A stretch of DNA of 64,000 nucleotides from Chrysophaeum taylorii (lineage: Eukaryota > Sar > Pelagophyceae > Pelagomonadales > Pelagomonadaceae). Every line of letters starts with the position of its first letter. Position 1 is the first letter of the stretch. Location of the stretch: contig JAQMWT010000242.1 in the NCBI GenBank assembly GCA_029834535.1, forward strand, positions 1 to 64,000, written 5' to 3'. Under the pieces are notes generated by a model that worked only from the letters and a program-made list of their open reading frames with translations, did not search any database and was not told where the DNA came from. Positions 1 to 64,000 of the stretch are shown here, one piece after another. A program made the position numbers and the translations under genes.

Positions 1-3000
1 TTGGTGTGGTTGTTAGCACGAATCAACTCCGGTCGAGTGGTGTAGCGTAATTTCCCCGTTGCGAGGTCGAGTAAAATAATATTGGCATACCCTCGGACGG
101 TTGGCAATGGAGCAAGCATTGAGTGGATTTTAGAGCCGAGTTTGCGGTCACTTCCACGAAGATACCCTATATAGCGACTATGAGATAGGTGATGATCTTC
201 CAGAGCAAAATGAGAATCCTTATAATCGAAAGAGTTGTCGGTGGCCTTGTAGGTAAGGCAGCCAGGCATCACAAGAGAGCATCTGGACAAGAGCTTTTGT
301 ATGGCGGTGCCATAGGTGGCAGCGGAGCCAACTTGGGGAAGGGCTTGACTATCCACAAGTAACCCATAAACGGCTCCAGATATATGGACCTGTCCCGGTC
401 GCGGGGATGTCGGAAGCAGTGAACGTATACGTGCTCCCAAAGGCGTTGATGGGGATCTTTGGTGGTGGCGTTCTCTATGGTGAGGTTGCCGTCGGAATGG
501 TGGCCACCAGTTAAGAAGTAGGAGTTGTGTGATGTTGATGAGGTTGTAAGTAATAACCTGTGTGACGGTTGGTTAGTTTCGAAAACGGTTATGTAATAGG
601 ACACAGAGGTGAGTTAGTTTGTAAGCTTGCAAACACGTTATAGAGGATTGTAAAAATCTTGACGTGTATAGGATGTGTTGCATTGGGTAATGGCTCCATA
701 GAGGAGCGTTTAAAGCACAACTGATGATAAGTACACTCGGATTGAACAGAGTGAGTACGTTGCTCGTGAGCCTGTTGTGAGTGAAGGCGAAGCAGTAACA
801 TATTGAGGGTTCAAGGTCAGCCATAGTAAGCTGAGCAGAACCTGTGAGAGTAAGGTGCAAACGTTTTAGGAACGGGGATATATGGAGGATCGGGAACACC
901 CGGATCCAGTCTTTGGATAGTGGTTAGGTAGCCAAGGCGCTTGGGAATAGCTTGTAGATCATCCACGATCTTTAGGAAGGGGCGTGGATGGAGGATAGGC
1001 CACGACAATATTTTAATTGGTCCAGTAGAATACCTGCGTGCGATGCATATCCATCTTTCTATAGGTTGGTAGTCGCCACAGAGGTAGGTCGGGAACCTAT
1101 CAACAACATCGACACAGTAATCAAGGGTAGTATAGATAAGGCTGGCCACGCTGGTCTTGATGACAGTACTTATGGAGGCGTCATCTCAGCCAGTAGTACC
1201 AAGGGCTGGAGTAGCTTGATGACAGACAGCATGCTGTCGAAAAGAGAATCGTCCAGCAGACTGTGTAAGTCTTTTGTTGTTTTAGTAACTTCCTGTTTGT
1301 GCAGGGAGGAGTGATCACAATTATATCACAATAGAATGCGCCTTTCCTCTGGTGAGATTAGGTGAAGATGGTTAATAAAGGCGGGGAGAGATTCAAATAA
1401 TAGTACAGTAGGAAAACGGTGGCGTAACATGAACAAGCGTATCATCAGACTCAACAACAACTTTACATTGATATTTAAGCCTAAGTCATTAGTGGCTTGA
1501 GACAGGAACGCCGGAGTTGACAAACCAGAACAAAGTAACATGACAGAGGGTTTGCGGAGATTGGACTCTTGTGAGAGAAAAACTGGCCGTGAGAGTAGTC
1601 AACTTAATGGCTGCGTATTTGCTGAACAAATTTGTTCTGTTTCCGAAGATTGAGAACCAAAGGGCGAATCCACGGTCGATCTGGTAAAACTCGTTGGAGT
1701 AGGTAATTGTAGTATGCCAGTAGCCCTGTTTTCATGGTATCGCTTGAGGGAAATGCAAGAGCGAAGTTCCAGTCGCTTGTCGCGCGATGTTGTAAGTGAC
1801 AAGGGAGAGCAGGTAAATTAGCTGCTACATAGTGTATGGGTATACGTACATCTTTGTCTATGCGGCTCGTGACAGCGCTGAGCTTTGGCTCAGCTCGATC
1901 GTTGAACACGTGGTAAGATTTGTCTGGTTCCATTCGAGCATGCTCAGGATAGCGAGATGTCGGTTGCACTGGCTGAAGACAAAGCGAAGTCGATCTTAAC
2001 GTAGCCAATTTGTGGATGATCTGGTAGGGAATAACGATGTTGCGTGTTAACATCATGTGATGCCCGTTGTTGTCCTGTTGCCGTCTGAATAACAATCGGA
2101 GCGTACTTAGAGTCCAATGGTATTATATGATTGGGTATTGCGAAATCGTAGGTGGACATCAATGAGATGGTAGCACAAGAGTCAAAATATAGGAAAGAGC
2201 AATGTGGAGGACACTGTTTACCTTCATGTAGTTGGTGAGGAAGGCGTTTTCCGAATGTGGGCAAGTAGTGGAGAGACTGGCGTGAAGAAGTTCTTCAGCA
2301 ATAACAGATCGTTGGAATAATGATCGGTTGAACAGGTGGTGATGGCTCGTCAGCCTCATCAGCCATGCCGTGCTTTTCGTCAAATGACGATAGAGAGGTG
2401 TGATCGGCATCCCTTTTGGTTTCGGCTTGTGATGGTAGATTGAGGGCAGATTGGACCTGTGAAGATAGCGAGGACAATAATGCTGGTGGTAAAGCCGAGA
2501 TGGCGGAAGCGGTAAAGAGGTTAGACACAGTATTGGAAGGATTACCCTGTGTGTTTGTAGTAGGAGGAGTTGTTGTTGGGGTGGGAGCAGTAACAACAGT
2601 ATGGTGTTGTGGCTCCACGTAGTTTAACGACTTTTCGGTCGAGGATAGATGAACGTCTACATCATAAATGATGTCTTCTGCAAACATGAGCTGTTCGTTT
2701 AGACGAAGTAACTACTGTTGTCCTCAGTAGATGTTGTTGACAGGATATCGGCTGATTGTAGCAAGGTCTCAAATAACTTGTTGATATTCTGTTGTAGCTG
2801 AGCCGAGTATCATTATCTGTCACATGCCGTGAGTTCGCTACACTGTCTCGCAGGGTGTTTAAGGTGTGGTTTGTTCGATCTAATAATTTCATGTTAGACC
2901 GAGAGGACCTGTCAAAAGTGCGGGGGTAAATTGGACGGTCATGGGACTGTCCGGCAGTTTTCTTGGTGACGTAAGAATCACCAGGACGATAATACGATAA

Positions 3001-4330
3001 ATCGCTGCGAGAGAAAGGCTGGCGAGCATCATTAGAGTTACGCAAGCGTCTAGCATTAAACGTGGAAGATGTACCAGGTTGGGACGAAGTGATGAAGGCG
3101 AGTGTGTTAGCAGTTTGAGTCAGACTTTTGTCCGATGAGTCCAAAGTATGTGTAAGTAGTAACTTTGGCTTTGGTTGAGATGATAAACCTTCGACATAGG
3201 GTTGCCAAGAAACAGGGCGTTCTAAGCGCTTTTGTTCGACCCATTTGATACGACGTTGTAAAGGTCTAATGCGTATTCTAAAATGTAGCTTGGGTTGGTA
3301 GGGTGACACAATCGTTCAGCTTCTGGTACAGGTCGAGATGAAGATCGGGTTTCGTACATATAACACCAATCTACCCAACCACGATCGTAACGGTTGTTGC
3401 TGGTATTATCGGCATAATGCCGATGAATCTCTTCAGATTTTTCTGCAAAGAGTGCCAAAGTCGAATTGAAGGTCAGTCTCTTCCTGGTTAAGTTGGTAAG
3501 AGATTTGCCTAAATGCTAGGACAGCTTCGATAAATACATGGACATACCAGTTAGGATTATAAACAACAGAGTTAAATTGCTGTTTCAAATAAGACACATC
3601 AGTAGTCGTAACAGACTCGTAGTGACTAAAGGCGATGAGCATAATAGCTCGAGCCTTGTTGGGTAAATAACTTTTGTTGTATACCTCATTGATGGCGGGC
3701 CAGGCCGCAAGTGCGGTTTTCCAACACTTTCAAGATTGAAGTAAGTATGCAAGAATGTAGCGTACGTGTTCTGGTAAGTGTGCCAGTCAGCTGCAGTTAA
3801 CGAAAACATGGTAACCGGGGCACGAACACGAGTGTCGAAAGCTAGTGCCTTCGCGCGCGATTTAAGATTCGTTCCTCTTCTAAGAAACGAGCATTGATTT
3901 CAGGACGTAATGCCTTGCCTTCATAGTCGCAACAGACGGTAGTTAGCTGAGCTACTTCTGCATCAGGTAAGTGGGGGAAAGCTTCGTTGGTGAAATGCCA
4001 TTCCTGATACTCAGGGGGCAATTCATCAACAGTTAAACGGAGATCAGCAGCCCTATCGGTCTTCCATTCCAGGAAAACGCGATCGAGAATTTGATTCCGG
4101 AGGATCTCGTAGTCCTTGCATGACCGAGTATATGCTTCGTACGAGTCGTACTCGAGGAAAGCATCGGCATGACTTGCGGTTCTGAAGCTGAAATCGATTT
4201 CCATCGTTAAGAAACTCAACTACAGGAGCTTCGAGCTTCAATATATCCGCACCTGTGATCGCCTTGGGTGCGGCTCGTGCTGCGTGTTCTGCCATAGCAG
4301 TTGACGGGGAACCTGTGGGTTCAGTCACGC
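1..4330 (-). pseudogene. Decayed copia-like gag-pol, copy 1 (runs off the left edge)
   Basis: Protein pieces in all three minus frames line up in order with the more intact element at 24.3-33.4 kb. Gag pieces lie from 4,328 down to about 2,295; one near 4,150 carries DSYEAYTR, matching the other gag. A retropepsin-like piece near 2,190 carries FDSCATIS. Pieces from about 2,095 to position 1 match the long extra region that precedes the integrase in the other copy (shared strings include YLCGDYQ and NQPSHRL). The left edge corresponds to roughly 29,780 of the other copy, so integrase and reverse transcriptase lie outside the window. Several frameshifts separate the pieces, so this is a dead copy. 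Divergence from copy 2 is clearly visible, so they are not recent duplicates. Assignment as LTR retroelement is firm; superfamily is taken from copy 2. Confidence 0.85.
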
Positions 4331-5105
4331 AGTTGACACTGTCTAGACATTCTAAGGGGTCTGTCTATCGGTGTCTATGTACACTCATCGTTTTCGATGG
4401 ACGGTGTCTATTTGACGACTGTGCAAGCTGTGAGTCCAGAGTAGTGTCGCTAAGCGTAGTCACTCAGGCAGCTGGTTAGTTTTGGTGCTCTCAAGGAGCT
4501 TGTTAAGTGCATTGCCATGGAATGTACGAGTGGACGTACCCAAAATATTCCATAACATGTGTGCAAGAGTACAGGTTAGCCAATTACACACACATCAACA
4601 TTGACATGACAATACGATGCTATGAACAGGTGCACACAAGGTTACACGATCACGTGTGCAAAAAGGTATTATATACAGCCCAATGGTAATGGCGTTGTAT
4701 TTACAAGTGTGTTTACGTGTCGAGGCTGAGCCGGCGCGGTAACGGCCCAATACCCATAGGTTACGTGCACGTTTTAACACATGGTTTCTCAGGGACCCGC
4801 CTGGGCCCATAACCTGCAGAGCATTAGCAAGCAGTGGTAAGTCACCTGGGAAACCATCCCGTCTCATCATGAACGTCTGGAAGTATTTAATTCGGGGAAT
4901 GAAAAGGTATGTTCCCTATATCCTCAGAACACGACAGGCGGCATCTAGAACTACACGAGAAAGGTAAAGTGTATAGTGCTACATACCTCGGGGCGCGCTA
5001 GACCATGATGATGAGCGTAGGCACAAATCAGAGGACTATTTGATTGTGTAGAAAGGAAGAAGAAGGGTAAGGAAGAGATCACGTTCTCAACGGACGGATA
5101 AGGGT
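4331..5105 (-). repeat. LTR/leader-like sequence upstream of the minus-strand gag
   Basis: Lying just 5' of the decayed gag, the part from about 4,700 to 5,100 resembles, in reverse complement, plus-strand stretches near 10,905-11,160 and 12,230-12,480. Shared landmarks are GTCCTCTGATTTGTGC, CATCATCATGGTCTAGCGCG and GGTTATGGGCCCA. Its position and recurrence fit a 5' LTR with leader. I could not define exact ends, a primer-binding site or a target duplication. From 4,331 to about 4,700 I see only probable leader without recognisable features. Confidence 0.5.
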
Positions 5106-5149
5106 AAGAGGCAGCAGATTTCTCTACAGTTAGGTATGACCCTCGCAAG

Positions 5150-5854
5150 ATGGTCCTTGTGCACCACATCGGCTTCTTCCTCAACATCCTCAAGCTGATG
5201 GTGTCCTTCGAACCGTCCCAGCGCCTCACCGAACGCACGATCCTCGAATGTATCGAAACCATGCTTCTGAACGGCTTCTACTCCCCGGACATCATCGACG
5301 ACCCGCACACTCGCCCCTGGCACAAATCCATCGCCCGCATGTATCAGGAACTCACGCATCCGGGTACGTACCACGATCTTCAGTTCGTGCAGGGTGGGTC
5401 CGTCCAACAAATAGATGACACGCTCCTTGCGTTGTCTCGTCGGACAAATCACGTTATCCCCGGGTCGCCCCACCCGGAACTCCGGGCTCGCACTCTCGCT
5501 GACTACTTGGACCGCCCTCCCAATACCCCACACCAGGCGCATCTCACCGTGATTCTCACGAACGGCGAACCGGAGCCTCCCTCGGCCGATTCCGATAGTG
5601 ACCGCGACGACGCCCACGAGGCTCACCCCGCCACCCACGACGCCTCCGAGGAAGACGACGCCCCGTTTAGCGCTCTCATGCAAGACGCCTTCGAGACCCT
5701 CGTTGATGACTCGTCGGATTACGAACTGCATTACGAGGGTGCCAAGCGTCAACACAAGCCGAACCGTCGACCCCGTCCCGGCCCCAAAGAGCCTCGATCC
5801 ACGTCCACGTTCGACAACCGGGTCATCCGGAGTGTCTGCGTCGTGGTGGATTGA
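5150..5854 (+). CDS. Hypothetical protein, possibly a 3' exon truncated by an LTR element
   Basis: A 234-residue frame with strong C-rich third-position use, unlike the AT-richer retroelement next to it. The N-terminal 120 residues look globular; a central acidic part (SADSDSDRDDAHEAHPATHD) and a basic, Pro-rich tail follow. I recognise no family. The frame is open back to 5,108, and a pyrimidine-rich stretch ending in CTACAG at 5,124-5,129 would serve as a 3' splice site. The ATG at 5,150 is therefore only the first Met; the real N-terminus may lie in an exon now separated by the LTR-like sequence ending near 5,105. Could equally be a remnant. Confidence 0.4.
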   Translation: MVLVHHIGFFLNILKLMVSFEPSQRLTERTILECIETMLLNGFYSPDIIDDPHTRPWHKSIARMYQELTHPGTYHDLQFVQGGSVQQIDDTLLALSRRTNHVIPGSPHPELRARTLADYLDRPPNTPHQAHLTVILTNGEPEPPSADSDSDRDDAHEAHPATHDASEEDDAPFSALMQDAFETLVDDSSDYELHYEGAKRQHKPNRRPRPGPKEPRSTSTFDNRVIRSVCVVVD

Positions 5855-6098
5855 CCAAACTTCACTCTTTGACCGGGTGACATTGTTTATATATTTTTTA
5901 GCGACACCTTACGTCGGAAACACGGCGGACATACAAGCTCGGGTGAGTTGCAGAGCTGTATAGCTGTGTGTGCTGAGGTGACGCGTTCGAGCCGAGCTAC
6001 ACACCGCTCACACTGGGAGGTGAGTGCTGACACTCACAGCTAAGATTAGGAATGATAAACGTGGATGATATGATGTCTGTGTGTCATGAACTCGAGAA

Positions 6099-6203
6099 GA
6101 CTCCATAGCTCAGCTGGTCAGAGCGCGAGACTGTTAACGAACCGTGCACGGCGGTTACGATCAGATTATCTCGAGGTCCTGGGTTCGATCCCCCGTGGAG
6201 TCG
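6099..6203 (+). tRNA. tRNA-Asn (anticodon GTT) with a 31-nt intron
   Basis: Folds by eye as a tRNA. The acceptor GACTCCA at 6,099 pairs fully with TGGAGTC ending at 6,202, and G6203 is the discriminator. D stem is GCTC/GAGC; anticodon stem CGAGA pairs with TCTCG at 6,169-6,173. The loop begins CTGTTA, giving anticodon GTT. An extra 31 nt (6,137-6,167) sits one base 3' of the anticodon, the canonical eukaryotic intron position. The T-loop is TTCGATC; the T stem has one mismatch. No CCA is encoded, as expected in a nuclear gene. The mismatch leaves some doubt about function. Confidence 0.8.
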
Positions 6204-6328
6204 TCTAGCGTGAGGTGGGATGATGCTGTATTTTTTGTTCATTGATGTGACGGGTCAGCCCCAAGGCTGCCACTGTAGCCTGGACTTCTCGTCTGCGGCT
6301 TTTAACCCACGAGAGCGACAGAAGGCTG

Positions 6329-6431
6329 GACTCCATAGCTCAGCAGGTCAGAGCGCGAGACTGTTCACGGTCACTTTCTACGTTGTTATGGACCATCTCG
6401 AGGTCCTGGGTTTCGACCCCTCGTGGATTCG
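6329..6431 (+). pseudogene. Degenerate intron-containing tRNA-Asn copy
   Basis: The first 36 bases are nearly identical to the tRNA-Asn 230 bp upstream, and the anticodon stem halves CGAGA/TCTCG and the GTT anticodon are kept. The 3' acceptor strand TGGATTC has a mismatch, the T-arm is altered (GGGTTTCGACCCC) and the base after the anticodon is C. The intron-like insert (about 6,367-6,395) has a different sequence from that of the upstream copy. Best read as a tandem duplicate losing function, though a working isogene is possible. Confidence 0.6.
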
Positions 6432-6590
6432 TCTTATCACGATAAATGGTGGATAGTTTTCAACCGTAACCCTGCGATCGCTAACCATTGGTTGCGATGG
6501 AGGACGGCGCCTAACACGCTTGCTCCCTGCGGCGGCCCCGGCCGTCCCGGAGTGAGACGGTGCCTGCTCGCATCCCGGGCTGGCCGGTTA

Positions 6591-9500
6591 ACTAACTAAC
6601 TAACTTCGGGCCTCTCCCGGGCATGGGAGCCAGGCTGGGCCGGCAGTAGCCGGTCCAGGATCACAGAGCAAAAATCACACAGTTGGGGTAGAGGCGAGGG
6701 ATGAAAGTGCATGGATGGCGGACCGCCACTGCGCGCGGTCTTGTGCGAGGTCGTGCCACGAGTTGAAGGGGATGTCGCATTTCCGGAGTGCCTTGGCGAG
6801 CGACCTCCCGTACGTCATCTGCGGAGCCCCCGGTGGGCGCTTGGAGCGGACCCAAGACGAGAGCATCTTGCGAGGGAGTCGGGAGAAGGGCATGCGGGCG
6901 ACGTGACCGGCCCAGCGGAGCTGGCGGCGCGTGACGTAGACGTCGATGGACTCGAGGCCGAGGCGCCGCAGCAGGATCTCCGTTGAGATGTGGTGGAACC
7001 AGGTGTGTTTCCGGGTCACACGACACATGACGCGGGCGCACTGCGCGTGGAAACACCGCAGCCGGCGGAACAGGACCTCGGTGAGGCACCACGATTCCGC
7101 ACCGTGAAGGAGGATGGCCAGGACGAGCGAGACATAGACGAGGCGCTTGGCGCGAGCAGAGACGGACTTCGAGGCGAAGATGCAGTCCCGCAAGGCACCG
7201 AAGGCCTGAGACGCCTTCTTGATCCGCGCGTCGACGTCTGAGTCGTCGCGGCAGTCGCGCGAGAGGACCGAGCCGAGGTACTTAAACTGGTCGACGACCG
7301 GTATGAAGCGGCCGCGCCCGAGCTCGATGTCCGAGAGGTTCGTGTCGTCGAACGACTTTGGGTCGCCGTACAGGTGTGCCGGGCGAGCGACGAACAGCAT
7401 CTCCGTTTTGGACGCCGCTTTCGTGTGTCGGTTGCCGCAATGCACCTCCATGCCCCAGGCGTCGCAGTGTTCGATGAGGCGCGGTGTCTCGCTGGCGGCG
7501 ATGTGGCGGTCCCAGAAGAGAAAGGCAACGTCGTCGGCGTACGCCGATTCATCGAAGGGAAACTCGTCGCCGCGAGCGGACCAACCCCGGTTCGTCATCT
7601 GAAAGTCTTTCCGCGTACGGTAGACACACGGGGCGCGGCCATGGCGTCGTCGAAACGACGTCGTCAGTGCCGCCATGAACAGCACGAACAGGACGGGGCC
7701 CAGGACGTCGCCCTGCTTGACGCCGATGATCGAGTCAACCGAGGCGACGACACCGCTGACCGAGAAGTGGACCTGGATTCGGTGGAGGCCCTTGATGACT
7801 GCGACGAGCTTCGGCGGGACGCCGAACTTCAGGAGCACCTCCCAGAGAAGCTCTCGGGACGCGGTCGAACGCCTTAACGAAATCGATGAACAGTACCCAC
7901 GAGTCCTGACCGTGCTCACGCCGCTTCTTCAGCGCTAGCTTGAGCGAGAAGGTGGCGTCGGACGTACCGCGCTCGGGTCGGAAGCCACATTGGGACTCGT
8001 GATCGAGGGCCTCGCAGATGACGTTGAGTCGCGCACGGACGATGTTCGAAACGATCTTCTGCGCGACCTCGAGCATCATGATCCCGCGGTAGTTGCCCGG
8101 CAGGGAGAGGTCCCCCTTCTTGGGGAGAATCCCGAGGAGGCCTACGTCCCACTCGGCCGGCTGGACTTCGGACTCCCAGAACTCGAGGACTACACGCTCC
8201 AACAGCGGGAGCGTGCGAGCGTCGGTGGCGAGCGCCTTCCAGACCTCCGCGCGCAGGCCCGATTCGCCGGGCGCGGTGCAGTTCAGCTGACCAACGGCCC
8301 GTTTTATCTCCTCCTGCGTCGGTGGTTCCCCGAGTTCCGGACGGATCGGCAACTGGTCAACGTCGTTGATCACGGTGGGGTCGTAGCGAGCTTGTCGACT
8401 GTAGAGCTGCTTGAAGTGCGCCTTGAACACGTCGGCGTTCTCCTGTGGCGACGAGCACCTGCTACCGTCGGCCTTCGTCATCTGCACCTGCCTAGCCAAT
8501 GTGGTCTTCGTGAGACCGCGTCGGAGCCGTCCGACCGTATTCCAGTATTTCGAGGTGCCGCCGAGCGACTCGCTTCCCGCGTTGAGTCCGGCACACAGAC
8601 GAGTAATCCATCGCTCTTTCGCCCGTGCTACGGCCTTCGCGAGCCGCGACTTGATCGCCCGAAGGTCGTCGAGGATCGTGGACGCCGAGCGAAGACGGCG
8701 CCGGGCACCGAGCGAGAGCACAAACGCGTGGAGGGAGTTGCGTCGCTCGATCAGAGGCTGGAGCTCTTCCGCCGCGTCCTCAAACCATCCGGGTCGGAGG
8801 CGTCGGGTCTTCGGCAGTAAGGCGTCAGAGGCCGAGGCCGCCGCCCGCGCAAGGCGGGAGTACGGCGAGGACGGCGAGCCCTGGTCGGCGTCGGCCTGGT
8901 CGGCGTCGGGTATCTCGTCCGTGGCGTCGGTCGGTGCGTCGTCGGTCGCGTTGTCATGTGACCCACGGCCCAAGCCGAAGATGTCGAGCACTTTCGAGCA
9001 CCACCGGCGCCGGAATCCGAAGCGCGTGCTTTCTGAGCGCAGGGGAGCGTAGTCGAGGCGCGCCAGAGAGGGCCGTGTGCCAGGAGGCCGTGCGAGGCGG
9101 ACTTTGACGCGCAGGATGCACTTGAGAGCGCGGTGGTCCGAGTCCACGAGGCTGCTGGTCAAACCCACATCAGCGAACCGGTGCACGTCGCGCCGCCGTG
9201 AGATCATGTGATCGAGCTGGTACGTTTTCCAGGAGCGCGGGTGCAGCCACGACGCGTAGGCGCGCTTGCGGAAGAACGTGCCGACCGACGCCAGACGCCG
9301 TGTTGCGAGGAACGTGTGGAGACGGCGGCCAGCGTTGTTGACGTAAGGCGCCCCGTAGGGCCCACAGGGGCCGTCGACGACGTACTTGGAGCGCACGCCG
9401 AGAGCCGCGTTCCCGTCCATCCCCAGGACGAGGATGTCGTCCGGCCGTCGCGCTTGAAGCGCAAGGTCAATGTCGTCGAAGAACGCGTCCCACTTCTCGT

Positions 9501-10046
9501 CAGGCGCGGTTCCGACTGGAGCGTAAGCGCTCATGACGAAGAGGCCGAGGTCTCGATCGTCATCGTCCTGGACATCGAGTCGCAGCGCAATAACTCGCGC
9601 AGATGCGCGGATAACGGTGCTGCCGCTCGCGTGCCACGCCTGTTGCGCCGCAGGGGACAGCACCACGGCCACACCCTGGCTGCCGCGGGAAGACTGCTCG
9701 GAGGCTGCCAAACCGGAACAAACAGCGACGTAGCCGTGTCGCTCGAGCGACTCGTTGCCGGTGAGCCACGTCTCCTGCAACGTGGCCGCGAAGATGTCCC
9801 GCCGCCGTAAAGATGCGAACAACTCTTCCTTCTTCTCGTCGCGTCGCAGACCGCGAACGTTTTGGTCCACGAATAATCGACCCGTCCGTCGCGTTCTACC
9901 CAACCGAGCGAACCCCATCCCAGCGCAGACTTTCCGGGTGCTAACCGGCCAGCCCGGGAGGCGGGCAGGCACCGTCTCACTCCGGGACGGCCGGGGCCGC
10001 CGCAGGGAGCAAGCGTATTAGGCGCCGTCCTCCATCGCAACCATAA
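6591..10046 (-). mobile_element. Near full-length RTE-like non-LTR retrotransposon
   Basis: A single-ORF LINE with an endonuclease-reverse transcriptase polyprotein, a short leader at the 9.97-10.05 kb end and a 3' UTR ending in (TTAG)n at about 6,591-6,605. The 3' end carries GGCTCCCATGCCCGGGAGAG (as minus strand), shared with all SINE-like copies in the window. Absence of a separate ORF1 and the C-terminal part with RRQLRWAGHVARM resemble RTE-type elements; the clade assignment is by memory of motifs only. Confidence 0.8.
6675..9972 (-). pseudogene. LINE endonuclease-reverse transcriptase polyprotein, one frameshift
   Basis: The first frame (9,972 to about 7,855) carries an AP-endonuclease-like domain: LFVDQNVRGL at the start, LQETW, VLGMDGNA, and QLDHMISRR and SDHRAL near its end. 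Reverse transcriptase motifs follow: LGILPKKGD, NYRGI, CGFRPERGTSD and FIDFVKAFDRV. At about 7,848-7,858 two bases appear to be missing and the reading moves to a second frame ending at 6,675, which carries GVKQGDVLGPVLF, the AYADDV catalytic box, QFKYLGSVLSRD and the C-terminal RRQLRWAGHVARM. Apart from this frameshift the coding sequence is open for about 1.1 kilo-residues, so the copy is young. The enzyme would nick genomic DNA and prime cDNA synthesis there. Confidence 0.9.
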
Positions 10047-10479
10047 GGCCGGTTACCACCCGGAAAGTCCGCGCTGGGATGGGGTTCGCTCGGTTGGGCA
10101 GAACGCGACGGACAGGTCGATTGTTCGTGGACCAACACGTTTGCGGCCTGCGACGCTTTTGCACGACTTCGCACAAGACCGCGCGCAGTGGCGGTCCGTC
10201 ATCAACGAGTCCTCGTCCCTCGCCTCAGCCCCAACTGCGTGATTTTCCTCTGTGATTCCGGATCGGCCCCTGCCTGTCCGGCCTGGCTCCCATGCTCGGG
10301 AGAGGTCTGAAGTTAGTTAGTTAGTTTTCAACCTCAACATTGGTGTACGTTATTGTTTCCACAACGGACCGCCGGTAGGTTTTGCAACGGTTTTGCCACG
10401 TCGTTCTCACCTTTAAGAAAGTCGTGAGCGCCACGGGGGAAGAAGGGTGCTTGGGTTGAGGTGAGTTCGATTCATATAT

Positions 10480-10584
10480 GTGTGTCTTTAAATGTCGACT
10501 GCTAAGAGGGGGGTGTGTGTGGGGAGCATGAAGGATGTGGGTGGGTTTGTGGGGTATGAGGGATGTGCCTGTATATGTGTGGCT
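10480..10584 (+). repeat. Partial copy of the GTCGACTGCTAAGAGGGG repeat
   Basis: Begins with TCTTTAAATGTCGACTGC and a G/T-rich run, then GGATGTGGGTGGGTTTGTGG. The same sequence occurs at 59,565-59,680 and, on the other strand, several times in 21.9-22.5 kb and at 41.4-41.5 kb. Interrupted on its right by a SINE-like insertion. Confidence 0.7.
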
Positions 10585-10875
10585 GGGTCGTTCACCTATT
10601 CGCCTCCCGGGCGGGCCGGTTGGCAGCCGGAACGTTCGCAGTGGGACGGGGTATGGCCGGGGGGCGAAGACGGAAGGTTATCGACGAGTTGGTTGTCAGT
10701 CACATCGCGGTCTCCTCGTCGCATGGCGACAAGCTTGATGGTCACTCTCCGCCGACCGACCTTTCGGCGCTCCTCGTCTACAGGCCCGTGATTCCGGACT
10801 GGCACCTGTCGGTCCGGCCTGGCTCCCATGCTCGGGAGAGGTCTGAAGTTAGTTAGTTAGTTAGTTAGGGTCGTT
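10585..10875 (+). mobile_element. SINE-like LINE derivative with (TTAG)n tail and 8-bp target duplication
   Basis: Flanked by gggtcgtt at 10,585-10,592 and 10,868-10,875. The 5' part (CCTCCCGGGCGGGCCGGTT) resembles the LINE leader; the 3' part (GGCTCCCATGCTCGGGAGAG) equals the LINE 3' end and runs into TTAGTTAGTTAGTTAG. About 275 bp with no open product of its own, so mobilisation by the LINE enzyme is the natural reading. Confidence 0.75.
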
Positions 10876-10904
10876 TAGAATACCAACCCTGCCCAGTATG
10901 TACA

Positions 10905-11235
10905 CTCCAGCTCTTTAGCGCGCCCATTAGGTACATAGTCTTACATGTTAAATTAGGTGTAGTTCTGCGTGTCGTCTGTCGTGTGCTGAGCCCAGGGGTA
11001 CTAACCTGTTCCCCGAACTCTTACCTGCCAGACTCACGCGGTGACGCGGGATGGTTCTTCAGTGACTTCATACCACCGCAATGTAGAATACTCTGCTGGT
11101 TATGGGCCCAGCGGGGTCCTGAAAAACCATGTGTTGCGTGCTAGTAACTGTTGGGTGTGAGACTGTTACGCTACACACGTATGGACTGCATAGCTTAGTG
11201 TGTCGGCTTATATGTCGTGTTGTAGATGAGTATTG
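10905..11235 (+). repeat. LTR-like relic, plus orientation
   Basis: Matches the LTR-like stretch at 12,320-12,480 and the reverse complement of 4.7-5.1 kb: shared GTCGTCTGTCGTGTGCTGAG, GGTTATGGGCCCAG and AAACCATGTGTT. It directly abuts an LTR-like sequence in the opposite orientation. No coding sequence seen. Confidence 0.5.
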
Positions 11236-11850
11236 GTGTGTGTGTGTTCTGTATGGAAAAGGTTAGTTTTATTGAGTCATACGAGTGCACGTTTCCCGTG
11301 ACCGACCCAACTCGGCCGCTTGCTTGCCAATTAACTGGTGGGCTCGCACCGTCGCATGAAGAGTATGTACAGTAGACCAACGCCAACTCTTTTCATCTTG
11401 TACTCGTAATCAGTCGTGAGCTGATAGCCTCATTAAGCGCACAAAACAAATGGACTAGCATAGCTACGCGTTCTGGGCCCATAACCGGGCGAGATTGACC
11501 CTCTCCGGTTGTACGGTAGAGACCGCGTGCGGTCTTAGGTGCGACTAGACCATTCCGCATGTCACGTGTTACTACACAAGGCAGGAATTAGCTCCTCACT
11601 TCCCCAGGGACATTAGGTCCCGTAGAAGCTTTCACACTGACAACGAGGCACAGAGCTACTGCTATTTAAGCAACAGACTCTGGACCCTACGGCACGCAAG
11701 CGGGTTTCTTCCAAGGTCGGATGGATGAACCAGACGATCTCATTGTATAGGTAAGTAGAAAGAAAGAAAGGGAAGGGGCAAGGATGAGGGAAGGCCGTAT
11801 TAAATCGGAGAGAAAACCCTCATGAGAGATTGAGGTATGGTGGTGTAAGG
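11235..11850 (-). repeat. Solo-LTR-like copy related to the LTR at 23.47-24.07 kb
   Basis: In reverse complement it parallels 23,470-24,070 along its whole length. Shared landmarks in order are GAGGGTTTTCTCTCCG, CTCGTTGTCAGTGT, GGGACCTAATGTCC, GCGGAATGGTCT, CCGGAGAGGGTCAA, GTTATGGGCCCAG, GTTGGGTCGGTCAC and an AATAAAA polyadenylation-like signal. No internal coding region lies beside it, so it looks like a solo LTR. Confidence 0.7.
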
Positions 11851-12229
11851 TGCGAAGAGCTCCAGAGCGTCGTACATGTTGTGAGTCAACTCGCCGGAAG
11901 AAGAGAACCAAGCAATATCCTTGCAATCCAAAGCTCCTCCCTCACTCTCCCCTTTTAAAGTTTCACAGGCTCTTGCCAAAAGCATCCAAAGTGTAACCTC
12001 TTTGACCAAACCCAAATTCTGACACTCTTACCTTTACTGCTGACCTTACATCTGAATACGAACAGCAGGTGTGCTTCTGCATGTGACCTCTGTAGTTTCA
12101 CACCTTTCTTGCTGTTCAGTTACTGCTACTTCTGTCTCACCAGCTTGCTCTCGAGATATCAGATTGCCTTGCATTCTAGACATCTCGAGGGGGTGCAGAG
12201 AAATCTGCTGACTCTTACCCCTATTCCGT
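11851..12229. other. Unassigned stretch
   Basis: Holds a 71-residue minus-strand frame (11,800-12,015) with no family I recognise and AT-rich spacer; possibly the internal side of the neighbouring LTR relic. Confidence 0.3.
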
Positions 12230-12670
12230 TCGTTGAGAAGGCGATATTTCCCTTACCCTTCTTCCCTTTTCACCGAATCAATAGTCCTCTGATTTGTGCT
12301 CACGCTCATCATCATGGTCTAGCGCGTCCCGTAGGTATGTAGGATTACATGTTAACCTAGGTGTTGTCCTATGTATCGTCTGTCGTGTGCTGAGGCTAGA
12401 GGAACTAACCTGTTCCATGAACTTAACTTGCCAGACTCACACGGTGAGACGGGTTGGTTCTTCAAGACTTTATACCACTGCCTCGCGGAATACTCTGCAA
12501 CCTAGTTTTACATGTTAACCTAGGTGTAGTTCTACGCGTCGTCCGTCGTGTGCTGAAGCTAGGGGAACTAACCTCTTCCCTGAACTCTAACCAGCCAGAC
12601 TACCACGGTGAGGCGGGATTGTTATTAAGTTCTCCTACAACTGCACGCCAGAATCCTCTGGAACCACTTC
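12230..12670 (+). repeat. LTR-like relic with internal partial duplication
   Basis: Contains GTCCTCTGATTTGTGC and CATCATCATGGTCTAGCGCG as in 4.7-5.1 kb (opposite strand). The segment ACATGTTAACCTAGGTGT...GTCGTGTGCTGA...GGAACTAACCT occurs twice in tandem, at about 12,345-12,425 and 12,510-12,580. No coding sequence seen. Confidence 0.55.
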
Positions 12671-13240
12671 TTTCTCACATCTGTCGACCCCCACCTTTCC
12701 CTCCTTCTTTTTCTAACAAACCACTTCGCTCATGAGAACTTACGCCCGTGCAGATCACAACCGCTGATGTTTTAAAAACTGGAAAACGTAGTTTAAGGCT
12801 AGCTCGACGAAGGAGAACGTTTTGTTGAAAACTCGACAAAGGCGAGCCTATGTGGCGGTAAAGCCATTCCCCCACTTTCCCCATCGTTACCTTGAACTTG
12901 GAGATACCCAATTGGAATCTACCTACTGCCTTTTCTGGGAATCTCGTTTTTCACTAGAGAACCAGAGATGTGGGCAGAGACCGCATCGAAGATGATACCA
13001 CTCCGCCTCACCCCATCCTACTAGCGAGGGCAAGAGGCTCTTAAACTCACAGGCACAGTACATTGGCTAGCTTCCCCACTAGCAGAGAGACACAGCTACC
13101 GTCATTTTGCACAGTAGGAGACTACAGTGAAGACATCGAGGCGCAAGTAGTCCGCTTTCCGGGTGCTATAATTTTGATAATCTTGCGGTCCCCCTTTTTT
13201 CAAGTTCACGCGGAGGCCATTTTTTCTTCGCCCCCCGAGG
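12671..13240. other. Unassigned spacer
   Basis: Moderate GC, short frames only, no repeat family or RNA gene recognised; base composition becomes AT-rich towards the right. Confidence 0.3.
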
Positions 13241-13249
13241 AGAATTTGT

Positions 13250-13520
13250 ATGGGAAGTATCATTTGGTAAAAATGCGCCATTTGGTAATGACACCTTTAT
13301 GATTTCTTTGGTGTCATCTGGTCACGCAAAAAAATAGTTAATTTACGAATTATTGGTCAGGCCGTGACCACATGACATAACCAAATGACCTTTTTTTTTT
13401 ACCAAACGACATTTTTTTTTGTGACTAAACGAAACTCTATTGTTGACGGGCACGAAAAATGTTATGGTCAAAGACGAATTTCATTTGGTCACAAAGAAAA
13501 TGTCATTTGGTCACACGAGG
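13250..13520. repeat. AT-rich cluster of CATTTGGTCA-type motifs in both orientations
   Basis: Within 270 bp the motif CATTTGGT(A/C) appears at about 13,260, 13,280, 13,483 and 13,503, and its inverse (ACCAAATGAC, ACCAAACGAC) near 13,380-13,410, separated by T- and A-runs. Related GTGACT/CATTTG-rich sequence recurs at 15,330-15,480, bracketing the decayed genes between. It may be the subterminal part of a mobile element; no element ends were proven. Confidence 0.5.
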
Positions 13521-13544
13521 CCAAGTCTCGGATTTAACGGTGGT

Positions 13545-14455
13545 GGATATGGGCTGGGCGAAGACCGCTTCCAGGGGTGGGGGGCGCGCGAGAACACGAC
13601 AAAACACCCCCCCATCATGAAAATTTAGCCCGAGGGGGTCGGCGACCTCCTCCCTGGAGCTTGTCAGTGGCGCTTGGGGTCTCGGACCCCCCCCCCAGGA
13701 CGACTGGCATTGCTGCGCCAGACGGCTTCTACTCGTCAAGCTGCAGATCAGCAAGGCACTTGGGGCTGGAGGGAGGGTTTCGGCGTGCGGACGGTAACCA
13801 CGAGGAAGCCCCACGGGTGCACACCTCGAGTGCTCAGGGCTCACCGAAGTCCCGCTTGGACCCTGGGCATGCCCCTCCTGCATCGCGGCAGATCTTCGCA
13901 TCCCTGAAAATGTAGAAAGTAGGCGGTCCGAGCCGAAAACAGGTCGCATTCAGTACCTCGTCAAGTATTACGGCTCGGAGTCGCGCGTTTGGCTACGGCA
14001 CAGTGATCTCTCTGCAGCGGCGCTCCCTCTGATCCGAGCCTTCAACGCCCGTGCCCGAGAAGAGCGCGAGGCTCTCAGAGGCGCTCCCCCCGACAGAGCC
14101 GCCGAGCCTCAGCTAGCGGCGGTCCGTAGAATGGTAGCTCTGAAGACCGGGCGCCTGGCATGCAAGGCAGGTTAGCCCTCGCGTTGGCTCTGCGCTCGCA
14201 AGCAAGGCAGGTTTACCCTCGCGCATGAGACCTCCTCGCGACTAGCGAGGGCTGTAGACAGGCGCGTAGGCGTTGGTGCGCGGCCAGGAACCCCACCCAC
14301 CCAGCTTGAAATTTTAGCGCTGGGGGGTCGCAGACCTCCACCTCAGCACGAAACTTTAGCGTTGAGGGGTCGCGACCCCCCCACCCAGTATCTCGTTGTC
14401 CTCGCGCGCGCCCCCTGGAAAGCGGTCTTCGCCCAGCCATGAGGTGGCGAGAATA
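13545..14455. repeat. Inverted-repeat pair bracketing a decayed gene
   Basis: GGGCTGGGCGAAGACCGCTT at about 13,550-13,570, followed by a G-rich stretch and GCGCGCGAG, recurs inverted at about 14,400-14,440 (CGCGCGCGCCCCCTGGAAAG then CGGTCTTCGCCCAGCC). Similar A/T-plus-G-run sequence follows both arms (ATTTTAGC near 13,622 and 14,312). The arms enclose the PHD/chromodomain remnant. A 22-bp direct repeat (GCAAGGCAGGTTAGCCCTCG and variant) lies at about 14,162 and 14,203. Confidence 0.65.
13800..14175 (+). pseudogene. Decayed PHD-finger plus chromodomain gene fragment
   Basis: In the frame that ends with TAG at about 14,175, residues from near 13,820 include PLGPWACPSC, the usual end of a PHD finger (Trp two before the final CxxC). 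About 25 residues later comes QYLVKYYGSESRVWLRHSDL, a clear chromodomain core, followed by an Ala/Arg-rich tail with a helical look. A stop (TAA) lies just upstream of the PHD half, and the first zinc ligands cannot be found in one frame. Chromodomains of this form occur at the C-terminus of some LTR integrases and in chromatin proteins; the adjoining PHD makes either origin possible. Not obviously expressed. Confidence 0.55.
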
Positions 14456-14466
14456 TAACGGTCGAC

Positions 14467-15160
14467 ATGGAAATCAACGTCGACCTGGACGTCTTGGCGA
14501 AGGAGCTTGCGGCCGCGCCCGAAGATGGCGACGAGGAGTCGAAGGAGGAGGAGGAGGAGGAGGAGACGGCTAACGAGGCGAAGGCGACGCAGCTGAAGAA
14601 GAACAAGCGGGGAGGGGGAGATCTCTCCCAACGCTACGCAGGGCCACCCCCTCGCCGCAGGGACCAGCTTCAAGCCTTTCAAGTAGTTCAAGGCGATCGC
14701 TTTCCGAGCAAGGACTTGGCAGTCATATGTGTGCTCGAGGAGAACGAGGAGGCAAAGCGGTTTGTCAAGACAAACGGCCCCTGGTTTGGGCCGACCGAGG
14801 AAGGCCAGAATGACATCTTTCTACGTGAGTTGCTGTTACCATTGATCGTCACGGTCGAGACATCATCGGCCCTGCGCGGGTAACTTGGCCACAAAGGCCA
14901 CCCTCGCATGCAAGTTCCAAGGCTGCCCGTATTGGGGTTGTCTACGGGCCACGAAAGATGGTGAATGGTACGTAGAGGAGGTGCTCAACTCCACGTGTAA
15001 GCGTGGCTCCTATACGCCCGCCAGAGGCGAGCCTCGCAGTAATTACGCCAGGAAACACCTCGTGATCGTGGTAAAGGACCTTATCATGCACCAGCTCATG
15101 AGCGGCAGCAGGAACAAAATAGCAAGCAGGCGCTTACTGATCTTCCTCATTCCGTTCTAA
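14467..15160 (+). CDS. Acidic ORF and downstream zinc-like ORF, possibly one broken gene
   Basis: The first frame (14,467-14,883) encodes 138 residues: a Glu-rich run, a basic KKNKRGGG stretch, then a folded-looking part. The second frame (to 15,160) has no good ATG and starts one base out of register; it carries CKFQGCPYWGC and, 22 residues on, STCKRGS. A CxxxxCPxW...C spacing of this kind resembles the DNA-binding domain that precedes MULE transposases, but the fit is loose. The two frames together may be the front of a transposon gene with one frameshift. No transposase core follows. Confidence 0.35.
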
Positions 15161-15861
15161 GCGGAGCCCTTGCTGCAATTCTGCAGCTATAGCCCCTCCG
15201 CAACACGCTCCAGCAGCTCAAGCAGGCAGCCGTAGTAGAGTATCTGGGCTAGCTTGACGACGACGTGGCTCTTATGCAGTGCCGACTCTGATTTCGGTGA
15301 CGTGACAACATGTGTGCCTCGCTCGTTCCTTTTTGTGACTCTTTGTGACTCAGCGACATTTGTTTGTGACTTCATGGCATTTTGTTTTGTGTTTGGGTTT
15401 TGTGTTTTGGGATGTCCTTTTGTTTGTGACTCAATCGTGCCTGTTCTTACGAGAACTCAATGACAGTTTTTTGACCAGCTGACATTAAGGCCCCTTTGTG
15501 CACTCTCGTCAATGCCATTCACGGCTGCGGGGACAATCGCGACTATCTCAAGGTGCACACACGAGAGAGATGCAACTCCGTGTCTTTGAGCGCCGCACGA
15601 CGTACGAACATGCTCGTCTGTATGCTGAAAATGGATGCTGGCCGTCCGCATCCGCGGCGTATAAGCATCCGTAGGTCCCCTGGTCGCCGACACTTTCGGT
15701 CACGGTCCAAAAATCCGCGGGTCGGATGAGGACACGATCCGCGTCCGTGAGATTCCTTAATGTACGTTGGCCAACTCCGAGCCTCCTTTGTTGGTTGCTC
15801 CATATTGCCCCACGCCTCGAAACGACTACATGCAATTGTGTATCCACATCAAAGTCAAAAA
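15161..15861. other. Spacer with GTGACT/TTTG-rich repeat and channel 3' flank
   Basis: 15,300-15,480 is T/G-rich with repeated TTTGTGACT units, echoing 13.25-13.52 kb. The rest, up to the channel stop codon, has only short frames and is probably the 3' untranslated region of the channel gene. Confidence 0.4.
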
Positions 15862-18800
15862 CTACGAGACGGTGGGGTGTATTTTGAAGGTGTTGGGTGT
15901 TTTGGCGGTCGAGGAGAGTCTTCTCAGGGACTTGACGGTGGGCGTGTCCGGTCCGCCGCGGACCATGACGGATCCCTTGGTGGCCCGCTTGGCGAAGGTC
16001 TCGGACATGTAGGCATCGAAGCCGCGAGAGGTGGGGTTCGTGAGGGACATTTCTTCGTCGCCGTCGGTCATCGCCTCGAGGACTTCGTCCGGGGGAAGAT
16101 AGGCCACCGATTGTGGGGGGGTCGCGGCGGCGAGGCGCTTCGCGTAGGGCAGGCGCATCGCCTTGGTGTACTTTTTGACTTTGTCCTGCGAGGCATGGTC
16201 GAGAAGGTAGAGGTGGCAAAACGAGTCAGCGATAACGGTGAGCTCTGCGTTCTTCGCGATGCTGGACCTGTCGAGACTCGAAAACTGGGATTTAACGTGG
16301 ACGTCGCCCGCGCGCTTTCCGTCGTCGCGGAAAAGTGTAAACCAGGCATCGCAGTCCACGGGAATCCAGCAGCTACCAAGCTCGATGCCATCGAGGCCGC
16401 GGCGCCATCGCATCGCCGTCACCTTAATCTCGGAATTCGAGAACGCCTTGATTCGAAACATTTCGTCGTAATAGGGGTACGTGGTGTGCTTCCGGAGCTT
16501 CGTATGGCACTTTTTGACGGACTGCCCAAAGACGGTTTTAGATTCGACAGTTATAAGGACGTAGTTGTGGGTCGCGCGAAGATTTCGCGCGCGTCCCACG
16601 CGGATCGCGAGTTGTTTGGTTGGGACGCCGACGCGCTTCGCGACCTGGCGGAACTCGATATTCGAGAGGACGGCGCCGGTGGCGATGAACTCCTTGTCGC
16701 CGCACGAATCCACCGAGTGCGCGAGGCCCGACTCGAAAACGAAGAGGTCCGGCTGGCCGATCTGGAGGATGCGTTCGCCGGGACACGCGATGACGGGGCG
16801 CATCTCGTAGACGAGGGTCGCCACACACCCAGCGCCCAAGCCGCCGAAAAGGAGCGAGTCGATGAGCTTCTGGAACGCGGCGCGTTTAAGGATCCGGTTC
16901 CGGAGCGCCGCGTTGAGGAGGTCTCCGAGCATTGGAGGTTCGTTGCAGTCCTTCTCCTCGAAAAAACGGACCACGGGCTCGGGGTTGTCGAAGATTATCT
17001 TTGCACACTCGATGCGCCGCTTTTTGGAGCCGGCTTCGTGATCCTTGTGTTCGATAAACGCCGTCAAGACGGCCGTGATGCCAGCGTCGCACATGACGGC
17101 CCCAATAATCATCGCCAGAATACAAAATATCTTCTCGGCGTTCGAGCGGATCTCAACGGCGCCGTAGCCAATGGTCGAGCACGTGTACAGTGCCCAGTAA
17201 AACGAGACGAGCCATCGCTTTCCTTGGAGGTCGTTCGCGCAGATCCAGACGTTTTTGTTGTTCTGAGTGCACGCCGCGTCCCCGAGCTCGTATTCGCCGA
17301 GCGCGTAGAACGCACATCCGAGCCAGTGGCACACGACGATGATCGAGACGACGAGGATGAGGAGAAACGTCATGTCGCCGGACAACGGAAGGTTGATCGA
17401 GGAGAGGTTTGTGTGCTTGAGGCGGACGAGTTGGAGAAGGCGGAGGGTGTTCGACTCGAAAATCAAGGAGAAGGGAGATGTGGCTATGATGTCCCAACGA
17501 AACCGGGTCCGCACGTAGAGGGGTCTGAAGACCGAGGGGTCCGTGATAACGCGTCCCTGGCGTCGCACGGCGAAAATCGTCATGTTGAGACACACGTCTA
17601 TCGCGTACAAGGCGAAGAAGAAGAGATCGGGGAAAAAAACGCGGTAATTCTTGCGCGGCGAAAACGCGATTTCGTACGGCACCGAAACCAGCGAGTAGAA
17701 GGCGCCCGCAAGGCACGCGGCGTGCCAGGTTCGTTTAACCCACGAGTTTGGGTGGACGATTATCGCAGGATTGGAGGATGTGACGTGCTGCGGTTTGAAG
17801 GTGGTTGTTTTGCGGGTGCGGTAATGCGATTGCTCGAGCTCGCTTTCGCGCTTGATGAGGCGCGCGAAAAACTCGTCGCGAAGACCGTTGCGTCGGAGGA
17901 CCGCCTCGAATTCTTCGAAAGTTATCGAAAGTACCTGCGAGACCTCGGAGATCTGCGCCGAAAACGGGTACAAAACGCGAAGAAAGAACGCCGCTTCCCC
18001 GAGCGGTCCTTCGGTCACCGTCGCAATTACCGCGTCGTCATCTTTGAGCACTGCCGAGCCGCTCGACATAAAAAACAGCGTCTCAGCGCACTCCCCCGAT
18101 TGGAACAGGAAATCAAGGGGCATGTACAAATCGAGCGTCAACGCGAGCGCGAGCTGCTCGAGCGCGAAGCCGTCGCAGTACCGTTCTAGGACATGTCCGA
18201 CGAGATCTAACACGAGCGCTGACCGCAGATTTCCGGGGATCAGCTGGAGGACCTTCTTCCCGCCTTTTTGCTGGTCCCAGAGCTTGTCGTAGTAGTCGTT
18301 GATCGACTCGCGGAAGGTCTCGGGAAGGTATGATCTCAAGCAGTATCGCTCGATATGGTCGCGCTTCTGGTTATAGAGTGTTGTCGTGACGTCTAAATTT
18401 CCCACTATATCCTCCAAGTTGGCGACGATCAACGTGTAGATTATGACCGAAATCACGAGGCATACGATCGAAAACAGAACTTCCGCCAGCGAGGTGGCGG
18501 AAATGTCGCCGTACCCCACGGTCGTGATGGTCGCCGCCCCCCAATACAGAGAAGAAGTGTACTGCTGCCACCGACGATCTGAACGCGTCGTGCCCCACGC
18601 ATGGAACTCGGAAGTGGCGTTCACCAACACCGGAGGGAACGCAAATCTCCTAAACTGGGTGTCGAGATATTCTTGGGCCCAGTTCGGACACAGCTTGTCT
18701 GGGCGCGCCTTGTCGTATCTGTGGCAGTTCTGGCCACGGTGCCTCGCGATCGCGAAAAAGGCGGCGCCAAAGACGTGGGAACAAACGATGATCGCTAGCA

Positions 18801-21800
18801 CGAGCCGACACATTCGTACAAAATTTTTGCGCCGCTTGAGGCGGCGCTCGCAGTACGTGGCGAGGAACGGGGCGTCCACGCACCGCAGCAACTTGTTAGC
18901 CCGAAGGAGGGAGAGGTGGCCTCCAGCGAGATACGCGAGGTCGAACGGAATCGAGGCAACCACGTGTCGCGGAAACGCGTCGTATTGTGCGAAGATTCTT
19001 CTTCGGTCGAAGATCAGGAGATCACCTGCACGGCAATGTGCACACAAAGAGAAGAAACACACCTTCCATAAAGGTGAGATATCTCGCCCGTATCAAGATG
19101 TCGGCGACGAAGAGGGCGTCGCCGAGGTAGTCCAGAGCGATGACGTGCGAGTAGAATACGCGGTACGGGACCGCCATGACGTTCCAGAGAACGAAAAACA
19201 AGATCAGGGGAGTCCAGTAGCGCATAAACGCCCCGTCGGGGTCGACAAAGCCGTCGGGGCACTCGTCGTTGTTGAGATTCGAGCCTTCGCCACCAAACAC
19301 CTGTATCTGTCGGCGCATGTGGTCGAGTTTTCGCTGCGGAAACCGCAGGAGCAATTGTTCAAATTCGAGACGGCTCAGGAAGTAGTGCTCGTTGAACACG
19401 ACGCAGCGGACCGCGTAAGGCACGGGGTCCCCAAATATCGCAGCTTCGCCAAAATGGGTGTTGGGCCCCAGCATTGCCACAACTTTTTTTTCTTCTTCGA
19501 CCAAAACTGCGCCTTGGCCTTTGAAGATAAAGGACATGCCGTAATGATTTCTCAAAACTTCCCCTTTCACGAAGAAGCGGTGCTCGAGAGCAAGCATGAT
19601 AGCCCGCAAAAAACCCGCCTCGGCGCCGCGAAACACCTTCGACGCCAGAACCATGCGGTGCGTCGCGAACACCCGGAGGTCGTCGCACGCGTTCTGGGGG
19701 AGGTATTTGTCGACGACGACGGTCGAGGAAGTTTCATCAGCCTTCTCGAAAAATGCAAAGACGCGTCGCTGGACCGAGTCGGAGACGCCCGACTCGCTCA
19801 TGAAGGTCGCCATCACGGTTTTTTTGTGCGCGACATTGTCTTCCGAAACGTCGACCGTGTGGACGAAGGATGTGATGTTGGCGACGATGCCGGCGAAGAA
19901 GGTCGCGCCGACGGTCCCCGCGACCACCGCAAACCATGTCTCGGGGATCGTCTCGGGCGTAATGTCCCCATACCCAACGGTCGTGAACGTGACGAGAACG
20001 TAGTAAAGAGCCTTCGCAAACGCGGAACTGAATTTGTTACCACCGCGAACGATGCCCCAGCCGCAGGCCATGAAAATAATCAGGAACAGGGTTTCATAGG
20101 CTCGTCTGACCATGGTGAAAAGTTTTTCAGGGACCGCGCGCCGAGCTTCGAGGCTTTTCTTGAACTCCGCGAGATGCCCAGCCAGCGCGAGGATTCGGCC
20201 GAGGTGTGGAAACCGCGCGACGGCGATCCAGATCGTGCAGCGGTGTTGGGAGGTCACCACGAAAACCATCGAAAACGGAATCGCGAAGAGAAGGTTGTAG
20301 CCTTTCGAGAAGAACGCACTATCTGCGATAAAAAGAAGGTCCAGTCCCCAGTCGATCCAGAGGGTCGGGTCAACTTCGGGACAGTGCGTCGTGTAAAGCA
20401 TCGTGCGGATGGGGACCATAACGACCGAGAAGAAGGTCGCGACAATCATAAGAGGATGCCAGTAGAGAGAATAATAATTATTTCTCCTCGAGTCTTCTTC
20501 CTCTTCAAGGTGGTCATCAACATCATCGACATGGTGGCGCGCGCGCCACTTTTTCAAGCGGAGCGCGTAGGCTTCGGTCATCGCGACGATCCCCGCATCC
20601 GTCTCTGTCACAGAGAGCCGGAATTGCGTCAACAGCGCCCCAAAATCGGAGCGTGCGAGGGAGAATATTTCGACAGTTTCGTAGGTTCTCGCGGCTACGG
20701 GATGTCTCACGTCGAGGACGAGCTGAAAATCGCCCAAAAAGTCCCCCGGGCCCAATGCGTCGAGGGGCGCGGGACTGTTCATCGTGAACAACACGAGTCG
20801 CCCCGATTTCACCAAAAAGAGCTCGGCGCGCTTCTCGCGCGCAAAGACGACCGTCGAATTTGCAACATAAATTTTCACGTGGAGCATGGCGGCAGCCGCC
20901 ACCACAAACGCGGTCTCGCGGTGCGCGAAATACGGCACGTTGGCAAGCATCTCGACCCGGTGTTGCGTCGCGCGCTCGCGCAGCTTCTCGGGGAGCGCCT
21001 CGAGCAAATTTTGGTGCAAAATGCCGCCGGGAATGCTCTCAAAACACTGTTTCGTTCGCAGTTGGAGGGCTTCGGGAGCGTCTCGCGCGTCCATGTAATG
21101 GACTATAGCTTGGAGTTCCTCGTGGCGCCGCGTGTTCGACACGTCCGCGTTCGACAGGAGCGACGTCATGTTCGCTATTACCAAAGCGTACGTCAGTGCG
21201 CCCAAGACCATCAAACACAGCGTAAATCTGATCTCCGTCCGCGAGGTTGGCGCGATGTCGCCGTACCCGATCGTAAAAAGGGTCTGGACCATAAAGTATA
21301 TCGCTCGCGCGACCTCGTCGGTCCACGACGCGCTCTCTTTGTGTTTATTTCCGACCGCGAAGTAAAAGCTCCCGCACGACGTCGCGAGCAGCACGTATGT
21401 CGCGACGATCTTCAACATCCTGAATCCCGCGTCGCTCAACCGCGTTTTCCCGAGCACCAGTCGCACCGCCTCGAGCTGGTCGAACAGCATGCCGATCCGG
21501 CTCATGCGCACAATTTTTTTGCGCGTAAAGAGCGCCACGATAGCCGCGAGGTTCAACTTGAAGCGCCACGACGCCACGTACGCGTCGCGAATTTGCTTCG
21601 GATCTGTCACGAGTTCCCGCGTGTCACGGTCGACGAAGGCGAAGAAGAACCGCGCGACAGTGTCCGCCACGAAAAGACAGTCGAGAAAAGTGTCGACGGC
21701 GCGCAGCTTCGCGCGGACGGGTCGCGGGGGCGGCATGCCTATCAGAATCGGCGTCATGTTGCAGTTGTAGAAGATGACCACAAAGATCAGCGCATCCCAG

Positions 21801-21850
21801 TACATGCGACCCCGCGCCTCCGGAGAAATCGTGCGGATGCGAAAGAGCAT
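15862..21850 (-). CDS. Four-repeat CNBD-type potassium channel with C-terminal C2 domain (two exons)
   Basis: Exons 21,850-19,063 and 19,025-15,862 give about 1,983 residues. Four channel units follow each other, with pore signatures TLFTIGYGD (about residue 195), TFTTVGYGD (627), TITTVGYGD (1,098) and CSTIGYGAV (1,548), each preceded by several hydrophobic segments and followed by a C-linker and a cyclic-nucleotide-binding-like domain (for example HFGEAAIFGDP, PLGEAAFF). Even spacing of about 450 residues shows a pseudotetramer in one chain. A C2-like domain (LAIRVGRARNLRATHNYVL, about 1,734-1,804) and a Ser/Thr-rich tail close the protein. GYGD filters in three units argue for K+ selectivity; the fourth has GYGA. 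The Arg/Thr pair that contacts cyclic nucleotide is not obvious in any CNBD. Four-repeat CNBD K+ channels (CNGK/tetraKCNG) are known from sea-urchin and fish sperm. The Met at 21,850 starts just before S1; the frame is open about 80 bases further, so the N-terminus is uncertain. Confidence 0.9.
19026..19062 (-). other. 37-nt GT-AG intron in the channel gene
   Basis: On the minus strand the frame reads ...YLTFMEG, then GTGTGTTTC...CCGTGCAG, then continues DLLIFDRRR in another frame. Removing the 37 nt restores MEGDLLIFD at the S2-S3 linker of the third unit, which is where channels of this family have a Gly-Asp-Leu-type turn. Without it each frame ends within a few codons of the junction. A small insertion of other origin is possible but the splice consensus is good. 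Confidence 0.85.
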
Positions 21851-21924
21851 CTTTTCGCGACGAAGGCCCTTGTCTCCAACGACGGTTTCTTCATGGGGGT
21901 AAGCATTAAGCTGTGTCTTAATTA

Positions 21925-22505
21925 TTTAAGCGTGCCCCAAACAAATCCTACACGCCCGCCCGATCCCAGCAGGACGTCACCCTTCGTCGCACATACGTCC
22001 GGCGGCAGCATGCGTACGACCTACGGGCGGGGCCCGTCCTCTCTTCGCCTGCCCTACGACTCGGCGATGACCCCGACTAGGTCCCGCGTACTTATCTCCG
22101 CCCGTCAGGCACATCCCTCCTACCCCACAAACCCACCAACATCCTTCATGCTCCCCACACACACCCCCCTCTTAGCAGTCGACATTTAAAGACAAACGAA
22201 TCCTACACACACCCCCCTCTTAGCAGTCGACATTTTAAAGACAAACAAATCCTTCATGCCCCCCGCCACACACATCCCTCTTAGCAGTCGACATTTAAAG
22301 ACAAACAAACTGCCCCACGACTCGGCGATGACCCCGACTAGGTCCCGCATAATTATCTCCGCCCGCCCGGCACATCCCCACACCCCCCCCCCCTCTTAGC
22401 AGTCGACATTTAAAGGCACATCCCACCTGTCCCACAAAACCTCCCACATCCTACATGCCCCCCCCACACACCCCCCTCTTAGCAGTCGACCTTTAAAGAC
22501 AAACA
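21925..22505 (-). repeat. Cluster of GTCGACTGCTAAGAGGGG repeats
   Basis: The block TCTTAGCAGTCGACATTTAA plus flanking C-rich run occurs five times (about 22,171, 22,218, 22,272, 22,397, 22,477) with small variations. Between them lie CGGCGATGACCCCGACTAGG (twice) and a longer unit with ACGTCCGGCGGCAGCATGCG near 21,995. The same unit occurs in plus orientation at 59.57-59.79 kb inside a Helitron derivative. No coding sequence seen. Confidence 0.75.
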
Positions 22506-23274
22506 AACTGCCCCAAACGACCTTATTATTAGTAGCGCAACAAGGACTCGCGCCGGCCGAGGAGCCCGGTGCTGGTCTGAGACGCCCCGATACTCTGGCT
22601 ATTCTTCTCCAGCGTGCGAGGGCCTCGTGGGTACCGGCATTCTTTCTTTCCGGGCAGCGAGTACTTATCGACGCTCACGGTTAACTCCTCTTCACCCCCC
22701 AATCCCGATTCCGGCGCGGACCATCTCGCATGACGACATACTCTACCGCATCGTCGTCACCCTGGAGCCCCCTTCCTGTCCGATGTCTTTAGCATCTTTA
22801 CCGACATCATCGCTCCTGATAGTCGCTCGTGACTCTCGACAAGGGGCAACCTGCCCAATGCCGTGTCGTGCCCGACATCCTCGTCACGCTCGATGGCGAG
22901 CAAGTGTCCACCGCGACTACGTTTGCTGCCATGCTTGCAACGTTTTCGACGAGACCCTCGCGTGGGCCGGCGCTCCGCCACCACTCGGTCACCCGGGCTC
23001 CGTCGAGCATTGCTTGCGCAGCGACTGCACCGTCGATGGCCTAGTCTTCGGCACTTCGGCGAAGCCAGTGCGACATGCCCCAAGCTCGCATGCATCTGCG
23101 CGAAACAGCTCGCCAAGCGGACATGGGTCGACAGCGCCCGCGCCAACGTCAGCGAGTCCACCGCGACCCCAGCTCCGCCGCATCGATGGCTAGTCGGGCG
23201 TCTCAGGAGCCTGGGCCGCCGGGCTCCCTGCGCTCTCACCGCTCTCAGCTAAGTCACCGCCTCGGGTAGCCCTG
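22506..23274. other. Unassigned GC-rich stretch
   Basis: Several overlapping frames are open on both strands, the longest 188 residues on plus (22,627-23,193), Pro/Arg/Ser-rich and without a recognisable domain. Frames compete in the same place, which is what GC-rich non-coding or decayed repeat sequence gives. No RNA gene seen. Confidence 0.3.
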
Positions 23275-23440
23275 GGAACCCAGGAGCCACGCCCAGCAGG
23301 ACGTCACACTCTGTCGCACGTACGCCTGGGGGTAGGACGCGTACGCCACAAGGGCTCGACCCCTCTCCTCTCTTCGCCTCCCTAGCGCAACTCAGCTGCG
23401 ACTCAGCCGGAGCCCCCTCGGGGTGCCGACCCATTCCAGA
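23275..23440 (-). repeat. Diverged copy of the 21.96-22.06 kb repeat unit
   Basis: CCCAGCAGGACGTCAC, GTCGCAC(A/G)TACG and TCTCTTCGCCT follow in the same order and spacing as at 21,965-22,060, with many substitutions. Confidence 0.55.
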
Positions 23441-23459
23441 GAGCTACACTATTATGTGT

Positions 23460-24070
23460 GCGACACTGGAACATTTCACACCTATCTCTACACGAGGGTT
23501 TTCTCTCCGTAATACGGCTTTCCCTCTTTCCTTCCTTCCTTACCCTTCCGCAATTATATTTTCATGACTATGAAGAACCCAGTCTGAAGCTCTTTTCCAA
23601 CATGGAGTAGGCCTCCAGGTGCGTACCGTCAGGTACGGGGTTTTCTGTTTAATTAACAGAGGCTTCGTTCCTCGTTGTCAGTGTAAACGCTTCTATGGGA
23701 CCTAATGTCCTTAAGGAGTTAGGGCTTAAACCCCTACCTTGTGTAGTAGCATGTGGCAAGCGGAATGGTCTGTACACGCCTAAGACTGCACGCAGTCTCT
23801 ACCATGTACCCGGAGAGGGTCAAATCTCTCCAGGTTATGGGCCCAGATGCGTAGGTGTGTCAGCCCAACTGTGTTGTACGTCTAAATGGAGTGATCAATT
23901 TACGCCTGATCACGAGTACAATGCGACAATGTGTTTGGCGGTGGTCTACTGTACATATTTGTTGTGTGACGGTATGTGCTCACCAGTTAAATTGGTTTGT
24001 GACCGAGTTGGGTCGGTCACTGGTCACATGCACTCGCATAACCAATAAAATTAAAATTTTTCCTATACAA
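23460..24070 (+). repeat. 5' LTR of the copia-like element, copy 2
   Basis: Pairs over about 600 bp with the solo copy at 11.24-11.85 kb on the opposite strand and lies 270 bp before gag. It has a pyrimidine-rich stretch, a short hairpin-like GTACCGTCAGGTAC, and AATAAAATTAAAA near its right end, suitable as polyadenylation signal. A matching 3' LTR was not found after pol. Confidence 0.65.
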
Positions 24071-24338
24071 GCCGCGGAAACTTGTACGGGTTTTTCCTTC
24101 CATTCCCTAACAAAAGACTGACTGCTCGAGAACTAATCCATTCTTCAGTCTCAAGTCACCCTGTTTTAAATTGCATGTTGATTTGTTTGGTCTTGTCAAT
24201 AAGCCCACGTTTAAAATAGCGTACTGTACATAGAACCCGCACTTGAGAAACCCTTCATTCTTATGTGTCGAATCTGTCTATCAATCCTCTAACCTATCTC
24301 TTAATAGGTCACAATCATGTCAAAACTAGGTCACAATC

Positions 24339-26156
24339 ATGTCAAAACAAAAACCAATATCCACCACGGATATCTACAAACAAGAACAAATCCTCGTTGA
24401 TAAAATTAACGCAGGATTGCGTTTCCAAGATAACTCAACCAAGGTGAGCTTGCAAATTGAGGCGCTTCGAAGGCATATGACAAGTCCATATGTGGACGCG
24501 TTATTCTGCTTCGATTCATATGAAGCTTACACCCGGAATGCTCCGGAATATAATCAACTTCTTGAACAAGAAGTTGATATCATCTTCGCTCAATGGAAAG
24601 CTGAACAAGTTAATGATTTAAACTTACCTGATGAAGATGCCCTGCCCGAACATTTAAAGACTTGGCACGTCAACTCTTCCCATCAACTAAGAGTTGATGT
24701 CCGTAATAATCTTGAACGACTTTACTACCAAGAGTCGTATAATCTTGTTCGTCCTGAGTTAAATAAGGATGTCAAAAGTGTCCTCACTTTATTAGATACC
24801 CGATTCCCGAAATCAATTGTGTATGATTCATCTTTAACTAACATATCCTTTACAGGTCTCTCTAATGCCGATTGGATCAAACACTGCGAAACTTATGCTG
24901 GTTTCTTGTACACATTCTTTAATTTGGAGTCACAGGAAAAGCCCGCTCTCGCTATGTGGCCTCAACTAAAGAAAATTTATGCAATTACTGCACATCCCAA
25001 TAAATTACGTGCTATAATGCTTTTAGCCTATCATTACTATGAGACAGTGTCTTGTACAGATGTAACTGAGCTTAAATCTCAGTTTAATCGAATGTCTCTA
25101 AATGTTAATTGGCATGCCCATGTATTCGTCGAACAACTCCTTGCCTTTCAATCTCAGGCAAAACAATTAAATAATGATGAAGCATCAATCCAATTTAATA
25201 ACTCCATAATCACTCTTAAAGCTCACGAGGAGATCTACCGTCTATATGCTAATCCCTCGGATCACGAGCGCTATTCTCAATCTTTATTGGAATGGTGCAA
25301 ACTCTACGAGACACGCTCTGGTAACAACTCGAGTCACGATCCCGAATTGTTAAAGCTAGTTGATCCTAACGACGTTCGTCCACTATTGGAATTCTTGTTA
25401 AAGATATACAATGAGACAAAGTTTTCTTCTAAACGACGCTTGGATAAACCCGCTTCATGGATCCCTTACATCCCTGGTACTACCGCTACCAAGCCACCTA
25501 AGGTATTATTGATGGATACTATTCATCAATCCCACGACTCTCTAAACAACGCTTACTCGTTGTTAGCCACTGTAGCTGGACAGTCTGGCTTCAACGCTCG
25601 TAAGCTTCGTAATGCAAAAGACAAAGCATCGACAATTTCACCCCGTGACACGTCGTACTATCGTCCACCCTCAAATTATAACGTCAAAGGTACCAGCTTC
25701 GATCGTCCTGTCTACTCATCTTCCTCTAACCGTAATGCACGCTCTAATATGTCTCTTATGGACCGGGCTACTTATCATGTTGATCGTCTTCGCCACCTGT
25801 TTGGTAAATTACAGGAAGCGAATCCCAATCCTTCCACCGACTCTAAAATGGTACAGGAGGAAATGAAAAGCTTATTGAGTAACCTCTGGACAACCGCTTC
25901 TCAAGCTTCGACACAGTCCTTAGATCCTGACGAAGCCACCCAAGTTCATCTCTACTTATCTCGAGTTGATACTATGTCCAATACCATATCGAACCTCTTA
26001 GAAGCCGATAAGGAATCTCTTGTTTCAGAAGAAAAGTATCAAACTGAAACATCTGCTCCTGAAGCGTCCCCCAGTGATGCGGAGCAGATGGGGACTGCTG
26101 ATACAGAGAAAATGCTCCACACTTTCCTGTCCATTAAAGATGATGAAAATCGATAA
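24339..26156 (+). CDS. Gag-like protein of copia-like element, copy 2
   Basis: An uninterrupted 605-residue AT-rich frame, homologous along its length to the broken minus-strand gag at 2.3-4.3 kb (DSYEAYTR, TFFNLES, YETRSG, ARKLRNA). It is mostly helical-looking, with no CCHC zinc knuckle, and a Ser/Glu-rich C-terminal tail. It would form the particle that packages the element RNA. An ATG 33 nt upstream of this one reads in a different frame; I use the Met that begins MSKQKPIS because its frame stays open. Long and hydrophilic for a copia gag, so the protein may carry extra functions. Confidence 0.75.
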   Translation: MSKQKPISTTDIYKQEQILVDKINAGLRFQDNSTKVSLQIEALRRHMTSPYVDALFCFDSYEAYTRNAPEYNQLLEQEVDIIFAQWKAEQVNDLNLPDEDALPEHLKTWHVNSSHQLRVDVRNNLERLYYQESYNLVRPELNKDVKSVLTLLDTRFPKSIVYDSSLTNISFTGLSNADWIKHCETYAGFLYTFFNLESQEKPALAMWPQLKKIYAITAHPNKLRAIMLLAYHYYETVSCTDVTELKSQFNRMSLNVNWHAHVFVEQLLAFQSQAKQLNNDEASIQFNNSIITLKAHEEIYRLYANPSDHERYSQSLLEWCKLYETRSGNNSSHDPELLKLVDPNDVRPLLEFLLKIYNETKFSSKRRLDKPASWIPYIPGTTATKPPKVLLMDTIHQSHDSLNNAYSLLATVAGQSGFNARKLRNAKDKASTISPRDTSYYRPPSNYNVKGTSFDRPVYSSSSNRNARSNMSLMDRATYHVDRLRHLFGKLQEANPNPSTDSKMVQEEMKSLLSNLWTTASQASTQSLDPDEATQVHLYLSRVDTMSNTISNLLEADKESLVSEEKYQTETSAPEASPSDAEQMGTADTEKMLHTFLSIKDDENR

Positions 26157-26172
26157 CATCCCTCAGCCGTGA

Positions 26173-26515
26173 TTGCAACACATAAATGCTAAAGCTCAGA
26201 ATGCTATCGTTCGTCGTCAAGCTCGGGAAACTTCCTCGCACTCTGAGCTCCCCAGTAATTTAACCAATGAAGATAATGAAGATGGTACAGATCCCCCTGT
26301 GTTGCTACCAAAATTAAATACTGGTTTTACACTCGTCGTTGTGCCTTCCGAACAAACGCAAAGTTTCATGACACAGTACGTGTTTGGTCTAAGCTCAACA
26401 CATGCCTGTTATGCAACAATGCTTAAACTGTACAACGAGTACAATTTGCCCCTAATGACTACGCCAGGATATGCGGACACATGTGCTTCTCAACATGTAA
26501 TTAACTTTAAACGTT
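26173..26515 (+). pseudogene. Retropepsin-like start of pol, cut by a Helitron derivative
   Basis: Follows gag after a stop codon and a frame change. Its end carries YADTCASQHVIN, in place of the usual D-S/T-G-A protease centre, with Cys where Gly is normal, as also in copy 1 (FDSCAT). The sequence breaks at 26,516 where the Helitron derivative begins and resumes at 27,591. Confidence 0.65.
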
Positions 26516-27590
26516 ATCCTAACTACTAATCGACAGATGTTTGTCTGTCTGTCTGTTTGTTTGTTTATCCCTCGATTTAGGGTAAGGATCAGGTAGGCGC
26601 GAGAGTAAGGATCAGGTAGGCGCGAGAGCCAGCCAGTGATCCTCCAAGCCGTCTACGGCGACCTCGCAGACTATTTCCACGACCCGCGGCGGCTCTTTCA
26701 GCGCGCCATTCTCACGCCCCGTCGAAACGATGTTGTCGATGCTGACAACGCGCGCGTGACCGCGGCCTTTTTTTCCCGGAGACGACGCGTCGGAGTTCTT
26801 TTCGGCCGACTAGGTTGGGTCGGAAGACGACGCCTCGCTCTCAAGAGTCGAGTTTTGAACTCCCTGACAACCAACGGCATGCTGACTTTGATCGCGAGCT
26901 TAAAGTCTTCGCAACCTCGACCCGTCGCTCGGCCACTGCAACGGTACCAGATACATGATCGATCGTGTCGTTGTCACCGAGGCTCCTCCAACCTGTATCG
27001 CTTAAGGCCCGCCTACGCCAAACGATCAACAAGAGCCAGAGCCAGACGTCCCGCGAGGTCGGCGTCCTCTTTCCCAAGCCCGTCTTCTGCCACGTCCAGC
27101 TCTACGTGGCTCTCTGTCGATCGGCATCCCCGAGGATATACTCATCTGGGTCGACGACTCCACCCTATCCCACACGTGCTGCGCAATACCGATAAGCCCC
27201 CTCACGGCGTCTACACGCGCACTGTAGGTGAACTTACTGGGACCAGGTGAACTTACTGGAACCAGGTGAACTTACTGGGGTTAGAGATTGGGATTAGGTG
27301 AACTTAGTGACCAGGTGAACTTACTGAGACCAAGTGAAAATTTACTGGGGCTTTTAGAATAAACTCAAAGCTTAGCGGCGTGTGCGGGTCAAAGCAGCTT
27401 AGATTGGCGGGGGTGAGAGCGACGAGATCAAAGGAGAGTGGGGTGAGTGGGTGTGGGTTTACGCCGAACTATAGAGATTGGGTTTACGCCGAATTTACTG
27501 GGGTTAGAGATTGGGACTAGGTGAACTTAACGGGGTGAAAATGCTGGGGTTAGAGATTGGGACTAGGTGAACTTACTGGCCTGCACTTGT
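26516..27590 (+). mobile_element. Helitron derivative A, inserted in the copia protease
   Basis: Starts with ATCCTAACTACTAATCGACA and ends GCCTGCACTTGT; the same ends bound four other copies in the window. Inside, frames at 26,636-27,210 carry the C-terminal part of a PIF1-type helicase in broken form: LTPRRNDVVDADNARV, then TINKSQSQTSREVGVLFPK, FCHVQLYVALCRSA. The last 370 bp hold many GTGAACTTACTGG units. No target duplication is visible, as usual for Helitrons. Without it, protease pieces join with little loss. Confidence 0.75.
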
Positions 27591-28154
27591 GCTGATCCTA
27601 TCCACATCGTAAAGCTACCCGAGTCCTTATCACCTGCTATCCAGACTGCAACGGATACGCAGAGAATCACACATGCTATGATTATAAGGACCGTCATTCC
27701 CGCTCTCCCAAAGCATCCAAATGCGGGGTATGTAAAGCTAGACGTTGCGCTTTTTCTACCCAAGCAAAACGACCATAACGATCCCGATCTGCACATCATC
27801 AGTATGACTCAATGGGGAGAAGATAAACTTGGTATACATCTTTATGGAGTTGAATTTAAAGGACTATCATCTATCCAGAGTAAAATTGATGATAATGTCA
27901 AGATTACTTTGTTTAGACTCAGTAACCTGTTACCAACTCTACCAATTTACTCGCTACGACAAGCAAAAGCGCGTAAAATGGAACTTCGCTCACTACAGTT
28001 CAGACTATGTGCTTTTAATGAACAACGCGAAATGCTCAAACAATATTCCACCCTCATGGAACGAGTAATTTACGTCCCATGGCTTAAAACCATCCTTGAG
28101 TCGGTGCATTCGCAGCTGCCTTACATACGCAAGCATTTCCCACCTCCTGTATGA
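27591..28154 (+). pseudogene. Continuation of copia-like pol after the Helitron derivative
   Basis: Reads on in one frame from ADPIHIVKL and IQTATDTQR, aligned to IPLDSKYAP and IQTATGQQR of copy 1, into the extra pol region, and ends at a stop before a frame change. Carries NAGYVKLDVAL, matching IGYVKIDFAL in copy 1. Confidence 0.7.
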
Positions 28155-28172
28155 CGCAAGGTTACAACACGT

Positions 28173-31100
28173 TTGCTCCATACAGTAACTTCATCTACTA
28201 GCCCACGAATACCTACAGAAACTTTACTTTGCTCTGGGATGTCCACTCCTGCATTCTTGGCTTGCGCTTCTAATGACTTGCAAATCAACATCAACGTTAA
28301 AGTTCTTGTTGAGAGCGACGACAATATCACGCACATGCTACGAAGACGTTTTGGTAATTCCATCGAAGTTTTCCCATCCTTACCTAAGTTTTTGACATAT
28401 CACCATCGAGCATCGGACGTTGAACGTGCACGATATTACACTGACATAGTGGAATTGACATCACCATGCACAAATCGCAACATAATCAATGGGAGATCCG
28501 TTTCCACCTTCGAGCGCGATATGGATGATTCCTTGTTCCCAAGTGCTCTAAGTGTACTTGAGCTTTTAAAGCCGCTTGTTCTCTTCATGGAAATGACTCC
28601 ACCACACTCTGCATCGTATGAAGATCATATACGAGTTGCTAATCTCATCTTCTCAACGATGCACTATACGGTGGACATATGTGACCGATTTCCATGCTAT
28701 TTATGTGGAGATTATCAAGCCAGAGAAAGATGGATCCTTGTCGCACGCAAATATAACACCGGCCCTCTTGATCTGCTTTCATGGCCTAATAAACGAGTCA
28801 CTTCCTTTCTGGACATTGCAGACCACACTAATTCCATCAGTCGCAAGTTAATAGTCGACGAACCTTGGACGCAGGTCTTTCCTGACATACCATTTGTGTC
28901 CACACCTAAAACCTACAATATTTTCAGTCGTACAGGATCCGTGCGCTTAACTGTGACTGAGCTTGAAACCTTAACTATGCTGTTCCTTCGTCTGCACTCT
29001 AATAAAACAGTCGAACATCCCAGTCAAGATGAAATGGAGGGCATTTCTAACTTTCGCCTGGGATTCTTGACTAATTCAAGAAAACCACTTGCTTGCATGA
29101 GATCTCCTATTGAACTCAAAGCTTTTGTGCTCCTCTACAATATTATGGGACGATTATTCCCTAAATCCATCACACTACCTGTGTCCTTTCGTATTACAAC
29201 TATCGAATCTAACCAACCGTCTCACAGGTTATTCTTAAATAAATCCTCTACTTCATCCATCATTTACATCACTGGCGGAAGACATACAGGTGGAGACATA
29301 ACAGTTTCTAACTCTTCTTCTAAATACCAGGCACACATAAATGCTTTTGGCGAAACCTACGCCCTTTTAACACACGACGCCGGAACCGATAAGACTGCTT
29401 TTCTCGAACCAGTTACCGGTTTTCTTTGGCTTTGCAAAGCGTACCATAATAATAATGAAAATCAAGACACGCGTCGTCTAGTACAAGCACTGGTTTCCTA
29501 TACCTCTCCTGTATTTCACGATTCTTTTGTCTTCTACCCTCAGGAAAATCGTCTTGAATTTATCGACAAAATATTTGCTTTAAGTGACATGCATTTGTCC
29601 CAAAGCAGATATTTGGGCTTTATAACATCAAGCGATAGGAAGATGGGTGCCAAAGTTCACTCTATATACACTCCCACTCCTACCATTCGTGGATTTGCTA
29701 ATATGCTGGTGTACGATCCACGACTCGATCGCATTCGACACTACTCAACTCGCGAATTGGCACGCGCCAATAACTTCACAGCGTACCAAATCAATTTTCT
29801 TTTGTCTTTGTCCCCTGACCTATGCTGTGATATCATCGCAAATGCTATTCCAGCTGGAACATATCATGCAATTTATAAACATTTGTGTCAGCTTGTCTAT
29901 GACTTGCGTATATTAACACTATCACCATCGTTTGACCCTGATCACGCTCCTCTAACCAAAAACTATAGGTCAACCTTCTTCACAAATATATTCCCAACAG
30001 ATACATCCTTAACATTACACCAGAGTTCCATTACTATGTTCTACATCTCCAATAAAAAACTCTTATGTTGTGATACTATCACTTCTAACCACGAACTTCC
30101 TTCTTTTCATATTGATTCAGTAGCTCATGCTTTCCTCTCTAACATCTCATCCGCAGATATATCATCTCCTACTAAAGAAAAACAAATACCCCTTATAACG
30201 CCAAGACAGCTCCATGAGAAGCATGCGCCCTTCGATAAGAAAGTCCATGCCAGGGGCACCCTCGCATTTCGAGATGCGCAACAACGAGCTACCAATTTTC
30301 ACAACATTCACCATTCCAGTGATTCTCAAGCCATAAAAGCTGTTCAGGTTATTGCCAGTCCTGGACACCACCCATCTGACGTACCCTACCGTAAGTTCTG
30401 TGTGGATTGTACGATTCATAAAAAACGCTTTCCTCATCCACACCACCTTATCAAGCAACCATCATTCGAAAAAATTTTTCAACCTGGTGAAGCCTGGGCA
30501 TGTGACGGTGGTTACGTATCTGTGCTCTCGGAATGGGGATCCTTTCGACATATCATTGTTTTCAAGTGTCTCATTTCTAAATTTCTGTTAGTGTACTTTT
30601 GTCGTAGCACTAACTCCAGCGAATTTTGTAACGCCCTTGAGTTTGTCCGCAATTTTTGCTCTACTTATGTTCATGTACAACTAAAACAAATCTATTGTGA
30701 TTCCTTTAAACCCTATTTATCTCAGCATGTTACAACCCCCTTCCGTGTGGAACATGGTATTAATATGTCCGCGTTCCCCCCTTACTTACATGTCTTTAAT
30801 CATGAAGTCGAAGCCGCTGTTGGTCACATAGCCACTGCCGCGTCTACACGACTCAGGCATATGCTTAATGTATCCTATAAAGGTCACCCCCTAACAGATC
30901 CGGCACCACACTACCCGTGGGCTGTTATACATGCTATCCAATCATATAATCTCCTCCCTAACGTTTCCCTCGAACGTATTTACAATAAAGTCCTAAGCCC
31001 CCAACAAGTTTTGTTAGACCAATGTAATGTTCCCCAACAAGACCACCTCAAACCTTTTGGTTCTGTTTGTTATTTGCATTTGGAACCTAACGAATTTCAT

Positions 31101-31709
31101 AAATATGAACCCCGATGTCGTCCCTACATCTACTTATGCGGTGCTAACGTTATAAACCCTTTAATAACACCCCATGTTAATCATTTAGCCGATGTTGTCC
31201 CTAATCCTGAAAACGGCCAAGTCCGTGTTTCCTCTAAACTGACTTTTCCCATCTTATTTCTAAATCTCCTCCTGATTATGAACAGCATCCACCTCCCGCA
31301 CCTTCACCCGACATTCCCTTCTCTGTTCACAGCACCCCCAATGATGCGGCGCAGAGGGGGAATGCTATGCCTACCGACACTGACCATGAGAGGGGGGCTC
31401 CTTCTTCTCATCTCCATGCTCCCTCTCCCGCTCCCGCATTTGCTCCAGCTGCTCCTGCACCCGCTACTTCCACCACCAAACCTACATCTGAAGTGTCTCC
31501 CGACACTCTGCCACTTTTACCATCTTATCGGTCTCTCTATTCCCAGGATGTCCTCCGTCTCACCCGTGGTCCTCATCACCCTCAGCCTCGTCGCAAAACC
31601 AATCTCAAGGATGTTCTTACTCGTATTGCTTCGCCCACTGTTGCCGCTTATAAACAAGCCGGTGGTACGCTTGCCGACTTCAAGTATGACCTCTCCAAGC
31701 AGTACATAA
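28173..31709 (+). CDS. Pol fragment: large extra region plus integrase
   Basis: A 1,178-residue frame. About residues 1-660 form a region with no family I recognise, conserved in order with copy 1 (MSTPAFL, YLCGDYQ, NQPSHRL, TIRGFANM). The integrase zinc-binding part follows (HNIHH...KFCVDCTIHKK, about 715-755), then the catalytic core with Asp in WACDGGYVS, Asp in IYCDSFKPY and Glu in NHEVEAAVG. The end of the frame is out of register with reverse transcriptase. The extra region separates protease from integrase, where most copia elements have only a short linker. Confidence 0.8.
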   Translation: MLHTVTSSTSPRIPTETLLCSGMSTPAFLACASNDLQININVKVLVESDDNITHMLRRRFGNSIEVFPSLPKFLTYHHRASDVERARYYTDIVELTSPCTNRNIINGRSVSTFERDMDDSLFPSALSVLELLKPLVLFMEMTPPHSASYEDHIRVANLIFSTMHYTVDICDRFPCYLCGDYQARERWILVARKYNTGPLDLLSWPNKRVTSFLDIADHTNSISRKLIVDEPWTQVFPDIPFVSTPKTYNIFSRTGSVRLTVTELETLTMLFLRLHSNKTVEHPSQDEMEGISNFRLGFLTNSRKPLACMRSPIELKAFVLLYNIMGRLFPKSITLPVSFRITTIESNQPSHRLFLNKSSTSSIIYITGGRHTGGDITVSNSSSKYQAHINAFGETYALLTHDAGTDKTAFLEPVTGFLWLCKAYHNNNENQDTRRLVQALVSYTSPVFHDSFVFYPQENRLEFIDKIFALSDMHLSQSRYLGFITSSDRKMGAKVHSIYTPTPTIRGFANMLVYDPRLDRIRHYSTRELARANNFTAYQINFLLSLSPDLCCDIIANAIPAGTYHAIYKHLCQLVYDLRILTLSPSFDPDHAPLTKNYRSTFFTNIFPTDTSLTLHQSSITMFYISNKKLLCCDTITSNHELPSFHIDSVAHAFLSNISSADISSPTKEKQIPLITPRQLHEKHAPFDKKVHARGTLAFRDAQQRATNFHNIHHSSDSQAIKAVQVIASPGHHPSDVPYRKFCVDCTIHKKRFPHPHHLIKQPSFEKIFQPGEAWACDGGYVSVLSEWGSFRHIIVFKCLISKFLLVYFCRSTNSSEFCNALEFVRNFCSTYVHVQLKQIYCDSFKPYLSQHVTTPFRVEHGINMSAFPPYLHVFNHEVEAAVGHIATAASTRLRHMLNVSYKGHPLTDPAPHYPWAVIHAIQSYNLLPNVSLERIYNKVLSPQQVLLDQCNVPQQDHLKPFGSVCYLHLEPNEFHKYEPRCRPYIYLCGANVINPLITPHVNHLADVVPNPENGQVRVSSKLTFPILFLNLLLIMNSIHLPHLHPTFPSLFTAPPMMRRRGGMLCLPTLTMRGGLLLLISMLPLPLPHLLQLLLHPLLPPPNLHLKCLPTLCHFYHLIGLSIPRMSSVSPVVLITLSLVAKPISRMFLLVLLRPLLPLINKPVVRLPTSSMTSPSST

Positions 31710-33357
31710 CGTTCTGCGACCCCACCCTCCACTCCCTTCATATCGCTCATGGCATTCACTGGACGGCTATACCTCCAGAGGGGGAATTTACACCATCCCT
31801 TCATCACCATGTGCACCAAGCGATTTCACAGTCCTCTTCAGTTATGTGTCATAGGAGCCATAGCCACCCATCGCCTGATGCTCCCCATGTTCACCTCTGC
31901 GACTTCCCGTCTACCATGTCGACGTCCCTAGCGCCTTTGTTCAAGCTCCCATCGATTCTCATGTCTATGTCAAACTGCCACAAGGCATTTATCTTCTCGA
32001 TCCCGAAGATACTAAATACCAAGGCCGTCGTCTCCCAAAGCTACTTAAATCTCTGTATGGATTGCGTCAGAGCCCTGCCCTTTGGAATCAAACCACAAAC
32101 GGCTTCTTTGATTCATTAGGCTACACACGATTTCGAACAGACACATGCATTTAGGCTAAAGTCCAAGCTGACGCTACATTTCTAATTTGCACGCTCTCAG
32201 TAGACGACGTCGTCATTACTTGTACTTCGAAAACTCTACGTCGTGAGTTCCAGCAAGCCCTGAAAAAGGAATACTCAGTCGACACCTTCGAGGAAGTCCA
32301 TACTCGCCTAGGCATGCGCATAACGCGCACAACTGATGGTTCTATATCACTGGACTGTCAGGCTAAACTTGACGCATTGTTCGAAGAGTACCCCATTTTA
32401 ATGCAGTTACGTCCCACTTCCACACCGATGTCACCATCAACCACGTATAAAACTGGAGAGCCATCTTCTGATATGGACAAGTTTATTCTTCATACCTTCT
32501 CCACCTTACTCGGCAAACTTACTTTTGTGATTTATCCCAAAGCCTTAGTCGTTGCTCTCGAGGAATGCATAATCCAGCATTTCTGCATGTTCAAGTACCA
32601 ACAGGAACGCTCCGCTACTTGCGCAAGCCCGAAAATCGTAATCTTCGCCTCTGGTACTACTCTGGTTCTTCCGCTCTAATGGACCATCTTCGACTTCTTA
32701 TCGGTAATCGTACTGACATGGCCACCATGTTGGACTACACTAAAGAACAAGTTAATTCAGGTAATTTTGATCCACTTGTCGCATTCGTTGATGCCGATAA
32801 TGCACCCTCTTATGAACAAGACCGCAAATCTACAACCGGTTACGCTTTCTTTTTGTTTGGTTCTCTCATCACTTGGAAGTCCAAGCTGCAACCTATCACA
32901 GCTACTTCTACGCATGAGAGTGAACTTATCGCCCTTAATATGTGCGCCGATGATGTGGTCTGGTTACGCAAATTGCTAACGGAAATGACATTCGTTATAA
33001 ATCCTCACTTCTATCTCCGCCAACCTTCAGGGAAAGGCCTGTTACTAGATTATGATGCACACGACAATCCCCTCCCATCGGACATGTCGTTCATACGTAA
33101 CAGTCCTATACTTGGAGATTCGGCCTCTGCTATTCATCTATCAAATAACCCCCGACAGCGCGACTAAGGCTAAAGCTATCAGCACACGCTGGTTCCGTAT
33201 ACGCGACTACGTACAGTTAAAACGAATACGTCTACATCATGTTCCCGGTACCCATAATATCGCCGATGGATTTACCAAACCCTTTGGAGCTCCACTCTTC
33301 AGCAGATTTCGCACGTTACTCGGCTTACAACAACCCATAGCTCAACAAGATGGTTAA
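31367..33357 (+). pseudogene. Copia-type reverse transcriptase and RNase H, broken
   Basis: A Pro-rich linker (31,367-31,500) leads to KTNLKDVLTR. The frame changes near 31,880, after which VDVPSAFVQAPID, KLLKSLYGLRQSPALW and the SVDDVV catalytic box are readable up to 32.3 kb, with an in-frame TAG at about 32,152. RNase H follows in a further frame: FVDADNAPSYEQDRKSTTGY, TWKSKLQPITATSTHESEL, and after one more shift TRWFRIRDYVQLK and HNIADGFTKPF. These are the standard copia signatures and order (integrase before reverse transcriptase), which fixes the superfamily. Several lesions make this copy inactive. Confidence 0.85.
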
Positions 33358-33393
33358 TCATCACCCATAGCTCAACAAGATGGTTAATCATTA
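33334..33393 (+). repeat. 30-bp tandem duplication at the end of pol
   Basis: CCCATAGCTCAACAAGATGG with the next ten bases is present twice in a row; the first copy encodes the last pol residues and stop, the second is untranslated. A local slippage duplication. Confidence 0.9.
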
Positions 33394-33461
33394 CCCTCCA
33401 TTATGTCCGAAATGACTTTAAACTAACCCTGCTATGTAAAGGAATACTGGCTCGCTAAAAT

Positions 33462-34004
33462 GTGAAATGCTACAAAAGATGTGATGTGGAGATTCCTCTC
33501 ATGATGAATCCCCCTAAAAACAAAGATGCTGCGAGCCGACGCCACTCTACTCTGAACCGTGGTCGCGGTGGTGCACTGTCACTATCACCACCTTTTAATG
33601 CTCTAACTCCAAGCGCTGCACCGACTAGTTCCCCTAATCGGAAACATCAAACCTATTTGTCGGTGGCGCAAGGACATCAATCTACGCCCGTGACGCCCAA
33701 GGCGCCCAAGGCAACTGCCCAACAACAGTCTAAATCGCAAGCAGCAAAGTCTGAGTATTTCCTGCTCAAACACTGTAAGTTTGACGTATTAGCGATGATG
33801 TCCGGGAACGTTACTGCTCTTGGTTCATCGCCACCCAATTTTCTCATTCCGCAACATAAGGATCCCCAGTGCTGGCTTAAGTCTTTGCAGCAGCTGCTTA
33901 CGGAAGCACAACAGACAGAGTTTGTAGATAATGTACAATATCTTAGTTCATTGCTGTGCGTCAAAGCAAAGCGTATTCGAAACGCCCCCCGCTATATCTC
34001 CTAA
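33462..34004 (+). CDS. AT-rich ORF of unknown function downstream of pol (part 1)
   Basis: 180 residues: a basic, Ser/Pro/Thr-rich N-terminal half, then a folded-looking half (SEYFLLKHCKFDVLAMM onwards). Ends just where the next frame begins (overlap 33,931-34,004); the two probably form one protein broken by a single frameshift or joined by programmed frameshifting. Codon use is AT-rich like the copia-like element rather than the GC-rich host genes. I recognise no domain. It could be a third ORF of the element or a gene of another mobile element. Confidence 0.5.
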   Translation: MKCYKRCDVEIPLMMNPPKNKDAASRRHSTLNRGRGGALSLSPPFNALTPSAAPTSSPNRKHQTYLSVAQGHQSTPVTPKAPKATAQQQSKSQAAKSEYFLLKHCKFDVLAMMSGNVTALGSSPPNFLIPQHKDPQCWLKSLQQLLTEAQQTEFVDNVQYLSSLLCVKAKRIRNAPRYIS

Positions 34005-35403
34005 TGAGGGGATACGTTTTCATCGCTTCCCACCCATTAAAGGGGTTGTCAAAGTACATGTGACGTGTACAAAGTGCTACAATAAAACTGATATGCCGGG
34101 CACACCAGTCGTGCTCATCATCTGTAATGAAGATGAACTTAAAACTGACAGGATTCGCCAAATTATTGAGGATCATCTCGCGTCTGAGCAACACGCATCG
34201 CACTGCTTTGACGTACCACGCCCTTTCTTTTTGTTGATTTGTGTGCTGTGCGATCGGTCACACCATGGGATAGCTTTAATTCGCAACAGTCAGCAACCAT
34301 TCCAACTCTCTTGTTTTAATGATCCGGCTGCCCACACTAGAGCTATAATCCTCCGCCTTGGAAAGTCAATTGCTATTAACAAGCAGCTCAAAGAGGCAAT
34401 CATGCAGACTGCGACATCCCTTAAAGTTGATGCCTCTAAAATCATTGTTAACCTTGACGATAGCGCCATGCTTTTACTTCAGCTGCCCTTTATTTCGAGT
34501 GTAAATCTTGAGATTCTTGTAGCAGCTTGGTCTTTGTTACAGTCTGTTGAAGATAAAGTATGTGTAGTGACCAACCCGGATGAGCTACTTAATGTGCTTG
34601 TCGAACGCTTCGTTAATGATGTTTCCCACCAATTTGACGCAATCTCTTCCGAGACGTTACCGCCAATGCTTAATTATTTTCGTCAACTATCACTTGACCA
34701 GCAAACTGCCTTTAAAAATGTGCTAATCCAGGTTGGCTACCCTTCGGACATAATTGATGTCTTTTCAGATGATACTTCTTCTGAAGATGTTTCACCAGCG
34801 CCGATCGACAATCCACCCGCTGAACCCACGCCAGATAAAGCTAACGACAATATGGCTGAATCTTTACACCAATTAAAAGAAGAGGTTCGGTCTTTATCCT
34901 TACGTCTCACTAATACCGAACAGCAATTGATGGCGCGAGATCAACAACTATCGCTTGCACTAACATCTCTCACACAGATGCAAGAGACTTACGAAAATTT
35001 AAACACTCAAGTGATCGAGAACATCAAGCATGTGTCTCTGTTAGACAACATCTTGTCAAGTCTTCAGATGCATCAGGACACCATAATCCCGCCCTCTGCT
35101 GTATTTGTCCATATCATTTCTCGGTCGCTTATCTCATCTATTGGACAGCTCCCTCCAGATACGTATAATGAGGCACAGCAAGTTCAAATCGACGCAGCAG
35201 CTCATCACCTCCACACAGCTATGTCTGATGCACATGATCGTGTTATTCCTGCATTGGATCTACACGCTCTTACACCCGATGCTGATGCTGTGCCGGTATT
35301 ATCCGCACAAAGATATATTCAACACGATTACGAGCCACAATGGGTATGCGATGACCTGTATGAAGATTCTGGAGAAATTCACGGTCACTGGAACAATCAG
35401 TGA
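33931..35403 (+). CDS. AT-rich ORF of unknown function downstream of pol (part 2), coiled coil
   Basis: 490 residues, open throughout. The first 110 contain two Cys pairs (CTKCYNK; LICVLCDRSH) that could bind zinc, the middle is helical, an acidic linker with SDDTSSEDVSPAP follows, and about residues 308-375 form a heptad-patterned coiled coil (LHQLKEEVRSLSLRL onwards). Ends with a predicted globular tail. No transmembrane segment, so it is not an envelope-type protein. Position after pol, same strand and same composition suggest it travelled with the copia-like element, but no 3' LTR is visible beyond it. Confidence 0.55.
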   Translation: MYNILVHCCASKQSVFETPPAISPNEGIRFHRFPPIKGVVKVHVTCTKCYNKTDMPGTPVVLIICNEDELKTDRIRQIIEDHLASEQHASHCFDVPRPFFLLICVLCDRSHHGIALIRNSQQPFQLSCFNDPAAHTRAIILRLGKSIAINKQLKEAIMQTATSLKVDASKIIVNLDDSAMLLLQLPFISSVNLEILVAAWSLLQSVEDKVCVVTNPDELLNVLVERFVNDVSHQFDAISSETLPPMLNYFRQLSLDQQTAFKNVLIQVGYPSDIIDVFSDDTSSEDVSPAPIDNPPAEPTPDKANDNMAESLHQLKEEVRSLSLRLTNTEQQLMARDQQLSLALTSLTQMQETYENLNTQVIENIKHVSLLDNILSSLQMHQDTIIPPSAVFVHIISRSLISSIGQLPPDTYNEAQQVQIDAAAHHLHTAMSDAHDRVIPALDLHALTPDADAVPVLSAQRYIQHDYEPQWVCDDLYEDSGEIHGHWNNQ

Positions 35404-35674
35404 AGGCACGATAACCATGGGCTTTGCTATATATATATATATAGCTATGCTGATAATGATCCTAGGCGCATTTGGAACAAAAAGAGCTTGAGAAAGTTCA
35501 TGAAACAACATCTCAGTGCTTGGACGAATAGAGGCAAAGTTGGGCCTGACTGACCAGCGCGCTGGCAAGAGAAGTTTCAGGGTGCCAGTAATTGAAGACT
35601 TAGATGGACCTCCCAAACTGAAAAGCGGCGTAGATATCATTACGTAAATCATGGAGCATAGATTGAGCGGGAAG

Positions 35675-35931
35675 TAACTAACTAACTTCAGACCTCTCCC
35701 GAGCATGGGAGCCAGGCCGGACCGACAGGAACCAGTCCAGAATCACGGGTCTGTAGACGAGGGGCGACGAAAGGTGGGTCGGCAGAGAGTGATCATCAGG
35801 CTTGTCGCCATGCGACGCGGACAGCGATGTGACTGACAACCAACTCGTCGATAACCTTCCGTCTGCGCCCCCCGACCATACCCCGTCCCACTGCGAACGT
35901 TCCGGCTGCCAACCGGCCCGCCCGGGAGGCG
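35675..35931 (-). mobile_element. SINE-like LINE derivative, minus orientation
   Basis: Reverse complement starts CCTCCCGGGCGGGCCGGTT and ends GGCTCCCATGCTCGGGAGAG then TTAGTTAGTT, the same layout as at 10.6 kb. It truncates the copia gag-pro remnant to its right. The spacer to its left (35,404-35,674) has only an AT palindrome of TA repeats near 35,431. Confidence 0.75.
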
Positions 35932-35983
35932 AACAGATGCCAACCTACGCCGGGAGTGCGGATGCCCTCGCAAGGCTCAGGAT

Positions 35984-36343
35984 TCATGAGGCACTGTCCT
36001 CCATCGCAACCATGCGGTCGGCGATCAGGGCGGGAACAACAGTCACAAAACTGCAGCCATCCAGAAGAACAGCCTGCATGTTGGCTTCACGGAAAACACG
36101 TTGCTCCGATGGGGGAAAATCCGACTGTGGCAACGTCAACGTCACATACAAGGGGCGTGGGTTGAGCATTAAATCAAAAGAAGGGTTAGCAGCCCCGATT
36201 GCAGGAAAAGGTCGTTGATTTTGCTGTTGAGGCCGTTGAGGGTAAGTATAAAATTGTTGAGCCGTTGGCAAATAATAGGTTGAGCCGTTGGAATCCCAGT
36301 CGTGTTGGGAGCGTTGTCCCATTGACTCTGAACACTAGGCACC
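35984..36343 (-). pseudogene. Copia gag-protease remnant, distal part
   Basis: A Gln/Pro-rich stretch (QRPQQQNQRPFP) then ANMQAVLLDGCSFVTVV, a retropepsin-like centre with DGC for DSG. It is the continuation of the gag at 39.26-40.13 kb, from which it was separated by the hAT insertion; a frame change also lies at the joint. It stops at the SINE-like element. Confidence 0.55.
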
Positions 36344-39260
36344 ATCATGAACAGCGTTGGGAATTCACTTCAGCAAGTGAACGTGAACCACTTCACCAGC
36401 CACGCAATATTGGTGAAGTGATTTGAAGTGAACACGTCACCCTACGTGGCCATCGTGAACCTTTGTGAAGCGAACGCCACTTTTTTTTTTTTTTTTTTTA
36501 ACGCCAGCGCCGGTCCCTGCCGCGCCCCGTCAGTTCCGTGCCCCCCGCGCGCTATTGCCTAGGTCTGGTGCTCTTAGATTCATTCGCGTTTCGGGACGAA
36601 GGAGGAGTTACCGTGGATGGGGTTCAGGGTTTCTTACTTTAGGCGATGTGAACGACCGACCTCGGTATCTTCGTCTGGTTCTTCCTCATCAACCTCCATC
36701 TCCAAAGAATCTTCGGGGATGGTGATCTCGGCGTTTTTGAAAAACTCGGTCTCGTGGCCGAGGTCCCTGTACTTAATCCGGGCCGCCGCAATTAAATTCT
36801 TGTTCATGCGCAGTAGGGCAACTTTGTCCGTCTCGTCCGCGCCGAGCAACGTGTTTCCCTCGGTCAGGACAAGATTTCCAATGCTCAGGCAGCGCTCGCA
36901 GTAGCTCTGCGCGCCATGTGTACCAATTGAACCCTTAGAGGCTCTCGCCATGTCCGGAAGGTACCCATACTGCTCCTTGGTGAGCGGTCGATACAGCTTT
37001 CCAACGTCGAGCACAGCCAGATCTGTGAAGCCGACTTCATCCTTCTTCTCAAGTTGAGGATAATGCACTTTCCAGTTGGGCGATCTCGAGAGCCTGATCC
37101 ATTGAGTGAAGACCTGTTCAAACACCACATTGAAATCGGGCATCTGGTTCTCAGGCATAGCAAAAGAAGGCACGTCGCCACTAATGTCGTCCCAAGCCGG
37201 GTGCGTCGAGTGCCGCCAAGAGACTGCGGGCAGGCGCAGGCTCGGAGGGCGGCGCAGACTCGGAGGAAGTCTTTACCTTTTCGTGGTGGAATGCAGTCCG
37301 TGCGTAAATCACATGTTCTTCCTTGAGCAACTTCCTGGCCTGAGCTCTCTGATTGGACGACAGGTGCCGACAGTTGATAGTCCGAAAGTCAAGAAGGAAG
37401 GCAATCAGCTCGCGATCGTTGAATTCGTAGTCGAAGTGACGCACGCAGTTTCATTATTCCCGCAAAACCGGCGCTCACATTCGAGTATAGCCCGTTGAAG
37501 ACAGATTTTCCCGGTCTCGCTGAGGTCGTCAACATCGACAGTCTTGCGTAGCATGGATTTCGCAGTTATATTCGGGAGATCAATGACTTCTAGCGTCCCA
37601 GCTCGCAGAGAGTCGATCATGCTGTGCTTGATCAATGCGGCGTACGCCCCCAGGTATAAGTGTTCATGTTGCACGAAAACAACGGCCTCGTCCGTTAAAT
37701 CGCCTCGAATTCAGCCAACGCCACCCATTGCTCCTCACTGATTGTCCAGGGGAGTCCAATGTTGGTAGCCGTGTACAGTTTGAGCACGTGGTGCATACGC
37801 AGCAAGGAACGAATAAGTTGGTATCGCGCCCGGAACCTCGTCTTATTGGGGTCGAGCTTGAGCTTGAGCTTCGGCGATTTCCCCGGCTGTAATGGCAAAA
37901 GCGCATGCTGATCCTTCAAACGTGTGCCGTAAGAAAAGAACTTGGCTCCATCGTGGGCACTGTTCAGCAGCTCCTGGCCAGCTGGGAATGGATTGATCAC
38001 CTGCTTGCCTCTGGATCGTGTCAAGTCGCCACATGCCGCTGCCGAGATTTTTGAGATATCATGCATGTCACACGCTTCGACCTCAACAAAAATGTCTTCA
38101 GCGACGCCAATTGCAGCCCGGTCTTGAACGATGGTTGCGGCTGCCAAATCGATATCGATTCTCGCACGCTCCGCGACCACAGAACGGACCAGAGAAGCCG
38201 TGCCGGAGTCGGTTCCGTCGTCAGCTGGAACAAGGCCCACGCACACCGTCTCAACGCCACTCCAATCGGACAAGATGAAGGATAGGCCAATGGCCTGTCG
38301 CTTGAACTTATCCTTGTGTGTCCCGCCGTCATGCAGCACCTGGGCGAATGGATTGCCGAAAGCCGCTTCATAACACTCCGTAACGACGTGCTTCAAGATT
38401 CGAACAACAAAACAACGATATTCAGCGTCCACCCATTCAGAGAGCGCCTTTCGAGTCATGAACGGGCACTTGCCCTTTCCGCCACCGCCGCGGTAGTACT
38501 ACGCCTCGATTAGGTTGCGATGATCTTCGTCGTCAAACGTGCGCTTGGAAATCCGCTGCGACGTGTACCCGTAGTGCCGAGCCGAGAACGCCATCAGGGA
38601 AGAGTGCTTTGCTTGGCTGGGCATGGCCATGAAGTATCTCGTAATATCCGACTTGCCCTTCGAAGCTGCCACAACGCCCACGGCCGTCATAACGCCCTCC
38701 TTTTCTTGGTCTGTCTTCTGTTTCTTGGTGAGCTGTTGACGTCCCAGCTCGTCCTCCGGATGCGCAGCCTTGAAGTGGGTCCCAAGAAGGCTTGGTCGTC
38801 TGCCATGTGCCCTTTTCTTGAAGTCTCTCGTCCCCTTCAGGCGCGCCCAGCACCGGATACACACATGCGTCGTCGCCTTCCCACTGGTCAACGCGGTCAG
38901 GATGATTTTCCTTCAGTCGACGCACGCAGTCCCAAACCTTGGAAAAACCTGGTTGATCGTCCACTTTTGTTGCCGGGTGTGTTCCACGTCACAACATCGA
39001 CGTCGCAATCGGCTCGTTCTTGTGAACTCCCCCCTTCTGTTCCGCGATTAAATTCCTCCTCATCATCAACATTATCCTCCACCTCCAGGTAGCGCGGTTC
39101 GACTTCGCTCATCAGACTTGGCCGTCTGCCAAAGTGAATGAACGTGAAGTGAACATTGGACTTCGGACAAAAATTTCGGTGAAGTGAAGTGGAGTGAAGT
39201 GAACCAAATTCAGTGAACCTAGTGAAGTGAGCCCAGTGAATTCCCAACGCTGATCATGAA
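36344..39260 (-). mobile_element. hAT-type DNA transposon with 8-bp target duplication
   Basis: Terminal inverted repeats CAGCGTTGGGAATTCACT begin at 36,352 and end inverted at 39,252 (2,901 bp). The 8-bp sequence atcatgaa flanks both sides (36,344-36,351 and 39,253-39,260). Subterminal zones are rich in GTGAAGTGA-type motifs on both ends, typical of hAT elements. A 19-base T run lies at 36,481. Perfect duplication and near-perfect termini imply a fairly recent insertion, into a copia gag. Confidence 0.92.
36634..39112 (-). pseudogene. hAT transposase, broken by frameshifts
   Basis: Read in order: an acidic N-terminus; a BED-like zinc finger (CIRCWARLK ... THFKAAHP, about 38,865-38,770); the catalytic region beginning HDGGTHKD (about 38,330) with an Arg/Lys-rich part near 37,880; and the C-terminal dimerisation part LPDMARASKGSIGTHGAQSY then CERCLSIGNLVLTEGN and LLRMNKNL (about 36,960-36,790). 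At least four frame changes separate these blocks, so either the copy is dead or some joints are introns I cannot place. Confidence 0.75.
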
Positions 39261-40136
39261 CGAAGGATTCGGTTGCTGCTGAACAGGATGAGCAGCGGGA
39301 ACAGCAACGAAGGGCGCATATGGTGGCATACCGAACGGCGATGGCCCATACACATGATGAGTTTGATGGTCACAACGAGAGTGTTGGCGTTGGGTACGGA
39401 ACGGGCAATACAATGCGTGGTGGCCCAAGTTGTGACAGTCGTCACATTCGACGGAATCGAATCGCTTGTCACGCGGGTTTAACCGAATCAGTAACTGCTG
39501 TTGATCATGGTGACGATCGATGTGGCGCGAACGGCCATCACGTCCACCACGTCCACGACCACGGCCACGTCCACGTCCACGCGAAAACGGACGTTCTCTC
39601 CCTCGCCAGCCACCTCGGTCTGGAGAATCACGAGATCCAGGACGGCCACGTCCGCGTCCACGATAGTGGGAACGGCCGCGAGCACTATAATTGGTGACCG
39701 GAGGTGAGGCATTAGAGAATGGAAACATCGTCGTATTGTTGGTGGTCGTATTCGGATGGTGAAGCAAATAGTTGCTCGCTTGGGTGTCTAAGTAATTCCG
39801 GAGCGAACGTAAATCCGAACAAGAAGCTTCAGCAGCTTGGACTACGTATGCAAAGCTTGCATGGGAAAGTTTGCTAAGTATATACCCCCGAATTTCTTCG
39901 TCATGGAAAGGCACATCGGAATGCGAAGCATAATCACGTAGAAGAACAACATAATGATCAACTTCGGTGAGGAACGTATCGAGCTCCTCAAAACCATTGG
40001 GAGCATGGGGCTGATACATCGCGTTTTTGATAGCAAGCACGCGTTGAGCTCCAAAGCCTTCGAATGAGCCTTCCAGATGTTCCCATAGTGTGTGAGGGCC
40101 AGTCACAAAAAGTGGTGACCACGATGATGAAGCTGA
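39261..40136 (-). pseudogene. Copia-type gag with CCHC zinc knuckle, proximal part
   Basis: About 290 residues. The first half resembles copia gag (LWEHLEGSFEGFGAQRVLAI, LDTFLTEVDHYV). An Arg/Gly-rich region (GRGRGRGRGRGGRDGR) precedes CDDCHNLGHHALYC, an exact CX2CX4HX4C knuckle for RNA binding. The start is missing: the frame is open from a stop near 40,132 and has no good ATG. The hAT transposon interrupts it after NPSFM. This is a different copia family from the one at 24 kb, which lacks the knuckle. Confidence 0.75.
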
Positions 40137-40149
40137 ATCAATGACACTT

Positions 40150-40440
40150 CATTTAATTCAACGATCAGTTTGTCGCCGCAAGTAAGTTAAATTGCAAACC
40201 GACACGTAAGCAGTCACGTACGACACGTTCGTGGAGGGCGGAAAAACGATCCGATGCCCGTAGCTCTCGCGAACACTCAAGACACGTTCGGTGCGAAACG
40301 AACAGCCTGCTTCCATGCTGATGGTAGATTGATTGAGCAGTTTTACTTGTGGGATAAGTAATGTCATGTTCCGGTACAAGCCAAAGGTACCGGACACACA
40401 TTCGGAGGTACCGGAACCAATCTACCAACAATTATATCTA
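40150..40440 (-). repeat. Possible 5' LTR remnant of the zinc-knuckle copia element
   Basis: Lies just upstream of the gag. The minus strand begins TGTTGGTAGATTGG near 40,432 and contains a GGTACC-centred repeat (CCGGTACCTCCG, TCCGGTACCTTTGG). TGTTGG is a common copia LTR start, but no second copy is present in the window to prove it. Confidence 0.3.
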
Positions 40441-40442
40441 AT

Positions 40443-41547
40443 ACAAGTGCAGGCCAGTAAGTTCACCTAGTCCCAATCTCTAACCCCAGTAAGTTCACCT
40501 GGTCCCAGTATGTTCACCTGGTCAGTAAGTTCACCTAGTCCCAATCTCTAACCCCAGTAAGTTCGGTGTAAACCCACTCGTGCTCACACCCACTCACCCC
40601 ACTCTCCTTCGAGCTCGTCGCTCTCACCTCCGCCAACCTAAGCCGCTTTTATCCGTACACGCCGCTAGCCTTTGCGTTCACTCTAAAAACCCCAGTAAGT
40701 TCACCTGGTCCCAGTAAGTTCACCTAGTCCCAATCTACAACCCCAGTAAGTTCACCTGGTCCCAGTAAGTTCACCTACAGTGCGCGTCTAGACGCCGGGA
40801 GGGGGCTTATCAGTATTGCGCAGCACGTGTGGGGTAGGGTGGAGTCGTCGACTCAGAAGAGCATATCCTCGGGGTTGCCGATCGACAGAGAGCCACGTAG
40901 AGCTGGACGTGACAGAAGACGGGCTTGGGCAAGAGGACGCCGACCTCGCGGGGCGTCTGGCCCTGGCTCTTGTTGATCGTTTGGCGTAGGCGGGCCTTAA
41001 GGGATACAGGTTGGAGGAGCCTCGGTGACAACGACACGATCGATCATGTATCTGGTACCGTTGCAGTGGCCGTGCGACGGGTCGAGGTTGCGAAGACTTT
41101 AAGCTCGCGATCAAAGTCAGCATGCCGTTGGTTGTCAGTGAGTTCAAAACTCGACTCTTGAGAGCGAGGCGTCGTCTTCCGACCCAGCCTAGTCCGCCGA
41201 AAAGAACTCCGACGCCTCGTCTCCGGGAAAAAAGGGCCGCGGTCATGCGCGCGTTGTCAGCATCGACAACATCGTTTCGACGGGGCGTGAGAATGGCGCG
41301 CTGAAAGAGCCGCCGCGGGTCGTGGAAACAGTCTGCGAGGTCGCCGTAGACGGCTTGGAGGATCAATGCCTGCCTGGCTCGCGGGCCTACCTGATCCTTA
41401 CCCTAAATCGAGGGACAGACAAACACACACCCCCCTCTTAGTAGTCGACATTTAAAGACAGACAAACAGACTCTCCTCACACACACCCCCCCTCTTAGCA
41501 GTCGACATTTAAAGACAGACAAACATCTGTCGATTAGTAGTTAGGAT
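40443..41547 (-). mobile_element. Helitron derivative B
   Basis: Same ends as copy A in the opposite orientation (ACAAGTGCAGGC at 40,443; GTCGATTAGTAGTTAGGAT to 41,547). The helicase C-terminal fragment is read on minus (TINKSQGQTPREVGVLLPK; FCHVQLYVALCRSA). The promoter-side end carries two GTCGACATTTAAAGACA repeat units (41,437 and 41,496). GTGAACTTACTGG units fill 40,450-40,785. Confidence 0.8.
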
Positions 41548-42310
41548 TACGAATATCGTTCGGATTGGTTCGCACGACAGTCTACGATGCCCTGCATTAT
41601 AATTCCCAACCACGAAGAGTATTATCGCTTGTTACATCGCGCGCGCCTGAACCAAGCCGGAAAATAGTTGATAGGCACCGTTTCAATAACGGCTCTCCCG
41701 AGCACCGTAGACGGCTTCCAACACTCTAGGAGCCCGCGCGGGTGCACGGTAGGTGTGTTCCGTGCGTAGAGTGGTTTCCGACGTACTTTGCCCGTGCGGA
41801 GCCAGCGCGGTTCGGGCATAGAGGCACGTGGCCGGATTTATCCATTCTCTCTTACTCAGAGCGCGTATGGTCTTATATACTAATGAATCCGCGAGCTTGT
41901 TGTTTTCTATCCCCAAGCTGACTTTGCGGTGCGAAATCGCTCACGCTAGCCTCCAATAACTTCCCACTTTCCCGCTTGACACCGGGCCGCAGGGGCAGGC
42001 GTTCCTCCGCGCTCCTGGGCGACGCGAAGGGCGGCGCGGTCGTTTGACATAGGGTTCGGCCTACCGCACCCAAGAGGAACGAGAAAGCAGGACGCAGAGT
42101 AAAAGACAAAGCTGGAAGTGCGCGCACAAAGCAAGAGGACCCAACAAGGGAGCAGTGTATTCAGCAGGATGGGGCGGCAGCTCAAGAAAGATTTGCCCGG
42201 TGCCCGATGGCTACTGAAGCAGGCTCATCATTTGTACTCGACGTTTCCGCTGCGCGGGACCTCACGGTCCAGGGTGGCACAGACAGATCTGAAAGAGGAA
42301 AGTCGAGTGG
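41548..42310. other. Unassigned spacer
   Basis: Short frames only; the longest plus frame (42,118-42,333, 71 residues, basic) overlaps the end of the peptidase gene and has no recognisable domain. The right part would hold the peptidase 3' untranslated region. Confidence 0.3.
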
Positions 42311-44182
42311 CTAGGTGGTGCGCGAAGGCTTGACGCATCGGGCCAGGAGAAATCCAAGGACGAGGCCTAGCAGGAGAGCCGGTATGAAGGTCGCGTGATG
42401 TTGAGGGGGATGTTGGGGTTGCTTGTCTTCCTTGAGAACGTAGTACTTGGCGGGATTGACCGGTAAGTAGTATCCGACCTTCTTGAGCCAGCTGTCGGGG
42501 TAGAAGACTCGGCGGACGTCGGGGACGGTGTAGGACGCGGCCAAGACGTAACCGTCTCGGTACTTTGCCACGAGTTTATCGAAGAGCGAGCGCCACGCGT
42601 CGAGGACGTAGGGCCCAACGTAAGCGTGCCACTCGTCTTTGTCCAATTCGCCATGCCAGTAAGGTTCGACTCGAGCGTAGAGCTCAGCTTCGATTTGTTG
42701 CGCTTGCTTGACGTCCTCCGACGCGAGCTTGAAAATATTCGCTCGCATCCAATTCGCCACTTTTGTCACGGCCCACCACATCGAGTCGTTTGATACCTGA
42801 AACAACGAGCCGCGGCCCAAAGGCGTCGGCACCGCGGCGACAACAACGGGCGTGTAGAGCGACGCGTGCGGCGCGCCGGGCGCGAACCAGCTGATCGTCT
42901 TATTCCCGGAGCTCTGACTTGCCACCGAATACGAGGTTCGAAACATAGAAATTGCTCGTTCAAACCTTCCCGAGTTTAGCTCGTCGTGCGAGGGTAGTTC
43001 GGGTCGAATTTCGTCTTCAGTAGTTGGTCCTGCTCGCGCGGCGCCGTCGAAGCGAGTTGGATCTCCCCACGGTCCAGCCGCTAGGCCTTTTGTCAAATCA
43101 AACGGCGTGCCTTCGTAGTGGTCTCTCTGAATATTCAGGATATCCAGAAGCGAGAGTTGTCTTTCGGCGCGAACACTGAAAGGTAATTCGGAACCGAGAT
43201 AATCCGCCTTTCGGTGTCGGAGGTGTCGCTCGATTGCCTTTGGAGCCGTGAGTGACATGACGCGCCATACGCGGTGGACGCTGTAGGGAAAGAGTGTGTT
43301 GGGTCGCGGACCAAAAGTTTTCGCGAAATCGAGGAGACCATTTCGGTACGCGGTTATTCCGTTTCTCTCGGCGATGGCGACAGCGTTCGACGACAGATTT
43401 CCTTGCTCTCTGATCACAAACGAGTTGGCACAAACACCCACGTGATCGTCAGGGATCTGTTGCGCTGCCCAAATCGCGGACAGGCCCGTATCATCCGGAA
43501 GAATGTGAAACATCCACGTCTCCTTTCCGTCGGCGATCGTCAACGCCTCGCCGGCCTCGGGAGGTGTGGCCTCGGCGCCGTAATACCCGTACTCCTCTGC
43601 GATTTCGCCAATTGTAGAGATTGCGCAGCGTGCGGTGGCGCATTTCCGCATCACGAGCTTTGAAAGTGCAGCGACGTCGAAGAGTGGTCCTTCGCACGTC
43701 GGACATTCGCGCACGGGCCGACCTACGAAGTGCGCTTCGCACGTTGACTCGCCCATCGTCAACCCATGATTGTTTGCAATCCCGTAGAGACTTTCGAGGC
43801 TCTCGAAATCGCCGCCCACGTCGAGCTCTCCCGCTATCCACTCAGATTGCCACTCGTCCGACGTCCACGCCTTTTTTTGCTCTTTCGCGACAGCCGAATT
43901 TCCAGGAGGCCAGATGTCGACGTCGAGCGACGAGTACTCGAGATTGTCCGGGCTCCACACGGCCGCGCGCTCGCTCACTTCCAATGGATAGTGCGGTTTG
44001 TACTTGCGAATAAGATTGTCTTGACGCGCGACGTGGGCGAGACGGAAATCGCAGTTGTAACAGTCAGCAGTATGAGTGACGACCGTCCTCCCATCGCGCA
44101 TCGCCCGATGCCCGATCGCGATCGTCGTGCACGCGCTGACCATCATCGGCAACATCATGGCAATCGTCACCGGAAACAACAT
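42311..44182 (-). CDS. C69-type (dipeptidase A/PepD-like) peptidase with signal peptide and C-terminal anchor
   Basis: 623 residues from the chosen Met. MLFPVTIAMMLPMMVSA forms a signal peptide, and the next residue (Cys18) begins CTTIAIGHRAMRDG, the start of family C69 enzymes, Ntn-type hydrolases whose nucleophile is the N-terminal Cys of the mature chain. Family signatures follow: HTADC, GLTMGESTCE, ETWMFHILPDD and AAQQIPDDHVGV. Cleavage by signal peptidase would itself expose the nucleophile. The C-terminus has a hydrophobic span (FIPALLLGLVLGFLLA) then a short basic tail, so the enzyme is probably membrane-anchored with its catalytic part in the lumen or outside. The frame is open 39 residues further upstream (Met at 44,299); I prefer the inner Met because the signal peptide and Cys then fall in the expected places. 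Confidence 0.8.
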   Translation of the reverse strand: MLFPVTIAMMLPMMVSACTTIAIGHRAMRDGRTVVTHTADCYNCDFRLAHVARQDNLIRKYKPHYPLEVSERAAVWSPDNLEYSSLDVDIWPPGNSAVAKEQKKAWTSDEWQSEWIAGELDVGGDFESLESLYGIANNHGLTMGESTCEAHFVGRPVRECPTCEGPLFDVAALSKLVMRKCATARCAISTIGEIAEEYGYYGAEATPPEAGEALTIADGKETWMFHILPDDTGLSAIWAAQQIPDDHVGVCANSFVIREQGNLSSNAVAIAERNGITAYRNGLLDFAKTFGPRPNTLFPYSVHRVWRVMSLTAPKAIERHLRHRKADYLGSELPFSVRAERQLSLLDILNIQRDHYEGTPFDLTKGLAAGPWGDPTRFDGAARAGPTTEDEIRPELPSHDELNSGRFERAISMFRTSYSVASQSSGNKTISWFAPGAPHASLYTPVVVAAVPTPLGRGSLFQVSNDSMWWAVTKVANWMRANIFKLASEDVKQAQQIEAELYARVEPYWHGELDKDEWHAYVGPYVLDAWRSLFDKLVAKYRDGYVLAASYTVPDVRRVFYPDSWLKKVGYYLPVNPAKYYVLKEDKQPQHPPQHHATFIPALLLGLVLGFLLARCVKPSRTT

Positions 44183-45739
44183 GTTCAACCAGGATTGAAT
44201 GACTAGGAACAAGGCGTTAACACACATGTACCCAGGTACTAAATGTAGACGAGTGGCTCTCCTTAAACCAAAGATTCCGAACATTCGCTGTATTCTCACA
44301 CTTGAGGTAGGTGGGGAGTGGGGAACTTTTTTGAGTGGTGGCTGCCCTACCCCACCCCACAGAAGTGATCATAGTCTCCTCTAGGAGATGGCGCACCTCT
44401 CGTCCAGCCTGCGGACGCTCGCGCGAGGTAGTTGATATCCGTCGCCGAGTCGCGGAGTGTTCACTCGCCCTATCCGCGGCGGTGCTGCTGCGCAGGATCG
44501 ATTCGCACGCGTGCACCGAGCCTACTGGCAACGCCAGCACGCCTCGGGATGCTTGATCAATACATGGATTGGACGCAGGAGTCGCTGCTCCTCGTGCGAC
44601 GACGCCGCTCGAGACAGACAAGGGCAGCGCGTGCGGTAGGGGCCTATGCCGAAGTCTCGCTGAGCACAATTCGCTGCGGGTATTTATTTAACGCAGCATA
44701 CCCAGCTAAATTGGGCGCGCCCATTTTGTTTGTTGGACCACACGCGACGCCGACCCAAAGCGGACGAGTTCCACTACGCGCGACGTTTTGATCTTGTGGC
44801 CAATGCATGTAGAAATCGGGAGCCGAATTGGCCGTCTCGACGCTCGGGCAAGACGCCGGGACTCCAAAAGGTCCAACCTTGAATACGGTCAAGGGCCGGA
44901 CCAGCATGATGGCGTTTTGGCACACTCGCCGCTCGAGTGGCTCGCAGCGCACATTTCAAGTTCCCAGGGCGGCCGGTTCAGTAATCTCATATGTCACGCT
45001 CAATCACGCCCCTAAGGACCATAACGAAGTCCTAAAAAGCCGCCATTCTCTCTTGAATGAATGCGGGCTGGTGTTTGGGAACATGGAGGCCACTTTGATG
45101 CGGGCCGACATCATCTCATATTCGCCTAATCTAAGAGCACCACCGCCCGCCAGCTGCAGAAGGGTGGCTCTCTGACGTGCCGTGGTTTCCGTCGGTGGGG
45201 CTGACCCGTGACATCATCCTCGGTGATTCGCGCTCGCAGCGGCCCAGTCAGAAGCTCGGAAGACGACGAAGAGTATAGTATATGCCGCTGATCGTTCAAA
45301 AAGAGGGCTCGGGCAGCCCGTTTGTGACCAGGAGAGTGCCCTGCAGCTGAGGGAAGGCGCCGCTCCTGCATGTATACCGAGTGTCGCAAGCTTGGTCGCA
45401 TTCTTAGAAACCATGCTTCTCGTAGAGTCCCGACGACGATATTGATGTGCCACGACGTCACGGATCGCCATAAAAATATCCTCGTTGTCACTGACGGGGC
45501 TGCGAGGGCGACCTCTCCAATTCGCAGTGCAGCCGGGAGGGGTCTCGCATGTTCGCGTCAAGCCTGTTCCTCGTCGCGTCCACCACCAAGCTAGGGACGT
45601 TTGCTGGCTTCGATACTCGAACGGAGCGTCTCTACTTAGTTCGAGGTGGGTGTGTGCCCGCGAGCGAACTGACTCTCGAGAGGGTGGTGCTCATGGTCGA
45701 GCCAAAACTGTCGTCCGAGATGCGAAGCCAGGGCGAGGC
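44183..45739. other. Unassigned stretch between peptidase and Lys-rich gene
   Basis: Several frames of 60-130 residues overlap on both strands (for example minus 44,644-44,952 and 45,214-45,561), with no domain I can name and no consistent codon pattern. It may hold promoter regions, untranslated sequence or a decayed repeat. Confidence 0.3.
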
Positions 45740-46285
45740 TCAGCATCGTCGTTTCTTTTGCTTCGTCTTCTTCTTTTTCTTCTTCCTTTTCTTCTTCTCC
45801 TCCTCCTCTTTGCCAGGGGACTCGTCGCGGGCGAGGCTCTTGAGGAGGAGCTTTTGTCTTTCCTTGGAGCTGAGTGAGGCGAGAAATGCACCGTCGTGGT
45901 CCTCCTCCTCCTCCTCGTCGTCCTCCTCGACGAGGCTATAGCCCTCGTTGTGCTTGCCGTGCGCGGGCGCGCAGCCCGGAGCGGCGGCGTGGAGATTTGC
46001 CTTAAGGACGAGGCGTTCCTCGGCCTCGTGCGCCGCGGCGAGGTCGCGCGTCGGGACCGGACGTCGGCGTTTCTCTGGTCGTTCGGGCTCCTCGTCGTCG
46101 TTTCGGTTGTCGAGTCCCGGTGGCGGCGGCGGGGCGTATATGAAGCCAAGCGAGTCCTGCGGCTCGAGGACGCAATCGCGCCGCAGCTCGTCGAGCGATC
46201 TTTCCTGGGCCGAGACGCGCTCCTTCTCGCGGTCCTCGGCGAGGCGGACGGCCTTGCGCGTCTTTTCGCGGAGGCGCTTGTGCAT
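45740..46285 (-). CDS. Lys/Glu-rich protein of unknown function
   Basis: 181 residues. The N-terminal 40 are charged and helical (MHKRLREKTRKAVRLAEDRE), followed by FIYAPPPPPGLD, an acidic run EEDDEEEEEDHD, the motif FLASLSSKERQKLLLKSLA and a C-terminal poly-Lys stretch. This layout looks like a small nuclear or nucleolar protein, but I cannot name a family. An in-frame TAG lies 9 nt before the ATG, fixing it as the first possible Met in this exon. Its start is only 27 bp from that of the divergent TTC5-like gene; a poly-pyrimidine CTACTAG just upstream could instead be a splice acceptor. Confidence 0.6.
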   Translation of the reverse strand: MHKRLREKTRKAVRLAEDREKERVSAQERSLDELRRDCVLEPQDSLGFIYAPPPPPGLDNRNDDEEPERPEKRRRPVPTRDLAAAHEAEERLVLKANLHAAAPGCAPAHGKHNEGYSLVEEDDEEEEEDHDGAFLASLSSKERQKLLLKSLARDESPGKEEEEKKKRKKKKKKTKQKKRRC

Positions 46286-46312
46286 ACCACCGCCCTAGCC
46301 CTAGTAGTCGTG

Positions 46313-47560
46313 ATGATCAAAAGTGACCTCGCGGCGTTGTGGGAGCTGCGCGAGAAGTACTTTGGCGAGGACAAGGAGAAGGAGATCGAGGCGAGGATCG
46401 CGCGTCTCCTCGAGGCGGCCTCGGCGCTGGCACCGCAGGAACGCGCGCTCGCCGCGCTGGTACGGGGTCGCGCGCTCGACGCCCGGTCCGAGTACTGCGC
46501 CGAGGCCGAGGCGGAGCTATCTCGCGCGGTGAAGCTGAGTCCGTCGAGCGTGGATGCCTGGTACGGTCTGGGGCACGTGTTCTGGAAGAAGCGGGACCTG
46601 CGGTCGGCGAAGGAGTGCTTCGCAAGCGCGAACGCGCGCCGCGCGAACGGTCCGTCGTCGCGCGCGTTATCGATGCTCGCCCGGCCGCGGGACTACGACG
46701 AGTCCGTCGCGCTCGCGCGTTCCGCGATCGAGCTCGACCTCGACGACCCCGAGTCGTGGTACGTGCTGGGAAACGCGTGCCTCTCCAGGTACTTTGCCGG
46801 CGCCGAAGGTCGAAATCCGAGCGACCTCGAGGACGCGCGCCGCGCCTACGGGCTCGCCGAAGCGAGGTTGCGCGATCCGCAGGTTGAGACCAACCTCGAG
46901 TTCGGCCACCCCGATCTCTACTTTAACCGCGGGCACCTGCGCCGCTACGTCGAGGACTACGCGGGCGCCTGCGACGATTTTCTGAAGAGCGCCCTCCTCG
47001 ATCCGTCTCTCGGCGGCCGGGAGACGGCCGATGATGTCCAGCGCTGGGCCAAGCGCGTGCACGACCTCGTCGTCAGGAAGCGCGGCGGCCTCAAGCCCAA
47101 GCGCCGCGCCGAGCTCGCGGCAAAAATCAAAGACCGATCAACGCCCTTCAACGTCCTGGCCAAGGGCGATCGCTCGCGTTGTCTACACGCCTCGAACAAC
47201 CGGGGCGCCCGGCTCCACCTCGTCATCGCCCTCGAGATCCGCCGCGCCTCGCTCCCGCCGGATATCTTTCTCGCGCTCGCTCCCGCGACCGACGCCGACG
47301 ACGGCTTGACTTGTGTCGCGCTCGCCGTCTACGACGCCGACGCGGCCGGCCTCGCGCCCGGCGTCGCCTGCGTCGTCCTCGACCCGACCGTTTCCACGGT
47401 GGCGGTTCCTCCTCCTCCCATGGGGGGGGAACACGAGAATGAGCTGGCGACGTACGACGTCGTCCGCGTCGCTGCCCACGACCGAATCCTCGTCGACGGC
47501 ACGACCCCCCTGCCAAAGGCCCTCCGAGCCGTCGCGATCTGCGGTGCCAGATCATCCTAA
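46313..47560 (+). CDS. TTC5/Strap-like TPR and OB-fold protein
   Basis: 415 residues, close to the roughly 440 of animal TTC5. Residues 1-260 hold TPR-type helical repeats, e.g. AVKLSPSSVDAWYGLGHVFW, AIELDLDDPESWYVLGNACL and HPDLYFNRGHLRRYVEDYAG. After a basic linker (KPKRRAELAAKIKDR) the C-terminal 120 residues match the OB-fold typical of this family, with VVLDPTVSTVAVPPPP, YDVVRVAAHDRILVDG and the end. In animals TTC5 is a stress-response cofactor and an adaptor for tubulin autoregulation; the role here is inferred only from architecture. The start is the first Met after the divergent gene. A polyadenylation-like AATAAATAAA follows the stop at once, then a Helitron derivative. Confidence 0.8.
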   Translation: MIKSDLAALWELREKYFGEDKEKEIEARIARLLEAASALAPQERALAALVRGRALDARSEYCAEAEAELSRAVKLSPSSVDAWYGLGHVFWKKRDLRSAKECFASANARRANGPSSRALSMLARPRDYDESVALARSAIELDLDDPESWYVLGNACLSRYFAGAEGRNPSDLEDARRAYGLAEARLRDPQVETNLEFGHPDLYFNRGHLRRYVEDYAGACDDFLKSALLDPSLGGRETADDVQRWAKRVHDLVVRKRGGLKPKRRAELAAKIKDRSTPFNVLAKGDRSRCLHASNNRGARLHLVIALEIRRASLPPDIFLALAPATDADDGLTCVALAVYDADAAGLAPGVACVVLDPTVSTVAVPPPPMGGEHENELATYDVVRVAAHDRILVDGTTPLPKALRAVAICGARSS

Positions 47561-47571
47561 AATAAATAAAT

Positions 47572-48646
47572 ACAAGTGCAGGCCAGTAAGTTCACCTACT
47601 CCCAATCTCTAACCCCAGCATTTTCACCCCATTAAGTTCACCTAGTCCCAATCTCTAACCCCAGTAAATTCGGCGTAAACCCAATCTCTATAGTTCGGCG
47701 TAAACCCACACCCACTCACCCCACTCTCCTTCGAGCTCGTCGCTCTCACCCCCGCCAATCTAAGCTGCTTTGATCCGCACACGCCGCTAAGCTTTGAGTT
47801 TATTCTAAAAGCCCCAGTAAGTGTGCACTTGGTCTCAGTAAGTTCTCCTGGTCACTAAGTTCACCTAATCCCAATCTCTAACCCCAGTAAGTTCACCTGG
47901 TTCCAGTAAGTTCACCTGGTCCCAGTAAGTTCACCTACAGTGCGCGTGTAGACGCCGGGAGGGGCTTATCGGTATTGCGCAGCACGTGTGGGGTAGGGTG
48001 GAGTCGTCGACCCAGAAGAGGATATCCTCGGGGTTGCCGATCGACAGAGAGCCACGTAGAGCTGGACGTGGCAGAAGACGGGCTTGGGAAAGAGGACGCC
48101 GACCTCGCGGGGCGTCTGGCCCTGGCTCTTGTTGATCGTTTGGCGTAGGCGGGCCTTAAGGGATACAGGTTGGAGGAGCCTCGGTGACAACGACACGATC
48201 GATCATGTATCTGGTACCGTTGCAGTGGCCGTGCGACGGGTCGAGGTTGCGAAGACATTAAGCTCGCGATCAAAGTCAGCATGCCGTTGGTTGTCAGGGA
48301 GTTGAAAACTCGACTGTAAAGAGCGAGGCGTCGTCTTCCGACCCAGCCTAGTCAGCCGAAAAGAACTCCGACGCCTCGTCTCCGGGGAAAAAAGGCCGCG
48401 GTCATGCGCGCGTTGTCAGCATCGACAACATCGTTTCGACGGGGCGTGAGAATGGCGCGCTGAAAGAGCCGCCGCGGGTCGTGGAAATAGTCTGCGAGGT
48501 CGCCGTAGACGGCGAGGATCACTGTCTGGCTCTCGCGCCTACCTGATCCTTACTCTCGCGCCTACCTGATCCTTACCCTAAATCGAGGGACAAACAGACA
48601 GACAAACAAACAAACAGACAAACATCTGTCGATTAGTAGTTAGGAA
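47572..48646 (-). mobile_element. Helitron derivative C (first of a tandem pair)
   Basis: Same ends as the other copies, ACAAGTGCAGGCC at the left and GATTAGTAGTTAGGA at the right. Carries the helicase C-terminal fragment on minus (TINKSQGQTPREVGVLFPK). Inserted 12 bp after the TTC5-like stop codon. Directly followed by copy D in the same orientation. Confidence 0.8.
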
Positions 48647-49372
48647 ACAAGTGCAGGCCAGTAAGTTCACCTAGTCCCAATCTCTAACCCCAGCATTTTC
48701 ACCCCGTTAAGTTCACCTAGTCCCAATCTCTAACCCCAGTAAGTTCGGCGTAAGCCCACTCGTGCTCACACCCACTCACCCCACTCTCCTTCGAGCTCGT
48801 CGCTCTCACCTCCGCCAATCTAAGCTGCTTTGATCCGCACACGCCGCTAGCCTTTGCGTTCACTCTAAAAACCCCAGTAAGTTCACTTGGTCCCAGTAAG
48901 TTCACCTGGTCACTAAGTTCACCTAGTCCCAATCTCAAACCCCAGTAAGTTCACCTGGTCCCAGCAAGTTCACCTACAGTGCGCGTGTAGACGCCGGGAG
49001 GGGGCTTATCGGCATTGCGCAGCACGTGTGGGGTAGGGTGGAGTCGTCGACTCAGAAGAGGATATCCTCGGGGATGCCGATCGACAGAGAGCCACGTAGA
49101 GCTGGACGTGGCAGAAGACGGGCTTGGGAAAGAGGACGCCGACCTCGCGGGGCGTCTGGCCCTGGCTCTTGAGAATGGCGCGCTGGCTAAAAGAGCCGCC
49201 GCGGGTCGTGGAAATAGTCTGCGAGGTCGCTGTAGACGGCTTGGAGGATCACTGTGTGGCTCTCGCGCCTACCTGATCCTTACTCTCGCGCCTACCTGAT
49301 CCTTACCCTAAATCGAGGGACAGACAAACAAACAGACAGACAGACAAACATCTGTCGATTAGTAGTTAGGAT
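48647..49372 (-). mobile_element. Helitron derivative D (second of a tandem pair, internal deletion)
   Basis: Same ends as C, but about 350 bp between CCCTGGCTCTTG (49,163) and AGAATGGCGCGCTGG are missing, removing most of the helicase fragment. Head-to-tail contact with C, with no bases of flanking DNA between, fits tandem Helitron insertion. Confidence 0.8.
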
Positions 49373-49805
49373 AAATAAAGATCAGCGCTAGGTTATCTAT
49401 AATTGAGCCGTTTTTTCGCGATCACGCCCGACCCCGAGAAAACACCCAAGAGGTCGACCCCGGGCGCCGCCGAGCCGGCGACACGGCCTCGACATCTGCA
49501 CCCACGCGTGGGAACAAGCCCGAGCGAGACCCGTAGGAGTCGCTGCCGCTACAAGGTGTCGCGCCAAAGTCGAGTCTTTCTAAGGCGAGATTTAATTTTG
49601 AGCCACTTTGCAAGAAAGTGGCCTTTTTCGGGACGAGGCGGTCGAGCAGACGATGGAGACAGGCTGGGCGATATTCGAGGAAGGTTAGGGCCACGACAAG
49701 CCCCACCGTCGAGCCCGGATGGCCTTTGGGGCGTGTCTAGGGTGGTGACTAGGAGCTGGTGCGGGTTGGGATTAACGGGACGAGCCCGCAGCGCGCGGGC
49801 AAGAA
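49373..49805. other. Unassigned spacer
   Basis: No frame longer than about 90 residues stands out and no repeat family is recognised; some Arg/Ser-rich frames on both strands are typical of GC-rich noncoding DNA. Confidence 0.25.
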
Positions 49806-51071
49806 TCAAGCATAGACTTCGGAGTCAGCGCCAAGATCGCCGAAGAAACCGGCAATCTCGCTCTCGGCCAGGCTCTCTTCGTCGTCGGCGAGGGCGGACT
49901 CGGCGGGCTCATCTTTGGGGGCAGCAGCACGTTCGGCCGCGGGGTTGTCTTGAGCTGGTGCTGGCGTCGGAGGCAGAAGCAGGGGCTTGTCGACGGGGGA
50001 ACGGGCTTCTTCGAAGGGAACATTCTCCTTGTTATTCTTGGCCTTGGCGACCTTGCCGGCGCGGCCATAGATGAAGGACTTGAGCTGGCCAGGACGGAGC
50101 TTCGAATGCGCCCCGAAAGCGGCGAAGGGCGCGGAATATTCTCGGAGCGGCGCTCCTCCCAGGCGTCGGCCTGCTTCTGCTCCTTCGCCGTGACTGCGGC
50201 CTTGCTCTTCTCGTTGGCGGCGGCGGCCTCCTCGTGCACGGAAATCTCGTACTCGACGTTGGTGATGCACGCCAAATTTGTTCCTGGACCTGCGACAGCG
50301 CTTGACTGAGAGTGAGGGCCGCTGGACCACCGGAGCCGTCGCCGTCAGCAGTGCCCCCTCCGCCGCCTTGACTTCTTCCTCCATCTTTCGGGCGGCCTTG
50401 TCCCGGGTGGTGTCGTAGGAGCCGCGGACCTTGACCTTGAATGTCTCGACCCGGAGAGCTCCACCAGATCATGCGACGGTGCGTCCGTCGCCACGCGCTG
50501 CTGCTACGCCTTGTCGTTCGGTCCCACCGAGGCGTCGCCGGCCGCCGGCTGGTGTGCCGTCGCAACCGACGCGTTGTCAGCGTTCAAGTCAATGGTCGCC
50601 AGGACGGCTCGAGCCACGCGCTGCAAGCACCCACCTCTCGAGTGAGCGTCACTCTTCGCCTTAGCGGCGGCAATGGCTCGGCCGTACTTGTCGCCCTCCC
50701 GCGTAATGCCCACGGGTTAATTTGACGCTCTTGTTGCGCCGGCACGTCATCGACTTCCACTTGCCGCGACTTGTGATGCATCCTCAGCGCTCAAAGCGAA
50801 CCGTGGACGCGCGTTTTCCCACGAGACAATTCGCATCCTTGACCATGACGGCCGCGCGCGCGGAGGGAGAGCATAGGTCGCGTACAGGCACGTCGCCACC
50901 CTCAACCGCTGCTCGATCGTGCTCGTAACACGAGAACTTCGGATTGGCAACGCAGACTGGCTCAAAAATAAGACCTAGAGGCGGGTCGACACTAAAAATT
51001 ACTGTTTTGTTGCAAGGGCCGTACCATGGTCCGAACTCGACCAACGAGCGATTTGAGACGCTCAGGAGCAC
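49806..51071 (-). pseudogene. Decayed gene of unknown family
   Basis: Coding-like pieces in different minus frames follow one another: VPVRDLCSPSARAAVMVKDA (about 50,880), GDKYGRAIAAAKAKSDA (50,690), TNVEYEISVHEEAAAANEKS then EQKQADAWEERR (50,270-50,150), and RPGQLKSFIYGRAGKVAKAK to the acidic end SEIAGFFGDLGADSEVYA (50,100-49,806). Each is low in stop codons and has natural-looking composition, but joints need frame changes. I recognise no domain. Could be a transposon accessory gene or a host gene with unplaced introns. Confidence 0.35.
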
Positions 51072-51170
51072 TCCCGACCACTCTCCTTTCGGACCTGCTG
51101 CACGCCATACCCCAGTTTAGCGTGATCGTGGCATGGTGTGGGGTAGTGTCTAGCTGCACCCGACACTCGG

Positions 51171-51410
51171 TTGGCACCCGGAACGTTCGCAGTGGGACGG
51201 GGTATGGCCGGGGGGCGCAGACGGAAGGTTATCGGCGAGTTGGTTGTCGGTCACATCGCGGTCTCCTCGTCGCATGGCGACAAGCTTGATGATCACTCTC
51301 CGCCGACCCACCTTTCGGCGCCCCTCGTCTACAGGCCAGTGATTCCGGGCTGGCTCCTGTCGGTCCGGCCTGGCTCCCATGCTCGGGAGAGGTCTGAAGT
51401 AAGTTAGTTA
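51171..51410 (+). mobile_element. SINE-like LINE derivative
   Basis: GGAACGTTCGCAGTGGGACG to GGCTCCCATGCTCGGGAGAG and a short TTAGTTA tail, very close to the copies at 10.6 and 35.8 kb. Imperfect flanking match cacccgacact / cacccgtcact may be the target duplication. Confidence 0.7.
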
Positions 51411-51429
51411 TCACCCGTCACTAAAAATT

Positions 51430-52840
51430 ACCAGGCATGAGGAAGGGGAGGATGGCTCACTAGGGGCACTAGGTGTCGAAATAAGCATGACCGTAGCTCC
51501 CGAAGTGTCGGTGGGGACCCTGGGAGCTGCTTTAGGCGGGTCTCAGGTAGCTGGTTGCTTCGTGGCTGGGGTCGCCGATGGCGGCGACGATCGTTACCGA
51601 TCTCGCGCTCGAATTCGGGGTTGCCGTCCTCCTCCTCCTCCTCCTCCTCATCTTCAGCATCAGCATCATCCGGCACGGCAAATGCAAGATCCTCCAGCGC
51701 CTTTTTGCATGCCTTCTTACTGCACCGCTTCCATCTGAGGTCCCCGCAGATCTCGCAGTACTTGAGTTTGCTGGCGTCGCACATGGCGCCGTTGTCAAGG
51801 CCGCAGACGCAGCCGTCCTTGCAGCGCTGCCACGCCTCGAAGCATGCCGAGACAGCCGCGTCCATCGCGGCCCGCACAGGCCCCAGCACATCATGACAGT
51901 GTTGCACTCGCGGTAGTCATAGGCCTCGGCCCAGCAGACGTCACCCTTGCCGGCCCCAAACTTGGTCTTGGCGTTCCCTTTGTTGTCGGCGTAGTCCACG
52001 AACTGGGGCGTCTCGTCGAGTTTCAGGACAAGGTGGGGGTCAGATATGGCGCCGTGCTCGTCTATAATCCCCGCGGCCTCGATCTCGGCGCGAAGTCCGT
52101 GGGTGCCCGCAAAGTACTCCTCGACCATCTCGTCGCAGTTCACGGCGGCACGCTTCGCATCGATTATTTTGCTTGATCTTCGTGCTGATCCGGTGCGAGT
52201 TGCGGGCGAAGAAACCTATGAATAATTCTTCCGAGGGCGAATGGCCGCACACAAGTTTGTAGTTGGCGTTGTTGAACGGGACTTTCTTGCGTCCGCCGCG
52301 CCGGTTCTGAAGTCGACGATTGAGTAAAATATGGCGCACTTTGACTCCAATCTCTTCGCAGCTTGGCGCGGCGCGGGCCTTGTTGCTCTCAACAATCCAT
52401 TTCACAGGTGCCAGCTCCTCCTTCGGCGTGAGTGACATCCGGTCCGAGCGAGTGTGCGTCGCGGCTGTTTCATCAAACAAACATGCTCCTTCAGTCAATC
52501 GTCGAGCTGTCTCCAGGTGATGAGCTCAATCCACTCTGGGTGGTCAGTCATGCACTTCTTGGCCCCTAATCCTTCCTTCTCGCAATACGCTAAGGCCTCC
52601 GCGAAGGCTTTCTGCTGCTGGCGTTTCTTTTCCGCGTCCAACGTAGCCGTTATCTTGTTGAAAACTCGCTTCGGAGCCGTTTTTTCTTGCTGCCGCTTCT
52701 CCCGGGCTGTCATAGGGGCCCGCCCAGGCTCCCTCCGTGCCTTGGGGCGCTTCGCCACCTTCGGCTTGGCTCTGGTGGCCTTCCTAGCTGCGGAAGCTGA
52801 GTTTCGAAAGAGCGGGTAATTTTTGGTGTCAAGGCGAATT
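51430..52840 (-). pseudogene. CENP-B/pogo-like DDE transposase relic with Cys-rich part
   Basis: Read in order from the right: a basic helical N-terminus (to the stop at 52,495); a helix-turn-helix-like part with EELAPVKWIVESNKARA and IGFFARNSHRISTKIKQ (about 52,430-52,170), as in Tc5/CENP-B DNA-binding domains; a catalytic-looking LVLKLDETPQFVDYADN (about 52,030), the DET motif that ends the first strand of DDE_1 transposases; and then a Cys-rich region CVCGLDNGAMC ... YCEICGDLRWKRCSKKAC (51,810-51,700) and an acidic tail. At least two frame changes occur. The second catalytic Asp is not certain, so the family call is tentative. Confidence 0.5.
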
Positions 52841-52955
52841 TAGTGGTGCTCTAGAAACTTTCACACACCGTCGAATTGGATCTTCGCGATTTTTCTGAGC
52901 GTGGACGCGTCGTTTGCATAAAACCCACCTGGGGTGGGTTGGGGTGGGTTGGGTC

Positions 52956-55900
52956 TCACCCCGCATCGTCCTCTTCCGACGACGACGACGATGACGACGC
53001 GGATGACGCCTTTTTCTTCTTCTTCCGAGAGGTTGAGGATGCCGACTGCTTTGCTTGGAACTTTACGAGGTATGCGGGGTAGGCCTGGAAATCGGAATAG
53101 GTGACGTAGATGGACGGCTTTTCCATGTTGTCGACGGTCGTGTCGAAGCGATGATGGGGCCTGTCGACGCGGAGCGGCGGTAGGGTCGTCTCCTGATTGC
53201 CGATGCAGTAGCACCCAACGAGGATACGCGACACGAGGACGTGCTGGATGCCCTCGTCGTCGGGCGGCGAGTACTTGGGAAAACAGGAATACTCCGAGTT
53301 GGTGGCAAAGTAGACGCCGCGGCCGTGCTGGGCCGCCGTCGAGCAGAAGTCCCGGTTGAATCCTTGGGCGACGATGCGCGCGGAGCTCACCTTGGTCGTC
53401 CCGTGGAAGACGGGCCAGCGCTCGACGCGGTCGAGGTCGCGCGTGCCTTCCTGCTCGAGCATCGTGAGGCGGTTGGCCGTAAACGCGCGCCAGAGCGAAA
53501 GATTTTGAACTCGGTCGACTGCGAGGACCTTGAAATAGCGGCGGTCGAAGAAGTCGGCGATCTGCCGGTGTTCCTTGTGGCCGTCGGCGAGAGGGACGAG
53601 GCCCTCGGCCTGGGTCCACGACTTGGGCGGCAGTAGGAATTTGAAGTCGGCGGGTTTGGCGGTGGGTAGCATGTCAAGCACGTCTTCGCACTTACGCACG
53701 CTCGACAGCGGAAACCACCCGGCGTTATCGAGAACTTCGGCCACGTTGCCGCGCGAGAGCTCGCGCCCAAACGCCCACTCGCCGCTATCGTGCTCGACGA
53801 CGATCGAGACAAGCATGCCGGGAACTAGCCGCATCGGGTTCCCCTGGATGTCGGTTGGCATGCCGCGAACCACCGGCACGCCGCGGACGACGCGGGTCGG
53901 CTCGGCCTCGCTCGCGACTTCCTCGATCACGACGCACACGGGACGCTGGAATCCCGTGTCGACGCGGCGCTGCCACATCTTCTTGACGTCGACCTCGTAC
54001 TTGGCGTCTGCGAGGCTCGACTCGGTGTCGTCCATGAGCTCGTTGAACTGGTCGAGCCATAGTCGCGGGCTGGCGTTCGAGTCGCTGCGAAACGCGTAGT
54101 ACAGCTCGGAGAGCCGACGTTGCACCTCGGCCAACTCGTACTTGATCCAGAGAGATCCCTGACGCGTCATGTTCTGGCTCCACTTGCCCATGTGCCGCTG
54201 GTGCTCGCGCCAGTACCACGTGAGGACGACAGCCCGCCCGCTGTCGACGCGCAGCACGCGCCGCGTGCTTTTGGTCTTTATGTTCCGCTGGATCATGATC
54301 GCGACGTCGATCTCGAGCTGCTTGTCTTTGCTCACGTGAATCTTGAGCTTGTGCAGCGAGGCCTTGGGCATCCCGCCCGCGACCGCGGCGTCGGCCGCTT
54401 GCAGCCGTAGTTTCTCCTTGGTTGCCGGAGGCAGCTGGAGATATTTATGCCAAAGTTCCGAGAGCTGGTCTTGGACGAGGCTGTCGTATGGCGCCCATTT
54501 CGTGACCCCGTCCTTGTCGATCAGCACGCGATCCCTCTCCCCGCCGGCGTCGTTGGTGCACTCCCAGTACCAGAGGCTTTCGTAGTACACGTCGCCGGGA
54601 TCCTCCTCTTCTTTGAGCTCCTCCTTGATCTCGCCGTCCGAAGACGAACGACGGTGATTCTGCTGGAACGACGTACTCGTCGTGCCTAGCGGTGCCGTCT
54701 CGACGACGGCCTGATCACTACTGTTTTCGTCGTCGTCGTTCGACTGGAGTGCGTAGACAACCACGTTATTCTGCGAGCCCTGACTAAAGAGGTCGCCGGC
54801 ACCGCGCTTTTCGATCACGCTGCTGATCGTGCGGCGCGTCTCGTGCGCCGTCGGATCAAACGCCTCGACGACCTCGTAGGCGTTGAGCGAGGCCACCAAA
54901 GCGCGGCGGTGGCGTTTCGTTTGGCGGCTAAACGCTCTGCACATGCAGCAGCACATGATGAGAACGAGCGTGCTGAACCCAACGCCAAACGAGACGAAAA
55001 TGCGCATATTTCGGCGGTCGTAGCGACGGGCGGAAGTGCCGTCCTCGCTCGCGTCCGCAATAGCCGGCGGCTCGTCGTCAGGCGGCTGCGTCAATTCTCC
55101 CGGCCAGATTATTTGGTTTTCCCAGACGACGAGCTGATGTGTTGAAGCGGGATACTCTCCCGCGACGACGAACTCCGCGAAAGAAAAGAACAGCGGTAAG
55201 GACAAAAGCATTCGCTTGCCGTCGCCGTTGACGAGCTGAAGGTTGACCAACTCCAAAGTGCCGAGGCGATCGCCGTCGGGCGCCAGCGTCACGTTGCCAG
55301 AGGCGCCCTCGAAGCGCGGCAGCTCGAGGATCGCGTCGAACGCGCTCGCCGTGCTGTCGCCCGCGGCATCGACGCCTTTGGCATACGCGAGAACCGCGTC
55401 GCTCCAAAATAGAGAGACGCGCGTCGACGTGAGAGGGTCGCCGTCGACGTCGCAGTAGTGGTAGTTGTCACTACTCGTGGCGATTTCGGCCTCGATGTCG
55501 TCGTCGTGGACCTCCTCCATCGGGCGGATGCTGTACCCCGTTTGCTGGAGCGCATCTTCGTCGTCCTCGTTCTTGACGAAGTCGTAGCTTATGCCCGGAG
55601 CGTACGACCGGTCGACGCACGATTCTGCCGTCGGACCGTGCGCCGCCCAGGCGTCCACGTAGGTGGTGGTCGCCGCGCCGCCGCTCTCGTAATCGGGATA
55701 GTGATCCAAAAAACCAAGGCTGCCGCGCTGGCCATAAAATGCGTCGTAGTCGACGGCTTCGCCCTCTGACGAAGACGAGATCAGTGCATCTTGCGAGGGG
55801 AGATGGTTGAGCCACGCGTAGCCGGCGCCGTTCAGCACGCCCGTGCGGTACGACGCCGCGAACAGAGAGCGCTGGACGCGGGGCTGCGCGACGAGCAGCA

Positions 55901-58421
55901 CAATCCTGGCACCAGTCGCATCGACCACGTCGAGAACATCTTCGGCGCTCACGTCTTGCCTGTCGAAATCTTGGAGGGAGATAGCAACGCCGCCCGCGTC
56001 GATCTCGCGCCGGCACGCGTCCCCGACGCACGCGCCCCCGCCGAGGACGTCGTACGCGTAGACGTCGGCGAAGGCGGCGGCCGCCGACGCTGCCCATTGC
56101 GAGTCGTCGTGGACGATCGCGACGTGTTGCCAGCCGTAGTAAGCCACGAGATCTCCGAGCGCATGCGCGATCTCGTTTTCGGGCGTCGCCAAGCGTACGA
56201 GAAACGGATACGTCGCGTCGTCTTCGAGAATACTCGCCGTCGTGCTCGTCGCGATGACGACGTACGCCTGGGTCTGACCTGTCGCTTCTGAAAATCTCGC
56301 TCGAATCGCCTCGTCGGCAAGCTCCGCGGCATCGTCCGAACAGCCCGTGATGACGGCGTCGACGCGAATTTCGAGCTCTCGCGCGATCTCGACGAGGGCT
56401 TCGTACGCGAGCGCGCGCGCGCATCCGACCGAGAGGTCGTATCCGATGAATTGAATTGACGGAGCGAGATCGTCGTAGTAGCCGTCGTCGCGGTCGTTCA
56501 GCATGTCCACCGTGAACAACGCGTGGTCGCACTGCTCGCGTGCCGACTCCGAGTCGGCATCGCACAGCACGACGATGTTTGCCAACGCGACGTCGGCCGT
56601 TTGCGAGATTCGCGTCTCGAGAGGGTACTCGACGTCCGGACGCAACGGGGCGTCGGGGTCACTATAGAATTCAGAGAGGTAGGCCGACACCGCCCGGAAC
56701 GCCGTGACACCCGAATAATACACGTTGGTGGCGTCGTCGACGTCGATGATGTCGGCGAACGCAAAGTCGTCGCCGAGGAAACGCGACGACACGGCGAGCG
56801 AGTACTTCGCGGCCTCGGCGTCGTCGCTCAGCAGCTCGCCGTCGAAATAAATTCGTTCGCCGACGGTTGGCGTCTCCCCCAAGTAATACCAGGTCACTTG
56901 GAGCCGCGACGAGATCTGGAGAAAGAAGCGGTCGCCGTAGAACTCGGAGGAAGACGAATCGTCCGCTTGGAGCGAGTGCGACTCGATGACGAGGCGCTCG
57001 AACGAATGCTGGAGCAGGACGCGCAGGGCCGGTCCGGTGATGCCGTCAAGGCGCACGATTTCGTCGCCGATGTCGGGCAACATCTCGAGAAGATGCGAGT
57101 CGAGGACATCGAACTTGAACAACGAGGCCTGGATGGCGCCGCACGGCACGAAGCCGACGTCGGCGGCGACGTACCACGCGAGGGCGTCGGCGACGAGGTC
57201 ACCTGCGGGGCACTCGGCTACAGCGCAGCCGCACATCGAAACGCCTTCGACAGCGAGACTCGTACACATCTGCCCGGGAATGAGGTGGGAGCCATCGACG
57301 GTGTCCCAAACGTAACCGGCGAGGCCGAGGTCCCAGTCGCCGAGTTTGTTGTCGATCTCCTGCTTGTACGCGTCAATCACCTCTCGCGTCACCGCGTCCT
57401 CGTCGGCGTAACAGTCCAGGTCGGTGCGGTTGATTTTTGACAGCCCAGGTTGAAGGAACGGTAGCTCCTCTTTGACGCCGATCGTCACGTTCGTGAGCGC
57501 TGTTCCGTGCTGCGAGTCGTCGATCGACGCGATCGCCACCGTTTCGTCAGCCCAGTTTGGGAGCTCGTGAACGACCGACCTCTCGCCGACCAGCGCGCCG
57601 TCTACAATCACGGCAGTCGTGGAGGGATATTGGTACACGAACTGAAGACCGGGTGCGCCGAGCAAGTCTTCCTCTTGGTCGCCAGACATAGTGACGACGA
57701 TGATTTGCGGCGGGTACGACCATCGACTCATCTCGCGAAATGCGCGAACCATGGCCTGCTCGGGGGAAATGAGGCGGTCCGCGTAATAGGGCGAAACCGT
57801 GCGGAGCTCCATTTCGTCAATCATCGTCAAAATGGCCGCTATCGGGGCTTGATAAACGTCGGGATAGCCCGAGTCATCGCCTCGATCAAACAGCGTGATG
57901 TTGGCAATCTGCGCGACCGTGTCGTTCAAGTACGGCTCGTTCGAGAGGTCGAGGTTGGTCGCAATCGCGGGGGGCCCGCCGCGCCTCAAGTACTCGCCCA
58001 ACAGGACACCCCCCGTGGGATCGTCATCGTTGACGCCCGCGGCGAAATCCCTCGGCGAGAGTGCGCGGACATCATAGCCCGACGACTCGAACAGCTCGGC
58101 CGCGACCTCCCCTTCGAAGGCTGGGAAGAACAAACCCGACCCGGAGAAGAAGCCGCCGAGGTCCAAGGCGATGATTGCCGACTTGCCCTCCGCGATGGCC
58201 TGAGTCTTCCGGGCTTTGATGGCCTCGACTCGTCGCGCTGCTCCGCCATCGCACTCGCACGGCTGGGAAGCGTACTTGTCGAGCGAACATTCGCCCAACC
58301 CCGCCACGTCGACGGGATACTGGGCGCCCAGCACGTCATTTGTGACCACAAACTCCACCTCGTACGCGACTGCCACCGTCCAGAAGATGTGAGCAATGAC
58401 CCTCCAGCCATTTCCTTTCAT
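52956..58421 (-). CDS. Receptor-like transmembrane PARP with pseudo-nucleotidase and ligand-binding ectodomains
   Basis: About 1,821 residues, one exon. MKGNGWRVIAHIFWTVAVAY is a signal peptide. Domain 1 follows the 5'-nucleotidase fold (FVVTNDVLGAQYPVD; GGAARRVEAIKAR; ALDLGGFFSGSGLF; later CPAGDLVADALAWY), but the metal and catalytic residues are lost: NDVL for NDVH, SPRDF for GNHEF, TMSGD for SHSG, YQYPST for GHSHT. Domain 2 (about 605-1,070) resembles the ANF/periplasmic-binding type I receptor domain (ANIVVLCDAD, VYYSGV earlier, YPFLVRLATPENEIAHALGD, YYGWQHVAIVHDDSQW). One membrane span (FVSFGVGFSTLVLIMCCCMC, about 1,137-1,160) precedes a cytosolic region with WWE-like parts and a PARP catalytic domain (about 1,600-1,780): RVQNLSLWRAF, FHGTTKVSSARIVAQGF, GRGVYFATNSEYS, FQAYPAYLV. 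The H-Y pair is present and Ile stands where poly-ADP-ribosylating enzymes have Glu, predicting mono-ADP-ribosylation. The start is the inner Met; another lies 19 residues upstream. Confidence 0.88.
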   Translation of the reverse strand: MKGNGWRVIAHIFWTVAVAYEVEFVVTNDVLGAQYPVDVAGLGECSLDKYASQPCECDGGAARRVEAIKARKTQAIAEGKSAIIALDLGGFFSGSGLFFPAFEGEVAAELFESSGYDVRALSPRDFAAGVNDDDPTGGVLLGEYLRRGGPPAIATNLDLSNEPYLNDTVAQIANITLFDRGDDSGYPDVYQAPIAAILTMIDEMELRTVSPYYADRLISPEQAMVRAFREMSRWSYPPQIIVVTMSGDQEEDLLGAPGLQFVYQYPSTTAVIVDGALVGERSVVHELPNWADETVAIASIDDSQHGTALTNVTIGVKEELPFLQPGLSKINRTDLDCYADEDAVTREVIDAYKQEIDNKLGDWDLGLAGYVWDTVDGSHLIPGQMCTSLAVEGVSMCGCAVAECPAGDLVADALAWYVAADVGFVPCGAIQASLFKFDVLDSHLLEMLPDIGDEIVRLDGITGPALRVLLQHSFERLVIESHSLQADDSSSSEFYGDRFFLQISSRLQVTWYYLGETPTVGERIYFDGELLSDDAEAAKYSLAVSSRFLGDDFAFADIIDVDDATNVYYSGVTAFRAVSAYLSEFYSDPDAPLRPDVEYPLETRISQTADVALANIVVLCDADSESAREQCDHALFTVDMLNDRDDGYYDDLAPSIQFIGYDLSVGCARALAYEALVEIARELEIRVDAVITGCSDDAAELADEAIRARFSEATGQTQAYVVIATSTTASILEDDATYPFLVRLATPENEIAHALGDLVAYYGWQHVAIVHDDSQWAASAAAAFADVYAYDVLGGGACVGDACRREIDAGGVAISLQDFDRQDVSAEDVLDVVDATGARIVLLVAQPRVQRSLFAASYRTGVLNGAGYAWLNHLPSQDALISSSSEGEAVDYDAFYGQRGSLGFLDHYPDYESGGAATTTYVDAWAAHGPTAESCVDRSYAPGISYDFVKNEDDEDALQQTGYSIRPMEEVHDDDIEAEIATSSDNYHYCDVDGDPLTSTRVSLFWSDAVLAYAKGVDAAGDSTASAFDAILELPRFEGASGNVTLAPDGDRLGTLELVNLQLVNGDGKRMLLSLPLFFSFAEFVVAGEYPASTHQLVVWENQIIWPGELTQPPDDEPPAIADASEDGTSARRYDRRNMRIFVSFGVGFSTLVLIMCCCMCRAFSRQTKRHRRALVASLNAYEVVEAFDPTAHETRRTISSVIEKRGAGDLFSQGSQNNVVVYALQSNDDDENSSDQAVVETAPLGTTSTSFQQNHRRSSSDGEIKEELKEEEDPGDVYYESLWYWECTNDAGGERDRVLIDKDGVTKWAPYDSLVQDQLSELWHKYLQLPPATKEKLRLQAADAAVAGGMPKASLHKLKIHVSKDKQLEIDVAIMIQRNIKTKSTRRVLRVDSGRAVVLTWYWREHQRHMGKWSQNMTRQGSLWIKYELAEVQRRLSELYYAFRSDSNASPRLWLDQFNELMDDTESSLADAKYEVDVKKMWQRRVDTGFQRPVCVVIEEVASEAEPTRVVRGVPVVRGMPTDIQGNPMRLVPGMLVSIVVEHDSGEWAFGRELSRGNVAEVLDNAGWFPLSSVRKCEDVLDMLPTAKPADFKFLLPPKSWTQAEGLVPLADGHKEHRQIADFFDRRYFKVLAVDRVQNLSLWRAFTANRLTMLEQEGTRDLDRVERWPVFHGTTKVSSARIVAQGFNRDFCSTAAQHGRGVYFATNSEYSCFPKYSPPDDEGIQHVLVSRILVGCYCIGNQETTLPPLRVDRPHHRFDTTVDNMEKPSIYVTYSDFQAYPAYLVKFQAKQSASSTSRKKKKKASSASSSSSSSEEDDAG

Positions 58422-58491
58422 CTTCCAGTGCTTCTGCCCCGGATGGTCTTGGTCTGTGTACCGCCGAATCCTGTACACTTTCGCAACACCG

Positions 58492-58543
58492 CTGGCAGTA
58501 TGTGTGATTCAGAAAGTACTGGCAGTATGTGTGATTCAGAAAG
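58492..58543 (+). repeat. 27-bp tandem duplication upstream of the receptor-PARP gene
   Basis: CTGGCAGTATGTGTGATTCA plus AGAAAG occurs at 58,492 and again at 58,519. It lies just before the gene on the minus strand, hence in its promoter or 5' leader. Confidence 0.85.
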
Positions 58544-58682
58544 GTACAAGACGCATCCCTAAATAACTCCGACAGCATTCCTGCAACGTGTAATAAATTC
58601 GAGGAAGATTCTCAATTGGTTCATTCGTTCGTGGGACGTCCGTCACCCCATACTAATTAAATTTTCCTTTATTCTCTGAGTA

Positions 58683-58846
58683 TATTAGTGGACATGGCGA
58701 CAAGCTTGATGGTCACTCTCCGCCGACCGACCTTTCGGCGCTCCTCGTCTACAGGCCCGTGATTCCGGACTGGCTCCTGTCGGTCCGGCCTGGCTCCCAT
58801 GCTCGGGAGAGGTCTGAAGTTAGTTAGTTAGTTAGTCTATTAGTGG
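58683..58846 (+). mobile_element. 5'-truncated SINE-like copy with 9-bp target duplication
   Basis: Flanked by tattagtgg at 58,683-58,691 and 58,838-58,846. The insert starts at ACATGGCGACAAGCTTGATG and ends GGCTCCCATGCTCGGGAGAG with (TTAG)n. 5' truncation is usual for target-primed reverse transcription. Confidence 0.85.
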
Positions 58847-59099
58847 CCGTTGGAAGCTTATTGCGCAGAAGGGCCTTTGGTCCGTTGGACGGTCGGGGGA
58901 CTAAACCCTCCCATGGGGTGGGGGTCGCGACCCCACCCCAGCGACTTGGTGGAAGAAGGCAGTTAAAGCTTAAAAGTTAAGTAACAACAAGCAACGACAA
59001 AAGAAGAAGAAAACGAGGACGTGCTGCGCAGCAGTAGCTACAACAAATAGCAATACAAAAAATAGTATGAGAAAAGAAGACGGAGGGAGACGGAGGCTT

Positions 59100-59511
59100 C
59101 AAGTTCACTTCGCTATCGCGATCTGCGCGTTCTCGGTAAAGGTGTTGGGGTTGGCAACAGTATCGCGCGGGGCACGGCGGATGGCCTCGGAGGCTTTGGT
59201 TGAAACAACAACTTTTATTTAATACAGGGTTCAAGATCAGTAGCGCTTCGAGGTCCAGCCTGGCTCCCATGCCCGGGAGAGGTCCGAAGTTAGTTAGTTA
59301 GTTAGCGCTTCGAGGTCAAGGTTCGTCTGCGCGAAGTCGCGTAGACGCTGGGAGTACCGGGGCAAGCTGCTGCACCTCCCAAATCAGGTGCTTTTCTGCG
59401 GCCGATGCTCCTTTCGACCCCTCTTCACGACGATCGGCAACACCATGTCGAACTGCTCGCCCTTCACGATCATCCCGGCGGTCCCGTATTTCATTTTCGC
59501 CTCTATTACTA
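59100..59511 (-). pseudogene. Possible gene fragments interrupted by a SINE tail
   Basis: On minus, MKYGTAGMIVKGEQFDMVLP (from about 59,490) ends at a stop near 59,390, and downstream a frame STKASEAIRRAPRDTVANPN ends with a stop near 59,100. The SINE fragment sits between them. Both pieces have natural composition, but I recognise no family and cannot join them in one frame. 58,847-59,099 shows nothing recognisable apart from a Pro/Ser- and Cys-rich frame. Confidence 0.3.
59241..59317 (+). mobile_element. Extremely truncated SINE/LINE 3' end with 15-bp target duplication
   Basis: Only 47 bp of element remain (GGCTCCCATGCCCGGGAGAG to TTAGTTAGTTAG), between perfect copies of tagcgcttcgaggtc at 59,241-59,255 and 59,303-59,317. 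The G at the GCCCGGGAGAG position equals the LINE at 6.6 kb rather than the SINE-like copies. Confidence 0.88.
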
Positions 59512-60786
59512 ATCCTTACTACTAATCGACAGATGTTTGTCTGTCTGTCTGTCTGTCTCTTTCTTTCTTTGTCTTTAAATGTCGACTGCTAAGAGGGGTG
59601 TGTGTGTGGGGGGCATGAAGGATGTGGGTGGGTTTGTGGGGTATGAGGGATGTGCCTGACGGGCGGAGATAAGTACGCGGGACCTAGTCGGGGTCATCGC
59701 CGAGGCGTGGGGCAGGCGAAGAGGGGGCGGGCCCGCCCGTAGGTCGTACGCATGCTGCCGCCGGACGTATGTGCGACGAAGGGTGACTGTTTGTCCCTCG
59801 ATTTAGGGTAAGGATCAGGTAGGCACGCGAGCCAGACATTGATCCTTCAAGCCGTCTACGGCGACCTCGCAGACTATTTCCACGACCCGCGGCGGCTCTT
59901 TCAGCGCGCCATTCTCACGCCCCGTCGAAAAGATGTTGTCGATGCTGACAACGCGCGCATGACCGCGGCCTTTTTTCCCGGAGACGAGGCGTCGGAGTTC
60001 TTTTCGGCAGACTAGGTTGGGTCGGAAGACGGCGCCTCGCTCTTTACAGTCGAGTTTTCGACTCCCTGACAACCAACGGCATGCTGACTTTGAGCGCGAG
60101 CTTAAGGTCTTCGCGACCTCGACCCGTCGCACGGCCACTGCAACGGTACCAGATACATGATCGATCGTGTCGTGTCACCGAGGCTCCTCCAACCTGTATC
60201 CCTTAAGGCCCGCCGACGCCAAACGATCAACAAGAGCCAGGGCCACAAGAGCCAGGGCCAGACGCCCCGCGAGGTCGGCGTCCTCTTGCCCAAACCCGTC
60301 TTCTGCCACGTCCAGCTCTACGTGGCTCCCTGTCGATCGGCAACCCCGAGGATATAATCATCTGGGTCGACGACTCCACCCTACCCCACACGTGCTGCGC
60401 AATACCGACAAGCCCCCTCCCGGCGTCTACACGCGCACTATAGGTGAACTTACTGGGACCAGGTGAATTTACTGGGGTTAGAGATTGGGATTAGGTGAAT
60501 AAAGTGACCAGGTGAACTTACTGGGGGTTTTAGAGTGAACTCAAAGGTTAGCGGCGTGTGCGGATCAAGGCAGCTTGGATTGGCGGAGGCGAGAGCGACG
60601 AGCTCGAAGGAGTGGGTGTGAGCACGAGTGGGTTTACGCCGAACTTACTGGGGTTAGAGATTTGGACTAGGTGAACTTACTGACCAGGTGAACTTATTCA
60701 AAAAAATTTCAAGAAACTTACTGGGACCAGGTGAACTTACTGGGGTTAGAGATTGGGACTAGGTGAACTTACTGCCCTGCACTTGT
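59512..60786 (+). mobile_element. Helitron derivative E with an inserted GTCGAC-repeat unit
   Basis: Same ends as A to D. After CGACAGATGTTTGTCTGTC a 220-bp unit with TCTTTAAATGTCGACTGC and GTCGGGGTCATCGCCGAG (59,570-59,790) is present, then the common body resumes (CCCTCGATTTAGGGTAAGGA). The helicase fragment reads LTPRRKDVVDADNARM and QGQTPREVGVLLPKPVF. The tail is rich in GTGAACTTACTGG. Confidence 0.8.
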
Positions 60787-61245
60787 CTATCAAAAAAAAA
60801 ACTTCGTGGTTCGCGAGGGGTGGCCCGCCACCATTACCCATGCAGGAGAAAGCACGACGGTTAGATTCTTAGAATGGACGGGAGGGAGGGAAAATGGACT
60901 TTATCGCCAGCACGAACTTGATGGAGACCTTGAGGAGAGCTTAGATCCGAGATTCGTAAAAAACAGTTAGTTTTCTCTGGCAACCAGCCTTTCCTTCGAA
61001 ACCGAGCAGCCCCCGTGTGTAAGAAAAAGACACTCGGCGGGATCTCTCTCGCATAATATATCGACGCGGGATCCGGACAGGGCCCCCCCCCCCCCTTGTC
61101 ATCGTCACCGTCACCGTCACCGTCGTCAATATGAAGGTCACCCCCTCGCGCGTCGCCCCCATGCTGCCCTGAAACCCTGTCTCGCTTTCGCGGCGGCGGC
61201 GGAAACGGCCCTTGTATGGGCAATAAGAGGTCGGTCCTTCGATAC
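60787..61245. other. 3' flank of the PfkB gene
   Basis: Contains a run of 15 C at 61,081-61,095 and a GTCACCGTCACCGTC short repeat (about 61,105). A long minus frame here runs antisense-shifted through the kinase gene and is not believed. Likely 3' untranslated sequence and spacer. Confidence 0.4.
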
Positions 61246-62211
61246 CTAGTGGAGCCGGAGCACATTGGTGTCGGCGCGGAGCTGGCGCGCGAGGGCGATA
61301 TCAAAGGCCGCATTGTCTGGCGTGAGACAGCTGGCGGCGCCGCAAGCAAGGCCAAATGCAAAGGCGGCGAGGATGCGCGGGAGACGGTCATCGCGTTGGG
61401 GTCGAACAAAACCGGCGAGCGTGGCCCCCGCGACGGCGTCTCCGGCACCGATGGGCGAGGAAACGGACCCGGGCAAGGCAGGCAATCGTAACGAGTACAG
61501 CGCGCCGTCGACGAGGGCGCCCGCAGGGAACTTACTGTCGGTCCAGAGGACCGCCTCGAAGCCGAAGCGGCGCGCGACGAGGGCCGCGGCGTTTCCGAGC
61601 TGGTCCGCGTCGCGCGGGGCGGCGCTGTCCGAGCGGTGATCATCGTCGATTCCCGCGAGTCCGAGGAGCTCGCGCGCGTTGACCTTAAGCACGGCGCCGC
61701 GCCAAGCGCCTTCTCGGAGGCCGTGCACGGTGTCGAGGAGCACGAGTTGCGAGGGCGCGCAGTGGTCGACGATCGTGCGGTAGGCCGACGCGTCGAGGCC
61801 GGGTGGTATCGATCCCATAACCAGGACCGCCGCGGCGCGAGGCAGTCGCCGCAGCAACTCGTCGAACTCGGCGCTCTGGATTTCGCCGCTCGGCTCGACG
61901 ATCTCCGTCGCGTCCTCGTCGTCGACGAGCGTCGTGCAGACGCGCGTCTTCGAGGCCACGCGCACCCAAAGCCCTTCGTCGCACCCCGGGGCCCGTCGTC
62001 GCAGGAGCGTTTCCAAATCGTCGTCGCAGAACTGGGCGAGAAGAGCATCTCCGAGGCCTGCGGCGCGGGCAGCGAGCCACGCGCCTTGGCCCTTGCCGCC
62101 AACCCCTGTCGAAGCCTCGACGCCTCGATTCACGGTCCCCGGCGCGAGCTTTGTCTTGAGCCGTACGCGTCGTTGCACGGCCCCGTTCAATCCGACGACG
62201 ACCACAACCAT
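61246..62211 (-). CDS. PfkB-family sugar (phosphate) kinase
   Basis: 321 residues from MVVVVVGLNGAVQ, the usual strand at the start of this fold; a Met 24 residues upstream adds only an unlikely leader. TVNRGVEASTGVGGKGQGAW (about 25-45) is the substrate-binding Gly-Gly-Lys-Gly motif seen in 1-phosphofructokinase and tagatose-6-phosphate kinase, VLVMGSIPPGL (about 131) follows, and SPIGAGDAVAGATLAGF (about 263) is the ATP/anion-hole signature with the catalytic Asp. It would phosphorylate a sugar or sugar phosphate with ATP; GGKGQ rather than GGN points to the LacC/FruK-type branch. Exact substrate cannot be told. Confidence 0.85.
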   Translation of the reverse strand: MVVVVVGLNGAVQRRVRLKTKLAPGTVNRGVEASTGVGGKGQGAWLAARAAGLGDALLAQFCDDDLETLLRRRAPGCDEGLWVRVASKTRVCTTLVDDEDATEIVEPSGEIQSAEFDELLRRLPRAAAVLVMGSIPPGLDASAYRTIVDHCAPSQLVLLDTVHGLREGAWRGAVLKVNARELLGLAGIDDDHRSDSAAPRDADQLGNAAALVARRFGFEAVLWTDSKFPAGALVDGALYSLRLPALPGSVSSPIGAGDAVAGATLAGFVRPQRDDRLPRILAAFAFGLACGAASCLTPDNAAFDIALARQLRADTNVLRLH

Positions 62212-62843
62212 TGTGGGAGGGACTTCACCATTTATTATTAATCCTTCTTTCGGATTCTGAAAATGAACAGAAGTGAAATACATTAATGCACTTCGGCAAA
62301 TAAATCGACCCAGTTCACCAGCTACGGCGACGCCGCTCGTGCCGTGCGCGCCCGAGAAGACGGCAAGTCAGCAGTTCTGGAGCTTGCTCGCCGTCCGGAG
62401 CCAACGAAAGCGAGCTTCCCTAGGCCGAGCATTCAACGCAGCGACGACCTCTGCTAGAGGGTCTTATTTGGCGGTGGCCACTCTTGGACCGCGTGCAGAC
62501 GATCCGGCGCTTGATGCCCGATCTCGTCCGATGCCACCGCCGTCGACAACGGCTGGCAGGAGGCCCTCAAATGGCCCCGCTTGATCGCGATCGACGGCTG
62601 CCATGGCAGGAGTTCAAGTCGATCCCCCGTCCACAACCATCGAGCCTCGAACTTTGACGCCTTTTTTGCGCACGCCAACCCTAATATCGCTCGGCTCGAC
62701 GAATTCCGCCTTATCGCCTACTATCTCTGCGTCTTTGCGCGGCAGACTTGCCACTCTGCCGAAGAGATCGAAAAGGGCATCATATTATTCATGTCAAAGA
62801 GACGACGACGTCGACGACCAATCTTTCGCCGGAGAAGTATCGC
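62212..62843. other. Spacer between kinase and EF-P
   Basis: Short competing frames on both strands (longest 103 and 88 residues) with no recognisable domain; holds the kinase promoter and EF-P 3' region. Confidence 0.3.
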
Positions 62844-63515
62844 TTAGTTTTTCTTCACGCGCTCCATGAAGGTGCGCTCGCCGCAATTGACCTTGACGCG
62901 GTCGCCGATTTCGACGAAGAGCGGAACCATGATTTCGGCGCCAGTGTCGAGTGTCGCGCTCTTCGACGTGACGGACGTCGAACCGGGATTCTTGACGGCT
63001 GGCTCGGTGTAAGTGACTTCGTACTCCTCGCTGCTCGGGAGAATCACGTCGACGACCGTGGTGCCCCAGCTCACGATCTGGACAGTCATGCCGTCCTTGA
63101 GGAGGTCGGCCGTCTCAAGATCGCCTTGCGGGATTCGGACCTCCTCGAAGGTCTCCGAGTCCAGGAAGACGACCGAGCCGTCGTCGACGTAACTGTAAAT
63201 CGCCTCCCTCTTCTCGACGTTAGCCGTCTGGAGCTTCTCCGAGATCCGAAAGGTCTGCTCGACGGTCGTCCCTGACACTAAGTTTTTCATGCGAGTCCGG
63301 ACCATCGCCGCCTGTCGCGCCGACTTCGTCTGTTGAAAGCTGATGATTTTCCACACGCTGTCCTGGTACTCGATCGTCAGCCCGTTCTTGAAGTTACCGG
63401 GCTCCACGACGGCCATTCGCACCACGCTTTGCCTTGCCCAAAGGGGCTGTTGCGGCGGGCAGAACCCCCGCACGCCGACGACAAAAAATACAAACGTCAA
63501 CGTGGGGCGCCGCAT
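62844..63515 (-). CDS. efp: Plastid-targeted elongation factor P with Arg at the loop tip
   Basis: 223 residues from MRRPTLTFVFFVVGVRG, a signal peptide, followed by FCPPQQPLWARQSVVRM, which fits the Phe-started transit peptide of algae with secondary red plastids. The EF-P body covers the last 180: FKNGLTIEYQDSVWKIISF, then the KOW-domain loop TKSARQAAMVRTRMKNL, GTTVEQTFR, YSYVDDGSVVFLDSETFEE, and the C-terminal OB domains ending VKVNCGERTFMERVKKN. EF-P relieves ribosome stalling at proline runs. The tip residue is Arg (KSARQ) where plant plastid and cyanobacterial proteins have Lys (KPGKG). A Met nine residues upstream is possible but breaks the signal peptide. Confidence 0.92.
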   Translation of the reverse strand: MRRPTLTFVFFVVGVRGFCPPQQPLWARQSVVRMAVVEPGNFKNGLTIEYQDSVWKIISFQQTKSARQAAMVRTRMKNLVSGTTVEQTFRISEKLQTANVEKREAIYSYVDDGSVVFLDSETFEEVRIPQGDLETADLLKDGMTVQIVSWGTTVVDVILPSSEEYEVTYTEPAVKNPGSTSVTSKSATLDTGAEIMVPLFVEIGDRVKVNCGERTFMERVKKN

Positions 63516-63725
63516 CTTTCTTTCTGTTTCCGCCCACAACACCGTATAACCTTACCCTAATTCTTTCTTTCACAAGATACGTATCACGGATCTCGTTGGT
63601 TTTCTGTGAGTCGAGAAGGCGCATAAAACCAAGACGACACCGAGCCCGTCAGCGTGTCGGTTTTCGATAACAAAAAAGGCCCCCCCCCTCGTGCACACAG
63701 CACCCTACACTACTGTCTCGCGAGA

Positions 63726-64000
63726 ATGCCCAGGTCCAGATTCGTCGAGATCGATATGCGGGCGTGGAAGCCGCTGCCCGAGAACCAACGGCTCGACGCT
63801 TACTACATGCACTGCGAGCTGTCTGGCGCCAAGCAACTGCGCGACGAGGCCAACGAGGCGCAGAAGCAGCATCAGCAGGACCCCACGCTCCTCATTTCGG
63901 CCGAGTCATTGAGCGAGCTCCCGGCGACGGGCCAGCAGTTTCTGGCCGAGCATGATCTGCACCAAAAGAGCGCTCCGGCACTCTTAGCGTCGCCGCAGAG
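63726..64000 (+). CDS. Unknown gene, 5' part (runs off the right edge)
   Basis: The frame from ATG at 63,726 stays open to the window end (91 residues): MPRSRFVEIDMRAWKPLPEN, then LDAYYMHCELSGAKQLRDEA, and a Gln/Ser/Leu-rich part. GC-rich third positions match the host genes. Divergent from EF-P, with 210 bp between start codons. Not recognised. Confidence 0.6.
   Translation, partial: MPRSRFVEIDMRAWKPLPENQRLDAYYMHCELSGAKQLRDEANEAQKQHQQDPTLLISAESLSELPATGQQFLAEHDLHQKSAPALLASPQ

What the first reader, a model, noticed from the sequence alone, without database searches (positions are those of the whole stretch)
52956..58421. A single-pass receptor whose cytosolic effector is a PARP-type ADP-ribosyltransferase
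One uninterrupted frame joins a signal peptide, a 5'-nucleotidase-fold domain, an ANF/periplasmic-binding-type receptor domain, one membrane span, WWE-like parts and a PARP catalytic domain with FHGT and GRGVYFA motifs. I know of no described receptor class with a built-in PARP output. It suggests direct coupling of an extracellular ligand, perhaps a nucleotide or amino acid, to mono-ADP-ribosylation under the membrane.
Basis: partly seen in the sequence, partly recalled or inferred. Interest (0 to 1): 0.93.

Follow-up and report, generated by a model that had tools for sequence, protein, structure and literature searches.

The report
Algal membrane receptors carrying PARP domains
A small marine alga carries a family of receptor-like membrane proteins whose inner end looks like a PARP enzyme that tags proteins with ADP-ribose, a combination we did not find described, although no activity or ligand has been shown yet.

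Summary
A misassembly is unlikely: ten single-frame genes on eight contigs, and eight database proteins without organism names, join a binding ectodomain to a PARP. Recent duplicates show purifying selection. The same WWE-SH3-PARP output also sits below an unrelated ectodomain, tandem PstS-like phosphate-binding domains, which argues for a modular class of receptor ADP-ribosyltransferases. The nucleotidase half has lost key metal, catalytic and nucleotide-contact residues, so the nucleotide-ligand guess is weakened. The triad reads H-Y-I, which predicts mono- rather than poly-ADP-ribosylation. The genome also matches PARG, macrodomain and ADP-ribosylhydrolase families, probable erasers. Eight open-access literature searches listed no receptor with a PARP output.

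The parts
52956..58421 (-). Receptor-PARP gene, one 1821-codon frame plus stop
   Evidence: deposited as CTAYLR_008929 (P0002)
58365..58421 (-). Signal-peptide-like start, aa 1-19 (approximate)
   Evidence: hydrophobic N-terminus; mature start judged from paralogues; no predictor run
57252..58364 (-). N-terminal half of a 5'-nucleotidase (CD73-like) fold, degenerate, aa 20-390
   Evidence: profile match to 5'-nucleotidases with key residues replaced; alignment
56823..57245 (-). 5_nucleotid_C domain, aa 393-533
   Evidence: Pfam 7.9e-8; PDB profile matches
55236..56423 (-). ANF-receptor (type I periplasmic-binding) domain, aa 667-1062
   Evidence: Pfam 1.5e-20; mGluR matches; GABA-B2 matches with a family profile
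54945..55001 (-). Single transmembrane helix, aa 1141-1159
   Evidence: hydropathy 2.31; basic residues on both flanks (5 before, 6 after within 15 aa)
54243..54575 (-). WWE domain 1 (split by an insert), aa about 1283-1393
   Evidence: two WWE stretches; extent read by eye from alignment
53931..54224 (-). WWE domain 2, aa about 1400-1497
   Evidence: best stretch 1463-1496; start read from alignment
53682..53849 (-). SH3-like domain, aa about 1525-1580 (GWFP motif)
   Evidence: SH3_2 E 0.0033 for this copy, under the curated cut-off; 6 of 10 family members match SH3_2, best 3.9e-6; profile's first PDB match is an intersectin-2 SH3
53055..53597 (-). PARP catalytic domain, aa 1609-1789; triad H1673, Y1704, I1771
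   Evidence: PARP14 1.1e-32 and residue alignment; motif positions
52959..53051 (-). Lys- and Ser/Glu-rich C-terminal tail
   Evidence: sequence

Best explanation
The gene encodes a type I single-pass receptor, one of a family of at least 16 loci in this alga. The outer part is a pseudo-5'-nucleotidase joined to an ANF/GABA-B-like Venus-flytrap domain, which most likely binds a small ligand. Ligand closure or dimer rearrangement is passed through one membrane helix and a conserved juxtamembrane segment to a cytosolic WWE-WWE-SH3-PARP module. The PARP domain (H-Y-I triad, PARP10/14/15-like) then mono-ADP-ribosylates itself or nearby proteins. The WWE domains probably read ADP-ribose-containing groups, the SH3-like domain probably recruits partners, and PARG, macrodomain or ARH hydrolases probably erase the mark. 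Shown here: gene structure, domain order, homologies, family conservation, loss of nucleotidase residues, retention of the PARP His and Tyr. Inferred: topology, ligand binding, catalysis, ligand control, downstream effects.
For: Domain order in one frame. Ten single-frame genes on 8 contigs hold a binding ectodomain, a membrane span and a PARP. Eight database proteins without organism names join a binding ectodomain to a PARP: P0005, P0007, P0008, P0016, P0017, P0019, P0021, P0022, and all eight have a hydrophobic span between the two. Two unrelated ectodomain families, pseudo-5NT/ANF and tandem PstS, sit on a WWE-SH3-PARP output, and a PstS-type ectodomain also sits on a class C GPCR in the same alga (P0023), as expected of interchangeable sensors. 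In C673 the PstS region matches bacterial phosphate-binding protein at 6.2e-36 and keeps the R-x-D-x-S-G-T stretch (its role is recalled). Nei-Gojobori omega for C125/C129: 0.28 whole, TM and juxtamembrane 0.21, PARP 0.14 (no significance test). The PARP aligns to PARP14 through His and Tyr, with Ile where PARP14 has Leu. HG[T/C] and G[RK]GxY are kept in 20 of 21 receptor rows. Probable erasers: 3 macrodomain, 2 PARG and 5 ARH-family matches (in 3 ORFs).
Against: No expression, localisation or activity data. Topology rests on a signal-peptide-like start and on domain identity: basic residues flank the span on both sides in the window's protein, and only 14 of 20 receptor rows with a real span are more positive on the PARP side (5 the other way, 1 tie); N-glycosylation sequons do not separate the sides (5 before, 4 after the span). 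The deposited P0002 model lacks the end of the PARP domain and P0010's deposited model lacks the membrane segment, so soluble or inactive isoforms are not excluded. P0009 has lost the FHGT motif, so at least one family member is probably dead. The SH3 match of this copy is under cut-off. No structure prediction. The unnamed relatives are not proven to come from other species: none was equal to a C. taylorii protein that I saw, but the assembly is about 81% BUSCO-complete.
Confidence: 0.63

Rival explanations
1. Receptor pseudo-PARP: the PARP fold is inactive and works as an NAD+/ADP-ribose-sensing or protein-binding scaffold below the receptor, as suggested for plant RCD1/SRO proteins.
For: P0009 has lost the catalytic motif; RCD1 is described as apparently inactive (passage of PMC4245714); the third triad residue is Ile, Val or Leu, not Glu, in the receptor rows where it could be read.
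Against: The catalytic HG[TSC] motif was found in 32 of 34 rows examined, among them 20 of 21 receptor rows, the exception being P0009; PARP omega is 0.04-0.14 in recent duplicates; H-Y-I/L/Y triads occur in active mono-ARTs (recalled).
Confidence: 0.2
2. Endomembrane sensor: same anatomy, but in ER, vacuole or plastid-complex membranes, reading lumenal ligands.
For: No plasma-membrane evidence; a membrane PARP with a C-terminal segment, PARP16, is known (passage; its ER role is recalled).
Against: Large ectodomains related to extracellular or periplasmic binding domains.
Confidence: 0.2
3. The ectodomain is a working ecto-nucleotidase that feeds a product to the attached ANF domain.
For: Both halves of the 5'-nucleotidase fold are recognisable; the window's copy keeps the Asp of the first metal motif (NDVLG).
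Against: In 5 of 5 aligned paralogues D-x-G-D reads D-x-G-G, GNHE is replaced (nprD-like) and NGGGIR is replaced (GALGAS-like); 4 of 5 have also lost the Asp of the first motif (residue roles recalled).
Confidence: 0.04
4. Artefact: fusion by misassembly or by reading through an intergenic region.
For: Annotation is automatic; per-gene RNA support was not seen.
Against: Ten single-frame paralogues on 8 contigs, 8 further database proteins, long-read assembly, purifying selection also over the membrane segment.
Confidence: 0.02

Closest known systems
PARP10/PARP14/PARP15 mono-ADP-ribosyltransferases
   Same: PARP domain best match (1.1e-32 to PARP14), non-Glu third triad residue, WWE in several of them
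   Different: Those are soluble animal proteins with macrodomains and other parts (partly recalled); here there is a signal-peptide-like start, ectodomain, membrane span and an SH3-like domain
PARP16 (membrane PARP)
   Same: A PARP tied to a membrane by one segment
   Different: PARP16's segment is C-terminal (passage) and it has no ligand-binding ectodomain (recalled); here the span is central with about 1100 aa before it
Receptor guanylyl cyclases / natriuretic peptide receptors
   Same: ANF ectodomain, one span, cytosolic enzyme (recalled plan)
   Different: Output is PARP with WWE and SH3-like parts; no cyclase or kinase domain matched
Class C GPCRs (mGluR, GABA-B)
   Same: Their Venus-flytrap domains are the closest solved relatives of the ANF part
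   Different: One span, not seven; an enzyme in cis. C. taylorii also has a PstS-7TM class C receptor (P0023)
CD73 / bacterial 5'-nucleotidases
   Same: Both halves of the fold
   Different: Key active-site residues lost; used inside a receptor
Plant RCD1/SRO
   Same: WWE followed by PARP
   Different: RST domain, apparently inactive (passage); no ectodomain (recalled)

Membership tests
PARP (ARTD) superfamily | PARP catalytic domain homology | tested here: met
   PF00644 39.9 bits, cut-off 26.7; PARP14 1.1e-32
PARP (ARTD) superfamily | His and Tyr of the NAD+-binding triad | tested here: met
   H1673 and Y1704 aligned to PARP14
Poly-ADP-ribosylating PARPs | Third triad residue Glu | tested here: not met
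   I1771 aligns to Leu of PARP14; C360 and C552 of the same genome have Glu there
PARP10/14/15-type mono-ARTs | Enzymatic mono-ADP-ribosylation | not testable with these tools
   needs protein
PARP10/14/15-type mono-ARTs | Falls inside the animal PARP10/12/14 clade in a tree | tested here: not met
   6 animal rows plus P0030 form their own side (99/100); receptor PARPs lie outside (28 rows, midpoint root for drawing only)
ANF_receptor / type I PBP receptors | Ligand-binding domain homology | tested here: met
   74 bits, cut-off 25.4; mGluR7 1e-4; GABA-B2 7e-13 with a family profile
ANF_receptor / type I PBP receptors | Glutamate/amino-acid contact residues | tested here: inconclusive
   The Thr of the STAP motif is kept, the Asp and Tyr further on are not (read; residue roles recalled)
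Receptor guanylyl cyclase | Guanylyl cyclase domain | tested here: not met
   not among the 4 Pfam families at E up to 1
5'-nucleotidase enzymes (CD73) | Full set of metal and catalytic residues | tested here: not met
   alignments; paralogues
Enzyme-linked single-pass receptors | Signal peptide, ectodomain, one span, cytosolic enzyme | tested here: inconclusive
   order and one span met by sequence; signal peptide and topology without a predictor, charge rule not decisive; localisation not tested
PARP16 | Membrane segment after the PARP domain | tested here: not met
   no hydrophobic span after aa 1159
SH3 domain | Profile match over the curated cut-off | tested here: not met
   17.5 bits for this copy, cut-off 21.8; the family profile does find SH3 chains first, hence 'SH3-like'

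The most novel reading that the evidence does not exclude
A separate class of enzyme-linked receptors, receptor ADP-ribosyltransferases, exists in this alga and its kin: exchangeable nutrient- or transmitter-binding ectodomains (pseudo-nucleotidase/ANF, ANF alone, tandem PstS) switch on mono-ADP-ribosylation at the membrane, using NAD+ directly as the signalling substrate. The PstS versions would be phosphate receptors that tie nutrient status to ADP-ribose marks.
Probability: 0.5. Interest if true: 0.93.

Novelty: new variant of a known kind. Interest (0 to 1): 0.83.

Why it matters
Known enzyme-linked receptors end in kinases, phosphatases or cyclases (recalled). A receptor that ends in a PARP would couple a ligand straight to NAD+ use and ADP-ribose marks, giving ADP-ribosylation a direct role in sensing. 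Each module can be tested with existing assays. The PstS-type sisters suggest a concrete ligand, phosphate. A 2010 survey lists Aureococcus, another pelagophyte (there placed under brown algae), in its table of genomes searched by BLAST for PARPs, and its text says that diatoms and brown algae do not appear to have any (passages of PMC2964712); a later survey does report one in the brown alga Ectocarpus (passage of PMC4245714). So the family may be patchy and specialised.

Tried and rejected
Misassembly or fusion artefact: disfavoured by paralogues, further database proteins and selection. Active nucleotidase: disfavoured on residues. Prokaryotic or viral origin of the cytosolic module: one scan each of viral contigs (64 pattern matches) and genome contigs (83 pattern matches) with the cytosolic alignment gave no relative by tblastn. 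Ligand from ANF contact residues: inconclusive. Membrane side from flanking charge: not decisive. The PARP tree could not order the deep forks: 8 of 25 inner branches are open and C323a has a long branch. Its 'PstS' label was put by me also on the fragments P0018 and P0020, which have no PstS match, so that group's counts mean little. Rows dropped before that tree: P0022 (PARP cut), C122, C323b, C323c; P0009 and P0013 had not been extracted because the motif was not found; C388, two C439 copies, C495, C474, C480, P0002-P0004, P0023, P0024, P0026, P0027 and P0029 were not put in. The tails of C389 and P0008 were trimmed because they look intron-disturbed.

Full report
What was checked. The finding gives 52956-58421 without a strand. 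The plus strand there holds stops; the minus strand has one frame from ATG 58421 to the stop at 52956. The window lies in contig C242 of a 70.8-Mb assembly in 697 contigs. A deposited protein of Chrysophaeum taylorii, CTAYLR_008929 (P0002), is 100% identical over 97% of the query. Of the genome paper (PMC10366177) I read the abstract, the Results (part 1 of 2) and the Methods: the assembly combines Illumina, Nanopore and PacBio, and genes were called with RNA-seq and protein homology.

Anatomy. Pfam finds 5_nucleotid_C, ANF_receptor, WWE (two stretches) and PARP, all over their curated cut-offs. Hydropathy shows a weaker N-terminal stretch and one strong span at 1141-1159. A type I topology follows from the signal-peptide-like start and from what the domains are; the charge rule does not decide it, since 14 of 20 receptor rows with a real span are more positive on the PARP side, 5 the other way and 1 is a tie, and both flanks are basic in the window's protein. 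Between WWE2 and PARP lies an SH3-like domain with a GWFP motif: 6 of 10 family members match SH3_2 at E up to 0.01, best 3.9e-6, and a profile of the 10 finds an intersectin-2 SH3 first; this copy alone is under Pfam's cut-off.

The ectodomain. A profile of five paralogous ectodomain pieces (window, C125, C129, C323a, C370) matches Thermus, snake-venom and CD73 5'-nucleotidases, whole-sequence E from 2.4e-9, with one stretch in each half of the fold at stretch E-values of about 0.004-0.05. In those alignments D-x-G-D reads D-x-G-G, GNHE reads nprD-like and NGGGIR reads GALGAS-like; the paralogue alignment shows the same in 5 of 5. The window's copy alone keeps the Asp of the first motif (NDVLG). 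That these are metal, catalytic and nucleotide-contact residues is recalled knowledge of CD73. I therefore call this half a pseudo-nucleotidase. The ANF domain is closest to metabotropic glutamate receptors with the single sequence and to GABA-B2 with a family profile.

The PARP domain. Best solved relatives are PARP14 (1.1e-32) and PARP15 (1.5e-27). His and Tyr of the triad are kept; the third position is Ile, where PARP14 has Leu. The HG[TSC] motif was found in 32 of 34 rows: not in P0009 (a receptor) nor in the stretch searched of P0013 (an animal protein); 20 of 21 receptor rows keep HG[T/C] and G[RK]GxY. The third position is Ile, Val or Leu in the receptor rows where it could be read; P0022 is cut before it. 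C360 and C552, without ectodomain matches, have Glu there.

Tree. In a tree of 28 PARP domains, 6 animal rows plus P0030 form one side (99/100) and 11 pseudo-5NT/ANF and ANF receptors form another (100/99). P0019, which also has a pseudo-5NT/ANF ectodomain, lies outside those 11, next to the fragment P0018 (80/27), in an unresolved fork with the PstS-type rows C673, P0016 and P0017 and with P0020 and P0021. Ectodomains and outputs may have been re-paired, but the root and the deep order are not known.

Family in this genome. PF00644 has 21 matches. Ten of the 21 lie in single frames that also hold a membrane span and a binding ectodomain: C242, C125, C129, three in tandem on C323, C370, C379 (pseudo-5NT/ANF; C379's frame lacks the first codons), and C673 and C389 (tandem PstS-like; C389's PARP end looks intron-disturbed). 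Four more, C388 and three on C439, have ANF and 5_nucleotid_C matches and a span beside them on the same strand in separate frames, so they are intron-split or damaged. The other seven are C360, C552 and C122, in which no span scored above 1.85 and that one lies inside C552's PARP region, and C495, C474 twice and C480, not characterised. That makes 16 loci: 14 pseudo-5NT/ANF and 2 PstS type. C675 and C148 match 5_nucleotid_C and ANF but gave no PARP match.

Relatives elsewhere. The three protein searches returned 4, 14 and 15 proteins; only the candidates sharing most words were scored. Of the 14, nine are receptor type (six C. taylorii, three without organism names) and five are animal PARP10/14-like. 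Of the 15, seven are without organism names (five with an ectodomain match; P0018 and P0020 without), one is the C. taylorii PstS-7TM receptor P0023, six are animal PARPs, and one is P0030, a kinase-RING-PARP protein. In all, eight proteins without organism names join an ectodomain to a PARP, each with a span between; P0022's PARP is cut short and P0008's is disturbed at its end and under cut-off. That they come from other species is likely but not shown. C673 and C389 themselves were not among the database proteins returned.

Selection. Nei-Gojobori omega for C125/C129 is 0.28 overall and at most 0.37 in every segment. For the three C323 copies it is 0.27-0.33 overall and 0.04-0.09 in PARP, but the cytosolic and membrane segments of C323c reach 0.34-0.45 against its sisters. 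C370/C379 and C242/C125 have overall dS over 1, so their omegas (about 0.4) are rough. No significance test was made.

The second ectodomain. C673's PstS region matches bacterial phosphate-binding PstS at 6.2e-36 and keeps R-x-D-x-S-G-T in the first repeat; the matching place of the second repeat reads RSDVSQTT. That this stretch contacts phosphate in E. coli PstS is recalled. It makes phosphate the first ligand to test for that branch, not for the window's receptor.

Erasers. The genome has 3 macrodomain, 2 PARG (one with an internal TAG) and 5 ADP-ribosylglycohydrolase matches in 3 ORFs.

Literature. Eight searches (open-access PMC only; listings with titles and abstract starts) showed no receptor with a PARP output; 'pelagophyte' with 'PARP' gave 0 papers. 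Of two PARP surveys I saw passages: PMC4245714 names membrane segments in PARP16, a sponge protein, Rhizaria and rice, but no receptor; PMC2964712 is cited under why it matters. UniRef labels the proteins poly [ADP-ribose] polymerase. The claim of novelty rests on these searches; subscription journals were not searched.

Verdict. The nucleotide-ligand idea is weakened. I call it a new variant of a known kind (enzyme-linked receptor) because no function is shown; ligand-controlled ADP-ribosylation would make it a new receptor class.

Noticed in passing
L019:1670-5287 and L018:1675-5679 (C673, C389), minus: Receptor-PARPs with two tandem PstS-like phosphate-binding ectodomains instead of pseudo-5NT/ANF.
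   Followed up: yes
P0023 (CTAYLR_005589): PstS-like ectodomains fused to a class C seven-transmembrane receptor in the same alga.
   Followed up: partly
P0009 (placed on C606): Receptor-PARP whose catalytic FHGT motif is lost: a probable pseudo-PARP receptor.
   Followed up: partly
window 53085-53115, minus: The deposited model P0002 leaves out 31 nt (GT...AG) inside the PARP region, including the third triad residue; the stretch is conserved in paralogues, so probably an annotation error.
   Followed up: partly
P0010 versus L036: The deposited C439 model skips the genomic stretch that encodes the membrane span: a wrong intron or a soluble isoform.
   Followed up: no
C323 (L010-L012) and C439 (about 101.8-124 kb): Receptor-PARPs in tandem triplicates.
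   Followed up: partly
P0030: Protein without organism name with kinase, RING and PARP domains.
   Followed up: no
window 51273-51410 and 58693-58830: A 138-nt direct repeat (96%) flanks the receptor gene on both sides.
   Followed up: partly
window 47572-49350: An imperfect duplication at about 1.05-kb spacing with AAGTTCACCT-type repeats.
   Followed up: no
window 6675-7919 minus and 28173-31709 plus: Weak reverse transcriptase and integrase/retroviral SH3-like matches, under cut-off: possible retroelement remains.
   Followed up: no
window 42311-44299 minus; 45896-47560 plus: A peptidase C69 family match and a TPR (TTC5-like) match.
   Followed up: no
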